Source of the DNA: Obelidium mucronatum
Taxonomy: Eukaryota > Chytridiomycota > Chytridiomycetes > Chytridiales > Chytriomycetaceae
NCBI GenBank assembly: GCA_025765595.1
Contig: JAIVFH010000024.1
Location: 248,001-312,000, forward strand
DNA: 64,000 nt
Reading direction: 5' to 3'
Each line of letters starts with the position of its first letter. The stretch's first letter is position 1. The notes under the pieces were generated by a model, which saw only the letters and a program-made list of their open reading frames with translations, was not told the origin of the DNA and ran no database searches. Below are positions 1-64,000 of this stretch, in pieces. A program made the translations under genes and the position numbers.

Positions 1-1426
1 CCCGCCTTCAACGACCGCCCGCAGGACATGGTTCGTGGCGCGTCGCGCGTGCTGGCCCGCTGTGTCTAACCCGCTGAGTCGCTTGCAGGTGCTCGGAAAC
101 ATCCTGCTGGGCGGCCTGCCCACCCTGACCCACCATTCGGACCCCCGCTTCAAGGCCTTCCGCAAGCTGGTGCAGCTGACGCTGTCCAGACAAGCCCTCG
201 CCAAGCAGACCGCGGCCTTCGACACTGAGACGCGTCTATTTCTCAAGTCCCTCCTTCCCTTTGCAGAATCAAACGCGTACGGAGAAATCAAAACGCAAAT
301 CGACAGATTCAGTTTCTCCATGATCGTATCCATCTGCTTTGGAATCTCGCTCCGGGATGTGTCTGAAGACTTTATTGAGTCCTTTTTCCACAACACCGAC
401 CTGATTTTCCTGTTGGCGGGAGCCGCCACAGACAAGCAAGCATTTTTCCCACTGTTGGCTTTCTGGCCTGATCCCAATATTGAAAAGGCCAAAACTGTCC
501 GGGAAAACGGAACTGCCTTCATCTCCCATATGATGGAAATGAGCAAACAAAAGGTTGAACGCATGCAGCATAATACGGACGTTGTCAATGAAGCCTGCTC
601 AATTGTCGATGAAGGGTACTCCAGTTCCACAAATATTCTTGCCGAATTCCCATCACCACCACCGCATTCACAAGAATCCGAAAGCATCATGGAAATGATT
701 ATAAGAAACCCATCTCTTGTCAGCAACGTTGACACAGAATCTCTCACAGACATGCTCAACAACCTCACTGTCGGGGCCGTCGACACTGTATCCATCGCCA
801 TCCAATGGTGTGTCGCCTTCCTCAAGAAATACCCTGAATCCCTCCACAGGATCCACTCTGAACTAGACACTGTAATCGGCCGAACCCGTCTCCCCACCCT
901 CCAAGACGAACCATCACTCCACTACCTAAACGCATTCCTCCGTGAAGCACAACGCGTCCGTCCCGTAAGCGCAACTGCAGTTCCCCGCGTGACGCTCACG
1001 GACCAAACCTTTAACGGGTACTTTATCCCAGCTGGGACTTGGGTCATGTTTGATTTCCACGGACTTGCGAGAAACACTGCGTCGTATGGTTTGGATGTCG
1101 ACGAATTTCGACCGGAACGGTATTTGGATCCTGAAACAGGAACGCGCTTTTTGACTCACTTGGATAGTTTCAATCCGAATGCGGTGGATGGGTCAACATC
1201 GCATCCGCGTGGGTTTTCGTATGGTAGAAGAGTTTGTCCCGGAAAGGAGTTGGCGCAAATGCAGTTGTTTTTGGCTGTGGCTGGAATGTGTCAGTGTTTT
1301 GAAGTGGTTGGGGATGGGAGTGATGTGGATTTGGATGCAATGTGGCCTGGTTTGACCAACCCGCCAAAGGATCTCAAAGTGTCTCTCAAGGAACGGTTCC
1401 CTGGAGCTGCCGCATTGCTTTTGTGA
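1..1426 (+). CDS. Cytochrome P450 monooxygenase, 5' partial
   Basis: Heme-thiolate monooxygenase, normally anchored in the ER membrane; the substrate cannot be told. The frame open at position 1 reads PAFNDRPQDM, typical of the region after the P450 N-terminus. It appears to splice at a 40-nt intron (49-88, GTGCTG...TTGCAG) into a long exon 89-1426. That exon shows an I-helix-like segment (VGAVDTVS, where most P450s have AGxDT), the K-helix ExxR (EAQR), and the cysteine heme loop FSYGRRVCPGKE with the axial Cys. It ends with TGA at 1424. The N-terminal anchor and roughly the first 60-100 residues lie outside the window. Family identity is certain from the heme motif; CYP family number cannot be assigned by eye. 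The intron is unusually short, so the 5' boundary is less sure than the rest. Confidence 0.9.
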   Translation, partial: PPSTTARRTWFVARRACWPAVSNPLSRLQVLGNILLGGLPTLTHHSDPRFKAFRKLVQLTLSRQALAKQTAAFDTETRLFLKSLLPFAESNAYGEIKTQIDRFSFSMIVSICFGISLRDVSEDFIESFFHNTDLIFLLAGAATDKQAFFPLLAFWPDPNIEKAKTVRENGTAFISHMMEMSKQKVERMQHNTDVVNEACSIVDEGYSSSTNILAEFPSPPPHSQESESIMEMIIRNPSLVSNVDTESLTDMLNNLTVGAVDTVSIAIQWCVAFLKKYPESLHRIHSELDTVIGRTRLPTLQDEPSLHYLNAFLREAQRVRPVSATAVPRVTLTDQTFNGYFIPAGTWVMFDFHGLARNTASYGLDVDEFRPERYLDPETGTRFLTHLDSFNPNAVDGSTSHPRGFSYGRRVCPGKELAQMQLFLAVAGMCQCFEVVGDGSDVDLDAMWPGLTNPPKDLKVSLKERFPGAAALLL

Positions 1427-1478
1427 ATTTTGTTCATGTGTTGGTGAAAAGAATAAAGATTGACAAGTGTTTTTTATG

Positions 1479-2040
1479 TCAAAGCTTCGCCTTTGTTTCA
1501 GAGACTGCTGCCAACACAACAGTCTGCATATCTTCCAAGACTTTTTCCAATGTACTGCAGAAAGCGGCAGTATCAGTCTTTTTGTTTGATGTTTTCGATT
1601 CGACACCAATAGTGATGTTTCCGCTGTGCAAAGCATAGTTCATGCCATACCTTGAATTCAATATTAAAAAAAGAGTACAGAAACCCATTTCAATCAAGAT
1701 CACATACCCGTCAGGATAAACAGTTCCGAAACCAGTCCCAACCACATTCTTTGATGAAAAAAGCCCACTTGTTGAAAGATCCCAATGCTTAAAAATAAAA
1801 AATAAAAAATTGAAATATCTGAATGACTCCCCCCCCCTTTTTTTCAGTACGTACAGATGACCTTGCGAATACAGGATCCTTAAAGATTTCATAAGACTCT
1901 CCAGGCTTCATCACCAAACGAAGACCAAGCAAGTGACGATCCACACCGAATCCGTTCCCTGCTTTACTAAGGTAGTCCACGTGGTTTTTACATGCAATTT
2001 TAAGCGCTTCCACTTTTTTCGTAGGCTGTGTGTGTATAAA

Positions 2041-2077
<37 letters not shown>

Positions 2078-3909
2078 GAGAAGGAAAGAAAAAGAATAAA
2101 AAAGGAAGAGGAAAAAAGTGAGCGGGATTACCGATGCCGAAGTGTCATTAAACGTCTTGATAAAGTTTGCCGAATCAATGGACATGGACCTGCCAGTTTC
2201 TGTTCGCCCATACAAGTACTTTCGAGTGCTGGCAGTTTCATAAACCGCAGGAAAGTGGCCATGCATTCTGAAAAAAGTCAATTGAAGAGCCATCTGCATA
2301 AAGGCGTCCGGACTTGTTCCAACTAATCGAAAAAATTTTTTTGTAAGAAAAAAAAATACAAGGCAACCAAAGACCAACTAACCCTCCTTCTTGATAAAGT
2401 CGGTTCCAAACTTGCGAAAATTGAGAACCTTCACATCACTATCAGCAATCAGATTCTTGGCAAACACTTGAGCATTGGCAATATATTCCTTCGCCTTGGT
2501 GTCCACAACCCAAGCAATTGGCTGAAACAAGGACGCATCCACCATTTCTGGAGTCGTTTGTTTGTTCTCCTTGCTGTGTTTTTTTTAAAAAAAAAATCTA
2601 CGATATTCAGATAGTTCCAGGAAAACAGGGGAGGGATATACCCACAATGACACTGCATAGTCCATCAAGTAGGCACAAACGAGGGCATCAAGCGGAGAAT
2701 GCTCTCCATTCGCACCAGCCCGCCCATCAGCAGAAACACACAATGTGATTGATTTGTCAAACCATCGATTCGATCCATCAAAGTTGTGAAACACATATTT
2801 CGCCAACGAGTCTGTAGATGGACCCACAAGAAACTCGTCCAGCGCGAGATTGAAAATAGCAGACTCAATGATGGAGAAACTCGTTTTGTTTTGTGGATCC
2901 AATTTTTCAAGGTGTTCGTGAGCCAGACTCCATGTGTCTCTGTGTTCGGCAGTAAGGATTCCAACAGCTGGTTGTTGAACAGAGGTTTTTTTGGCGGCTT
3001 CAATAATCTTCCAGAGTTGTCTGATTTTTTTAATGAGGTTGTTTGGTAAACGGAATACTAGAAAGTTCCAAAAAAAAAATACAAACTTTTCAATAGCTTC
3101 TGCAGTCAACCGGTTTCGGCCCACATAAACTTGCAATGCATAAAACTGATTTCTGATACTCACACAAATGTGTTTGAAATGACAAGGATGGGTTCCAAAA
3201 TTGTAGTCGCAGTCCTTCTTTGGGACGCGAGTAACGCCAAACACGTTTCTGTATTGATTCATACAGATTGGGCCCGCTTTTGTCATTTCAATTGGAAGTT
3301 GTTCACTAGCAGGAGGAGAAATTGACAAGGTTAAAAACGCAGCGACAACAATTACAACTGCAATTAAAGCAAGAATAACGTTCTTTACTTGTCTATTCTG
3401 TCCTTGTAATCCAAACAGCCAGCCGTGAGATTTGCGGCGCGTTTCACCTGCAAAGCAGTAAAGTCCCTGGGCCCAGACTGGTCTGCCGACTCGGCACCAT
3501 CCGCATTTCGGAATATAATATACCAGTTTGAATTGACAAGAACGCTTTCACGCCAGCTCTGGTAATGCGTTGTTTTTAATTTGGACAGGAATTTAGTTCA
3601 CATGGACGCTTCAAGTATTTAACAGAATACACTACGCACATGGTACGCCAGCGCGAGCCACCAGTTTGAGAGCCACGATCCCGGCTGGGTCTTATCGTGT
3701 GCGAGCAGCCTCTCCTGCAGCTGGGCCGCTGCGCCGCTGGCCACGAACTGCTTCACGTGGGCTTCTGTTTCCGCATAGTCCTTGTCCGAGGCGCAGAAGG
3801 GACGAATGGTCTGCAGATAGAGCGCAAGCGTCTGCTGGACCGGCGGGATCGGAAGACGCGGGAGAGTCTGCTGCAACGCGAATGTTGGTGGCGTTGGTGG
3901 TGGGGGCAT
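1479..3909 (-). CDS. Carnitine O-acetyltransferase, probably peroxisomal
   Basis: Transfers acetyl groups between CoA and carnitine, exporting acetyl units made by beta-oxidation. The first exon (start ATG 3909) encodes the family N-terminus (LPRLPIPPVQQTL, SWLSNWWL). Later exons give GPICMNQYRNVFGVTRVP, the NRWFDKS block and the catalytic-His segment DGRAGANGEHS, then the C-terminal TGFGTVYPDG region. About nine exons are separated by short introns; one of about 85 nt (near 3390-3310) joins DRID to NEQLPIE. The last residues are AKL followed by TGA at 1479-1481, a type-1 peroxisomal targeting tripeptide like that of yeast Cat2. No mitochondrial presequence is evident at this start (MPPPPTPP). 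One intron contains a 32-A run. Family assignment is firm; exact exon ends are by eye. Confidence 0.92.
2044..2075. repeat. Poly(A) run of 32 in an intron
   Basis: A homopolymer of 32 A on the plus strand (a T tract on the coding minus strand) sits in a carnitine acetyltransferase intron, close to the 3' splice site. T-rich tracts before the acceptor are common in introns of this window; this one is the longest and is likely to vary in length. Confidence 0.9.
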
Positions 3910-4100
3910 TCTTCAGTTTCTTGAATTTTTCAACTTTCGCGAGAAACCACATAATAAATGTATCAAGAATCAATAGCGGAAGTGTATTTAATCCCACGTT
4001 GTTCATTCAGAAACAATTGGCCAATGACCCCACACCAAAACACACACACAGGAACAAAAAAAACTTAATTATAACATGAAGCAGATTATAACAAATTCCT

Positions 4101-5045
4101 TTAGTTCTTGTAACCACGGGAAGAACGACGACCACGGGCTCTCTCGAACTTTCTGCCCTTGGAGCGGACGTATGGCTTGACAGAAGATCCTGGAACACCA
4201 GCAGCTCCAAAGTGCTTGACGGCTTCACGGGAGTTCTTTGTTCCACGGAGGAGAACGGTTCCCTTTCCAGTTGGGGCACGGAGAGCGAGCTGATCGAAAG
4301 TGAGGATCTCACCACCAGCAGCCAAGATACGGGCACGAGCAGACGCAGTGACACGGAGAGCGGCAATAGAAAGCTTTGGGACTTCCAACAGACGAATGTC
4401 GTCAGTAACGGTTCCAACAACAACGGCAGTCTTTCCCTCGTTGTTCTTCAGGTAACGAGCAATACGGGAGACAGACAATGGTGGACGGTTGATTCTGGAC
4501 ATGAAAAGACGTCTCAAGACAACCTTGTTGAACTTGGAGTCGGTTCTGCGGGCCAAGAAGCGGTAGAGCTGTGTGGCGAAAGTATTTAGGTATACGCATT
4601 ATCAAACACACACACTCTCAAGTTACCTTGACGAGCAAAGCCAAGTAGACATCCTTGGAAGATGGAGCGGATCTGGCACTCTTCTTGACGTGGTTCTTCT
4701 TTCCGGAGTCGATACCCTACGAATTGAGGTACTGTTAGCTTCGACTCTATATAGCTTTCTCCCTCTATTCCTCCCGCCCGTCAACGATCTCTTTTGAGGA
4801 ATGAGCAATTCCAATCCGTCTCTGCATCGTATACTATTGGTTGTGTGGTAGCAGTTGTGCGCAGAAGACATCGCAAGCAACAGATGCATGCGATCAAATT
4901 CGAAGAGCCCATCCCAACCATCCCGTCAACAAATCAGTCCTCGAGTCCACTATGAATCGTAAGAACGTCTCTGATGGTCCAGGTTCAATTGCTGCTGCTC
5001 GCTTGAAGCGATGGTGATGGGTGATGAAGCTGCCGTCCTCACCAT
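4101..5045 (-). CDS. RPL18: 60S ribosomal protein eL18
   Basis: Cytosolic large-subunit protein. The last exon (4568-4101) carries [20 protein letters not shown] through to SSRGYKN and TAA. Exon 2 (4716-4627, 30 codons) starts [12 protein letters not shown] and ends LLVK. Together with an initiator Met this gives 186 residues, the length of yeast eL18. Family members begin M-GID, so exon 1 should be little more than the ATG. The best candidate is ATG 5045-5043, followed directly by GTGAGG, which implies a 326-nt first intron (5042-4717). Long first introns are common in ribosomal-protein genes. A weaker alternative is ATG|GTTGGG at 4921. The stretch 4721-5042 holds no other gene I can see. 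Product certain; start moderately sure. Confidence 0.93.
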
Positions 5046-5255
5046 TTTTGACTGAAGTGAAGTGAAATCCAAAAATTCCAACCAACGCGCTTACCACACA
5101 GCCTTCACACTCGCAACGAACAACCAAGTAAATAAATGCTGAATTCTCTTTATTTGAACGCGAAAGTAAAACCAGAAAAACGGACGAGAAATTGGGGAAT
5201 AATCGGCGGGGGAAAAAAAGATATTAGAAGAAAGAGTTCAGAAAAGCCGGTTCTT

Positions 5256-7190
<1,935 letters not shown>

Positions 7191-7876
7191 TTCCTTCACG
7201 GAGAGAGTGGAGATTATTTTTGATCAAGCTCTCCAAGAGGAGGAATAAGGGCCGTGTAAGCCACAGCTGCTGCTGTTGTTGATCGCGAACACGCCGCTCA
7301 GTCTGCAGCTTTTGCGTCGTACTTTTGTTTTGCTGATCCGTTGCGGAATGAATTCCTATTGGACCCAGGCAACGAATAGAATAGTTTCGCACACTATTTT
7401 AACTCTTTCAGTATTTTGGATGTTCAATAGTCGATGTGCATTTGTTATCGTTATCGTTATCACAAGGAAATGTTGTGACGGCGGAAGCTCGGCGACACAG
7501 GCCTCGAGTCACTTCAATTTCGTTTTACATCAAGATGATACTAACTGACTTTTAAGAAATATTTGTGTTTTGATTTATTGTTGGAGAGGCTTGTTCATTG
7601 ATTCCTTTGAGCACGAAATTTCGCAACAACCAATTTGAACGTGAGTACTCACTTGCCCCCAACTCTGAGCACACTGTGGCAGCAGATCTATTGCCTCCGG
7701 AAATATCAAGCTATTTCCTTTTTAGAATCGATCAAGGACAGCACCCTTTTTGGTTATTGGGGTGCATTGGGCGGGACTTGAAATTTGGCAATCAACCCTT
7801 CAAAACCCCATTTTCAATGACTTACGACTCTACAGAACTCGCTTCCTGGTCTTCACCAAAGCAAACAAGTTCCATC
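7191..7876. promoter_or_regulatory. Divergent upstream region of AAT and RRM genes
   Basis: About 690 bp between the minus-strand aspartate aminotransferase start and the plus-strand RRM protein start. Both promoters and 5' UTRs must lie here. Several open stretches exist but none has coding character I trust. No TATA-like box or other motif stands out clearly enough to call. Confidence 0.5.
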
Positions 7877-10677
7877 ATGACCGCAGATCAACTCAGCTCT
7901 GGATCGCAGCCGCCAGAGCCGAGTGGTGGTTCAGTTAAGGATGACAGCCAACTTGCCGTCTCTCTAGCGACGCCGCGATTGGAAAATCACAGCGAGTTGA
8001 AGGTGAATGCGAATATTCTCTCGCTTAGTTTGGATGCTTTTTAGGGATTCCGGGGTCATGTTCAGTTGTGGTGTTATCGTGGCAAGGAACCAATTAAATT
8101 GATTTATGCTTTCGGATAGTCAGTCGTGCTCTGGATGATACTTCGAAAGCGCTCAGAAGTAGTAAATCACAGGATTATCAATACTATGCTGATGTCGGGG
8201 ATCTTATGTGTTGGATGGTTAATCAACGTAAAGTGGTTGGTGGCTGATGAAGAACTCGATACTGGAAGTTTAATCGGAATGTTAGTTCTACGGGTCTCAA
8301 ATAGGAAATATTTCGGAGCTATGATTCTACTCGACCGCCCCTAACCCTCTCCTGTACTGTTTGTCTGACATTATTGACTCAAATTTTAACACAACCAGAC
8401 ACAGAACACAGCAAATTCACCGTCACCATTGTCCCCAATTTCTCCCGCTCATCCGCCCCCAATTGCTTCGGCACGTGAAACTGATGATAACTCCGGAGCA
8501 CCCACAAGAACTCAAAACCGAAACCACAACAATGATTTTGGAAATAATCGCAGACGTAACCAAGCGAATTCCAACCGAACTACGAATAGGCTATCTAGTA
8601 CTAATTCTGAAACTTCAGAAGTAAAGCCGTACTTAGCTGCACCATTTCAAGCAGACCCTGCCATTTACAATGCTGCCGCCGCTGCTGCTGCCGCTGCTCA
8701 AGCTTCTGCTCCACATTCTTTCGAGAAAAGTTCACCAACGACTGCGGCTACTCCTCTTCAACAGTACACTTCTCCTGCCAATGCCCCTCGTCCACCATAT
8801 ATTGTTTATCCCAATGTCGTATATTATCCAGGCGGCCAGTCAACTGTCGCCCCCAACCAAGAAGTTTCTGCCTTTTTTAATCCTGCTACTTCGCCAGTGT
8901 CTCCCTATGATTCAAGTCCTGGTCAGTGGGCATTTGGGCCACCACATAATCAAAGTTCTTTCAATGCAAGACCACCACCTCCAATGATGATGTCACCCGC
9001 TTCTGGTAGAAACCCGAAAAGAACCAGCGGATACAAACTCGGATCGCTTGGACAGCACACCAATAATGTGTATGTGGCAGGACCAACCACTGTGCCACCT
9101 CCTGGACACCACCAGCAATTACAGCAACAGCAGCAGCAGCAGCAGCAGCCTCAGAACCGAATGATGGATCCACGCATCAATTCAGGAATCAGTCGAAATG
9201 TGTCTGACGTAAGCACCATTTCAAACAGTAGCAGTTTTGGCCGGGCAGCATCGAATGAGTCGTTGGGTGGTGGTTTGCAACAGCCAATGTTCCAACAATA
9301 CCGGGGTGGGACCAGCAGTCGTCGTGAATCCTTGAACAATTCATTTTCTCCAAACTATGCTCGTGCTGCAAGCATATCTACTGGTGTTCCTCCTTCTGGA
9401 AGTGACGGAGGGGATTCTGTTGGAAGCAATGGCTGTACTACGAATTTGTATGTGCGAGGGTTGGCGCCTCATACAACTGATGAGTCGTTATATGAGCTTT
9501 GTAAAGGGTGAGCTTTTGGAAGATGGCCGCAATTCAATCTTGATTCACAATTTGTTTTTTCTTCTAGATTTGGAAGAATTTATTCATCCAAAGCGATTCT
9601 CGATTTGGTGACTCAAGAGTGTAAAGGGTTTGGATTTGTTATGTATGACACCGATGAAGAGACGCGTGCTGCGTTTGATGGCTTGGTTGGGATGGGGTAT
9701 CAAGTTTCTTATGCGAGAGTGAGTATGAGCCGCAATGTTCGCCATTGGTCCGATATTAACTGTGTTTATCTTTTTTTTTTAGACTGACCCTCGCTCTCCA
9801 TCCAAGGACACGTTCGTAAACCGCTTGAAAAGTCTTCATGACGACCAAAGCACCAATATTTATGTTTCCAACTTGCCAGCAAATATGGATGAGGATGTTA
9901 GCAGCAGCGAATTTCTTTTTTTTTTTTTTTTTTGATTGCGTGAACTGATTTTGGCATTCTTTGTTCACCGCTAGGGTTTGATTGAGCTCTTGTTGCCCCG
10001 CACTGTTGTTTCGGCAAAAATTCTTCGTGACCCAGCGACGCAAAAGTCCCGTGGAGTTGGTTTCGCCCGATTGGAAACTCGAGATGATGCCATTTCTGCA
10101 ATCCACGAACTTCATGGGAAACTTGTTGCCGATTCTTTCCAACACTTGCAAGCTAGATTTGCAGATTCTGTGGCGCAGAAGAGATTCAAAATCAACAGCC
10201 AGCCGCAATTTGCAAATGCTTATGGATTGCCTCCTGTCATGAGTCCTTATATGGGAGGGCAAGTAGTAATTCCAGGTGGGGAGGAGGGCGGTTCTGTTGT
10301 TGAGCCAATGGATGGAGCGCCAACTGATGGAGGACCGTCTGGCGTGTATTATGATCAGTATGCTGCAAACTCTTCTGCTTCCATGTAAGATTCAATGATC
10401 TGTCAGATTTATTATCTAACGAAGGCTATCAAGGCCACCGTTTGTTTATCCAAACAATCCGGCGATGTATTACAATCATCAGACGCAACAAATGTACTAC
10501 GGATCCCAGTTCTATGCGGCACCACCACCAAATATGCCAATGCAGTACCCTGCAACGCATGAACCAGAGGGCTCTCTTGAAAGCCAGGTGCACTCACCAT
10601 CTCAATTGTCCGAGTTGACGGACTTAACTGTAAACGATGAAGCAAACGAAGTAGCAGAGGGACAAACCAAAAAGTAG
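7877..10677 (+). CDS. Tandem-RRM RNA-binding protein, RBMS-like
   Basis: Likely binds single-stranded RNA or DNA in post-transcriptional control. Six exons: 7877-8002, 8399-9507, 9568-9718, 9783-9897, about 9976-10384 and 10434-10677. The first third is low complexity: an eight-to-nine-Ala run, Pro/Ser/Asn-rich stretches, and a nine-Gln run encoded by CAG/CAA. RRM1 has TTNLYVRGLAPHTT as RNP2 and CKGFGFVMY as RNP1; RRM2 has STNIYVSNLPANM and SRGVGFARL. The spacing and sequence resemble the vertebrate RBMS/MSSP family. The tail is rich in Tyr, Gln, Met and Pro. The intron around 8003-8398 is long for this genome. RRM content is certain; orthology to RBMS is inference. Confidence 0.85.
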
Positions 10678-10919
10678 ACTAAAAAGTGTTTTTCCTTTCT
10701 TTTCTTTTATTTTCTCCCTTTTTTCCTTTTCATTTCCTCTCCCACCCCTCCCCTTGTTTTTAAAACCTTCCTTATTTTCTTTTTTTCTTTCTTTCTTTCG
10801 TTGTTTCTTTCTTGCTTTTCCGAGTTCCCAAAGCTTTGAAATGATCCCCAAATAGAGTTATACTTTTTTTCCTGTTGGACTACAGTTTTATTATTATTTC
10901 TTGTTGAATTCTCTCTTCA

Positions 10920-12916
10920 ATGATGGCAAAAACAGGTAACATGGCCCAGCCTGCCAGCCCCACAGCGGTCATCCACCACCAAGCGATAACTGAAAACAAA
11001 CTATCATTTGCCAGGTCTCGGAAGCAACAGCAAAGACAAGCTGGACGCGTGGGTTACAAGCGCCAACAAAGCAATCGAACTCAAGCAAGGTAAAAAGCGC
11101 AACACAACTGAAAATGACCAAAAAAAGGATCCATATACTGATGGAAATGCGAATTACAGTCCATTCAACCGACAGGCCGCTGAACAGCGTTGTTGCGTCA
11201 AAAGACAAGGATTCGGACGAAGCACGGCGGACCTTCCATCCTGAGTTCACTTACCCATTCTTTGGAGAGGAAGAAGTCTTGTTTGGGTTTAAGAACCCAG
11301 TTGTTCGGGTATGGCGGGGGGTTCTTTTTCCCTTCTTTTGTTCTTTGTTGGTGTCGTCAGTGTGTGTTGTCCAGAAACTAACCCCTCTCACACTTTTTTA
11401 TTTTTTTTGGGCTTTCTTCTTGTACAGCTTCATTATGCAGCGGGATCTCTGTTTACGTTCTTGGGAATGTCTTATACGTATAAAATCGACAATGATCCGG
11501 ACGAAATGGCGAAATCGAAACGACTTGGCGGTGTAGCCCCAACAGCGGATAATGTTCTGTCAATTATTCAGGAGAAACTGCCAGAAAAAGGTTTTCTTCT
11601 TCTTCTTTCCCGCATTGCAAAAGAAGTCGTTTTTGTTTACGGTTTTCTGTTATAGGCTACACAGACAACTACAGCTTATTTATGGACCATGTTCGTCGCG
11701 ATGAAAGTGGAGGATTCGTACCAATGGGTGAAAAAATTTATGAGTATTCTGTGAAGGGGTGTGATACTGCTGTTTACGAAGTGTACAAGGTACGTTGGTT
11801 TGGCGCATAATGGTGTTTTTTTTTAACGTGCACCATTCAGACTTCCTTCTCCTCTCCGCGTTTCAAAGTCTACAATGCCTTTCTTCAAGTTTTTTTGCTC
11901 TTGTTTATCGAAGGCGCTTCTGCAATCGACGACGAAGATGATGCTTGGGAGTGCCATCTCACATTTGAAAAGCGACGCAGGACAACTGCCGGCGCGACTC
12001 CAGGACATGATTATTCCTATTCCTTGGTTGGGTTTTCAACCGTGTATGCGTTCTGGTGTTTTCCGGATGGAAAGAGAATGCGAATCAGTCAGTTTTTGAT
12101 TATGCCACCGTTCCAAAAGCAGGGACATGGAAGTAGGTGTTCTTGTTTCCGACTCAACAGAGGTTTTAAAAAACACGCTGCTTTTTTTTTTTAGAACAAC
12201 TGTATAATGCAATGAAGCGCGATTTTGTGTCTAGAAAGGAAGTGACTGATTTCGGAGGTAAAAAAAATAGATTGTTGATACTCGGTTGTCTCAAATACAC
12301 AATTTTAGTGGAGGACCCAAACGAGGACTTTTCGAATCTTCGCGATATTTGCGATATCCAGTTTCTGTTGGCGGAAGTGGAACGAATCAAGAGTTTTGGG
12401 AATACTGACCAGCAAAGTGTTTCATTGGACTTTTTGACTCGTCCTGCAATTCCTTCTGCATCCAACGTGACAGGGTCAAGCACCAATGAAGCTATTGACA
12501 AAGTGGTTGAGAATATCAAGTCTGGAATTTATAAATTGAGCAAGGTTTGTCTTTTTTTTTTTTGCCTTCTTTTTTAACAGGTTACCCTCTGGTCCTCAAC
12601 TGCTATTGATTTATTTAAGGCACAAGGAGAAAGATGTATTGAAATGATTCGTCTCAAGTTTTTGGATCGTTCAAATAAGGCTGCTGCTAAAGATTTCAGA
12701 TTGTTGGTGAAGAGAAGATTATATAAACGGAATGAGGTAAAAACAGTGGCGAGAGGAATATTGTGGCTTTTTGTACTGAACTTGTTTTGTTTTTTCTCTC
12801 TCAATAATTAGGAAGCTTTGAGTGGTATGGATTCGGCAGAGATGCAAGAAAAGTTGCAAGAGACTTTCTTGAACGTGGAAGAAGGATATCGTGACATTCT
12901 TAAGCATTCTTCTTGA
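10920..12916 (+). CDS. HAT1: Histone acetyltransferase type B catalytic subunit Hat1
   Basis: Acetylates newly made histone H4, chiefly at Lys5 and Lys12, before nuclear import. A tiny first exon (MMAKTG) splices to LGSNSKDKLDAWVTSANKA, then to the Hat1 N-domain FHPEFTYPFFGEEEVLFGF. Later exons carry the IEGASAIDDEDDAWE segment, the acetyl-CoA-binding core RISQFLIMPPFQKQGHG (the QGHG of the GNAT fold) and VEDPNEDFSNLRDICD, and end LKHSS with TGA at 12914. About nine short introns were placed by splice consensus and frame. The neighbour at 13014 is a small candidate DNA-binding protein, but nothing suggests a shared function. Assignment is strong because the order of conserved blocks matches human and yeast Hat1. 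Confidence 0.93.
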
Positions 12917-13013
12917 TGATAACTTTCTGCTTTTTTTTTTTTTTTTTCTTTTTGAAGATTAGTTGAGAGTGTGAGATTGTCACCAGGAGAAGAAAAAAAA
13001 AAGAAAGAAATCA

Positions 13014-13391
13014 ATGCCTAGAGCTGCCCCAACCAAGGTGCACACTTGGAGACACCCCCCATGTCCTAAACGCATTATTAATGCTTTGAAATAACTCTGT
13101 GTATTGTAGAGATCAGCTGTGCCAGCACCGAGCCAAAAGAAGGACAAGTCAGTCAGGGCACCATCCGCTTATAACGTATTCATGAAGGTTAGTGAAGCCT
13201 CAGAACGGAATGACTCCCTTTTTTTTAAGTCTTTCGATTTTGCTTAATGATCTAAACATTCATGATCCTCCTTACAGACTGAGCTTCCACGAGTCAAGGC
13301 GGAAGACCCAAATCTATCACACAAGGATGCCTTCAAAATTGTAGCTGCCAACTGGAAAGATTCACCTTTAAATCCTGTCAATAAGAAGTAA
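13014..13391 (+). CDS. Small YABBY/HMG-box-like protein, 71 aa
   Basis: Three very short exons: 13014-13037 (8 codons, MPRAAPTK), 13110-13187 (26 codons) and 13278-13391 (37 codons plus TAA), all in phase 0 with clean GT-AG sites. The protein is a basic Ser/Lys N-terminus followed by RAPSAYNVFMK, ELPRVKAEDPNLSHKDAFK and AANWKDSP. The SAYNxFMK...LSHK(D/E)AFK...NW pattern is that of the YABBY/HMG-like minidomain (PF04690-like) found in plant YABBY factors and in small fungal proteins. This suggests a minimal chromatin or DNA-binding protein, probably nuclear. Each exon is too short to be found by a simple ORF scan. The gene starts 98 bp after the Hat1 stop on the same strand. Confidence 0.8.
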
Positions 13392-13489
13392 TGGATTGTT
13401 CAGGATGATCTTGATTTTTGGGGAGACTTCAGATTTCGCGTACACTTTTGAATAGCTTTTTACTTGTAATGAATGCAACATTTGGTGGT

Positions 13490-14041
13490 TTATTTCAGCT
13501 TGGTTGATTGCGCACATCTATTTACAAAAACATGTGCATGATGGACCTCAGGCACAGTTTTCCGAGCCAGTTCATTCACAAACCACACATACTGCAAACC
13601 CTTAAACTCAGCCTCAAGTATAGCTTCCACTTGATCCGCCGGCATCTCCTCCTTTCCAGCACTCCAAACCAACCAATGCTCCACGCCTTCTTCCGCAGCG
13701 TATGGGAATTGATTACGGCAAAGAACCCAAGGCGGAACAACGCCGCCCTCGTTTTCAACATTTTCCAGCGCGACGGCTCGAATCAATCCATCCTGTTTCC
13801 CCACGTAGCTTGGGTAGTTTAATACGTCTACTTTGACGCAGTCAGAGACTGAGGCGTACTTTGACGTGTGTGTGGCAATGTAATTGACGTACACGTCAGC
13901 GACTTCAGGTGTGCGAGAAAAGTTGTCCATGGTGCGTGTGGCAACGGTTTCAACGATTTGAGACCACGTCAGAATTCCTTTGAATGGAACCATTGGGAGG
14001 TGTGGCCGCGTCGTTGGTTGTTGTTGTGCTGTTTCTGGCAT
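13490..14041 (-). CDS. DUF3605 family protein
   Basis: Single exon, 183 residues, from ATG 14041 to a stop at 13490. The sequence has the fungal DUF3605 layout: WSQIVETV near the N-terminus, an acidic middle, RNQFPYAAEEGVEHWLVW (the family's N-(D/Q)-(W/F)-PY...HLVVW core) and a C-terminal QYVWFVNE block. Function of the family is unknown; members are small soluble proteins without signal peptide or membrane segment, and none is visible here. It is convergent with the small gene ending at 13391. The call is from recognition of the block pattern, not a search. Confidence 0.7.
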   Translation of the reverse strand: MPETAQQQPTTRPHLPMVPFKGILTWSQIVETVATRTMDNFSRTPEVADVYVNYIATHTSKYASVSDCVKVDVLNYPSYVGKQDGLIRAVALENVENEGGVVPPWVLCRNQFPYAAEEGVEHWLVWSAGKEEMPADQVEAILEAEFKGLQYVWFVNELARKTVPEVHHAHVFVNRCAQSTKLK

Positions 14042-14158
14042 GTTCTTGCTTACAAGTATTTAATTGTTACGACTGGAATTATTTATTAATATTCACAAAC
14101 TCTCCTTTTATTTTATCACACTAAATGTACAAGGAATCGAGAAAAAGGGATCAGGGTA

Positions 14159-15550
14159 TCAAAACTCAAAGTCTTCAGTGAATGACACTTCAATAAGCTC
14201 TCCAGCTGTATCGCTTGAAACAACCAACGTTCCTCTATCTTTTAAAATTGCAATACCGGTGGGACGATAGCAATTGGCAGCCTTGGTTCCAAGACACCTG
14301 GTTTGCAGGTCGGTGGCTTCAAATAGTGTGATGATTCTGTTTGGTTGGTTTCCATATGGTTTCGGGAGACCGTTTTCAAATGGAATCATAATCACTGAGT
14401 AGCCAGTTGGAATGTCACGGTCTGTCCAACACAAAGCGATTTGAAATGAGAATTATAAAAAAGAGTGAAAAAAGAGAAGGAAAATTCACCACTTTCGGCG
14501 GGACAATAAAAAAGAAAAAGAAGAATCCATCGCCTTCGGCGGTCCATTGGCAAGAACGAAAAAAGGACACTTACTCCAGGATCCACGAAGGGTTACAACA
14601 AGGTTTCCTACAGCAGTGCACGGAAACGAAACTCCCTTGATTAAGCCACAGCCGTCTCCTTCCTTCAAAAACACCATTGAAATTGGAGCGGAATGGGCTG
14701 GAATATGCGCAAGAGGAACTAAGCAGGAGTATTGGTAAGAAACATCAGCGCATTGTAGAACCCAAGAGAGTCACCTTTGTTGTTTGAAGGATCGCGACAC
14801 CATTCGTCATCATGTATTCCATCAATACCACCCTTAATCCAGGACCATTGAGATCCGCGAGAAGAGTCGGACTCAAAATCCAGAGTCAGATTTCCAGCAG
14901 TGAAACAGTAAGGATAACCGTAAAAAGCGCCTTGAGTATCCAGCAAGTTGATTTCCTCCACTGGGCTGTCATTGTGGAAATCTACATCTGTTTGGCTAGT
15001 AGCAGCACTTGAAACGACCAAATCTTTTCGAGGCAGCATATCCGGACCGTTGTTTGCTTCCCACAGACGGCCTTCCGAGTCCCACGCTTGTGCAACTGAA
15101 TTTCTTAATCCATCAGCCCATAGTTCGCCATCCTCAACAAAATCAAAGCCAGTGTCTTCTGGGATAATCAACTCTCCATCGTCATTCATGATCTTGAAAC
15201 GAACAATGCGTGCCGCAGTTGAGTCCGCATCCACGTTCGAAACACTTCCAATGGACACGTAGAGATAGCCCGTTGATTCTTCAAAGGAAAGAGAGCGCGT
15301 CACGTGGCCGGCCGCGCCGCCCGCGGCGCCGTTGATGTTGCTGACGACGACGACGGCGTCCTCGGCGGCAAGACGCAGCGCGCCGCGGTAGTCCCACATG
15401 TAGACGGCGTCCGCGGACGACGCCAGCAGCAGCGAGTCGTTCGCGGCGAGCAGCAGGCCGTGGTTGAGCGCCAGGCCGGACGCGCGCCACTCGAGCAGCG
15501 CGGCGCGGCGGCCCGCGCGGATGCGCACGACGGCGTGCTGGTCGCGTGGG
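14159..15550 (-). pseudogene. Soluble quinoprotein (sorbosone/glucose) dehydrogenase-like gene, 5' truncated
   Basis: A beta-propeller PQQ-dehydrogenase-type enzyme of the fungal L-sorbosone/glucose dehydrogenase family. Visible blocks run from ALNHGLLLAANDSLLLASS and GHVTRSLSFEESTGYLYVSIGS through GLRNSVAQAWDSEGRLWEANN and AFYGYPYCF to a middle exon with IPAHSAPISMVFL and a last exon with GYSVIMIPFENG and NCYRPTGIAIL, ending at 14159. Exons are split near 14434-14486 and 14735. Upstream, the frame is recognisable only back to about 15550 (DQHAVVRIRAG), where extreme GC richness stops abruptly and an unrelated plus-strand gene begins at 15581. The family's first propeller segment and secretion signal are missing. 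I infer truncation by insertion; a distant unread first exon is the alternative. Confidence 0.7.
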
Positions 15551-15580
15551 CAATGTTGAAGAAAAATAATTATTTAAATT

Positions 15581-18500
15581 ATGGAACCCAACGCAAAGAC
15601 TCATCCGCTCGCAGCAAAGGACAAGCACAACAAGCATGACGCTGGTCAGCCACTGCGGCAGCAGCAGCAGCAGCAGCAGCAACAAAAACAACCACAACAA
15701 CAAGAACAACAACAGAGTCCAGCCTCCAAGTACCCACTTCCAGGTAAACACAACACACCTCTTTGCCCAAGAAATATCTTGATCAGCATGCCCATTGTTC
15801 CTAACCTTTTTTCCCTCATTCTCAAAGAAGAGGAGCCTTTCTTTTTGTTCACAGACGTACCCGCCATCTCTCCAGTGGTTGGACCTTCTCAGCCAACCAA
15901 TCAACAAGTGGCATCAAAGAAGCATGCAAGAGACGAATTGGTCCACATCCGTGAAACTGGTGTCACAAAGGAGTCTTCATTTGTTGCTGGATCTGAATAC
16001 AGCAGAGTCTATGGCAAGGGCTCGTCATCAAGTGTTTCAAGACCACTGTTGCACTTCAATGTTGATGAGCTTACTCCGATCATCATTAGAATCTTGAAAG
16101 AGTGTGACATTGAAAAGGCCACAACAAGATCAATCCGAAAACATATACCACCTGATAAATGCTTGGAGCAATTCGAACACGAAACCAACAAACTTATTGA
16201 TAAGTTATATGATGGTTTTATACGTGGCGATTTTGACACATCCAAAGAGGTATCAATTTTTTAATTTAGATTAATATTAGTTTTTGTGCTGATTAATCTG
16301 CCTTATATGATAATACTAGAAATGTTCATCATGCCGAAAAAGCAAACCTCTGCCAGAATTTTTATCAGATCAGGGTGAAAAGTGTAAAACTTGTAAATCC
16401 TGCCGGAATCGCAAGAGAGCTGTACGGAAATCACAAACTGAATCAAGCCATGTCAAGGTGTGTCCCTCATTATAATTTGTCTCTCTACTTTTTCAAATTA
16501 TTATTGCATTTACATTACAGTTTTAACGTCCTCTATAGGAACCCCAGCAAAACAACCAAACCCTTGATGTTGCTCCCCTCCTTGACAATGGATTCACTTT
16601 TGCCAATCCGTTGATTTCCATAACTGCCCAAGACATCCCTGCCATCCCAGAGAACCAGTATCCAACAGGTGTTGTTATTGGAGATGGAAACTGCTGTGCC
16701 CGATCCATCCTTTTGGCAACCACTGGGTCTCAAGAAAATTATGCTGAGCTTCGGCACAATGTCGTTGATTTTATTCTTTCAAATCCCACCAGTTTTGAAG
16801 AGGATCTCAAGCTCATGCATGGCAGCACTGTCCAGGAGTATTGTGAACGAATGAGTCAGGATCAAGAATTTGGGGATGATATATTTGTCCTGGCCGCAGC
16901 CCTAATCCTTGATATCAATATTCGTGTCATTATGGTCAACACACACAAGGCCACAACAACATTCTCTGCTCAGATTTTCTCTCCTGCGAATTCAACTGCA
17001 GAAATGATTTCTATTCATCTTGATTCTGGGGATTCTAATATGATCACTGTGCCTGATTCACTGACGTTGAAAAGAGTTATTACCCGAGAACCTCACTATG
17101 ATACTCTTTCTGGAACTTTGATGAATGTTGACTCAAAAGTGGCAACCTCTCAATTACACTATTCCCCTGTTTTTGAAACCCAACAAGTTGAATCCAGCAC
17201 CTCCTTGACATCTGCTGTTCTACATAAAATTGCTAAGCCTTCAAAGGCAAAATTTGCAAAAAAGTCAATTGGTGTGAAAGTCACAGAAGCGATATCCACT
17301 AAAAAGAGAGTATGACAATTTTTACTTTCAAAGGATACAACACTTAACATTGATTTACCACAGAAATTTTGTGAACACAACAGACAACGCTATTATTGTG
17401 TGGATTGCAAAGGGGGAGGAATCTGTGAACACAATAAGAGGCGTTCTAAATGTGTCGATTGTGATGGATCAGGAATCTGCGAACACAAAAAAGAACGCTA
17501 TTATTGTGTGGATTGCAAAGGGGGAGGAATCTGCGAACACAATAAGAGGCGTTTTGATTGTGTCGATTGTGATGGATCAGGAATCTGCGAACACAATAAG
17601 AGGCGTTTTGATTGTGTCGATTGTGATGGATCAGGAATCTGCGAACACAATAAGAGTCGTTCTAAATGTGTCGATTGTGATGGATCAGGAATCTGCGAAC
17701 ACAAAAAGGAACGCTATTATTGTGTGGATTGCAAAGGGGGAGGAATCTGCGAACACAAAAAGGAGCGTCGGTACTGTGTCGATTGTGATGGATCAGGAAT
17801 CTGCGAACACAATAAGAGGCGTTTTGATTGTGTCGATTGTGATGGATCAGGAATCTGCGAACACAAAAAGGAGCGTCGGTACTGTGTCGATTGTGATGGA
17901 TCAGGAATCTGCGAACACAAAAAGGAACGTCGGCACTGTGTCGATTGTGATGGATCAGGAATCTGCGAACACAAAAAAGAACGCTATTTTTGTGTGGATT
18001 GCAAAGGGGGAGGAATCTGCGAACACAATAAGAGGCGTTTTAATTGTGTCGATTGTGATGGAGGAAGGTAAAAATTGAAGTCTAAATTTGGCATTCTAGA
18101 GTTTTAACCCATGCCATTTTCAGATTTTGCAGACATCATCGGTCAAAGTATTATTGCTTGGATTGTGTATCCAGTGAAGAGGCAACCAAGAAAGGCTGGC
18201 TCTGCAAAGTCTGCCTCACTACAAAAACCAAGGCTGGAGTATGCAGTTCCTGCTTTACAAAATTGACCGGTGACCCAGTACTCAAAATTGAAGCTCTGGT
18301 TTTACAGGTTAGAGTGTTTGATTTTAGCTCAAGAATTTAAATATACATGTGTACAGACAGTGTGCCACTTTTTTGGCGAGGGTATTAGGTTCAACAAGAA
18401 CACATACCTTGGTGGAGCTTCTTGTAAGGATCAACTGGATGGAGCATGTATCGAGGAGAAAGCCAAGGGGGCCTTTCCAGATATTTTGCTTGTGTTGCTG

Positions 18501-19243
18501 GACCGTGTCTTGATCGTGGAAGTGGATGAGAATCGACACCGCTTTTACGAACAATCTTGTGAGCTTGCTCGCTATGATACACTACAGTTTGGAAGCACCA
18601 CCCTTCTACCAAGCAGAATTGTCCGATTCAACCCGCATGACACTCCAAATGTTCAGCTGGATCTGACAGCAAAATTGCGCATTCTGATTCAAAGAATGCG
18701 TGATTACCTTAATGAGGAACTTGATGTCAATGCTGCACCTGTTGCTTCAGTACAATTCCTGTTTTATGGACAGGTTAGAATTGCTAATTTTCATCAAGCT
18801 TTTGCCAATCATGCATCATCAACATTTACCCTTTTGCCTGACATAAATGATCTCACCATTAATCTAGGGAAGTGGCCATCAAGCTTTTGCCAATCATGCA
18901 TCATCAACAATTACCCTTTTGCCTGACATAAATGATCTCACCATTCCAGTGAATGAGGATTTGAGGGCATTCAGTTTAATTGATTTGGCATCAACTGACA
19001 AAATCATATTGGCAGCTGTTGAGGAGAAGATCAGCCCACTTATTATTCGTGAAAATCAGTGCCATGCCTTCTCCTCAAAAACTGGCAGGAATTGTTCGGC
19101 GGTAAGGGTTATGTTGGTGTTTTGGTTTCTAATTCTTTATCCAGGTAGCAAGAAAAAACTCAAACCTGTGTTCCCGTCATTTCAAAATGCAGCTTGCTGG
19201 CAAACCCTTTATGTTAGCCAAAGATAAGGATACAGATGTCTAG
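15581..19243 (+). CDS. OTU protease-like / Cys-His repeat / PD-(D/E)XK nuclease fusion, frameshifted near 3' end
   Basis: Exons: 15581-15743, 15855-16249, 16320-16457, 16539-17309, 17364-18067, 18124-18307, 18357 onward, and a last exon ending TAG at 19243; about 1000 residues. In order: Gln-rich N-terminus; Cys cluster KCSSCRKSKPLPEF...CKTCKSC (aa 187-232); OTU-like domain with GDGNCC (Asp about 281, Cys about 284); about 12 repeats of CVDC(D/K)G(S/G)GICEH(N/K)K (aa 490-720); a further CRHH/CLDC/CKVC/CSSC cluster; a nuclease-like domain FPDILL...LIVEVDENRH (Asp about 828, Glu about 841, Asp about 843) with RIVRFNPH; and a C-terminal zinc-like CSRHF. The 69-bp duplication at 18792-18945 shifts the frame before the last part. 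Known: OTU domains are deubiquitinases or transposon/viral proteases, and similar repeat-nuclease proteins occur in algae and giant viruses. Joint function is unknown. Confidence 0.75.
17364..18067 (+). repeat. 54-bp tandem repeat, about 12 copies, coding
   Basis: Nearly identical 54-bp units encode an 18-residue motif with spacing C-x2-C-x5-C-x-H-x6-C. Two main variants alternate irregularly: GATGGATCAGGAATCTGC (DGSGIC) and AAAGGGGGAGGAATCTGC (KGGGIC), with NKRRFD, NKRRSK, KKERYY or KKERRY linkers. The near identity at nucleotide level indicates recent expansion or gene conversion. Each unit supplies three Cys and one His, so a zinc-binding array is likely. Confidence 0.93.
18792..18945 (+). 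repeat. 69-bp direct duplication, offset 85 bp, causing a frameshift
   Basis: Positions 18792-18860 recur at 18877-18945 with a single mismatch, separated by 16 unrelated bases. The offset of 85 is not a multiple of three. The frame entering copy 1 (FYGQVRIANF) therefore hits a stop soon after, while the frame leaving copy 2 continues as NEDLRAFSLIDLAS. A single-copy version would be open throughout. No splice pair I found restores the frame. Confidence 0.85.
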
Positions 19244-19268
19244 GATAACTTCATGTATATTCTGACTT

Positions 19269-19366
19269 TCAATAAAAAGTGTCTTTGATCCATTTGAGCA
19301 CCTCTGTCAGGGTTTTGTTCTTCAGCCCAGAAATGTGGACTGTACACTTGGTTTTTGATCCACCAC
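19269..19366 (-). pseudogene. Fragment of a mobile-element protein (same as 49.3 kb)
   Basis: The minus strand encodes KTKCTVHISGLKNKTLTEV followed by LKWIKDTF. The minus strand at about 49385-49290 encodes KTKCTVHIPGLNNKSQPEV and YKWIKDTN. The two DNA segments are also recognisably alike. The copy here stops abruptly at the edge of a GC-rich block at about 19367, so it marks the right border of the inserted stretch. Confidence 0.7.
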
Positions 19367-19703
19367 GAGTCGGCAAGCCCGGAGCGGGAGGACGCCTTAC
19401 AAGCCGCCGTCGCTGTCGCCAAAATCGCGAGTCCCCCGTCTGCGCCGTACGCACGCCGGCTGCGACTGGCTGCGTCGCCGTCTGCGTCGCCGTCTGCGCA
19501 TCGAGCGTCCGCAGCGCGAGCAGCAGCGCGAGCAGCAGCAGCAGCCCGCCAAGCACGAGCCGGTGCGCGTAGCTGCGCGGCGTCGCGACGCGCCCCGACG
19601 CCGTGCGCAGAACAATGTGGCGCCGCGACGGCGACGCCGAGGACGCCCGGCGCCGGGGCCGCGTTGCCGTTGTCGTTGGAAGAAGCGGATCCGTTTCAAC
19701 CAT
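19367..19703 (-). pseudogene. First exon of a type II membrane protein, 3' truncated
   Basis: From ATG 19703, 28 bp beyond the RBM42-like stop codon, a GC-rich exon encodes MVETDPLLP, an Arg/Ser-rich cytosolic segment, one strong hydrophobic anchor (LVLGGLLLLLALLLAL) and a Gln/Thr-rich stalk followed by PPAPGLPTRG. At about 19366 composition changes and the sequence becomes a mobile-element fragment. The exon could be the lost 5' part of the GC-rich dehydrogenase gene at 14159-15550, which has the same strand and composition and is cut at the other border of the block. That link is inference: the propeller segment expected between them is absent. Confidence 0.5.
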
Positions 19704-19730
19704 GGCTTTATTTTATTCCTTAATTAACAT

Positions 19731-20639
19731 TCACTTTTTGACCAAGCCGCCAGTCACTACTTTCCGTAGATTCTTCATTTCAACACTTCGCTCTTCCCAG
19801 TTGGATTTTCTCAACTTGATTGGACGGTTTCCGACGTATTTACCTACGCGTATGCTGTTTGTTGATCGCAAAAAAAAAAAAAAAAAAAAGGAATAAAAAC
19901 ACACGTACCATCCATTTCCTTCAGTGCTGCAACAAAATCATTGGGATCCTTGAAACTCACAAATCCATACCCTTTGGACTTGGTCGTTTTCTTGTCGCGA
20001 ATCACCTTGGCCTTGACAAACGATGGATACTTTGAGAATGTTCGAACCAGCAACTCGTCGCCCACTTCGTTTCCCAAATCTCCACAAAACAAACGGAAAT
20101 CCTCTAACAAAAGAAATAAAAATAAATACATAATAAATGAGTAAGTGAATAAGAAGACTAGTGTAAATATCTTATGACTACGCACTTGGATCCCACTCAA
20201 GCATCGATTCGTCCTCCCATACTTCGCCACCTGCTGCCCGCAGCACCTTCTTCTTTTTCTTGACTATTTTGCCATCGTCCATCTTGTTTTTGGGCATCGC
20301 ATAGAGTGTTGATGTGGACCCGCCGGAACCAAAGAGAGGTCGCGGCGGCAGGAGAGTTGCTGTCATCTTCTTTTCCTTCTCCTTCTTCTTCTTGCTCTTT
20401 TCAGTTACTGTTGGAGGAACGTATCCTTCCGGGTAAGGCACTTCTCCAATGAGATTCATCTTGTCCAGTGAAGAAGACCCAACATGGCGCACACTTTGCA
20501 TCTGCTGCATCTGCATCGCCTGATGTTGCTGAAGTGCAAAAAGCTGTTGCTGTGCGTTTTGCTGCTGTTGGTGCATTGTTGGTGGTTGTTGTTGCTGTTG
20601 TAAGCCCAACCGGGAAGGATGGACATAATCGTAGGACAT
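19731..20639 (-). CDS. RNA-binding protein 42 (RBM42)-like, single RRM
   Basis: Starts ATG 20639; first exon is Gln-rich (LQQQQQPPTMHQQQQ) followed by KKKKKEKEKK-type basic runs and the conserved lead-in KVLRAAGGEVWEDESMLEWDP. Exon 2 gives the RRM: FRLFCGDLGNEVGDELL (RNP2) and KSKGYGFVSFKDPNDF (RNP1). The last exon gives YVGNRPIKLRKSNWEER and ends LVKK with TGA at 19731. This order and the E-D-x-S-(M/L)-L-E-W-D-P lead-in are specific to RBM42, a protein reported with hnRNP K and spliceosomal complexes in animals; a splicing role here is inference. An intron carries an A19 run on the plus strand. Confidence 0.88.
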
Positions 20640-20731
20640 GGTGTTTTTTTTTCTTATTAATATTATAAAACAGATAAATGAAGGATTTACTTTGATTCTT
20701 TATAAGTATTAAATAATTGTATTCATCTCTA

Positions 20732-22941
20732 TCACTCAATTTCAATGATCTCGACCACCCTCTTCTTCCTTGTCGCTGGTGCGGGAGCTTCGGGTTTTAC
20801 AGCCCCTAAACATAAGTCATCCCAATCATCCACACCGTGTTTTGAATTAGTAGCAGCACGCTTTTTGGTGGTCATGGATGGTGCTTTTCCAATGGCAGAA
20901 TCTTTTGGAACATGAATACCCTTCTGCTGCTGCTGGTGTTTCTCCTTCTTTTCATTCAATCGAGATGGTGCCAAGGTTTGTTGTTCCATAGGAGATGCTC
21001 TCCAAAACGGGTGAGGCTTCTTCCTCTTCACAGTGGTAGATTCCGAAGACGACAACGAATCAACTGGTTGATGTTCTTCATTGAATTCCGTGGTTGTTTC
21101 AAGAGTTGTTTTCGGGACACGATTTAAAGTTTTCCTTGGCTCCTTTGATGAATCTGGTTTCAGCGAAGAGGTTGGTACAACTTTTTTCTTCTCCTCTGGC
21201 TTGAGTTTGGCACCAAGTTCTGAGTCAATTTGTACACCAAACGATTTCATGTTCTCTGACGGAAGAGTTGTTGTTGTCGTTGTTGATCGAGGTTTAAGGA
21301 GTGATGCGGTTGTGGTGGCATTAGTGTTTGTGGGTTTCAGCGTTTCGTCAAGATCGATGACGTGTGCGTTTGGCAGCAGTTCCGCTTTGGGCACTTGGCT
21401 ATTTCTATCGCCTCGATTCCGCTTTGGAGTCGCAGCATTGCCGGCAGTATCATTCCTGTCGTCACCAAGATCACAAAACTTTCGTTTGCCACCCACTTTC
21501 AACGAGCCCAAACTTGGATCCAAAATTTCCTCCTGAAGTTTTGCATTCCCATCATTCACCAATTTATCGTTCCCTTCTTCACCTTTCTCCTTAAAATCAT
21601 TGTCACCATCGTCCTCATCCAACCCATCCAACACGGTTACCCTCAACCTCAAATCTCCTCTCCCCCCACCTTCCTTCACCCACCCTTCTCCCTCCAACAA
21701 ATACTCATCCCCATTCTCCAAAACAATCCCACCCGTACAACAATCCAACAACCGCCCATCCACACCCAAGAAAGTCACATTCTTGCACTGCTCTTTTGCT
21801 TGCCGTTTCGTTATCCGCAAATCCCCTAGCAAATCCGCAGACATCCCTACAGCTCCACTCTGGTACTGACTGTTTGGGATCCGCGATATACATGAATGCG
21901 GTTGGACTTTTAATTGCACTTTTAAATCCTCATAGTGTCGTCCTGCGTTTCCTGCTGCACCGCCGCCACCTCCTCCTTGATGAGGATACCTGCCTCCAAA
22001 ACCTTTGGACGGCTTCAGAAAATCAACGGCTGGTGTTTTTATTGTTGTTGTTGTTTGTTGTGCGGAGTTGTCCAAGACTGTTGTTGTAGCCGATGTTGGT
22101 GGGATTTCGTTTCCAGCTCCTGGAATCGTAATGATGCTTCCGTCCGTGTGTTTGAGGGCGTGTAATTGGATCGTTATTTTTTGTTTTTCCTGAATGGGGA
22201 TTTGCTCTCTTATCCTCCTGTGGTGATTGCTGGTGGTGGTGGTCGCAGTTGGAGTAGTGTATGTTGTTCGAGATACGAAAACTGTTTTCGCGGTTGATGA
22301 AAAAAGGTTTTCCAGTGTGACTGTTGCGATAATGGGTTCGTTTGTTGAACGTGACGTTGTCGTTGTTGTTGTTGGTAAGTTTGACCAGAATGACGGGTCT
22401 GAAGTCGCCGTGTTATTATTAAATTTGCTGCTTGGATTGCTAAAGTTTGGAGTGAACGAAGGAGGTTTCGTGCTTTGAGGGACTGGGGGCGTTGGGTCGT
22501 CGTGATGTGTTGGTGGTGGTCGATGGGGTTTTTGACGGTGGGGTTTCGTTGTTTCGGTGAACTGTTTCGCTGGTTCCTGCTTCTGCTGTTGTTGCTGATG
22601 GCCAAATACAGGCTCATAATTCTGCAGTCGGGGCAAATTCAGTACTTCTGTTGAACTGGGTGAACAGTGGGACTCACTGGATTTCGCTCATCGTAAGCTC
22701 GCCTCTTCTCTGGATCCATCAGTACTGCATTCGCCATAGATATATCTTTGAACATTTGGTCCGCATATTTTTTATTTTCGGGTGTGTTGCGGTCGGGATG
22801 GTACTTGAGTGCCTGGAAACAAAGGTCAGCTTTTACTCCAGCCAGCTGGGCCAGACCCGAACTTACTAATAGTCTATATGCTTTTTTAATCTCAGCATCT
22901 GTCGCCTGTCTACCCACACCCAAAGTCTTGTATGGATTCAT
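20732..22941 (-). CDS. Type II DnaJ (Hsp40) co-chaperone, divergent and extended
   Basis: ATG 22941 opens a J domain ([22 protein letters not shown], then ALKYHPDRN with HPD after a 54-nt intron, then [13 protein letters not shown]). A 56-nt intron (22678-22623, GTGAGT...CTGCAG) joins NP to [13 protein letters not shown]; without it the J domain and the long ORF look like separate genes. The C-terminal part matches DnaJ substrate-binding domains: [18 protein letters not shown]...[28 protein letters not shown] (CTD I) and [14 protein letters not shown]...[12 protein letters not shown]...LEGEGW (CTD II). No Cys-rich zinc finger, so type II. A 300-residue low-complexity acidic/basic tail ends EIIEIE. 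Probable Hsp70 partner with an unusual tail. Confidence 0.82.
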
Positions 22942-23111
22942 CAAAATTGTTCTTTGTCTTATTTTTTTTTTAAACTCTCTGCGAAAAAAAGTTAAGAGGC
23001 AGTTAGTGGCCTCTTTTCCACATCTTCAACCAAAGAATTGATTAATCGCGTTCCTGTGATTATTGAAGTTGTCATGGCAATGAATTTGCGACCTATGCAG
23101 TCCCAAAAAAG

Positions 23112-25420
23112 TTAAGAGACAGACGTGGAAAGCCAGAAACACGAACCTCTTCCTTTAGACAAGAACCTCAATGCCGAAATTTCCGCCGACGTGCATCCAC
23201 CAAGGAATAAAACAATCGTTGTCTTTTTCTCTTTATCATTCCCTAAAGAAAACGGCATTTAACAAACAGGATGTTGAAAATGCCGGAAAAAAAACTTACT
23301 CATAATGAAATGAGGGTCAGGAAGGGCTTGGTCCAATTCAAAGTGAGGGCCCCCAGGAACACCTTGCAACACGTCCTCTAAACCTTGCCATGTAACCTTT
23401 TTCCCCCTTTCAGAACGATTCGTTGCGGCATTTTTTGCTTGTGAAGATCCCAAATTTAATCCATCCAAGCTCATTGAAACTCGGGGACCCCCGCCTCTGA
23501 CAATTCCAGTGCTCACACCAGCTCCAGGACCACTTGTCGCAAACTTTCCACACCCTGCCGCAGCTTCTACAAGACGAATGCTTACAGGCGCATATCCACT
23601 GTGAACATACGCAACATCCGTTGGATTTTGTTCATCCACGTCCTCCACGATTATACCAAGAGGCTTCCGTAGATTAGCAAACGATGCCTTTGCTGCTGCA
23701 TTACTAGTTGAGCTGGTTGTCCCAACCAACCCACCTCCGGCAGCGGCGGCGGCGGCAGCATTAGCAACTGCAGTCGCCAAAAGTGGAGTCGAATCAAGCG
23801 TGCCCCCAAAGCTTGCATTCAACGTCCCACTGCTGCTGCTCAGCAAACCCACTGCCTCCAAATTCTGGAGGGTCAACAAATGTTGAATTCCATACGTCTG
23901 AACAAACTCTCGCCTCAAAATGTCCCAATTTTTTGGCTTGATCCCACCGCAAACCACCGAGTATAAAGCCATGAATCGCAAAGTTTGCAGGATCGGAGCT
24001 TGTTTGTCAATCATTTCTTCCATGTAATCAAGTTGAAGTGGGCTCTGCGTGCCTGAAATGATATTTTGCTGGATTTCAAGGAACTTATTGAAGTGCACTG
24101 TTTGAATTTGTTTTGTGATGTCTTCAGCCAGGCTCGTGTCTGAACGTTTTGGTAAGTAACTAGTCGAAACAAAATCATCCAAACACCAAGGAGATACTAA
24201 CGCAGCTTGAGATAGGCTTTGTCGCCTTCTAGTCCTCCTAATTTGCCAATAAAATCTTTGATTTGGGAAATGGTTTTGGCATCATGTCGACTGTCAACCT
24301 CTTCTTGTATTTTCCGTGCATGTTGGTTTAACGTAGTACCAACCACTGCGAAATTCAGATCCCGCAATTGGACAAAAAGTTTGTCCATGCTGGGATTTAA
24401 GGACACTTTCTTAGTTTTGGTAGCTTGTGGTGCTGTTTTAGCTTGTTGGGGCGCTGCAGACGATGTCGCAGACTGGGTCGTCGAATTTGTAATCAGTGAT
24501 TCGTTGACCTGAACAAACGCTAGAATATTGTAACGAGATTAGCCTCGGCATAGAGTTTCGAGGTACAGGGGTTTGACTCACTTGTTTTTATGCCAAAAAC
24601 TTCGTCCACTAGACCTTCATACGTCAGCTGCATACAGAGAGGAGTAACGAGATCGACAGTACGGTCCAAAATAATGATGGAATCGATGTCCATTTTCGGA
24701 GGAAACACGCTGAAGGGAGACACCGCAATATCACCAGCGGCATGAGACGAAGCATCCAGCTCTCTGCGCATCCTAAGCATAATGTTGGCGAGAATTTGGG
24801 CATTCGACCCCTTCCCAAGGATCTTTGGAATGATTCCGTGCAGAGCTTGGATTTTCATGAGTGCCTTGGCAGCCGAGTAAAGACACGACGGGTCTCGATG
24901 GAGAAACAAGTCTCTAAAGCAGGCGTCATCAAGTTCAAGCGAAATGCTATCGTCGTCAAGAATGACAGTGTCCATTGCGAGTGCTTTGACAACAACGCAT
25001 TCAGAGACATGAGATTCGGCAAACACGCGTTCACAGACCAGAGACCGTCGCGGTACAACCAGTACATGAACGGGATTAGTCAAGTTGGCTTTCACACTGA
25101 AACTGGTCAGCAAAGGACTTTACATCCACCAAAAGCACACACCTGACGAGCCACTTTACAAGAACAGCAGTGACATCTAGTCTCGAACGCAGAACGACAA
25201 TAACGCGACTTGTGGAACCAATCGCAAGGGAAGAGATGTCATCCAAAGCAATGACTTTCTCAACTCCTGCTGACCTCAGGCCAGCGCCATCGACGGCTAA
25301 CGATAGTACACCAGATAGTTGTGCATCAACGACAAGAGCTCCTTTAGTGTTCTGAGACACGCCACTGGAACGAATCGCGGATAAAAGAGCATTGGAAGTT
25401 TGAGTACGAAGGAGGTCCAT
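23112..25420 (-). CDS. VPS33: Vps33, Sec1/Munc18 subunit of HOPS/CORVET
   Basis: SM protein that promotes SNARE assembly at the vacuole and endosomes. The chosen start is ATG 25420 (MDLLRTQTSNALLSAIR) because it matches the family N-terminus; an upstream in-frame codon would add a hydrophobic stretch. Conserved blocks: GALVVDAQLSGVLSL and VEKVIALDDIS, KMDIDSIIILDRTVDLVTPLCMQLTYEGLVDEVFGI, LNPSMDKLFVQLRDLNF, KQAPILQTLRFMALYSVVCGGI, and a last exon VLFLGGCTSAEISALRFLS ending STSVS with TAA at 23112. An insertion of low-complexity Ala-rich sequence (AAAAAGGGL) sits in the C-terminal third. Several short introns. Strong assignment. Confidence 0.92.
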
Positions 25421-25684
25421 TCTGATTCTGAAATAAAATAGATATATAAACACCAAAAAGTTCGATTTATTCGAGTTTATTCGTATTCTTGCCATTGGTC
25501 GCTATGGGGGAAATGAAAGTTGTCTCTTCAAGGTGGCCGTGTTGCATTGGCTCTTTTTGTTTCATTCTTGGTATTTTGGTTTGGAAACAAATACCTGCTG
25601 AGATAGAAACCAAGGCAGTTTTTGTTTTCAGTGTTCTTGCTATTCATAAGCGAGGTTTTCATTTTTGTTCGTGATTCACAAAAA
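25421..25684. promoter_or_regulatory. Bidirectional promoter region, VPS33 / eIF2B-gamma
   Basis: 264 bp separate two divergent start codons, so both promoters must lie within it. The sequence is AT-rich with T runs; no specific element can be named. Confidence 0.5.
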
Positions 25685-27484
25685 ATGGATTTTGGAGGAC
25701 TCGCAACAACAAGGGAGTTCCAGGTGCACCCTGACGCTTCTTGGATGCGCAATGTACTGTAATTTAATCGAATTCAACTAGGCTGTTATTCTTGCTGGGT
25801 CCGGCGCAAAGTATGTGCCTCAATAAGAAGAAGTGTTTACACTATCGAACAACCAACTCTTTGATTCCAGGCTGTTTCCTCTCATTGACGAGAAATGCCC
25901 AAAGGCCATGTTACCTCTAGCGAACAAACCAATGCTTTTCTACCAACTTGAATGGCTCGAAACTGCCATGATAAACGGTTGGCACTCAAACAACGTCCAC
26001 AATTATTGCAACTCACTCTTCTGCGCGATAGACATCATGATTGTGTGTCAAGAAGAAGCACACAAGAAAATCAACAGTTATATTCACAACGTGTTGAATG
26101 TTTCTGAGCGCTATCCAAATTCAAAAGTCGAAGTGATTAAAGCCAAAGGAAGTGGTTCAGCCTCTGCCGACGCATTAAGACATGTTGCAAATCGAATCAA
26201 GGTTCGAATACTTTAGTCTTTGGTGAAGTGTTTTGACTCGACTTTATCTTAGACCGATTTTATTGTCATGTCCTGTGATACTATCACGAACTACCCACCG
26301 AATAAGTTATTGGATGTTTTCCGTATTCAGTCTCCAACATTTACTGCCCTGTTTCATGAACCTTTGAAGCCTGAAGGCGAAGCTGCTGCCAAAATTAAGG
26401 ACGACGACTTGATCGAATACGTTGGTATTGATCATTCCACATGCCGATTACTCTTTGCTGTTGCTGGCGATGAAATGGATGATGAGCTTCCTGTTCGAAT
26501 GTCGATATTGGACAAGTACGTGGTTTTTAGTCGTGTATCGTTGGCAACTGGCTGAGATTTGAAACGCAGGTTCCCAGTCGTTAATATTCATACGAAACTC
26601 AGAGATGCGCATCTGTACGTGTTTAAACACTGGGTGATCGACTTCCTTGCCAAATCCAAAATTCAGAGCATCAAGGAAGAGCTCATTCCTTTGCTGACGC
26701 ATTTTCAATATTCTGAGAAAGTTCTGAAGCGGGAGGGTGTAGAAAAATGCAAGTGTTAGGATTTAGTGGTACGAACGTCTGCTAACAAAGAGCCATTAGA
26801 CTTGATGGCCCCATCGAACTTTGATCAATTTTATACCTCGCGCCATCAATCAAGCACTGGCGGAGGCTTTGTGAATGCAACACGAAGTGAAAGCATGAAT
26901 AAGTTCTATAAAGGAGAGCTAAAGGAAAGCGAAGTGGACGATCCTTCGACCGATTTCCACAAGCACATTGTTTGCACTGCTTTGGTTGCTAAAGAAGGGT
27001 TCTGTTTCCGTGTGAACAGTGTCCCAAATTACTTGGAAGGATCTCGCACCTTGATCAAAACTATAAATGCAGAAGATCTCGTGCCTCGTTCTGTTGAGAG
27101 GGGTAAAGGTTGCCAGGTGGGAGATTCTCTGGTAGGAGATAGTTGTCGTGTCGGTGAAAAAACCAGCATCAAAAAGTCTGTCATTGGAAATCACTGTGTC
27201 ATTGGCAAGAACGTTAAGATCATTAATTCTGTCTTGATGGATCATACGGTTGTTGAAGACAAGTAAGTTCTTATTCTAAAGACTCTGGCTAATACTTGGC
27301 AAAGAGCGGTTTTGGAAGGAACTGTCGTTTGTTCCAATTCTAAAGTTCTTGAATTGTGCAATTTGAGGGACTGTCAGATCGCTTCGGGAGTAACTCTGGA
27401 GAGAGAAGGTAGGCATAATAATGTTCAAAGTCGTACTTATCGTTGTCTTTAGTCCAAGGAAAGGGTGAAGCATATATCGAATGA
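25685..27484 (+). CDS. GCD1: Translation initiation factor eIF2B subunit gamma
   Basis: Part of the guanine-nucleotide exchange factor for eIF2. Exon 1 (MDFGGLATTREFQ) splices to AVILAGSGAKLFPLIDEKCPKAMLPLANKPMLFYQLEWLE, the nucleotidyltransferase-like fold; next come SKVEVIKAKGSGSASADALR and IVMSCDTITNYPPNKLLDVF. The C-terminal left-handed beta-helix hexapeptides follow (GDSLVGDSCRVGEKTSIKKSVIGNHCVIGKNVKIINSVLMDHTVVED), and the last exon ends GKGEAYIE with TGA at 27482. An in-frame TAG at 26757 separates the two domains. It can be removed by a 30-nt GT-AG intron at 26737-26766, which keeps frame (GAG G|TG GTA), though this would be exceptionally short. Identity certain; that junction is not. 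Confidence 0.92.
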
Positions 27485-27535
27485 GAGTGCCTAAAACGGT
27501 CGGTTTTTGCCACAAAATAAAAGAATATAAAAGAA

Positions 27536-28558
27536 ATGATAGTCTCGGCTGCCATCTTTCCCCACGGGACAATGATCCTCGATTCAACCAAAGCGAATCT
27601 ACCAGAGGGTGCTGCTCTTTTGCATGAAGCGTCCGAGGCAGCAGCTCGGCAGGTGGCGGCAACATCGCCAACTGCGATTGTCCTCATCACCCCGCACAGT
27701 TTCTCTCTCAGTCATTCTGCTGCTGTTTTAATGGGGCCTGAAGCAAAAGGCAACGCGGAGTGGAACGGTCATTGGCAAGAGTTTGAAGCAACAATTAAAG
27801 TTAGCGGCTATTCAGCAGCGCTTGTGGAAAACATGCGGTGCAACGGTCTTTCAGTCGAAGGGTTAACCGCTTTTTCTCGACTTCCGTGCCCACTCAAATG
27901 GGCTGAGGTTGTTCCGTTGCATTTTCTCCTTCCCCAGCTTCCAAACGTGTCATATATCATCATCTCGCCGGCGAAGGGAAAGTCCATTGCGTCGAATCTG
28001 GATGTATGTTAAATATGGGAGAGAATATGGAGTGTCAACTGATCTATTGTTTTCAAGATGGGGGCAGTGTTGTTCAGATTTCTTCATTCCTTCAAGCACG
28101 AACGATTCGCAGTTGTTGTATCGGGTGATCTTTCTCATGTTCATGAAACATCAGTGACGGATCCGATTTATCTTCCTGATCCACAAGGAAGCATAGAACC
28201 GAATGATTCTGTCGCCCGAACTTTTGATAGTTTGATTGCTGACTGGGTTACTGGGGGCGATCGCTCTGTTCTTGTTAAGAGTGCTGCTGGTATCAGAGGA
28301 AAAGCCAAGGCTTGCGGATATGATGGGCTTGTTTGGTTACAGGGTGGGTTTGAAGCTCTACAAACTGTCAAGTTCAAAGGAAACGTTATCGAAAATTTGA
28401 GCCCAACTTATTTTGGGATGATGGTGGCCTTGTTCAAAGTGGAAAAGGCGGAATCAGAGAAACACACCAGTTCGTGGAATCCATTGGTGATCATCTGGTG
28501 TATTTTTGTGGGTTTCCTTCAAAAACGATATGAACGAGCTCGTGACTTGACTTTGTAA
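27536..28558 (+). CDS. LigB-type class III extradiol dioxygenase-like protein
   Basis: Two exons joined phase 0 at a short intron near 28008-28057 (GAT|GTATGT...TCAAG|ATG). Conserved features of the LigB/MEMO-like fold are visible: N-terminal SAAIFPHGTMIL, ITPHSFSLS, the WAEVVPLHFLLPQLPN segment, VVVSGDLSHVHE, and a C-terminal SPTYFGMMVALF. The His residues in FPHG, TPHS and LSHVH are candidate metal ligands (Fe(II) in extradiol dioxygenases). Fungal members have no known substrate; ring cleavage is therefore only a family-level guess. The C-terminus adds a hydrophobic stretch (NPLVIIWCIFVGFL), possibly a tail anchor. It is tandem with the methyltransferase gene starting 76 bp downstream. Confidence 0.78.
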
Positions 28559-28634
28559 AGTAGAATAATAAGTTTTTTTTTCTGTTTTTTTTTTATTTTT
28601 TTATTTTTTATTTTTTTATTTTTATTTTGACTTT

Positions 28635-29823
28635 ATGGATTATATTGCCACACCTTACTCGCTTGATGCCTCTAAGCAACAATGCTGGAAGTGCAAGGGT
28701 TCAGGGTTTAAAAAAGCTCGCAAACCTGTAACTCAATCCAAGTCGCCCGCACTTTCTCAGGCCAAGAAACGTCTGGTTGACATCCCTTGCCCGCTATGTA
28801 CATCAGGAGCTCTTGAAGCTGCACCGCTAAATAACATGACCCGGTCTCTTCCTGATCGAGTTTCGAAAAGGGGTTTTATTCGGCCATTTAGACCACATGA
28901 AGGATGGATTTGTCCTGGCCCAAATGCAGTGACAGACATCCATGACGCTGCAAAACTTCTACAGTATGGTGAGGTAAATAGCGGTAGTATGGGTTCCGAT
29001 GTATGCTTTTAACTTGGTTTCGCAGATGATCACTTCGCTCTGCGGTTCTTGGAGCATTCATCAACTCGTTCAAGGGCATCGATACACGACGGATGACTTA
29101 AGTACAGCCGCTATCGCCATTCAAGAATATACTATGAAAAAAGTACCCCTTCCAAAGAGGCACGTTGACATTGGCTGTGGCCTCGGTTCGGTCCTGTTGT
29201 TTGTTCGATGGAAGTTCCATGAATCATTGGAGACATCTCTCGGAATAGAAGCGCAGCAGAAACATGTAGAATTGGCGAGGAGGTCTGTTTCTGTGAATAT
29301 GGGCAGTGGTAAATCAAATACATCCTCTGTGCGACACGGCGACTTGAGAAGTTTAGCGGAAGGGAATTTGGAATTATTGCCTTTGGATGAGGAAAACTCT
29401 TTTGATTTGGTGACTGGGACTCCCCCATATTTCCCAGTTCCAAATGGAGTGGTACCAACTGTAGAAGGACGAGGAATGTGCTCATTTGAATTAAGGGGGG
29501 GCATAGAAACTTATTGTCTTGCGGCTAAGAGATGCTTGAAAAAGTCTGAGAGTGCTCGGTTTGTGTTTGTTCAAACAGCCATTGAAATCGTACGCAGTGA
29601 GATTGCGATCTGGGATTTAGGAAAAATGAAAATTCTGGAACGAGTTGACTTCTATGGATCAGAAATCAAGAAGAATCCCCTGTTTGTTGTGTTTGTTTGC
29701 TGTTGGGGTGAAGCTCGAGTGGGTTATTCAGTGCGTAAAATTGCAGTTCGAAAGCAAGACGGCTCATATTCAAAAGAGTATCACGACATGCTTGTGTTGG
29801 TGGGAAAACCACCGATTCAATAA
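28635..29823 (+). CDS. SAM-dependent methyltransferase, NPPY-type (TrmN6/YfiC-like)
   Basis: Exon 1 encodes an N-terminal zinc-like pair (CWKCKGSGF and CPLC) and HEGWICPGPNAVT. A 51-nt intron joins YGE to MITSLCGSW. Exon 2 has HRYTTDDLSTAAIA, motif I HVDIGCGLGSVLLFV, a G-(I)-E acidic loop LGIEAQQKHVELARRS, and motif IV as TGTPPYFPV (an NPPY variant with Gly-Thr before PPY), then LRGGIETY. This arrangement is that of bacterial tRNA1(Val) m6A37 methyltransferase TrmN6 and related eukaryotic proteins, so N6-adenine or exocyclic-amine methylation of RNA is likely. The substrate is unknown. About 355 residues, no targeting signal evident. Confidence 0.78.
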
Positions 29824-29849
29824 TTCCAAAATTTCGAGAAAAAAAAAAG

Positions 29850-31235
29850 ATGAACGAACCTATTTACAAGTTCCTTTCCTCTCTTGTACCATCGGAAATC
29901 GCAGCAATGCTAAGCGACCAACGAGCTGTTGCTTTTGCTTTGTCTATTGTGGCGTCGTTGGGGACATTCCTCGGAGGCCTCGTCACTCTTGTCTTGGTGA
30001 AAGGTCTGGGTATGAGGGGCAACGGAACCAGTGGGGTCAGTGGAGCTTTGGTAGGAGTATTACAAGGTGTGCACGGTATGCTGTTGACTGTGAACCACTG
30101 ACATGATAACAGCCTTCTCGGCTGGAGTGATGCTTTACATGACCTTTATGGATCTGATCCCAGAGGCGTCAGCATCACTCGGTGCTCGCGAAACAATGCT
30201 TTACTTTTTCGTTGGAGTTGTTGTATTTGGGGTTATCGAAGCCGTCTTTCTTGATGATCATAACCATGACGTCGATGAACACAGTCACGAACACACCGAA
30301 AACGAGTCGAAAGACGTGAAGTCAAAAAGACAAGTTGATAAAAGAACTCCAAAGAAGAGCGTCGAAACAGTTGATATACATTCTGAAAAGGGAAAGAAGC
30401 AGTTGATGCGAACATCACTAATCACGTTTTGGGCCCTTTTACTGCACAACATGCCTGGTGCGTCAGTCCTCTTTTTCTTTTTCTTATATAACTTTGTGAA
30501 ATCAAGAGGGTCTCGGGGTTTATCTTTCTGCACTGACTGATGTCAGACTTGGTCTGCAACTTGCTGTCGCAATTTGTCTGCACAATATCCCTGAAGGAAT
30601 GGCGGTCGCAATTCCCCTTTACGCGGCTGGTGGAAGTAGTTTATACGTTCTTGGAATGACTCTTGCAAACGGCCTTGGTACTACAATTCTGCCCAATTTT
30701 TATTCTCTAACCGCTTTCTCTCCTTTAAGCTGAACCGATTGGCGTTGTTGTTGGTGTGGCTTTTTTTGGACAATACTTGACTCCCGAAGTCCTGAGTCGT
30801 TGCCTGGCTGCTGTCGGTGGAATTATGTGTTGTATCTCGATTCATGAGCTTCAACCCACAGCCATCAAATATGCCGGTCAAGGTCGAGCCTCTATCAGTT
30901 TGTTCACTGGAATGTTGGTTGTGTTTCTTGCTTTAGAAGCTGTTACAGAATATTTTGGGCATCCTCACAGTCATGGCGGGTCAGAAGTTGGTGGTCACCA
31001 TGGACATTCGCATAGTGGCAAGGGTCACAGCCATTCACAAGACTATACGTCAAAACCAGTACAACAGCCCATTGCTGTGGTTGAACAGGAAATTAAGTGG
31101 GGCGCTGGTTCTGGCCTGAAGATTGAGAAACCAGTTAAATTTGTCAGGAAAGCTGGAAATGATGGGAACTCTAAAGATAACACTGGTGGTCACTCTCATT
31201 CCCCTGGTGGAGGAGGTCACTCTCACTCTCATTAA
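29850..31235 (+). CDS. ZIP family zinc transporter
   Basis: Eight-TM metal importer of the ZIP family. Start ATG 29850, 27 bp after the methyltransferase stop. TM1-2 (VAFALSIVASLGTFLGGLVTLVLV), TM3 AFSAGVMLYMTFMDLIPEA, a His/Asp-rich loop (DDHNHDVDEHSHEHTEN), then TM4 HNMPEGLGVYLSALTD restored by an intron ending ATCAAG. TM5 has the signature LHNIPEGMAVAIPLY with metal-binding His, Asn and Glu, followed by TM6-8. The C-terminus is unusually His/Gly-rich (GGHHGHSHSGKGHSHS and a final HSHSPGGGGHSHSH), a zinc-sensing or chaperoning tail. Nearest groups are yeast Zrt3/GufA-like ZIPs, which release vacuolar zinc; vacuolar location is inference. Confidence 0.9.
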
Positions 31236-31631
31236 GTGATACATTGATTTCTGAGGATAAAATCAACAAATAAATGATCAGCTTTGCACTGTCTTAACTT
31301 AAGAGGAAGAACCAAATAAATTAGATTCTTGAATGCTCCCCAATCCTACCACAAGCAAACAAAACAATTAACATTGGATTGAAGGACATCTCCACCATTC
31401 TATCTAACTTGCAAGTGGCTGAGACCAGGGCTTTGTCACCCGGCATCAAAACATTGTGAAGTCATAGATTGAAAGGAAAGGAGTGCCATTATTAGAGGAT
31501 TACAGTCTGTTTGGCGGTGCTGGTTTCTGCTGTTAGTGCTGTTGCGAAAGTGACCAAACAGATGCTCTGCTTGGAGTGCCCTTAAGTGGAGTGTTTGTGT
31601 TTTGCTGCTGAGCAGATGGGGGCCCTATTGC
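31236..31631. other. Intergenic, no gene seen
   Basis: About 400 bp after the ZIP gene without a credible ORF or RNA gene; it forms the border between the housekeeping block and the mobile-element nest. Confidence 0.6.
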
Positions 31632-31710
31632 CACATGCAGATAATTGCAGGTTGCTTGTTAGCTTGTCATGGTTAGGGAGAGTTGGAGGGAGTTGGAGGC
31701 CAATTCAATT
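31632..31710 (+). repeat. Fragment of dispersed repeat D (terminal part)
   Basis: Begins AATTGCAGGTTGCTTG, then a diverged GTTAGGGAGAG...GGAGGCCAATTC. The same end occurs at 55923 (plus), at about 51036 (inverted) and at about 56352 (inverted), where it reads CAGGTTGCTTGTCAACCTG followed by TCATGTTAAGGGGGAG. Confidence 0.6.
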
Positions 31711-32019
31711 TTTAAAAAAAAAAACACCCCCAAAAATGTTCTAAACGTAGTCACAAACACATCTTCCACACTGCACCTTTGCAACCTTCAAAACATTTTT
31801 TTTTCTCACACAACGTTTTCTAATGTTGTCATTAGTAATAAAGAAGATAGACTTAAGTATTACAGATGCTGAAGTTGAGCCAAGCTGCGCTGGATTGCCA
31901 GCAGCGTTGATTTTCTGTTTCTCCCCCCATCTCTCAGCGTATTCTCTTTCTTTTCTTTTGATGTGTTTCTTTGTTTCCTTGGCTTCAAACAAATAACTCT
32001 GTTGGTCTTGTCAACTGAT

Positions 32020-32530
32020 TAGCCCTTTGCTGTGACTTTCTTCACCAGTGGAGCTGTTCCCATAGTGTTGAAGACCTCAGGATTGCGGGCGTTGGCAAGA
32101 GTGGAAGGGTCACCAATGTTGAGTGACGCATTTTCCTGGATGTTTTCTTTAAACCAGGAAAAATGCCCGTAAACTTGAAAGCAGATCAGATCCATTCAGA
32201 CTTAAACAAGTTTTGAGCTTCCAGAGTAATTGGATCCAGTTCTTCCCCAAGGGATGCAAGGTTACAGATCCGAAAGCTATGTTTCTGTTGGAATAGGCAT
32301 ACAATGGTCTGTTTTAAATTTTGCAAAAATCACCTCATTCACAGGCTGCAAGAAATATGTCGCGTTTGCAGGTAGGACAAAGCCGTTGATGCCAAGCTTG
32401 AAGAGAGTCACGGTCTTGTGGACCCCAAGATTCTCAAACAATAGAACAGGTTTGCAGGGTACTGCAGCCAATAGGACTTGAATTCCCTTTGCTGTAGAAA
32501 TGCCAGGCTGGGTGTTGATAACTGCTGTTG
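32020..32530 (-). pseudogene. Pogo/Tc1-superfamily DDE transposase fragment, decayed
   Basis: The minus strand encodes PCKPVLLFENLGVHKTVT and then NGFVLPANATYFLQPVNE followed by VIFAKFK, matching the second catalytic segment of pogo/CENP-B-type transposases (LLLDNHSSH...LPPHTTHLLQPLD). The catalytic Asp is Glu here (FEN for xDN), and stops follow, so it is dead. Further down, PSTLANARNPEVFNTMGTAPL resembles the family's C-terminal end. It abuts the truncated 3' end of the copia element at about 32570. Confidence 0.6.
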
Positions 32531-32571
32531 CAAATCATTCCTGAAGAGACATGAAACCGGACAAAACCACA

Positions 32572-35500
32572 CTAGGCCCCAACATTACCAAATAGGCTAT
32601 GTAACTCATAGTATTTATTGAGTCTCACTGGAGGCCTTATCAGTTTTCTAATAGCTGCATAGTTGAGGCATCCAACAGCTTCATGGAATAGGGATGGGTT
32701 GTTGAAGAGGGGGTTGGTGTCTGATGTTGGAGTTGGTGAAAATGAGCTTGGCAACAGTTTGGAAATAAAATGTGAAAAATGCCCTGTAAATTGCTCCAAG
32801 ATTTCTTTGATGTATTTTGATTGGTGGATGAAGATTCCGGAGGGCACATGTTCAACTTGTATTCTGATTGTGTAGGTAATTTTTCCTAAGTTTCGCATTT
32901 TGAATACCTTCCGGAGAGAAATCACACCCTCATCGATAAGTGCTTGGTCACCAAAGAAACACAAGTTGTCGACGGTACACCGCCTTGCCATCCACAGTCT
33001 TAAAGAAGACGCACTGGTCCACTTTCGACTGAGTATATCCTGTTTCTTTGAGGTGAGTTGTCAACTTCTTATACCATATACGACCCACTTGTTTTAATCC
33101 ATAAAGTCCTTTTAGGAGTTCACAGACCCTGCCGGTACCATCGGTGTATCCGGGAGGCTGCTTCATGTAGATGGGTTTGTTGATATCACCATACAAGTAT
33201 GCGGTGCTCACCTCGCACATGTGGGTATCCCACCTGTTAATTGCCGTGAGCGCTAAAAGCCATCTGAAAGTTGCAGCGCGCATTACTGGTGAGTGAGTTT
33301 CCGTCCAAATTGTTGTGTATATCCCTGAGTGACTAACCGCGCCTTGAATCTTTCAACTGTTCAACTTGACCTTGTAAACCCATTTGCTGCCAACAATATT
33401 GATGCCGTCAGGAGCTTTGACAAGTCTGTGTTGTCTACGAGCGCGTCAAGTTCGGCCTTCTCTGCTGCAAGCCATTCTTCTTGGAATTGGCTCTTCATGG
33501 CTGCGTTCCGTGTCTTTGGTGATTCAGGAGTCTTTGAGATGGGCGTCAAGGTGAGTGGTACGTCATGAAGTTTATCCTGAATTGTTGCTGATGACCATTC
33601 TTCACCAAACATATGTATCTCTTCTTCGTCAAGCAAAGCAGCGTCGTCGCAAAAAATGTCCGTGATTTGCTGAGTCTCTGAGACATGCGTCGCGGCGCCG
33701 TTGCTGGTTTTGGTACTGCTGGTGGTGGCTGCGGCGGCGGTTGTACCAAAGTACCAAGATCTTGGCTTGTTAAGGTACGCTTCATTGCACGTTTGAGTGG
33801 TTTTGTAGTTTTACTAAGTGTTATTCATATTGTGATTAGTGTATCGTTGTTGATTCGAGCGATTGAGGTAAGAGTAGTGTAGATATAGGTGATCAAGGTA
33901 TGTAAATTGTTTATGTGTTGGGGATCCCGGGAGCAGGCCTTGGCCCTTATTAATTTAATTTTTGTTTGTGTATTGTAGCTTCCCATCAATCCGTTCCCGT
34001 TAAGTCTTACAAGGCGTCCCCCGCAAGTTCCAAACAAAATGAATGGTAAGGAAGGCTTGGGGCTATTGTGTTGTATCTTACATTTTTGTTAAGTGTTGAT
34101 TTGTGTTTTGTAGTTCAAGTCTTGCGGCATTAAGCCTTGAGGACGGAGTGGTGTAGTTGCGGTTGGTGCGCAATGTCTCGGCGTCAAGAGGTTTGTTCTT
34201 GACTTTTTCCATTATGTCAAGATAGTTTTTAACATTTGTATCCACAGTGACGTTGTCTTGATTTGTGACTCTGGTAAACTCAAGACCAAGTTGCGTGGAG
34301 GTAGCGAATGTTGGTTGCGGCCTGAAGATACAATCTTTGAATCAAACCAGGTGAACGCGAGCAGTTTCCAAGTCGAGGACAATGACTTGGGATGGATTCT
34401 TGGATCCAAGGTAAATTCCATGTTGGTTCCATCTTGCTCACAATTTGTGTTGACACAGGAAGATACTTGACAGCACACCAAAAGGGCTGGAAGTGGGACG
34501 TTCGAGGACAAATTCCGGAGCTGGCGTATTCGGGACTATCAATATCGTGGGAGATAACAGGTAAGACGTTGTTGATCTCTGATGCGTGTTCAAATGCGTA
34601 TCCCCAATATTCTAACGGTGCTTTGCATTGATGGCCATTTTGCTCAAGGTTTGAATTGTCCTTTCGGGTCCTCCATCCATTTGGTGCTGTTCTGGTATTT
34701 GGCTCAAATGAGATATTGTTGAGTTCGCAATATTTCATGAATAAGGGAGATCTTCCTAGTTCTCCTGGATCCATTCGCATCTTTTTTGTGGTGAGTTGAT
34801 ATTTTGTTATTGTCTTTTGATGAAGTCGGATAGCCCAGATGCCAGACCTCTTCAAACAATAATCATTCATCACAAGCGCGTATGGATATTTTCCAAGATG
34901 TGGCAGTTTGATTTCGGCAATGTCAAATCCAAGTTGTTCACCAGGTAAATGTTTCTTTGGATCTGACTTAAACGGTTGCTTATTTGTGTGACAACTTTCA
35001 CAGGAGTCACATGGCATTGGCTTAGGCAGAAATTGAATTAGATGCAAGTCGCTGCATGTATCTGAGTCTTGAATCACTGGCATGTCCAAATATACAGTGT
35101 CGAAGCTCATAATCCAGTAAGCCATTTAACATTTGACGCAATGCTCTTTCTAACTGTCCTTTGCTTAATTCTCTTAGACACATATTTTGAAGTTTGGCTG
35201 ATAGTAGCAAATGGAACTGACGCGACTGATTGGATGGAATGGGATGAAGTCCGTTTCTCTTGACGCATTGAAAGAGTGGTTGATGGAGTCCCAAGTCTGA
35301 TGATGGATGGGACTTGAAGATCTTGAGGATTGGAAATGGAGTCGCTGGCAGCGTCTTCAAGATCATGGGTCCCAATTAGGTGAGTTACAATCTTTGGAGT
35401 GAGGCACGCGTCTTTGATTAATAACGCGCATCCATTTTCTAAAATAATGACTGCGCCTCCAGTTCCAGTTATCTGAAGTGGGGTTCCATCTTTGTCAGCA

Positions 35501-35655
35501 GTACCAGATGTTCGGCTACACGGAGTAAAGGAGACAAAATAATCCGTGGTCTTCAAGCAAGTCTTTCGGCAACCTCCATCAATGACAAAGCCAAACTTGG
35601 TGTTTGTTGGTTGAAACTGGTACAGGAGTTTTGGATGTGTTGTTGTATAATGTCC
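32572..35655 (-). mobile_element. Ty1/copia retrotransposon, pol portion (protease, integrase, RT), decayed
   Basis: Read on the minus strand from 35655 downward: an aspartic-protease-like FVIDGGCRKTCL (DGG for DSG), an integrase zinc segment and core (CDSCESCHTNKQPF, GEQLGFDIAEIKLPHLGKY), then the reverse-transcriptase block of copia type: VSTAYLYGDINKPIYMKQPPG and LLKGLYGLKQVGRIWYKKL, and beyond a frameshift VDNLCFFGDQALIDEGVISL, where copia has YVDDL. RNase H and the 3' LTR are missing; the sequence ends against the pogo fragment at about 32570. Stops and frameshifts make it inactive. The 5' half continues at 40989 and 46623, because two DNA elements split it. Confidence 0.82.
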
Positions 35656-35850
35656 AATTGGGGATGCGGGCCGGACCTCGCGAGTCGCGATACCAGTCAC
35701 GAGCCGCTCACGGGCCGCTTGCAACCTGCTGACAAGCCGCTAGCGGGCCGCTTGCAACCTGTGCCACGGCCTGTTGGCAGGCCGCTCTGTACCTTTTTAT
35801 GTGGGGCGCTAGCCACTGGTTCACAGGCCGCTACCCCCAACCGTCACTAA
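35656..35850 (+). repeat. A-type terminal repeat of Element 1
   Basis: CCGC-rich terminus made of imperfect units such as GAGCCGCTCACGGGCCGCTT and GCAACCTG(C/T)(T/G), ending near CAGGCCGCTACCCCCAACCG. Related copies occur inverted at 46440-46614, direct at 46841-47020, partial at 52673-52790 and degenerate at 55543-55670. Confidence 0.8.
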
Positions 35851-35963
35851 AACTCAAGAATAAGTCCCAAAAAATGTATCAAATAAGGAAGACAGCTATT
35901 TATTATCAATAAATAATTAAATAAGTAAATAAGTAATTAAATAAGTAAATAAGTACACATTGC

Positions 35964-37226
35964 TCAACCCAGTGCTTGCAAAACCGATTCCCGTATCTTC
36001 CGATTGCGATCTGTTGCATCGCAATTAATGTTGAAGGTAACTCCCCGCTTCTCCACCACAGCGCTTCCCACAAACCTGTCCTGGTTGCGCTTCACCGCCC
36101 AACTCGCTGTTCCCATTCCATCTGCCAGAATCAGCGAGATTCTCCGCTTTCTAGTATCTGCCTCCGCCGCCAACTCCGCTACCTCCACAAATCGTCGCTC
36201 CCCTGAATGCCACATCCTGGTCCCATGTTTTTCATGCTTGAACATGGAAACAATCGCCTCCCCATGCACCGCTGGGATCACCAAGTTTCGATCCGGTAGG
36301 TACAGTGCTGGCCATACCGCGGGCGGTTCCGCGTCTTCCTCATCCACCACAACACTGAAGTTGATCCCGAACGTTGAATTTTTGCTGTCCAGGTGGAACT
36401 TGAAGCACGCAAGAAACGAGGATGTGAAGATCCCAAAGCTGGGATTGCATGTGGTTGCAACTTCCTATTGGTCTCGTTTTCGCAATTAGAAGGTGAGCGC
36501 TAAACTATAACAAACACATACCTTTGTAATGTTGGCCACCATCTCAAACGCCTCCCGATGTACCAGAGACTCCACACCGCCAGTGAGGTAAGCGACCAGC
36601 GGTTGAAGGCCTTCAAAGTGGGGCAGCAGCTCTGGCTTGATGTTCTCCTTTCCAAACACCGCCAGCCCGTTCGTTACCTTTTTGGCATGTTCTTTCACCT
36701 TGACAGACGCTACATCCGCCGGGTAGTGTGGGTCCTTGATGCCGTCTGCAACTCCAGTCCAGGAGCACAGGTTGATGACGCGCATGTTGCCGCGTGTCTT
36801 GACCTTCGGCTGCGAGCGTCGAAATATTGCGGCAAGATCGCGGATGTGCGGCATGGCTACCTTGAGTATATAGGGCGGCAGCTTGATTCTAACAGCAATC
36901 TCAACCTTGTAGCAATGCTTGACCGCAACAAAACCAAAAACCCCCTCACCTCCCCGCAACAAGCTCCTCAACTCTGTCTGTGTTTAGACTGTACACAAAC
37001 TCCTGTCCCTTGGTTCTGTCATCCAGCACTCGCAGCTCTGCAGGTTTTGTTGCTGAAAATGTTTAACAGCAACCACAGCAAAAATAAAAGTATTGGCCCA
37101 CCAACCTATAACATCAGCGCGGCTCAGTCCCTGCTCAGACATGTGCTTCTGGCGTTTCAGCATCTGGTGTGCAGTGGTGGATGCTGACTTTTTGACGCAT
37201 TTTCGTTTGTTACGCGTTTTGTCCAT
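35964..37226 (-). CDS. Unknown Element 1 gene A, four exons, intact
   Basis: Not recognised. ATG 37226 (MDKTRNKRKCVKK, very basic). An intron joins ADVI to ATKPAELRVLDDRTKGQEF; the next joins VAGR to IKLPPYILKVAMPH; the last (GTATGT...CAATAG) joins ANITK to EVATTCNPSFGIFTSSFL. The C-terminal exon contains VVVDEEDAEPPAVWPALYLP and RRISLILADGMGTASWAV and ends VLQALG with TAG/TGA-type stop at 35964. About 330 residues, soluble, no membrane segment, no catalytic motif known to me. It reads outward toward the A-type end. Its 3' part is present in three further places (46.3, 47.1 and 53.0 kb), so it is the most conserved gene of the family and a candidate for a mobilisation function. That role is inference. 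Confidence 0.65.
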
Positions 37227-37381
37227 TGCATTAATAGATAAATAAATAAATAATGTAGTTAACTCAACAATATCAAGGTAATTTATTGAATCAAACTATT
37301 CCTTGCATATCAACAGCTACAAAGCTGTAATAAAGTATTCTCTGGTTTGTTGTGTTCTCCCTCATCACTTTGACTTGAAGA

Positions 37382-38215
37382 ATGCGACGCTCAACAAGAC
37401 AACGCCAAGCTGCCGCTGCTGCCTCAACCAAACATACAACAGCGCCAGCTTCTCCAATTAACCCAATCTCTGCAATTAGAGCGTGTCCTGCTGCTCCTGC
37501 TGAGATCCTTGCCGCTCTGGATCAAATTGAGCAAGTGCTCTTGGATTGCAGCTGCATCTACACCCTGCCAGACTGCAACCTGGATCTAAAGCGATTGGAA
37601 TCCCTCCTGCTTGCCAATCCTGGCAAGATTCTATTCCTGCCATCCTCCAGTATTCCTGCTGATCACTTGACGTCAGGGGAGTATTTCCCCACAGCCTGCT
37701 ACCATAACGATCAACCACACAAAAGGAGCTTTATTTCTGGGTTTTTTGATCCATTGGAGCAATGGGAGCTGCAGCATGCGGCGTTTTCTGCTCCAATCAT
37801 GTTGTGTCAACCCATCAAGCACTACCGCCACTCCCCCCTCCATCAGGACTATGGAACAGCCATCAACGTCCTTCTCCAATCACCCACCAATCAGCAGCTC
37901 TTCAAGCTGTGGGTGGTGCTTGTCCCCAGCGACCCTACAGCCATCATCCCTACCCTTAATCCCCTGTCTTTCGCTCAAGCCATGGCTTTGGAGGTGGGTC
38001 CTTCCTGCACATACACAGCCAGGATCTGCTTTGTAAAGAGGCCTGGCGATCTTTCTGTCATTCCTTCTGGATACCCGCATGCTGTGATCACAGTCTCAAC
38101 AACCAAGGACGCGACATCCATCATGGGCGGCGCACATGTAATCTTTCCAAAAGACTACCTGTATGTATACAAATACAATTGCGCCAGCAAGCACATGTGT
38201 TTTCTTTATTTTTAA
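37382..38215 (+). CDS. JmjC-like Fe(II)/2-oxoglutarate dioxygenase carried by Element 1
   Basis: Single ORF, 277 residues, ATG 37382 (MRRSTRQRQAAAAAS, basic). The metal-binding triad is visible as HQD (His154, Asp156) in RHSPLHQDYGTAINVLLQ and His233 in RPGDLSVIPSGYPHAV. KLWVVLVPSD follows the first strand as in KDM2-type JmjC domains, and IMGGAHVIF follows the second, like their GGNFLH. This order (HxD, KxW, GD-x-x-xIPSG-x-x-HAV, GG) is that of JHDM1/KDM2 JmjC oxygenases, though shorter and without CXXC, PHD or F-box. Histone, DNA or protein hydroxylation/demethylation is possible; the substrate is unknown. It is divergent from gene A (156 bp apart). Base composition is like its neighbours. 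Confidence 0.72.
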   Translation: MRRSTRQRQAAAAASTKHTTAPASPINPISAIRACPAAPAEILAALDQIEQVLLDCSCIYTLPDCNLDLKRLESLLLANPGKILFLPSSSIPADHLTSGEYFPTACYHNDQPHKRSFISGFFDPLEQWELQHAAFSAPIMLCQPIKHYRHSPLHQDYGTAINVLLQSPTNQQLFKLWVVLVPSDPTAIIPTLNPLSFAQAMALEVGPSCTYTARICFVKRPGDLSVIPSGYPHAVITVSTTKDATSIMGGAHVIFPKDYLYVYKYNCASKHMCFLYF

Positions 38216-38218
38216 TAT

Positions 38219-38833
38219 TATGTCCCCATTAACACAATTGCGAGCCAATCCTCAGGAAATCGTGGATCCAACCAAGGCACCGTGGCCAAGCCGGTGAGCC
38301 AAACCAGGATCGCGTCGACAAGCACCAAAATGGAAGCAGGGTCATCAGACTAAAGCAACAGAACAAACCAAGGCAATCACGGCCTCACAGATGGTCCTGT
38401 CCAATGGAGTTAACTCGAAGAAACCAAAGGCAACAATTCAGCTTGAATAGGGACAGCGTCAAGGAGATCAACAGATGTGGAGTACATCAATGCTGGACCA
38501 AGCAACACTAAGCCAAAAGCGCGGATACGGCTCAATCTGTCGAAAGGATTATACAAATCAAAAGAACAGATGAAGATGGAATCAAAAGAACAAGTGAAGA
38601 TGGAACCTGTTGGCGCTGGATGGAATCATGGGGATGACAGATTTGGTGGATCTCCTGGACCAACACCAAAAGCGGAGGACGACGATGATGAAATACTGTC
38701 GTATTCGAGCTCAAACGTGGGTTCGGATCGGGGACCCGATCGGATGGTTTTGGTTGATGGGGAACTCATGGAAGGGCTCCCAATTGTTGATGGGGAATTG
38801 TACACGCCTGGGCGATACAGGGCAGACTTCTGA
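38219..38833 (+). pseudogene. Element 1 gene C, low-complexity, frame broken
   Basis: Not recognised. Starts MSPLTQLRANPQEIVDPTKA two bases after the JmjC stop region, but frames change (RLKQQNKPRQSRPHRWSCP, then MEYINAGPSNTKPKA, then KEQMKMESKEQVKMEP) before GDDRFGGSPGPTPKAEDDDD and a C-terminus ending YRADF. A homologous copy lies inverted at 44075-44742 in Element 2, beginning MSPLTRLRANPREIVDPTKA. Either several small introns or frameshifts separate the segments; I could not find a splice set that fits. Charged and disordered in character. Confidence 0.45.
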
Positions 38834-38956
38834 GAGTATATGTGGGTTATTTATTCCCTTCCTTCCCTACTCTTCTTTTGTCTTTTCACGAATAAAAAAA
38901 CTTTGGGTTGTTTTTAAAAGACTTTGGTTTATTTTTAAAAATAAAGAAGATTTTCA

Positions 38957-39268
38957 ATGTCCGAACATCCATTAGCCCCAGGAGACGCCAGCACAGTCGC
39001 AGGTCTGCTGGACCATATCTGCAACAGTCAGGACTGCAGACACTTCATCAATGTTCCGTTTTCCCTCCCCTCAGTTGCAGACGGGACCTGGATTAGCGGC
39101 TACCAATGGATAACCAAGCCGCGCGCGGATGGCTCCGTTAACCCCAAGTCACTCAAGTACCTTTGGAAGACAATCCACGGGCACGTGTTTTACCCAAACA
39201 TCTCAAAATTGGCGCCCAACGCATGCACAGACGCAATGCAAGAGCTGGTGCCACATATAATCATGTAA
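38957..39268 (+). CDS. Small unknown Element 1 protein D, 103 aa
   Basis: ORF MSEHPLAPGDASTVAGLLDH through NSQDCRHFINVPFSLPSVAD, WISGYQWITKP, SVNPKSLKYLWKTIH to VPHIIM. No known domain. The middle (DGSVNPKSLKYLWKTIH) is also present in Element 2 (minus, about 44200), which supports it as a real element gene. Confidence 0.5.
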   Translation: MSEHPLAPGDASTVAGLLDHICNSQDCRHFINVPFSLPSVADGTWISGYQWITKPRADGSVNPKSLKYLWKTIHGHVFYPNISKLAPNACTDAMQELVPHIIM

Positions 39269-39311
39269 TGTTTATTCATCATTCTACACTATCCTACCCA
39301 CTATATCTAAC

Positions 39312-39488
39312 ATGCCTTATTTAAGTATGTTGAATACTAACTTTGCGCCAGTGGTGTACAACTATCACCTGAAAGAAAATGACGAACAGCTAATGACTGT
39401 TGCACACCTGGACTTCCCCATTGTCTTAACAACACTGAAAAAAACTGTCGAGTCTTTTCAGTTTCTTACAGACGAAGACCTCCGATGA
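39312..39488 (+). CDS. Very short Element 1 ORF E, 58 aa
   Basis: ATG 39312 to TGA 39488: MPYLSMLNTNFAPVVYNYHL then KENDEQLMTV and TVESFQFLTDEDLR. Unrecognised. It sits between ORFs D and F in the same direction with short gaps, so it may be an exon of either or a separate small protein. Kept because composition is coding-like. Confidence 0.35.
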   Translation: MPYLSMLNTNFAPVVYNYHLKENDEQLMTVAHLDFPIVLTTLKKTVESFQFLTDEDLR

Positions 39489-39560
39489 CGAAGAAAAGGA
39501 AAGTGAGTATGAAGTTGTAATTGTTGGTCCAACGATTGCAGGTATGTTTCTTTATTTTTA

Positions 39561-40887
39561 ATGTCCAAGACTAAGCGCCAAGCATCGCCAACACCAGCCA
39601 AACAGCCCGCGCGCAAAACCTACAGCAAGACGCCCAGCTCTGCTAAACGCAATGAGACCGCTATGGAAAGGCGCAGAAGACGTAAGCGTTGTTGAAATGG
39701 GGTTTCTTCAATTTCAATTATTTAAATCACACAACAGGGTCTGTAAGTTCACCAGACAAACGGGGAATCCAATCTGAAAGTGACGCAGACAATGGCGCTG
39801 ATGACGATGATGTCAATGCATCCTCAAGCGAGTCTGATAGACAGGACGCTCGCAGTGATGACGAAGACGAAGATGACAACAAAGACGGACAAGTGTCAAG
39901 CCAGCCGCAGTCGTCTGGCTCCATCCGCAGCTGCATTAGAGATACGCAGCCTTTTCCTTTGGATTACGATGATGGTGAGAGATTGGTTTTTATTGCTTGG
40001 CTAACAACATTCAGCAGATGAAGCCAAGGGAAGTCCAGCACCAGAACCGCCGAAAGCCAAAATCGGAGTCTTTTTTGGTTTCGATGTGAATGTATTTTGT
40101 AATTAACACTTTGTCGAACAACTACTTCTCCCCAATTTCTCAGAACAGTATAGTTAGGCCCGGCTCACATTCTGGACAGCAAGTGACTTTGCACCCCAAC
40201 CCCCCTTGTAGACCTCCCGTCTACTTCCTCTTTTTCTTGGGCACCTTCCACTCTACTCTGTAGTTCAGAAGTGCAGGTCTCCTATTAGGGCTCCTGAACT
40301 ACCACCAACTTCATTTTCGGTTCCACCAGGGTTTGAACCGGGAACCTGCAGCACATCGGCATCAGGTCTTAACCACCTGAGCCATTCGATTCGGAGTCAC
40401 TCTTATTGCGGACAAGTCGACGAAGCTGCTTGCTGAAATTCCGTATGTGCTGGATCGGAAAGACCGCTATGTTTTAGGTAAGTGGATCCTTTCTTCCGCT
40501 GTTGTTTCCTCAAATCCTCAGAGTATTAACTCTGTTTTAGGTCCAAGTGACATCATCAAGGTCCTCTCAAGTCACGCAGCATTCCTGGCAAGGGGTATCC
40601 GCTGCGACTACGTGGAGCTTGTTGACGAAGATGGCTTTGGACGATCGTCATTTGTAATTCAATACACAGCTGTCTTTGGACAGATTGACATCAAAGCCGG
40701 AAGCAGTGAGTGTGTTGTGATTTGTTTGAGCAGGGAAGGGGTACCAACTGCATTTTTATTGATAGTCTCGCAACCAGTGTTTGCTTGCCCTGCCGTTGTG
40801 ACCCCACTGTCGTCGCAATTGTATTCAACTCCAATGCTTCCAAGCTCTGGCTCTGGCAGGCGACGCGGCTGGCTTTCCACTGGTTAG
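39561..40887 (+). CDS. Unknown Element 1 gene F, nuclear-type acidic/basic protein, several exons
   Basis: ATG 39561 gives a basic start (MSKTKRQASPTPAKQPARKT), spliced (RRRR to SVSSPDKRG) to an Asp/Ser-rich acidic region (SDADNGADDDDVNASSSESD), then to DEAKGSPAPEPPKAKIGVFF. An intron that seems to hold a SINE-like insert (about 40110-40395) precedes STKLLAEIPYVLDRKDRYVL, a further intron, and PSDIIKVLSSHAAFLARGI, RCDYVELVDEDGFGRSSFVIQ. The reading frame runs into the right terminal repeat. Domain unknown. The charged, disordered N-terminus suggests a chromatin- or DNA-associated protein, but this is a guess from composition. Confidence 0.4.
40240..40392 (-). repeat. tRNA-derived SINE-like unit
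   Basis: On the minus strand from about 40390: TGGCTCAGGTGGTTAAGACC (A-box type TRGCNNAGYNGG) and, about 30 bases on, GGTTCCCGGTTCAAACCCTG with the B-box GGTTCAAACCC. The flanks do not form a 7-bp acceptor stem, so this is not a working tRNA gene but a pol III promoter head of a SINE. The body downstream on the minus strand (toward 40240) has no homology I recognise. Confidence 0.6.
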
Positions 40888-40980
40888 CGGCTTGCACGCG
40901 GGTGGGTCGCCCACAGGTCGCGCGCGGCCTGTTAAGCGGCCCGTTAGCGGCTCGCGAGGTCCGGCTTGCTATGGGGACAC
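40860..40980 (-). repeat. B-type terminal repeat of Element 1
   Basis: Reads inward on the minus strand as GTGTCCCCATAGCAAGCCGG then ACCTCGCGAGCCGCTAACGG. The same end is at 42815 (plus) in Element 2 and at 54997 (minus). Confidence 0.8.
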
Positions 40981-40988
40981 ATAATGTC

Positions 40989-42814
40989 ATGAATTCTTCT
41001 AATGACTTATCATTCACAGGGGGGACTGCGTCTGACTGTGACAAGACCATGTTCTCATCACAGGCTCCCCCAGTGCGGAACGCCCTTTTAACTTTGTGGT
41101 AGAGTTTATTATAGTTATTTGAATCCAGAATGTCTTCCGGAGCTGGGTCAATCCTCGAAGGTAAACTGAATTTGGTTTTTGATGCTGTTGTATTTGTTGA
41201 TTTTGCTGATTGTTTCCATTGTAGGGCACGTTCGGCTTTGCGGAGTCGAGGTTGAATGTTTTGAAATGATGGGATCAGGAATGGCTTTGTCTTTCCGTCG
41301 CTTCTTCTTAGTAGTAGCAGTAGTAGTTGAAGGTATTTGATTTTCTTCTTCTTCCATTTGTTGTGACGCTGATGTATTGATGACTTGAGTTACAGGTGGC
41401 GCGTCAACTTCAAGTCCATCTTTTGGCCAACTTATTGCTGGCCCCTGTAAAAACCTGCAGGAACCATAGTACCAGACCCAGAAGCTAAGTTATTTGCCTG
41501 GGTATTTATAGTATTTATGGTTTGCTGATCATTGATAACTGTAGGTTGCTGCTGGAAGGATACTGTAGGTTGTTGTTGTGCAGCAGGTGGTGGTGGAAGT
41601 TGTTGTTGCGGAACCATCAGTGATTGTTGTTGATAGTAAGACGGGTTGCTGCCATTGGTAGTTGTCGAAAGGAGCATTAAACAATGCGTTTTGCGGCTTC
41701 GAAAGTAGTTGTTGGATAAGCGGGTGTTTGACAATATTGTTGCGGATCCTGTTTGGTGGCAGGAGCGGCTTCCCCTGAGGAAATGGAAGTAGCGCGTTGA
41801 ATGGATAGTCTTGAGACTTAAAGCATTGAACGTGAAAGTGGTTGCCTCCGCAAGTTTTGCAAGGACTTGGCAGTTGTTGATGTAAACTCTAAGGCATGTA
41901 AGCGGTGAGTGGGTTGGTTACTATTAACAGGAAATTGTCTTCCCTGGTTAATGTATCCTCCCCTATTAGAGTTCCCGCCTCCACGATTCCACTGGGTGTT
42001 CTGAGCTGGATAAGGTCCGGGACAACCACTTGCGTTGTTGTAGCTTCCGCAACCACAGCCTCTACCACGTCCACGGAATCCTCCTCACCCAGTCCCATTG
42101 GAGTTGAAGTTGCTGCTTCCATTGGGTTGTCCACTTCCAAGGAGCAAGGCAAAATCACTAGTGGTCTTGTTTGGTTTGAAGCCGATCATCTTCTCAGTCT
42201 CCAAGGGTTCCTTCAAGAGGTCACTGAGGTTTGTTATTTCAAGAGTTTTCATTCTTTGAATTTTTTGACCAAAAGATTGTTTATAGAGTGCGTCAATGAC
42301 ATGATTGATAACTTCAGTGAGGTTGACGAATGGACGGAATGCGGCATTAGTTGGATCAGCGCGCATCTTGGTAAGAATATTTGAGAATCGATTGTAATAT
42401 TTGCTAATCGACTCATGTGACAGGTGTTGAAGTGTGATCCATTCTTTGATAGTCTCCTTCGTATCAGTCCTAGTTTGTGCATTGTAGTATGTCTTGAGGT
42501 TTCGAATCCAGGTACGTGCACATTTAATGTTTTGCTGACAAATATTCAATAGGGTAGCGGAGATGTTCCACTTGATGATACGTTGCATCATCTTGTTATT
42601 TGCATATGACCCTGGACAAGTATTTGGAACATTGGTCAGCTGAAGAACCCATGGATTGTTCGGGTCTTCAAGATTATCCCAGACTGCAAGTTCAAGTAAC
42701 TGACGATCGTCTATTTGGGCCATAAGGGACCAAGTAGTTGTTGACATTATTGTCATGGGATTCTGGATCGAGACGAATGGTGTGGAGAACGTTGTGTTGT
42801 GCTGCAACACCTTT
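40989..42814 (-). mobile_element. Copia retrotransposon, gag portion
   Basis: Middle part of the split copia element. From 42800 downward the minus strand gives a gag-like alpha-helical region (QLLELAVWDNLEDP, CARTWIRNLKTYYNAQ, LQHLSHESISKYYNRFSNIL), a Gly/Asn linker, then a zinc knuckle CKTCGGNHFHVQC (CxxCGGxHxxxxC) near 41850, and a Gln/Pro-rich stretch (PQQQLPPPPAAQQQPTVS). It runs into the Element 1 duplication at 40988. Frameshifts are present. It starts at the Element 2 duplication (42807-42814). Confidence 0.75.
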
Positions 42815-43170
42815 GTGTCCCCATAGCCAGCCGGACCTCGTGAGCCGCTAACGGGCCGCTTAGCAGGCCGCTCGCGACATGTGGGCAACCCACGTGCTAG
42901 CCGCTAACCAGTGGAAAGTTAGTCGGGTCACAGTTAGTTCACAGGCCGCAAGCCAGTTGACAGCCAGTGGAGAGCCAGTTGAAAGCTAGTCCTTACTTGA
43001 TTTCAAAAAAGGTAAGAAACAATGAGCAGAAAAGTTTTAAAACCATAACATATGTATTTGAAGTAATAAACAAAATCCAAAGTAACCAACAAATAAACAA
43101 AAACAAAAAAGGATGCGCGAAGTTGAAATTAACAAAATATTGAAGAAACAATAAATAAAAAAACCCCCAA

Positions 43171-43482
43171 TCAGCGCTTTGCCTTCTTGCTTGCGCTTCC
43201 TTCCTGAAGCGGCTCCCGCCAATACGCATTCTTGACATGTTGGTTGTTTGCAAAGGCCCGAACCACTGTGTACGTCTCTGGCTTGCGCTGATGGCGGCTT
43301 TGCCCAGCCTTGTAGAAGTGCAGGTGGTTGAATGCTTGGATGAAGCTGCCAGAATTGTGGTTTTTGTCAGGAACACCAGTATGGAACGACAGCTTTTTGG
43401 TCCATTCAGCAAAATGACGTTTTGCTAATTCAAAAGTAAACGTCATTCCGCTGTATGTTGCAAAGAAGCACTTGTACTTCAA
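43171..43482 (-). pseudogene. Element gene H (B-end gene), copy 1
   Basis: Minus ORF MKYKCFFATYSGMTFTFELA through SGSFIQAFNHLHFYKAGQS to EGSASKKAKR. Unrecognised. The same 3' half occurs near the other B-type end at 54480-54659 (SGSFIQVFHHLHFYKAGQS, ending ASKKAKR). It reads outward toward the B end, as gene A does toward the A end. No homologue is present near the B end of Element 1. It may be an exon of a longer gene. Confidence 0.45.
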
Positions 43483-43575
43483 GAAGATCTATAGCAAAGT
43501 CAGAAAACGCAGAAATCCAGTAGCTCTCGTCACAACCAAGACACTGCTTCCCAAGTTTTTCAAGAAATCAGTGCC

Positions 43576-44072
43576 TTGATGAATCAGTCAATATCCAACG
43601 CCAAGCTGCCGAGCAAGTTGCTGCCAACCATAGTATTACCGCTGAGGCTTCACGCGGAATCTATTGGCAAATCGACAAGCATCCTGATTGAGTCCACGGC
43701 AAGCAATTGTTCTCAGACCATGATGAGCTTGTGTTTGTCGCCTTTTTGGAGGCCCGATCTTTGTCCCACAGCCCATTGCGCCAAGTGGATTTTTTGCAAT
43801 TAGTACGCCAAAAGTACCTTGAAATCCCCCGACCAGGAGATTGGAATCCAAACGGATGGCTAAATGGTTTCTTCCGCCGCCACCAAAAGCGAATTACCCA
43901 ACGAGCCGTCAAAGCTCTAACATCCTCCTGCATCAAACCAGCTACAGAAATTGAGGTGAAAGTCTGGGTAAAGCTGTTCAAGGATTGGATGGACGAGAAT
44001 CTTGTCAATGTTGATGAAATGCGCATCCAACTTGAAAACAAAGGGTTCCTTTCTCATGAGCACGTCCATTAA
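43576..44072 (+). pseudogene. Pogo/Tc5-type transposase, N-terminal part, decayed
   Basis: Segments in two frames give AAEQVAANHSITAEASRGIY (psq-like helix-turn-helix), then SDHDELVFVAFLEARSLSHS, PGDWNPNGWLNGFFRRHQKR (the Tc5/CENP-B second HTH, xxGWLxxFxxRH) and VKVWVKLFKDWMDENLVNVD, where NVDE is the start of the DDE core. An in-frame TGA sits between the two HTH parts and the ORF ends before the rest of the catalytic core. It is dead as read. Pogo-type enzymes normally give TA duplications, so it is unlikely to have moved the 8-bp elements. Confidence 0.6.
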
Positions 44073-44074
44073 CG

Positions 44075-44742
44075 GCCCAAATGTCCACCAAGGTGAAGGT
44101 GGTCCTACGGCCAGCTATATTCCCTTTGGGTGTTCGGGTGGTTGACATTTTGGTCATTCCGACCAAATATGGGTGGATTGTCTTCCAAAGGTACTTGAGT
44201 GACTTGGGGCTGACGGAGCCATCCACCGCTTTTGGTGTTGGTCCAGGAGATCCACCAAATCTGTCATCCCCATGATTCCATCCAGCGCCAACAGGTTCCA
44301 TCTTCACCTGTTCTTCTGATTCCATCTTCATCTGTTCTTTTGATTCCATCTTCATCTGTTCTTTTGCTTTGTATAATCCTTTTGACAGATTGAGCCGCTT
44401 TTGGCTTAGTGTTGCTTGGTCCAGCATTGATGGAGTCCACATCTGTTGATCTCCTTGACGCTGTCACTCGATCAATCCAAATTGTTGCCTTTGGTTTCTT
44501 CGAGTTAACCCAGTTGGACAGGACCACCTGCGAGACCATGATTGCCTTGGTTTGTTCTGCTGCTTTAGTCTGATGACCCTGCTTCCATTTTGGTGCTTGT
44601 TGACGCAATCCTGGTTTGGCAGACCGGCTCGGCCCTGTGCCTTGGTTGGATCCACGATTTCCCGAGGATTGGCTCGCAATCGTGTTAATGGGGACATAAT
44701 ATTAAAAATAAATAACAAGAGAAGAAAACACACATACCACAA
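44075..44742 (-). pseudogene. Copies of Element genes C and D (inverted relative to Element 1)
   Basis: Minus strand from 44742: MSPLTRLRANPREIVDPTKA, QNGSRVIRLKQQNKPRQSW, then SKEQMKMES repeats, GDDRFGGSPGPTPKAVDGS and VSPKSLKYLWKTIH. In Element 1 the last block belongs to gene D, so genes C and D are fused here by a deletion. Frames are broken as in Element 1. Confidence 0.55.
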
Positions 44743-44827
44743 TCAGCAATCAATGAATCATGCTTGCTGTTTCAGCAGGGAGGCCAACAAAGATTAATTA
44801 ATGCAGCGATAGGGGGTTTGTTGTACA

Positions 44828-45348
44828 CACGTACTATAGCGAGCGGCACTCCCAATTCAGACCCCGATTCGGCCTCCTAGTCGGGAAACGATTCGGAGTC
44901 CGACTAGGGTCCTAATAGGGCCCTATTAGGAGCAGTCCCGAATAGGGGCCGAATCGGAATGGCCAATAGGCCAATTGGCGCTCCTAGATGTACTCTTAAC
45001 CTGTTTCCAGTAGGAGATTTCTATTTTTTCCTTTTATTTGAAGGGGTTTTCTTTCTCCTAGTCGGGCTTCCGAATAGGACATAGCATTAAATGAGTAAAT
45101 GCACATTAACTACTGAAAACCTTTTAAAAGATGGCTATCAGAACTCCTATTAAGAGCTAACAAATGCTATAAGGACAGGTCCAATTGGCTCATTTGCGAT
45201 TAGGAGCGCCACTAGGACCCCTAATAGCGCCCTATTAGGCTCCTAATTGGTCCAGCTCCTAATAGGGTCCGATTCGGGCTCCTAGTAGGACTCCTAGTCG
45301 GGCCCTAATCGGACCCCGAATCGCGCGTGCCGCTCGGACCCCGGGCTG
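44828..45348. mobile_element. 521-bp non-autonomous element (type C) with 8-bp duplication GTTGTACA
   Basis: GTTGTACA occurs at 44820-44827 and again at 45349-45356. The left end is CACGTACTATAGCGAGCGGC, the right end in reverse CAGCCCGGGGTCCGAGCGGC: unlike outermost bases, then shared GAGCGGCAC. Both arms (about 150 bp each) are built of short palindrome-like units such as CCTAATAGGGCCCTATTAGG, CGATTCGG and CTCCTAGTCGG, inverted to each other around an AT-rich centre. There is no ORF. Similar arms occur at 52390-52672 and a related striped region at 48910-49158. Confidence 0.85.
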
Positions 45349-45431
45349 GTTGTACAGGTGCAGTTTGACATTATTTTCATCCCACCAAAAGAGACTTCAC
45401 AAAAAAATGGCAAAAATGCGCAGTTGGTAGT

Positions 45432-45615
45432 GATGAATGGGCTTTCTCATTCTCCTTCTTTGCAGAGACGCAGATGATGAATGGGCTTTCTCATTCTCTC
45501 AGCCCTGCGGAGCAAGTTTGTTGTTTGATTCAGTGAATGGGCTTTCTTGTTCTTCCGCTTCCAAACACTTCTATGCAGATGACGAATGGGCTTTCTCACT
45601 CTCTCTGTACTGTGT
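45432..45615 (+). repeat. Dispersed 22-bp unit GATGAATGGGCTTTCTCATT, four copies
   Basis: Copies begin near 45432, 45476, 45533 and 45581. More copies are at 53809, 53853, 54101 and 54252 (plus) and, inverted, at about 47321 and 47361. Spacing is irregular and the sequence between copies differs. In one frame they read DDEWAFSFS, but no long ORF is maintained. Confidence 0.7.
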
Positions 45616-45617
45616 TT

Positions 45618-46343
45618 GAAAAGGTAGCGAACGGGCTGGCGGTGTTTGGAAAGGAGAACATCAAGCCAGAGCTGCTGCCCCACTTTGAGGGCCTTCAGCC
45701 ACTGGTCGCTTACCTCACTGGCGTTGTGGAGTCTCTGGTACATCGGGAGGCGTTTGAGATGGTGGCCAACATTACAAAGGTATGTGTTTGTTATAGTTTA
45801 GCGCTCCCCTTCTAAATGCGAAAACGAGACCAATAGGAAGTTGCAACCACATGCAATCCCAGCTTTGGGATCTTCACATCCTCGTTTCTTGTGTGCTCAA
45901 ACAGCGGGGACTTCAAGTTCCACCTGGACAGCAAAAATTCAACGTTCGGGATCAACTTCAGTGTTGTGGTGGATGAGGAAGACGCGGAACCGCCCGCAGT
46001 ATGGCCAGCACTGTACCTACCAGGTTGAAACGTGGTGATCCCAGCGGTGCATGCGGAGGCGATTGTTTCCATGTTCAAGCATGAAAAACATGGGACCAGG
46101 ATGTGGCATTCAGGGGAGCAACGATTTGTGGAGGTAGCGGCGGAGGCAGATACTAGAAAGCGGAGAATCTCGCTGATTCTGGCAGATGGAATGGGAACAG
46201 CGAGTTGGGCGGTGAAGCGCAACCAGGACAGGTTTGTGGGAAGCGCTGTGGTGGAGAAGCGGGGAGTTACCTTCAACATTAATCACAATGCCACAGATCG
46301 CAATCAGAAGATACGGGGATTGGTTTTGCAAGCTTTAGGTTGA
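45618..46343 (+). pseudogene. Copy of Element gene A, last two exons, broken
   Basis: Plus strand: VANGLAVFGKENIKPELLPH through FEMVANITK, the same intron (GTATGT...CAATAG), then the C-terminal exon to VLQALG. It differs from the intact copy by a 12-nt in-frame insertion (CSNSGD in place of a shorter segment) and by a TGA after YLPG, and it lacks exons 1-2. The insertion may be the ancestral state. Confidence 0.7.
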
Positions 46344-46622
46344 GCAATGTGCATTTATTTACTCTCCATTTATTTAAGTATTTATTAATAATAAACAGCT
46401 GTTTTCCTTATTTATACATTTTTTGTGATTTCTTCTTGAGTTTTAGGTAGCGGCTTGTGAACCAGTGGCATGCGGCTTGCACCATATAAAAAGGTACAGA
46501 GAGGCCTACAAGTCACAAGTGGCCTGCTAGCGGCAGCAGGTCGCAAGCGGCCCGTGAGCGGCTCGTGCGCGACCGGTAACGCGACTTGCGAGGTCCAGCC
46601 GGCATCCCCAATTGACACCTTC

Positions 46623-46840
46623 AATATTGTCAACCCACTGGTGGAAATCGCTGATGTTGTCCTGATCAAGCGTAAAAGTGGTTTTCAAGTTGTTGTTTGT
46701 TGTCATTTTTGTTGAAGTCAAGAAAAATTTTGAGGCGTAGTAGTTTGGGGTTGGTTGAGTTTCAACTGTTTTAAGTAGTAGAAAGTAGAAGTTGTTATAG
46801 TTGAATAAACTGGTATTAATAAGTAGTTTTAGTTGTTTGT
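46623..46840 (-). mobile_element. Copia 5' end with gag start
   Basis: Minus strand ATG near 46710: MTTNNNLKTTFTLDQDNISD then FHQWVDNIEG, the amino-terminus of copia gag, cut by Element 2. Upstream sequence to 46840 is AT-rich leader or LTR remnant, cut by another A-type end. A complete LTR cannot be recognised. Confidence 0.65.
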
Positions 46841-47190
46841 CAATTGGGGATGCGGGCCAGACCTTGCGAGTCGCAATACCAGTCGTGTTGCGAGCCGCAA
46901 ACGAGCCGCTTGCGACCTGTGTTGCGGCCTGTTGGCAGGCTGCTTGGTACCTTTTTCTGTGGGGAATGAGCCGCCGCAAGCCGCTGGCTCACAGGCCACT
47001 ACTCCCCAACCATCACTAAAACTCATCACAAAAAATGTAAAAAATAAGGAAAACAGCTGTTTATTGTTAATAAATAATTAAATAAATGGATAGTAATAAA
47101 TTCACATTGCTCAACCCAGAGTTTGCAAAACTGATTCCTGTATCTTCCGATTGCAATCTGTGGCATAGCAATTGATGTTGAAGGTAAGAG
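46841..47190 (+). repeat. Third A-type end with gene A 3' tail
   Basis: Starts CAATTGGGGATGCGGGCCAG like Element 1's left end, followed by the CCGC-type repeats to about 47020 and, from 47104, the last about 85 bp of gene A (minus). It then passes into unrelated sequence, so it is a truncated copy. The 8 bases before it (TTGTTTGT) have no matching duplication at any B-type end in the window. Confidence 0.65.
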
Positions 47191-47309
47191 AGTTGAATAA
47201 AAACAAGAAAAATACAAAGAACGTGTTTTCAGTGGCAGACTGGAGAGACATTGTGTTGGATAATACCCCAGAACTCAAGACAGCAACACCAGAGCAGCGC
47301 CACGACAGA

Positions 47310-47425
47310 GAGAACAAGAAAGCCCATTCATCATCTGTTAGTTGTGGAATGGGAGAATGAGAAAGCCCATTCATCACCACAGACTGCTCAGAGTGGTTTT
47401 GTATTTTTTGTTTAATTTTTTTTGA
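47310..47425 (-). repeat. Inverted copy of the GATGAATGGGC repeat region
   Basis: About 100 bp, including two inverse copies of the 22-bp unit and CACAGACTGCTCAGAGTGG, match in reverse the stretch 53745-53875. This shows the unit travels with longer flanks in at least this pair. Confidence 0.6.
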
Positions 47426-47550
47426 CAAGAGCGGTGGGAGAAGATAAACAAACATGGAGTTTACCACACTCTCATCCTGCAAGCAACACCTACATGAAGA
47501 AATAGATTTGCAACTTGGCATTATCGAAAAACAGTTCTGTGATATATTTG

Positions 47551-47895
47551 CACTAGAGACAAATGCTCAGTCACTTTGCTTCTTCACAGTGCAGATTGCA
47601 ACTCCAGAGAAATTAGGACTTTATGGGATTATAACGCTTTTAAGCAGAAAATTTCTTTTTAGAGATGGTTGCGGAATTTCTATTTTGATTGCCAGAAAAT
47701 TGAAAGAGGCTGTCCAAATTTAAAATCTTGGGGGATGACCAGATGCTGCTCACTCACTTCATATTTGCCTTCTTAGCTTCCATTATTTGTGCGAAATCAA
47801 TTAGAGGAAAGCTTATTCTGGTTTTCAGGTGGACAACCATGACAACAGCCGGAAAATTAACTAAGTAAAACATGATTACTCAGGTCAAAAAACCC
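47551..47895 (+). repeat. Direct repeat R, copy 1
   Basis: Shares long blocks with 50341-50793, for example TGCTCAGTCACTTTGCTTC, CTCCAGAGAAATTAGG, AAATCAATTAGAGGAAAGCT and CAGGTCAAAAAACCCTTCT. Copy 2 has extra internal sequence. A short ORF (47454-47723) overlaps copy 1 but is not kept in copy 2 and is not called. Confidence 0.7.
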
Positions 47896-48841
47896 TTCTG
47901 ATGTCTAGGGACCAATCTTGCATTGAACTTTGACATGTGCTTCCCAACATCGCTGTAAGAAAAGATGCAATCTTCTTTGTCAAAGTAGCTCGTGTAGGTT
48001 TTTGGAAAGAGCTAGTATAATAAAATAAAGCATTATTAGAAGAAATAACTTGAAGTGATACTAAAATAAAAACTTACTCAGTATTTCCAAAGTTGGGGAA
48101 TTCCTTTGACAGGGTTGCAGCAGCAAGAGTTTTGGTCATTGGTGGCTCTCGATCCTGCGTCAGGTAAGAAAAGCAGATATCAACTTCTTTCACTTGACTA
48201 ATGAACTTGTCTTGGGTGCCGGTGCGTCCTTTGGCTTTGGCAACAACTTCAGCAACAGACGTGGGGACTTGGCAGCGTTGCTTGGAAGAGATAGAACCTG
48301 GCTTTTCAAACCCTGATGTCACTGGAGAGTTAACCAACGGAGAAGATGCAAATGGATCAAAGATGGTTCCTAAATGAACACCAAAAATACTTAGAGAGCT
48401 GTTTAAACAAAATGGTAACCTACCAGAATCAGTATAGGCAACATCAAAGTACTCTGGGCTTTGTGGATTAAAAACAATGTCCACCAAAACCTTTGGCAGC
48501 AGCCAAAGCATCAGCAAGCAAAACTTATAATGTATTTGATTGTTAAAAATGCACAATAAAAACGACACCATCTTTTTCACCTCTGGTTCTTCTTCTTCAT
48601 CTCTTCTCAAAAGGTCGATGGCACGTCGCTTCTTTTTGGGATGAGCCTGCACTTCTTTTTCTAAACCAATTGGATCATCAGATCCCAAGAGTGGAAATGA
48701 AATTTTAGACTTGATAGCTCTTCTACGCTTGTTTTCTGCAGCAGAGCCTGGAAGCTGGCTGATAGGAGGAATACTCCTGCTGACACCAATGCCACCAAGA
48801 TTGCCAAGAAGGCTACTGCTCGTGCCGCAAGACAACAACAT
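47880..48841 (-). CDS. Unknown gene in the repeat nest, about four to five exons
   Basis: Not recognised. ATG 48841 (MLLSCGTSSSLLGNLGGIGV), a basic stretch (HPKKKRRAIDLLRRDEEEEPE, NLS-like), an intron, PQSPEYFDVAYTDSG, an intron, then IFDPFASSPLVNSPVTSGF, VAEVVAKAKGRTGTQDKFIS, PPMTKTLAAATLSKEFPNFG, and a last exon LFPKTYTSYFDKEDCIFSYS with DVGKHMSKFNARLV, ending FLT with TGA at 47880 inside repeat R. Splice sites fit (for example before TIFDPF). The product would be a soluble nuclear-type protein of about 220-250 residues. It may be an element cargo gene or a captured host gene; I cannot tell. Confidence 0.45.
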
Positions 48842-48909
48842 GGTACTTGTTGTTTGAAACTTTTCTAGCTAAAAGATTAAAAAATAATAAAAAGGGTTAG
48901 ATTATTAGA

Positions 48910-49158
48910 ACATTAAAGGGCTGTAATTGTGCTCCTAATCGCGCTCCAAATTGGCTCATAATAGCGCTCCTAATAGCACTCCTAATCGCGCTCCGAATCG
49001 TTTCCTAATCGCGCTCCAAATCGTGCTCCGAATAGTTTCCTAATCGCGCTCCGAATTGGCTCCTAATTGTGCTCCAAATTGGATCGCGAATCGGATCGCA
49101 AATCGGATCGCAAATCGGATCGCGAATCGGATCGCGAATCGGATCGCGAATCGGAGCC
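48910..49158. repeat. Striped CTCCTAATCGCG region with 12-bp minisatellite
   Basis: From 48930 short units (GCTCCTAATCGCGCTCC, GCTCCGAATCG) recur with small changes, similar to type C arms. From 49081 to 49158 a 12-bp unit GGATCGCGAATC or GGATCGCAAATC repeats about six times in perfect register. The minus translation is a meaningless RSDS repeat. Confidence 0.8.
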
Positions 49159-49269
49159 AAATATCGCATCACAGCAAAATGAATAAGACTCACCATATAT
49201 GTATTTTGCCAGCGCCGTTATGTGTTCCTCATCATTTTCGGAACGATTTCCATCTATACACGATCCCAC

Positions 49270-49711
49270 TGAAGCAGAGGTCCTCCAGTGCTGTTAAATC
49301 CTGGTTTGTGTCTTTGATCCACTTGTACACTTCTGGCTGGGATTTGTTATTCAGCCCAGGGATGTGGACTGTACATTTGGTTTTATCCAAAAACACTAGC
49401 TTCAATGTGTTGTTGGAGTTGATGTATCTGTTGTGGTTGGGAGTGGTGTGTCAGCGATCACCTGTCAAACACAAACAAATAAACCCAAACCTCAACATCT
49501 TTTCCAGTGCCTCAGTGGCCTCCTCTACAAGCTCTTTAGGAGACCCTTTGGTTTCCAATACTCTTTGGTGCAGGTCAGGACAGAGCTCTTTGGTGACTTC
49601 TCGCAGATCACTCCACAAGATGAAGATGGTCTTCTTGTCTAAGAACTGGATAGGGTTGTTGCTGACTCTGAGGAATGGCAGTGTACCTGGCAGTGGTGGT
49701 GGTGATAGCAT
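49270..49711 (-). CDS. Unknown element gene X, paired with the KDZ-type transposase
   Basis: Minus exons: MLSPPPLPGTLPFLRVSNNP, DKKTIFILWSDLREVTKELC, SPKELVEEATEALEKML, an intron, then KLVFLDKTKCTVHIPGLNN and SQPEVYKWIKDTNQDLTALE toward the end at about 49270. Unrecognised family; soluble. It starts head-to-head with the transposase, the two starts only about 25 bp apart. Its C-terminal part is duplicated at 19269-19366, next to the OTU-nuclease gene, which marks it as a mobile-element protein. Confidence 0.5.
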
Positions 49712-50340
49712 GTGGAAAAAACTTTGCCGAAAAAAATGAAAATCCCTGCCTCACATGTCAAGATGGGAGCTCAGCTGGCAGAACAGTTCCCAGCCTTCCA
49801 AGCTGAGTTTTCAATCTACGGCAGTTTTGAAAAGACTTACAACAAGACACTCCGTTTGCAGGATTTCATTCAGCTTATTGCTACTTCTTTTGGCGTTCCC
49901 ATCCTGGCAGCCAAACAAACAGCAGAGGCTGTGTTTGATTCAAGAATTCACGAAACAATTAATGTACCTATTCTCCTGTCAGCTCCATTTACATATTGCA
50001 TCAAGTGTCAGAGCCATCTAAAGATTGGGAGATGGCAAGAAGTCACAATCTTGGATGCAGATTCAGCTAAATTGGGTCTTCTGTACAAATCCAGCTGTGT
50101 GAATTTGAGCTGCAGTATTCAGTTGTATGATGTTGATTCATGTCAGAGATTACCAATGGAAACAGCACCATAGAACACTACCCAATAATACAATCAGAAA
50201 GCAAAAAGTCGTTGGAATCAATTCTATCGGAGCACCACAAATCAGTCGCCATTAGGAGAGTTTGCGACAGACTGTTCCGCTATTTAGATGCAAAATGTAT
50301 ACTCTGCAGAATGCATACCATTCTGCATTTCCTTCTGTTT

Positions 50341-50793
50341 CACTAGAGACATACGCTCAGTCGCTTTGCTTCTTCGCAGTGCAGGATGCGACTCCAGAGA
50401 AATTAGGGCTTTAAGGGATTGCAACACTTGTAAGCAGAAAATTTTTTTTTAGGGGTGTTTGAAAGAAGTCAGAATTTTTATTTTTATTGCCAGAAAATTA
50501 AAAGAGGCTGTCTTCTTTGTTTCAAAATTTTAAATCTTGGGGATAACCAGAAGACGTCGAACAAGCCAAAAGCAGACAGATTCTCATCATGAGTCTGCCT
50601 ACAATCCTTTTAATCTGGCCTTGAGCCACTGCTTATTTTGCCATCTTCAAGAGCTTCCATTATTTGTGTTAGTTGATGAAATCAATTAGAGGAAAGCTTA
50701 TTCTCCTTTTCAGATGGACAAGCATGACATGACAGCAGCTATAAAATTAAATAAGTAAAACATGATTGCTCAGGTCAAAAAACCCTTCTTGAG
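50341..50793 (+). repeat. Direct repeat R, copy 2
   Basis: See 47551-47895. This copy has about 100 extra bases (AGCCAAAAGCAGACAGATTC region) and merges at its right end with the inverted repeat D copy. Confidence 0.7.
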
Positions 50794-51036
50794 ACTTTTG
50801 TGTTGTCTGGAGTTACTTTGGTTTCCAAGTCAATTTTCCTTTAATTGCCGGGAAGCAACAGCTTGAAACATGTCCAATTTCTAAAAATAGAACTATTAAA
50901 AACCCCCTTCTTAACCCTCAAACCATTTGAACAAAGTAGGAACATCTTTTCTATAAATAGAACTACAAGGAATTGGCCTCCAACCCCCTCAAACTCCCCC
51001 TTAACATGACAGGTTGACAAGCAACCTGCAATCTGA
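50735..51036 (-). repeat. Dispersed repeat D, inverted copy inside the KDZ gene
   Basis: In reverse it reads GCAGGTTGCTTGTCAACCTG, TCATGTTAAGGGGGAGTTTG and so on, matching 55923-56222 over about 300 bp with scattered differences. No ORF. It interrupts the transposase. Confidence 0.8.
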
Positions 51037-52183
51037 TACTGAGCAGTATTCAGGGATTCCCTCAGCTGCATCATCATCTATTTTCAAGTGGGCTTATTAC
51101 TTGTACCAGATGCTCCTATTGCAAGAGTACATTCAGGATCCTGCTGTTTCAGAGGCGCTTCAAGCAAGCAATCAAGTGTCTGATAATGTAGAAGATTTGC
51201 GGTTGGCAATGAAGGAATATGTGGAGTGGATGAATGCGCACTTTGCAGTAAAATGGAAGCATTCATGTGGAGAATGTCATTGTTGATAGCAAAGGCTAGG
51301 AGTATAGTGCGGCTGTGATGGATGGAAAAGTGATGGGGCACCTGCTGTGCAGAGTGATTGGATGCAATTTGGACATCATTGGGATCAATACAAAATTCTG
51401 TATCAATCATGCAGGATCGAAGGGGAAATGCATCATTTCAGGATGTGCGAATCAAAAACAAGGACGTGAGAACTCTTTTGATTACCAACCGCTGTCGTGC
51501 AAGGAAGCAGAACATATGGAGGCCGTGCGAAAATTCTTCTCAGAACCATCAACAACAAGTGAGAAAGCTGCAAAGAAGTATGGAGGAAAGACACGAGTGT
51601 CAGTTGGGCATGTGAAGGATGATGAAAGGAATTATGAGGAGTTTGGGTTCTGTTACAGCCCATTTGACAGATTCCTGCCAGGGGTGTTCCTGGTTGTGTG
51701 GAGCTGTGGGCACATTATGGACATTGGGAAGATGTACTTGTTTGAGTCCAACAAGTTTATCACAGGATTTCTTTGTCAAACATTCATGAGGCTCGATGAG
51801 TATCCTACATTCATGTTTTATGACAAAGCATGTGTTTTTGTCAGGACTTTGAAAAACGGCGCTCAGCAAAACAAGCTGCTCCATAAGTAAGGATGTATTT
51901 GCTGTGATAGAATCTAACTTCTGTGCTTAGGATGCTATACCAAAAAATCATCTGGGTTGTTGACAGATTCCACTTCAGAAACCATAGTCGTCAAGACAGA
52001 TTCTGCATGGAAAATTGTGACGCTGGTCTTTTGCTAGGCTATACCAAGGAAACAAGCCTTTATTCAACACATCAGCAGCAGAACAGTGTGCTGGATGGTT
52101 TGAAAAAATGGGACACATTTTGCAATATTTGGACCCTCTTCAGGCAGACTTTTTTTGTTCAGCATGGTGGACATGAGAAATGA

Positions 52184-52389
52184 GCAACTTAGCAAATGTT
52201 AGTAGCCAGAGGGTTATTTTTAAAAATTGATAAATTTTTATGATTAATTTTAACTATAATTCCATAAAATTCTGAAATTTTAATTTTGTATTTTTGCAAT
52301 TTTTTTGAACTTTTTCAGATGGTTTGTAATTTTTGGGAATTTTTTTTTAGAGTGTTTTGCAGTTGACAGTTATTTTCATAGGATGTTAA
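52184..52389. other. AT-rich spacer, nothing recognised
   Basis: Sequence after the transposase stop, very rich in T/A with ATTTTTAATTTT-type runs. No ORF, repeat end or RNA gene. Confidence 0.5.
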
Positions 52390-52672
52390 TCCTAGTCGGT
52401 CGTCCTAATCGGACTGAGTAGCTCCTAATAGGACAATGCTCAAATTGCAGGAAAAAGTTGTTTCCTCCTAATGAGAAGTGATTAGGACTCCATTAGGAGG
52501 CGGCTAGGAGCGCCAATAGCCCTATTGGCCATTCCGAACTGACCCCGATTCGGGGTTGCTCCTATTCGGAGCCGAATCAAACCCTAGTTGAGCTCTGAAT
52601 CGTTTCCCGAATCGGAGTCCGAATCGGAGTCTGAATTGCACGTGGCGCTCGCTATAGTACGTGTTGACGAGC
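52390..52672 (-). repeat. Second type C arm-like element
   Basis: Right end reads GTGGCGCTCGCTATAGTACGTG, the reverse of the 44828 left end, with the same striped CCTAATAGGA/CGAATCGGAG units inward. The left end and a duplication are not clear, so it may be half of a type C element. It abuts a truncated A-type end. Confidence 0.65.
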
Positions 52673-53096
52673 CGCAAACAAGCCGCTTGGGACCTGTGCC
52701 ATGGCCTGTGAGCAGGCCGCTCTGTATCTTTTTATGTGGGAACGAGCCACAAGCCACTGGTTCACAGGCCGCTACCCCCCAACCATCACTAAAACTCAAG
52801 AATAAGTCACAAAAAATGTATAAAATAAGGAAAATAGCTGTTTATTATTAATAAATAATTAAATAAATGGATAGTAAATAAATGCACAATGCTCAACCCA
52901 AAGCTTGCAAAACTGATTCCCGTATCTTCCGATTGCAATCTGTGGCATTGCGATTGATGCTGAAGGTAACCCCCCACGTCTCCACCACAGCGCTTTCTGC
53001 AAACTTTCCTGGTTATTCTTAACTGCCCCACTGCCCAACTCGCTGTTCCCATTCCATCTGCCAGAATCAGCCGGATTCTCCGCTTTCTAGTATCTG
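52673..53096 (+). repeat. Fourth A-type end (5' truncated) with gene A 3' tail
   Basis: CCGC-type repeats from GACGAGCCGCAAACAAGCCG to about 52790, then from 52890 to 53096 the reverse of the gene A last exon (GDGMGTASWAV-type region to QALG, with changes and a lost frame). Lacks the outermost CAATTGGGG. Confidence 0.65.
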
Positions 53097-53804
53097 TTGC
53101 AAAAAGGCTCAAAGTAAAACAAGGAAACAAGAAGATGGAAAGGATGAAGCAGGCAAAAGTGGGATCAAAGAGAAAGTGATATCCCAAGTACAGAAGCGCA
53201 TGCAATAAAGGAAAACCCTCTGACAGAATTAAGGGATTTTTTCTTGCCAATACATTGGACCTACAGCGTTGTGTTGACTGTGACTGGCTGCTTTGCCCCA
53301 CCAGGCTGAACGCAAACCTATTAAAACTGAATTAGAAAGAAGACACGCATTCTGGACTGCAACAAACAAGAAAAATAAAAACAAACAACCAACATGACCT
53401 TCATAGATATAGCAAGAGCTGCAGTTGGGCTGGCCAACGAGTTGCAGAAGATTGGTGCAGGATTTTGTAAGGAAAGAAAAGAAAAAAACAAAGGAAAAGA
53501 GGAAAATTAAAACTGTCTACACAATCAATTAGAAAGGTAGTAAACGTTGTTTTTACAACTTGAACGCTTTGGAAACCACTGTCTTTTCATATTCCCTGAC
53601 TGGAATTGTAAAAACCAATTCATAAAATCACAGAAGACCAAACTAAACATATAAACCATAACTGCCTTTTAAAATAACAAGCTGCAAAGATCTTTCTTGA
53701 TGAAGTTGTTGCCTGCTGGATGAGAGTGTTGTTTGTTTTTCATTTCCCACCGCTCCTGTCAAAAAAAATTAAACAAAAAATACAAAACCACTCTGAGCAG
53801 TCTG
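53097..53804. other. No confident gene; one 38-codon ORF
   Basis: 700 bp without a recognised feature. A short ORF at 53395 (MTFIDIARAAVGLANELQKI) is followed by Lys/Glu-rich low complexity and is too short to call. Confidence 0.4.
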
Positions 53805-53808
53805 TGGT

Positions 53809-54275
53809 GATGAATGGGCTTTCTCATTCTCCCATTCCACAATCAACCAGATGATGAATGGGCTTTCTCATTCTCTCTGTTGTGGGGCTGCTCTGGTCTT
53901 GGTGTTTTCAGCCTTGGGGTATCCACACAATGTCCTACCTGCCTGCCACTGAAAACACGCATATTTATATTTTCCTTATTTTTATTCAACTTTCTCTGTA
54001 TGGAATCTGGTGTTAAATTGATGTATTTTGTACCAGTGGTTTGCCGCATTACTTCAGCCACCTCTATTAAAACAGATGCTCAAAATGATGAAAATCAGAT
54101 GATGAAAGGGCTTTCGCTTTCTCTCTGGCTTCTTGTCTGCTGTTCTGTCTGCATGCTGCCGCTATGCCACACACACTCTCTCTCTCTCCTAAATACATCA
54201 ATGCATCAGTTACATAAAAAGACAATGCTTGAATTGCAGATAAAAAGCAGATGATGAAAGAAGGGCTTTCTCTTT
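53809..54275 (+). repeat. GATGAATGGGCTTTCTC repeat region
   Basis: Four copies of the 22-bp unit (53809, 53853, and the diverged GATGATGAAAGGGCTTTC at 54101 and GATGATGAAAGAAGGGC at 54252) in otherwise non-repetitive sequence. Confidence 0.65.
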
Positions 54276-54367
54276 CTCTTTGCTTTTTGTGCTGTTGTCC
54301 CAGTAAGACCTGCCGCTCCAATTTGCTGGAGTATTAATTCAATTCCATTTCTATTTTTTGAATGACA

Positions 54368-54659
54368 GATGGGAGCGTTGCAAAGCAAGTCCCACTATTC
54401 AAGCACAGTTCATTTGTGTTAAATTCAATGGAGCAAAGGTCTGGCTATGGGGACTACCAGTTGCGTTGCAAGCCAATTCCGGCAGCTTCATCCAAGTGTT
54501 CCACCACCTACACTTCTACAAGGCTGGGCAAAGCGGCCATCAGCCCAAGCCAGAGCGTACACAGTGGTTTGGGCCTTTGCAAACAACTAACATGTCAAGA
54601 ATGCGTATTGGCAGGAGCCGCTTCAGGAAGGAAGCGCAAGCAAGAAGGCAAAGCGCTGA
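54368..54659 (+). pseudogene. Element gene H, copy 2
   Basis: Plus strand, in shifting frames: ANSGSFIQVFHHLHFYKAGQ and further, ending GSASKKAKR with TGA at 54657. DNA similarity to 42815-43480 (inverted) continues from the coding part into the B-type end, about 600 bp in all. Confidence 0.5.
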
Positions 54660-54997
54660 TTGGGGGTATTTTTTATTTATTGTTTCTTCAATATTTTGTT
54701 ATTTTTGACTTCGCGCATCCTTGTTGGTACTTTGGATTTTGTTTATTACGTTAAATACATATGTTATGGTTTTAAAACTTTTCTGCTCATTGTTTCTTAC
54801 CTTTTTTGAAATCAAGTAAGGACTAGCTTTCAACTGGCTCTCCACTGGCTGTCAACTGGCTTGCGGCCTGTGAACTAACTGCGACGCGGCTAGCTTTCCA
54901 CTGGTTAGTGGCTAGCACGCGGGTTGCCCACAGGTTGCGAGCAGCCTGCTAAGCGGCCCGTTAGCGGCTTGCGAGGTCCGGCTCGCTATGGGGACAC
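54660..54997 (-). repeat. B-type terminal region, third copy
   Basis: Reverse complement begins GTGTCCCCATAGCGAGCCGG, then ACCTCGCAAGCCGCTAACGG, and follows Element 2's left arm through the GAAATCAAGTAAGGACTAGC region. The next 8 bases outside are CTAATGAA, with no partner found. Confidence 0.7.
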
Positions 54998-55542
54998 CTA
55001 ATGAAATGGGAATGTTTATATTGACCGCAACTGGAAAAAAATAAAAAAGTGTATTACTGAATTACTTGTTAATCATACTGCCAAGGGCGCGACGTTGAGA
55101 CATTTTTACATTTGTCTCTTCAAAAAATAGTTGACTTTTTGTGATATGTCAAAAAAGAACACAACAGATAGATTTTGAAATTTGGGGAGCGACAAACGAT
55201 TCTACTTATCTCACAGCAGATATGCTCTAGATTTGGGCACGTTAGGATGATAGGGGCAAAGGTGCCATACATAGTGAAAAAAAAATTGCATCAGAGAATT
55301 TGGCCCAAAATGTCCCACAGTCACCTCGAAACAAAACAAAACTAACATATTTTTATTTTTAGCCAACTCAGGAACTTAAAACTCGCTACTCGCAATAAAT
55401 TTTTAATTGCATGCAAACATAGCTACTTATTTTGTAGTGAATAAATTCATGATTGTGAAATAATCCAATTGGAAGAGCATTTGGAGCTCAATTGGAGTCT
55501 GTTTGGAGCGCCGTTAGGCCTAACGGACAGCATAGTCCAATT
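54998..55542. other. Intergenic, nothing recognised
   Basis: 545 bp of AT-rich sequence; a short stretch near 55470 (TTGGAGCTCAATTGGAG) resembles the striped type C arms but weakly. Confidence 0.45.
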
Positions 55543-55670
55543 CAATTGGGATTCGGGCCGGACCTTGCTAGCTGCAATGCCAGTCGCGTCACAAGCCCCT
55601 CAGGGTCACTTGCAGCCTGCTGACAAGCCGCAAGCAAGCCACTTGCAACCTGTGTAGCAACCTACAACAC
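55543..55670 (+). repeat. Degenerate A-type end
   Basis: CAATTGGGATTCGGGCCGGA and further CCGC-like units with many changes; an old, isolated end. Confidence 0.55.
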
Positions 55671-55922
55671 AAGGGAACCAAAAACGCGGGCATTCTTAGT
55701 GTCTGCGTGTCTTTTAAAGCACTTCCTTTCAGGAAAAGATGAAACAACATGTCTTCAAAACACTACATAAAACAGCGCGTACATATAGTAATACTCACGT
55801 GGCAGTTTACTTTGTGAGAGTAAGCACTCAGTCATACCTTTAAAGTACAAACTGTACATTCTACAAGACCATTGAATTCTTAAGCATAAGGAGGAGATGC
55901 AGTAAACTCAATTTTATTAATT

Positions 55923-56352
55923 GCAGGTTGCTTGTCAACCTGTCATGTTAAGGGGGAGTTTGAGGGGGTTGGGGTCCAATTCCTTGCAGTTCTATTTATA
56001 GAAAAGTTGTCACTACTTGGTTAAAATGGTTTAAGGGTTAAAAGGGGATTTTTAATAGTTCTATTTTTAGAAAATAGACACGGTCAAGCTGTTGCTTCCC
56101 TGGCAATTAAATAAAGGAAAATTGAATTGCAAACCAAAGTAACTCCAGAAAACACAACTGTCTCAAGAAGGGCTTTTTGACCTCAGTATCATGTTTTACT
56201 TATTTAAATTTCAGATAATGAAATTGCGGCTATGATTGAGTATCGGACTCCTCTTACAAATGGTGCAATGCCTTTTCTATAAATAGAACTATAAGGAACT
56301 GGCCCCCAACCTCCCCTTAATGTTAGAGGTTGACAAGCACCCTGCAACATGA
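55923..56352. repeat. Dispersed repeat D pair, inverted ends
   Basis: A plus copy (55923-56222) starts GCAGGTTGCTTGTCAACCTG; a reversed end sits at 56275-56352 (CTCCCCTTAATGTTAGAGGT...CAAGCACCCTGCAAC). The two face each other like terminal inverted repeats of a roughly 430-bp element. Clear flanking duplications were not found. Confidence 0.65.
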
Positions 56353-56983
56353 TCACTCACTTAAAAAACCCTTCTTAAGACTTTTGAACCTTCATGTATT
56401 TGCGGGAGTGATCATTGGAATTGGTGCAACTTTTGTTTCCCAGTCATTTTTCTCTTAATTATCAGCAAAATAACTGCTTAAAAACTAATACAACCAATTG
56501 AATTGGTTCTGCAAGAAATGTCATGAACCTTTCTGTATGAACAGAGAAAGAAACTGCTTCACTGTTATGTTGGACCCAAAGTGTAAATGAATTAGAAATA
56601 TACAAACTGATGATTATTATCGGCATCACTATGTTGGTTGCTTCAAGGAATAGTGCTGGGCACGTGGACCTTACAATTTAAATAATCAAGACTTTTTTTG
56701 GTCATTTGTGTGTTCTTGAATTTCTTGAATTAGAATTGAATTGAAAGTTGACAAAAGAAGTGAGATTTGGCTGAAGTCGGACAGGAGCTTGACAAAGTTG
56801 AGAACTTGAACAAGGACTCGATGACCGAGTTCTGGGCCTGGGGAATGGTCAGAGAAAAGACAGCTGTTGAGAGAATTTCATCTATATCCATTAGTGTCCG
56901 TGACAATGGCTTTGGTTGTTGGATTAGTGGTTTCCTTTTGGTTAGTGGGTTTACGCCACCACCAGGCATACGTTTTCCCCATC
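56353..56983. other. Intergenic, nothing recognised
   Basis: Remains of repeat D internal sequence at 56355-56390 (AAAAAACCCTTCTTAAGACT) and then unique AT-rich DNA. Short open stretches near 56730-56990 have no coding support. Confidence 0.45.
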
Positions 56984-57223
56984 TTAAATGAACAGCTCCT
57001 TTTCCTCTAGCTTTACGTCAGCTTGGATTAGTGGGATAGATCTGATAAACTTTGAGAGAGTAGACCTGGACAAATCGTGATCTGCTGCCACTTTGGCCCC
57101 AATACCACGTGTTGGTAGACTGTTGGAAGAAGCAAATGAAAAGAGCTGTTGATAGACAGATACAAGGCACGTTTTGTATGCAAGAGCATGTGAGGACCTT
57201 GAGTAGGTGCTGGTAATTGTCAT
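56984..57223 (-). pseudogene. Possible pogo-like transposase N-terminus (HTH) fragment
   Basis: Minus ORF MTITSTYSRSSHALAYKTCL... with NSLPTRGIGAKVAADHDLSR and STLSKFIR, the pattern of a psq-type helix-turn-helix (xRxIAxxxxVSRSTLxRxI). It ends after KLEEKELFI with a stop; no DDE core follows. It is adjacent to an ordinary gene, so it marks the right border of the repeat nest. Confidence 0.4.
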
Positions 57224-57293
57224 GTTTTGACAAATTTTTTTATTGATGTCTTTCTTTTTGAAATTAACAGTATCACATAGAACTGAAAAGAAA

Positions 57294-58445
57294 CTAAAAC
57301 AAGGAGATCACGAATAAGGCAAACGAAAAGAAAAGACAACAAGGAGATCTAAGTTTTGCAGAGGATTTTGCTGCTGCTGGTGTCCCTCCACTTTGACTTG
57401 GGAGCGCTAACCTATTAGACACAGTTTCCAAGACCTTTGTATCAACCCAAACTGATGAAAGATCCATTGGCTTCTCCTGAAACACCCAAGACAGGTCCAA
57501 ATATCTCAGAATGCCAGTGTCGGGTGTATACTGAACCAATATGTTATAGGAGGCAGCATAGCGAGTCAAGGAACTTGTACCCGACTTTGGAGGGGCAACG
57601 GCAACGGTGGTTTCGTTAATATACGAATTGATGATCCACAACCCGGAATAGTCGTCGGGAATGTAGGCAACATGGGCAGGTGCACCATTGTGCTCAAACT
57701 GCGACGCATTCTTGTAGAGAAACGTAGCTGTTTGGCCATGCATTGACGGAAAGACAGCACCACAAGGCTGCGGTGCCGGACCCCACTCATTGTAATGAAT
57801 TCTGTAGGCCCAAACTTCGCCTTCCTTTGTTCCTGGCACTCCAAAAAAGTACATGTTGAACCAAGCATGAGCCATAGTTGGCTGTTTGTATTTTGCTCCA
57901 TCAAAGGGAACAGCGTTTGTATTCGCATCAACCCACTCTAGGCTAAATGGCGCATCAAGATTCAAGTCCTTGGATAGGTTGTTATCGCCTGCATCCCCCA
58001 AACGAACCATTCTTCCATCATCGAAAGCGTAAATTACCAGCGTGTCAAAGTCAATCACAGACTTAACACTTTCTGGATTTGGCACGAGTCCTTTAGTTGC
58101 AATCTTTCTCCAGCGCTGCTTGTCAAAGAAGTACTCGTGAATACTGCTTGCGTCGTTCGGATCAGAATTAAAGAACAAAACCGAGTTGAGGAAGAAGGAT
58201 GGCATACAAATAACGTTTGCTGAAGTGAAAGGGGGGCGATTGGGTAAAGCAGTGATGTTGATGCCGCTTGGTTGGTATGGAGTTTGCCACCCTTGAAGGT
58301 CCTTGCCCAAATTCAAGTCGCCGAATGGACTCCCGAAAATATGTAGATCTCCGTTAGCTGAAAATACTGGACAGCCCGTGGGTCCTGTGGCAAGTCTCGA
58401 AGCAGTGACTCCGGTCACAAGGATGGCGGAGAGAAGGGCTTGCAT
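57294..58445 (-). CDS. Secreted, probably GPI-anchored propeller-like protein
   Basis: Single exon, 383 residues. The start chosen is ATG 58445 because it opens a clear signal peptide (MQALLSAILVTGVTASR). The mature part has kelch-like strand repeats (GDLHIFGSPFGDLNLGKDL, DTLVIYAFDDGRMVRLGDA, MYFFGVPGTKEGEVWAYRIH) without a catalytic motif. The C-terminus has a Ser/Ala-rich stretch and a hydrophobic tail (CCLFFSFALFVISLF), typical of a GPI signal. Cell-surface or wall location is therefore likely; function unknown. A broken partial duplicate lies just upstream. Confidence 0.7.
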   Translation of the reverse strand: MQALLSAILVTGVTASRLATGPTGCPVFSANGDLHIFGSPFGDLNLGKDLQGWQTPYQPSGINITALPNRPPFTSANVICMPSFFLNSVLFFNSDPNDASSIHEYFFDKQRWRKIATKGLVPNPESVKSVIDFDTLVIYAFDDGRMVRLGDAGDNNLSKDLNLDAPFSLEWVDANTNAVPFDGAKYKQPTMAHAWFNMYFFGVPGTKEGEVWAYRIHYNEWGPAPQPCGAVFPSMHGQTATFLYKNASQFEHNGAPAHVAYIPDDYSGLWIINSYINETTVAVAPPKSGTSSLTRYAASYNILVQYTPDTGILRYLDLSWVFQEKPMDLSSVWVDTKVLETVSNRLALPSQSGGTPAAAKSSAKLRSPCCLFFSFALFVISLF

Positions 58446-58489
58446 TTTGATGTGATATGTGAAAACAAAATATTTGATTAAATTTTTGG

Positions 58490-58800
58490 TATCACACATC
58501 TGGTTGCTGGTACCATCAATATCAAAAGGAAACTGGATCGCGTTTGCATCAGCCCATTCAAGGCTGTGTGGATTGTGTTGGAAGTTGTCCTCTTCTCCGA
58601 GCCGAATCATTCTGCCGTTTGAAAAGGCGCAGATGCCAAGACTTTGAAAACTTTTACATCAGTTGTGTTCGGCAATGATAAGGACAGCAGAGTTCAAGAA
58701 AGACGACACTAGGCAAATGACGTTCGGCGAAGTGAAGGGTGGTGATGACGTTCGGCGAAGTGAAGGGTGGTGTTTTGGCCAATGATGATGTAAGTATTAA
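58490..58800 (-). pseudogene. Partial duplicate of the secreted protein gene
   Basis: Minus strand encodes FSNGRMIRLGEEDNFQHNPH followed by SLEWADANAIQFPFD, clearly paralogous to the FDDGRMVRLGDAGDN...FSLEWVDANTNAVPFD region of the gene below, and earlier a VICLVSSFLNSA piece. Frames are broken and a 27-bp unit (GGTGATGACGTTCGGCGAAG type) is duplicated at 58717-58770. Confidence 0.65.
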
Positions 58801-58973
58801 TATCATCGAATTGGATGTTTTCCAAGAAAGCGGACCCCACCTTTGTTGAACACGACAAGATTATTGTCACGGGCGAACGCAGTACATCTGTCATTCGAGG
58901 TTTCTGTTGGGATGGCCAGGGAAAGAATCTCACCTCGAAGGCAAAATGGATATTTTATTTAAATAAACTGGTA

Positions 58974-61007
58974 TCATTGTGGTACGGCCAATTTTACATC
59001 CTCCCGTCTTTTTCGCATTCCATCGATAACGCGTTGCATGGCTTGGTTGTTAGTCTCCAAGTCCTGCATCTAAGAGAAAAAAAGCCCAATATCAGTATCA
59101 GTTATTGAAGTATGTAACGTTTGATGATGATTTACCCCCAAATTCATCTCGGTTTCCACTTCAGCGACTCTCAAGATTCTCCAGCCAACATGTTGGGAAC
59201 ATTTCCCTTGGACCATACAAATCATGGACGTATCAAGGCGCTTCTCAACCGAGTCTTCTTTAAGTTCACCCTCTTCTCCACCGCACTCTGTCAAATCTCG
59301 TGAGTCATTACCATTGCCATCATCATTTTCAAAATCCCTCCTCTTGTCTTCACAAGTAGATAGCCAGTCCTTCCAACAGGGAACAACCCACTCTCCCACC
59401 ATCCGACTATCAAACCCGCAAACTGGGCCACCTTTTCGTCCTTTTTCATACTGTTCGCACATCTCCAACGCACCATCAATCCTCTTTAGCCAAACGCTTA
59501 ATGCCCTAACCCGACTCTTCAAAAGAGTATCTAAAGTCTGGAGACGAGACAATTCAAGGCGATCTTGAGTTTCCAGGCGCGCTGACGTTGGTATTTCAGG
59601 GGGACTCATCCTGCAACTCACTGGAAGAATACTTATATTCTGTGCCATTTTCTTCCTCTTTTTAATATCGTTTCGCCTGGCCAGTGCTTTGGAAGGAATA
59701 TTTGGGGTGGCAGTGATAAGACGATGAGCCGCAAGCGAGAGGCCACATGTTTCCGAGCAATAGTAGTTTGGGCGATACTCGAGAATTTTCCTCTGATTTT
59801 TGGGCAGTGGTGGGGAAGGGGGAAGGGGCTTATTCTGGGTGTCGTTTTCATGAGGGACGTGGGTTTTACATGTTGATGGATGGGTATAGACTACGAGTTT
59901 GCCGGGAATTTGCTTTAAAATAAGTGCCGAGGGATCAAGTTCTACTATATCGTGTTGGTTTTGTAATGGATCTGGAGCGTGTGATGGGTCTGGATGAAAA
60001 TTTGGACCTGGTGAATCATCGTCCATAGCATCTTCCATTTCAATTTCCAGCTTCTTTGTGTATTCATAAGCGGCACAAAGACGTCGCCGAAACGTTTTTT
60101 TGCCTGTAGTTTTTTCACATGGAATGCAGTAGAATAGAATGATGGAGTCAAGTTGTGACTCTTTGAGAAATGTACAGTTGCTACAAAACCATTGGTTGCA
60201 TGCATCGCACTGTAAATTACGAGCGTTAGCATATCGACACGAGAAAGATATCCAGACAATGGTGATTCACGGTAGAAAACAGGAAAAAATTGAAGAAACC
60301 TGAATGTAGAATAAGTCCTCATTATACGGCTGCTGACAATAGCAATAGATTTTTGAAGGATCCTCCAAAACTTCGTTTCCGAAGGGAACCACGTCTGGAT
60401 CATAATCATCATCGTTCGCAAATTCATCCTTTTCCAAAACGCGTTTCCGGTGCTTCCTCCGTCTGGACTTTGAAAATAGAGTTCGAGACTTTTTAGACAT
60501 CTAGTAATGTTTTAGAATCACTGAATGACGTTGCTCTATATGAACAGGAGTATTTTGCCCAGAACACACACAAGTATGAATCTCAATTTGTTCATTGAAA
60601 ACTATACATACCTTCTTGAAAGACAGATAATCATGGTCGGGAGCTTCTGTTGGGGAGGCTTTTCGTTTACGCAGGAGCCCAGTGATTTTCTCTACATCCT
60701 CAGAAGGCCTCAAACTGACGTTATCTGCAATAAATGACTGATTTATCGAGTGCTCAAACTCAAAATCGTCATCCGGGTAGTCGGTGCTCGGCGCAGCAGG
60801 AGTTAGTGTTGGCGGGGTTCTTTGCAGTTTGCCCGGAAGCGACGGACAGACGACAGGCGAGGCACCTCTGCTATCGATAAGGAACGAGATCGAGTTTGAA
60901 GAAGACTGTGCTTTCATAGCGCGTTCTTGGTTTGATTCCTGGTTGTGAGGGTGTGGCAGGTGTGGGAGGGGGCCATCTGGTATTCGGGGCGGCAGTGGAT
61001 GGTCCAT
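58974..61007 (-). CDS. PHD-finger COMPASS subunit, Spp1/CFP1-like
   Basis: Reads histone H3K4 methylation for the Set1 complex. Probable start ATG 61007 (MDHPLPPRIPDGPL). The first exon is disordered; an intron ends directly before ATGTCTAAAAAG (60500), joining SFKK to MSKKSRTLFSK. The PHD finger is split by an intron: IYCYCQQPYNEDLFYIQ then CDACNQWFCSNC and FYCIPCEK; the usual His of CDxCxxWFH is Cys here. The C-terminal CFP1 block is present (YRPNYYCSETCGLSLAAHRL), then a coiled-coil-like stretch (LSRLQTLDTLLKSRVRALS) and a last exon MQDLETNNQAMQRVIDGM ending AVPQ with TGA at 58974. Spp1-like order is clear; no CXXC domain. Confidence 0.8.
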
Positions 61008-61096
61008 TGGATAGTTTGGAGGATGTTGTTTCGTAGCGTCCGCAGCCGCAGTTGTTGCAGTGACTGCTTGAGTTCTTTTCTTTGTAAAAGAAATAG
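61008..61096. promoter_or_regulatory. Bidirectional promoter, SPP1-like / COP1-like
   Basis: Only 89 bp separate two divergent start codons (61007 minus, 61097 plus). If either transcript uses a more internal ATG the region would be longer. No motif stands out. Confidence 0.45.
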
Positions 61097-64000
61097 ATGT
61101 CCAAGAAGGAGTCGCTTTCGCAGCGAAACGCAAACGCGGCCTTTTCAAATCCGAATGCAACGCCGGCGCCGACTTGTGCGGCGCCGCTTCAGAAAAACGG
61201 CGGCGCGCGGTTATCGGGCGGGGCCGACTCGTACAGCTGGTAAGCTTGGCCTGGCGCCAAACTATATCTGGCTTACGCACGCCCATCTACTAGCCCCATC
61301 TGTCTTGATACGATTGAAAACGCTTTTATGTCAAAGTGCGGCCATAGCTTCTGCCATCAGTGCATCTCGATCCACCTCGTCACTTCTAAAACTTGCCCCT
61401 CTTGCGCCTCCCCCCTCCAAGACGGCGAAATATATCCAAACTTCAGCCGTACGTTTAGCTTTTTTGTGATTTGCGGTTATTGACCCCTTATGTCGTTAGT
61501 GAACAATGTTATTTCGAATTCAACGGATTCTCCAAAACACCACAAGAAGTCGGGGACTATTGCGAATTCGGATTTATCTGCCTTTTCAGCGTCAATCAAT
61601 CTGGGCGGCGGCGATTTGGCCTCAGTTGCTCAAGATGCAGCGTCATCCTTGCTTGGTCCGAAACCTGGGTTGCGTGGTGAGCCATTTGCGATGTTTACCG
61701 TGAATGAGTGAGAGCTTTTGAGGCTTGGTGATCTGGAGATCTCGAATAATGAGTTTTGGAATGGGGCTAAATTTGGGTTGGCTGTTTTTTAGAAATCGAT
61801 TCCATGCTTCTGTCGTTGATCGAGAAGCGAAAGCAGCTGGAATCAAACGAACATAAAATTCAATTGGAACTCTTCAGCCAGTTTTTGCAAAAGTGCAAAC
61901 AAGAGAAGCAGAAAGTAAGTGTTGGTTTTCAAATGGAGTACTCACGTGGAATTGCTGACATAAATGACATAGGAATTGGAACTGCTGAAGAAAACAGTGG
62001 CTTGCTTAGACGAAGACGTTCTGTTCGTCATGGCCGAGATAAAAAAGACGCAATCGCCAGGCAACAATAACGAGGCTACTGTTAAAAACATATTCACACC
62101 GCATGATTCCCAAAATGTACCTTCTACCCCAAAAAGCATCCCAGCGGCTACGGCGTCAAAGCGATTTGCTGCAAGTAGCATTTGTAGTTCGCCATTGCCG
62201 CCCTCCGATCTTCCGACTGTAGTTACACCAGCTGGGGTCAATTGGAAGTCGGGGTTGACAGCATTAACAACAGGAAATATTAGTGAAGTTTTTACCAAGA
62301 CTGGGAGAAAGAGACAACATGATGTATGTATTTTTTTGCAACAAGTCGCCCTTTAACGGTTCATTTATGAAGGAAATTGACGACTCTGAAGACCCCTCCC
62401 AACCACCTCTTGAATTCGCAGCATCTTCAATTTCAGCCACGAACCCATCTGAGTTACAAGCTAATCATGATCCAACTCTTCCTCTGATTAAAGCCCGAAT
62501 GGAACGCATTGAGCCACACTTTGAAGACCTTCAAAGAAACTATTTAGAGTTACGAATGAATTCACCTCTTTTCTCGCCCATACCGTCAGTCTTTCCAACC
62601 TCGTCATCATTATCTGATTCCTCTGACACTCTTGTCCGTCCAAATGCGCAAGCCCATTTTCCAATGAATCGCTCCTTGTTTGCAGAATCCTTGTCCAAAT
62701 TCTCAACAACCTCACAATTCAAAACATTGGCGCGTATCAACTATGCCGATAAACTGGTATCTGGAAACGGAGGCTCTCAGACTAACGCCGGGGGAAGTGG
62801 AAGTGGAACTGGTAGTAGTTCAATTGTAAGCGCGATCGAATTTGATCGTGATGACGAGTATTTTGCGACAGCAGGAGTTACGCGAAAAGTCAAGATTTAC
62901 GAGTTTGAAAGTGTTGTGAAGGATTGGGGTGAAGTGTTTGGCGGGGGTCCCGGCAGTGGCGGCAGCAGTATGAGTAGTAGGAGACGCAAAGGGTATATTG
63001 GAAGGAGGAGTGGATTTGGGAGTTTGTTTGTGACGGATTCTTTACGTGACGAGACATTTGATAGGTTTGGGGATGAGGGAGAGGATGAAAACATTGATAA
63101 CGAAGACGGTGATGCAGATGGGCTCTTTGGGGTGCAAAAGTCAGAGCTGCCGGATGTTGTCCCACGGTATCCTGTATTGGAAATGTGTGGAAGATCAAAG
63201 ATAAGTTGCTTGTCCTGGAACTCATACATCAAGAATCATCTTGCCTCGTCGGATTACGAAGGAATTGTTACTCTTTGGGATAGCAATACTGGTGTAGCTA
63301 TTAACGAATTTGAGGAACATGAAAAGAGAACTTGGTCAGTTGATTTCAATTTGGTGGATCCCGTTCTTCTTGCAAGTGGTAGTGACGATACAAAAGGTAT
63401 GTTGCATGGTGATGTAAATGTTTCCTTTGATGTATAAATACTATATGCAGTCAAAATCTGGTCCACAACTCAAAAAGCGGCAGTACAAACAATTGAATCC
63501 AAAGCCAATATTTGTTCAGTAAAATGGAACCCTTCGTCAAACCATCAACTGGCATTTGGATCGGCAGATCATAATATTCATTACTATGACCTCAGGAAAG
63601 CTTCTGAACCACTACACTTGCTCACTGGCCACAAAAAAGCAGTGTCATATGTCAAATTTTTGTCAAAGAACGAGCTCGTATCGGCCTCTACTGATAGCAC
63701 ACTGCGATTGTGGGATCTTGGGGGTTCGTTACCGAGTTATGTTGGACCAGCTGCTTCATCCCCCGGGCCCGTATCTCCAGCTCCTTCGTCTTTGTTCCCT
63801 CCATTGTCATCTTTTATCAAAACCAACTTGTCAGAGAATATCTTGAACTCAGGCATATTTCGACGATCGTTCGTATCAAAACTTGAATACCTCCTTTTCT
63901 GAACTTAATTTTAATTCATGATTTTAGTGCTGCTTCCGTTCTCTCCTTATCAAGTCCAGTTCAGCAACGTCGGAAATCGTCAACTTTGAATCACATGTCT
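61097..64000 (+). CDS. COP1: COP1-like RING-coiled coil-WD40 E3 ubiquitin ligase, 3' partial
   Basis: Start ATG 61097 (MSKKESLSQRNANAAFSNPN). Exon 1 ends AGCTG|GTAAGC and joins at CTAG|C to complete the RING-HC finger: SCPICLDTIENAFMSKCGHS then FCHQCISIHLVTSKTCPSC. A coiled coil follows (SLIEKRKQLESNEHKIQLEL), then a long Ser/Pro-rich linker, and WD40 repeats with the COP1-specific runs YEGIVTLWDSNTG, EEHEKRTWSVDF, SGSDDTK|VKIWSTTQKAAV, GSADHNIHYYDLR, LLTGHKKAVSYVKFLS and ASTDSTLRLWDL. A low-complexity insert (SSPGPVSPAPSSLFPP) interrupts the propeller before the last repeats, which lie past the right edge. COP1 marks substrates with a VP motif for degradation. Confidence 0.88.

Follow-up and report, generated by a model that had tools for sequence, protein, structure and literature searches.

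What moves a DNA insertion that encodes no known transposase, and why should it carry a gene resembling a JmjC oxygenase? Both questions are raised by an element in a 64,000-nucleotide stretch of the genome of the chytrid Obelidium mucronatum (the window). The insertion, referred to hereafter as element 1, is 5326 bp long and occupies 35655..40980 on the + strand of the window (contig C24:283655-288980), as judged from its ends, its 8-bp duplication and an alignment to a longer copy on contig C52. The first-pass annotation, made from the sequence alone, had placed the start at 35656; the true start is one base earlier. The exact 8-bp duplication proposed there is present: ATAATGTC stands at 35647..35654 on the left and is copied without change at 40981..40988 on the right (both +).

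The left end of element 1 (A end, CAATTGGGGATGCGGGCCGGACCTCGCGAG, 35655..35684, +) starts with CAATTGGGGATGCGG and the right end, read inward (B end, GTGTCCCCATAGCAAGCCGGACCTCGCGAG, 40951..40980, -), starts with GTGTCCCCATAGCAA; both continue with GCCGGACCTCGCGAG, which has 78 exact matches genome-wide compared with none for the reversed control. The outer bases of the two ends (CAATTGGGGATG versus GTGTCCCCATAG) vary slightly between copies. In an alignment of the ends the inverted match started about 12 bp inside and the outer 12 bp were unlike, so that the original description of a common GCCGGACCTCGCGAG with dissimilar outer bases held on both points. Removal of element 1 rejoins copia sequence, as had been claimed. 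When the flanks were joined, 35 of 38 genome matches crossed the junction; of the remaining three, two were the separated halves in the window itself and the third was a short fragment. Copia was contiguous at the insertion point in all five copies that were fetched. Compared to the window, these copies had A for C at the eighth duplicated base, an extra G in one case, and a 26-column gap farther left of the junction.

The family was searched in this one genome, using six-frame matches for its genes. At three or fewer mismatches, the genome contains 91 matches to the A end and 71 to the B end, compared with 0 matches to reversed control patterns, which excludes the possibility that no further copies with these ends exist. 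Pairings were restricted to an A end and a B end in converging orientation within 22 kb, and 45 were obtained. Eight of eight duplicated bases were present in 18 of these; since a single left end on C233 was paired with two different right ends, the 18 represent 17 distinct insertions. Two further pairings matched at 7 of 8 bases, bringing the number of insertions with both ends and an 8-bp duplication to 19 (17 exact, two with one mismatch), and the duplicated sequences differ among them. No duplication accompanied the remaining 25 pairings, partly because these include alternative pairings of one end. As a null, left and right flanks were paired across different contigs, and none of 1926 such pairings agreed at more than 6 of the 8 bases. 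The 19 insertions range from 2106 to 9988 bp; nine are 2.1-2.5 kb and four are 9.3 kb or longer. At least six carry JmjC-like sequence and at least five a CxC6 domain, and neither is thus present in every copy. A search of viral contigs found no relatives.

The long copies account for what element 1 lacks. Those on C45, C52 and C332 (9370, 9373 and 9311 bp) are 98.4-99.7% identical to one another over their length, and a fourth, on C79 (9988 bp), has the ends and the genes common to the others. Gene A, the JmjC-like gene and a CxC6 domain lie between the same ends in all four. The frame encoding the CxC5/CxC6 zinc-cluster protein comprises 727 codons without a stop on C52, the only one of the four long copies in which it is unbroken; the frame on C79 has one stop and the matches on C45 and C332 are in pieces (introns were not removed). 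Element 1 is an internal-deletion derivative of this ~9.3-kb DNA transposon. At a junction at 38195..38205 (no strand assigned), alignment shows 3.08 kb of the C52 copy to be missing, a loss that covers the entire CxC5/CxC6 gene and the final ~30% of the JmjC-like gene; the CxC5/CxC6 protein has no match inside element 1. The first-pass annotation had recognized no known transposase on the element, and this deletion explains why. A further 385 bp (at about 39481) and about 0.88 kb are also missing relative to C52. Remnants of other element genes lie at 38447..39488 on the + strand (ORFs 38447-38833, 38945-39268 and 39261-39488), where the 385-bp deletion also falls. A SINE-like repeat is inserted at 40071..40398 (-) and has 42 genome matches including itself; its start was judged by eye to be tRNA-like, and ARAGORN found no tRNA in this stretch.

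Is the CxC5/CxC6 protein a transposase? With Pfam, the CxC6 domain of the C52 protein scored 50.1 bits (cut-off 27.5, E=3.2e-13) and the CxC5 domain 22.2-23.4 bits (E=1.6e-4), below the cut-off of 26.9. Pfam files both as KDZ-associated and links them to transposases. The KDZ domain itself (PF18758) was not found in the whole C52 frame at E<=1 or in its two halves at E<=10; 16 other loci in the same genome match it. Neither a hAT nor any other transposase domain was found in the protein by Pfam. An 8-bp duplication, as in this family, is also a feature of hAT elements. Assignment of a catalytic role therefore rests on the association and on three conserved motifs. Two CxC5/CxC6 subfamilies, with ~42-48% identity, both keep VMDG, FYD and NTSAAE, which the second subfamily retains as VMDGKVMGHLLC, FYDxAC and FNTSAAE, and the D, D and E of these motifs, D375, D536 and E641 in C52 frame numbering with introns included, are candidate catalytic residues. 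The frame has a dN/dS of ~0.29 with introns included (Fisher p 1e-5 for one comparison), and at least 86 CxC6 matches are present in this genome. Inward GCCGCT repeats were counted in the first and the last 300 bp and in the interior (~8.8 kb on C52): the C52 copy has 6, 4 and 7 of them and element 1 has 6, 3 and 3, respectively. This distribution would be as expected for binding sites beside the ends. We consider the CxC5/CxC6 protein a likely transposase. The earlier proposal that a KDZ enzyme acts in trans stands by association, with CxC6 above its cut-off; it does not extend to the KDZ domain, with CxC5 just below its cut-off and PF18758 not found.

Gene A lies at 35964..37226 on the - strand. 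The spliced model has four exons (37226-37106, 37052-36950, 36888-36522 and 36464-35964) separated by introns of 53, 61 and 57 bp, and its complete frame of 363 aa, 5 aa shorter than on C52, agrees with the earlier description of an intact four-exon gene. Its dN/dS of 0.14-0.21 (Fisher p 2e-10 for one comparison) indicates purifying selection. Gene A has no Pfam match, and the best PDB match (E 1.2) is at chance level. In exon 4, FHLDSKN...HGTRMWHSGERRF resembles HxD...H...R, and gene A was considered as a second oxygenase. This was rejected because of the lack of a Pfam match, the chance-level PDB match and the replacement of the HxD histidine by tyrosine in a relative on C78 (~52% identity).

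The JmjC-like gene occupies 37382..38215 (+) and is not intact in the window. About the first 70% is left after the deletion, with a short unrelated tail at its end, and the protein corresponds to roughly the N-terminal 272-276 of the 385 residues of full-length copies. On C45 the frame is in two pieces. The label is supported in part. One degenerate relative, on C545, matches PF02373 (JmjC) just above the cut-off (24.6 bits, cut-off 24, E=3.6e-5), although it scores 23.2 bits in a genome-wide search with this model, and in its alignment with the C52 protein the middle is partly out of register. For intact copies, a Pfam search at E<=10 gave no match and the PDB gave no convincing one; NCBIfam and PHROGs yielded nothing useful for the element proteins. 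The single-sequence structure model of the truncated window protein had a pLDDT of 32 and was used for no fold search.

Three residues, H157, D159 and H236, are invariant in eight aligned JmjC-like copies and are, we presume from what is known of the JmjC family, the HxD...H iron-binding triad. When degenerate copies were included (25 rows), H157 was kept in 17 of 19 rows with a letter at that position, D159 in 19 of 19 and H236 in 20 of 22. The protein resembles JmjC demethylases of the KDM2/KDM7 type in its HxD and in a VIPSGxxHAVxT stretch; it differs from those enzymes in that the detectable similarity is short and intact copies have no Pfam match. Local similarity to the KDM2A JmjC domain was equalled by 5 of 2000 shuffles of the C52 protein and 2 of 2000 of the window protein, numbers that do not constitute a clean test since KDM2A was picked after the motif had been seen. 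A TET/JBP identity for the JmjC-like gene was considered and rejected, as similarity to a TET2 fragment was equalled by 172 of 2000 shuffles (C52) and 472 of 2000 (window). With Pfam, the Tet_JBP domain was absent from gene A and the JmjC-like gene; its model matched nine places in the genome at E<=1, one of them above the cut-off and none at the listed element genes. The JmjC-like gene has a dN/dS of 0.22-0.25 between two clades (Fisher p 1e-12 for one comparison), 0.15 between the C52 and window copies and 0.40-0.61 in comparisons of closer copies. Taken with the values for gene A and the CxC5/CxC6 frame, this places all three element genes under constraint while the family spread.

From the observed ends, duplications, empty site, gene content and selection, we infer that a ~9.3-kb transposon of cut-and-paste type gave rise by internal deletion to element 1, a non-autonomous copy that is moved in trans by the CxC5/CxC6 protein, with gene A and the JmjC-like gene as selected standard passengers and the JmjC-like product most plausibly a chromatin oxygenase. 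We assign this reading a probability of roughly 80%. Mobilization in trans had been one of two options offered by the first-pass annotation, and it is strengthened by the finding that the CxC5/CxC6 protein is encoded in longer copies that share these ends and also have 8-bp duplications. Since these full-length relatives carry a likely transposase, element 1 probably moves with borrowed machinery. Longer copies elsewhere in the genome would supply the protein, which would bind to the conserved ends as well as to the adjoining inward GCCGCT repeats and would move any copy that keeps the ends, element 1 included, with each transposition creating an 8-bp target duplication. That the CxC5/CxC6 protein moves the copies appears well supported from sequence. 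As for the JmjC-like protein, its most plausible activity is that of an Fe(II)/2-oxoglutarate oxygenase with chromatin as the target, and the protein may counter silencing so that the element stays expressed.

The other option was a role in transposition for gene A. In such a reading the gene A product would be the recombinase, or else a partner required for transposition, and the CxC5/CxC6 protein would be accessory. An intact frame in the window, matches in all four long copies, purifying selection and the lack of known relatives in Pfam or the PDB would all suit such a role. The domains that Pfam links to transposases are nevertheless CxC5/CxC6, and in the insertions on C86, C138 and C144, which have exact duplications, the matches listed cover no more of gene A than its final ~64 codons. 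The partial gene A does not separate the readings, because any non-autonomous copy may lack the gene. Overall, we regard a recombinase function for gene A as unlikely. It is far less probable still that CxC5/CxC6 genes ride with a copia retrotransposon and have no DNA transposon of their own. Cooperation with copia has been suggested for Pleurotus and co-localization of the two reported in the available part of that study (PMC7641404), and element 1 is inserted in copia DNA, element 2 (see below) seemingly in the same copia. Against this, 19 insertions have the ends described here with 8-bp duplications of varying sequence, and copia is uninterrupted in copies that lack the element.

A closer contest concerns the passenger: the JmjC-like gene might not encode an active oxygenase, or might have proteins or RNA of the element, rather than chromatin, as its substrate. 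Intact copies have no direct Pfam match and no convincing PDB match, and the HxD or distal histidine is altered in a few degenerate copies. The invariance of both in the eight aligned copies, the dN/dS between clades, the JmjC profile match of the C545 relative and the KDM2A similarity, reached by 5 of 2000 shuffles, argue in the other direction, and we place this alternative only somewhat short of even odds. A chromatin oxygenase carried by a transposon moved by the CxC5/CxC6 protein remains our preferred reading. A broader proposal would be that a DNA transposon lineage of its own, with asymmetric ends and related to KDZ or standing beside it, uses CxC5/CxC6 proteins as its transposases, and that one family within it has taken up a JmjC histone demethylase as a regular cargo gene. 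The product of this gene would strip silencing methyl marks from histones on the element, paralleling at the histone level the TET/JBP genes of other fungal transposons. We offer this tentatively, the odds being rather against it.

TET/JBP-bearing KDZ transposons of fungi were reportedly described by Iyer in 2014. The present family resembles such elements in being a fungal DNA transposon with a duplication of 8 bp, the length seen in Dileera and Zisupton, and an oxygenase gene beside the transposase; unlike in those elements, the oxygenase is JmjC-like, the KDZ domain was not found and the outer 12 bp are not inverted repeats. In the available text of Kojima 2025 (PMC12730594), TET/JBP genes are reported on Dileera and other transposons, 8-bp duplications in Dileera and Zisupton, and Kyakuja without TIRs; the terms 'JmjC' and 'CxC' do not occur there. 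The parallel drawn by the first-pass annotation to these elements seems a reasonable one. The mobile elements KDZ1-KDZ3 of Cryptococcus neoformans are likewise ~9-11 kb, with duplications of 8 bp (KDZ1) or 4-8 bp (KDZ2 and KDZ3); unlike the present family, they are described in the accessible part of the report as having a transposase with KDZ and CxC1 and TIRs of 139-241 bp (PMC12810828).

The nearest comparison for the CxC5/CxC6 gene is the 6,792-bp poMSH4 insert of Pleurotus ostreatus, with a 739-aa frame containing a CxC5/CxC6 cluster. In the available portion of that paper, 44 and nearly 60 CxC5/CxC6 copies are given for two strains, the oyster-mushroom insertion is tied to copia, no KDZ transposon is found near such genes and the mover is left unsettled (PMC7641404). 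The poMSH4 insert resembles the present family in its cluster gene, its further genomic copies and the copia nearby; it differs in that neither 'TSD' nor 'target site duplication' appears in the text of the paper, and no JmjC gene is mentioned in the available portion. Together with the matches counted here, these copy numbers make CxC5/CxC6 genes abundant in two fungal genomes at least, and in the present one they are placed between defined ends with 8-bp duplications. Such ends and duplications for a CxC5/CxC6 element are possibly new, as possibly is a JmjC-like gene as standard cargo; searches of the open-licence literature gave, among the titles listed, none about a JmjC gene on a DNA transposon. 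A JmjC-like gene under selection on a mobile element makes it testable whether transposons carry histone demethylases of their own against silencing, a role analogous to that already proposed for the DNA-modifying TET/JBP enzymes.

Two more elements lie nearby in the window. Element 2 belongs to the same family, is inverted (42815..46614, -, 3800 bp) and appears to lie in the same copia as element 1; its duplication, ACACCTTT/ACACCTTC, matches at 7 of 8 bases. Element 3 (46841..54997, +) consists of an A end and a B end around a broken CxC6 gene of the second subfamily, with flanks that match at 2 of 8 bases.

Genome-wide, a true KDZ domain was matched at 16 loci and Tet_JBP at nine (E ≤ 1), and none of these loci lay inside the 19 family insertions that have both ends and an 8-bp duplication. 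The third member of this transposon family in the window, element 3 (46841-54997), holds a broken CxC6-type gene, with a stop codon upstream of VMDG and a frame change near NTSAAE, motifs kept between the two CxC5/CxC6 protein subfamilies. The flanks of element 3 are mismatched, and the element is probably rearranged or nested.

Between window positions 35001 and 46700, element 1 is housed in copia DNA, and element 2, which is inverted, looks to be inserted in the same copia. According to PMC7641404, CxC5/CxC6 genes are often close to copia. Element 1 also carries a SINE-like repeat (40071-40398) with 42 genome matches, itself included, several of them at 97-100%. Within elements 2 and 3, CCTAATAGG-like units form palindrome-rich stretches (44840-45340 and 52380-52660) that are perhaps another short mobile repeat.

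Possible tandem arrangements were seen on two other contigs. At G000:C208:31280-41433, five B ends lie on one strand, spaced 1.9-3.4 kb apart and with identical 30-bp upstream flanks, and look like tandem copies of an insertion plus its flank. At G000:C233:17269-26578, one A end is followed by two B ends, whose common 12-bp right flank suggests a tandem duplication.
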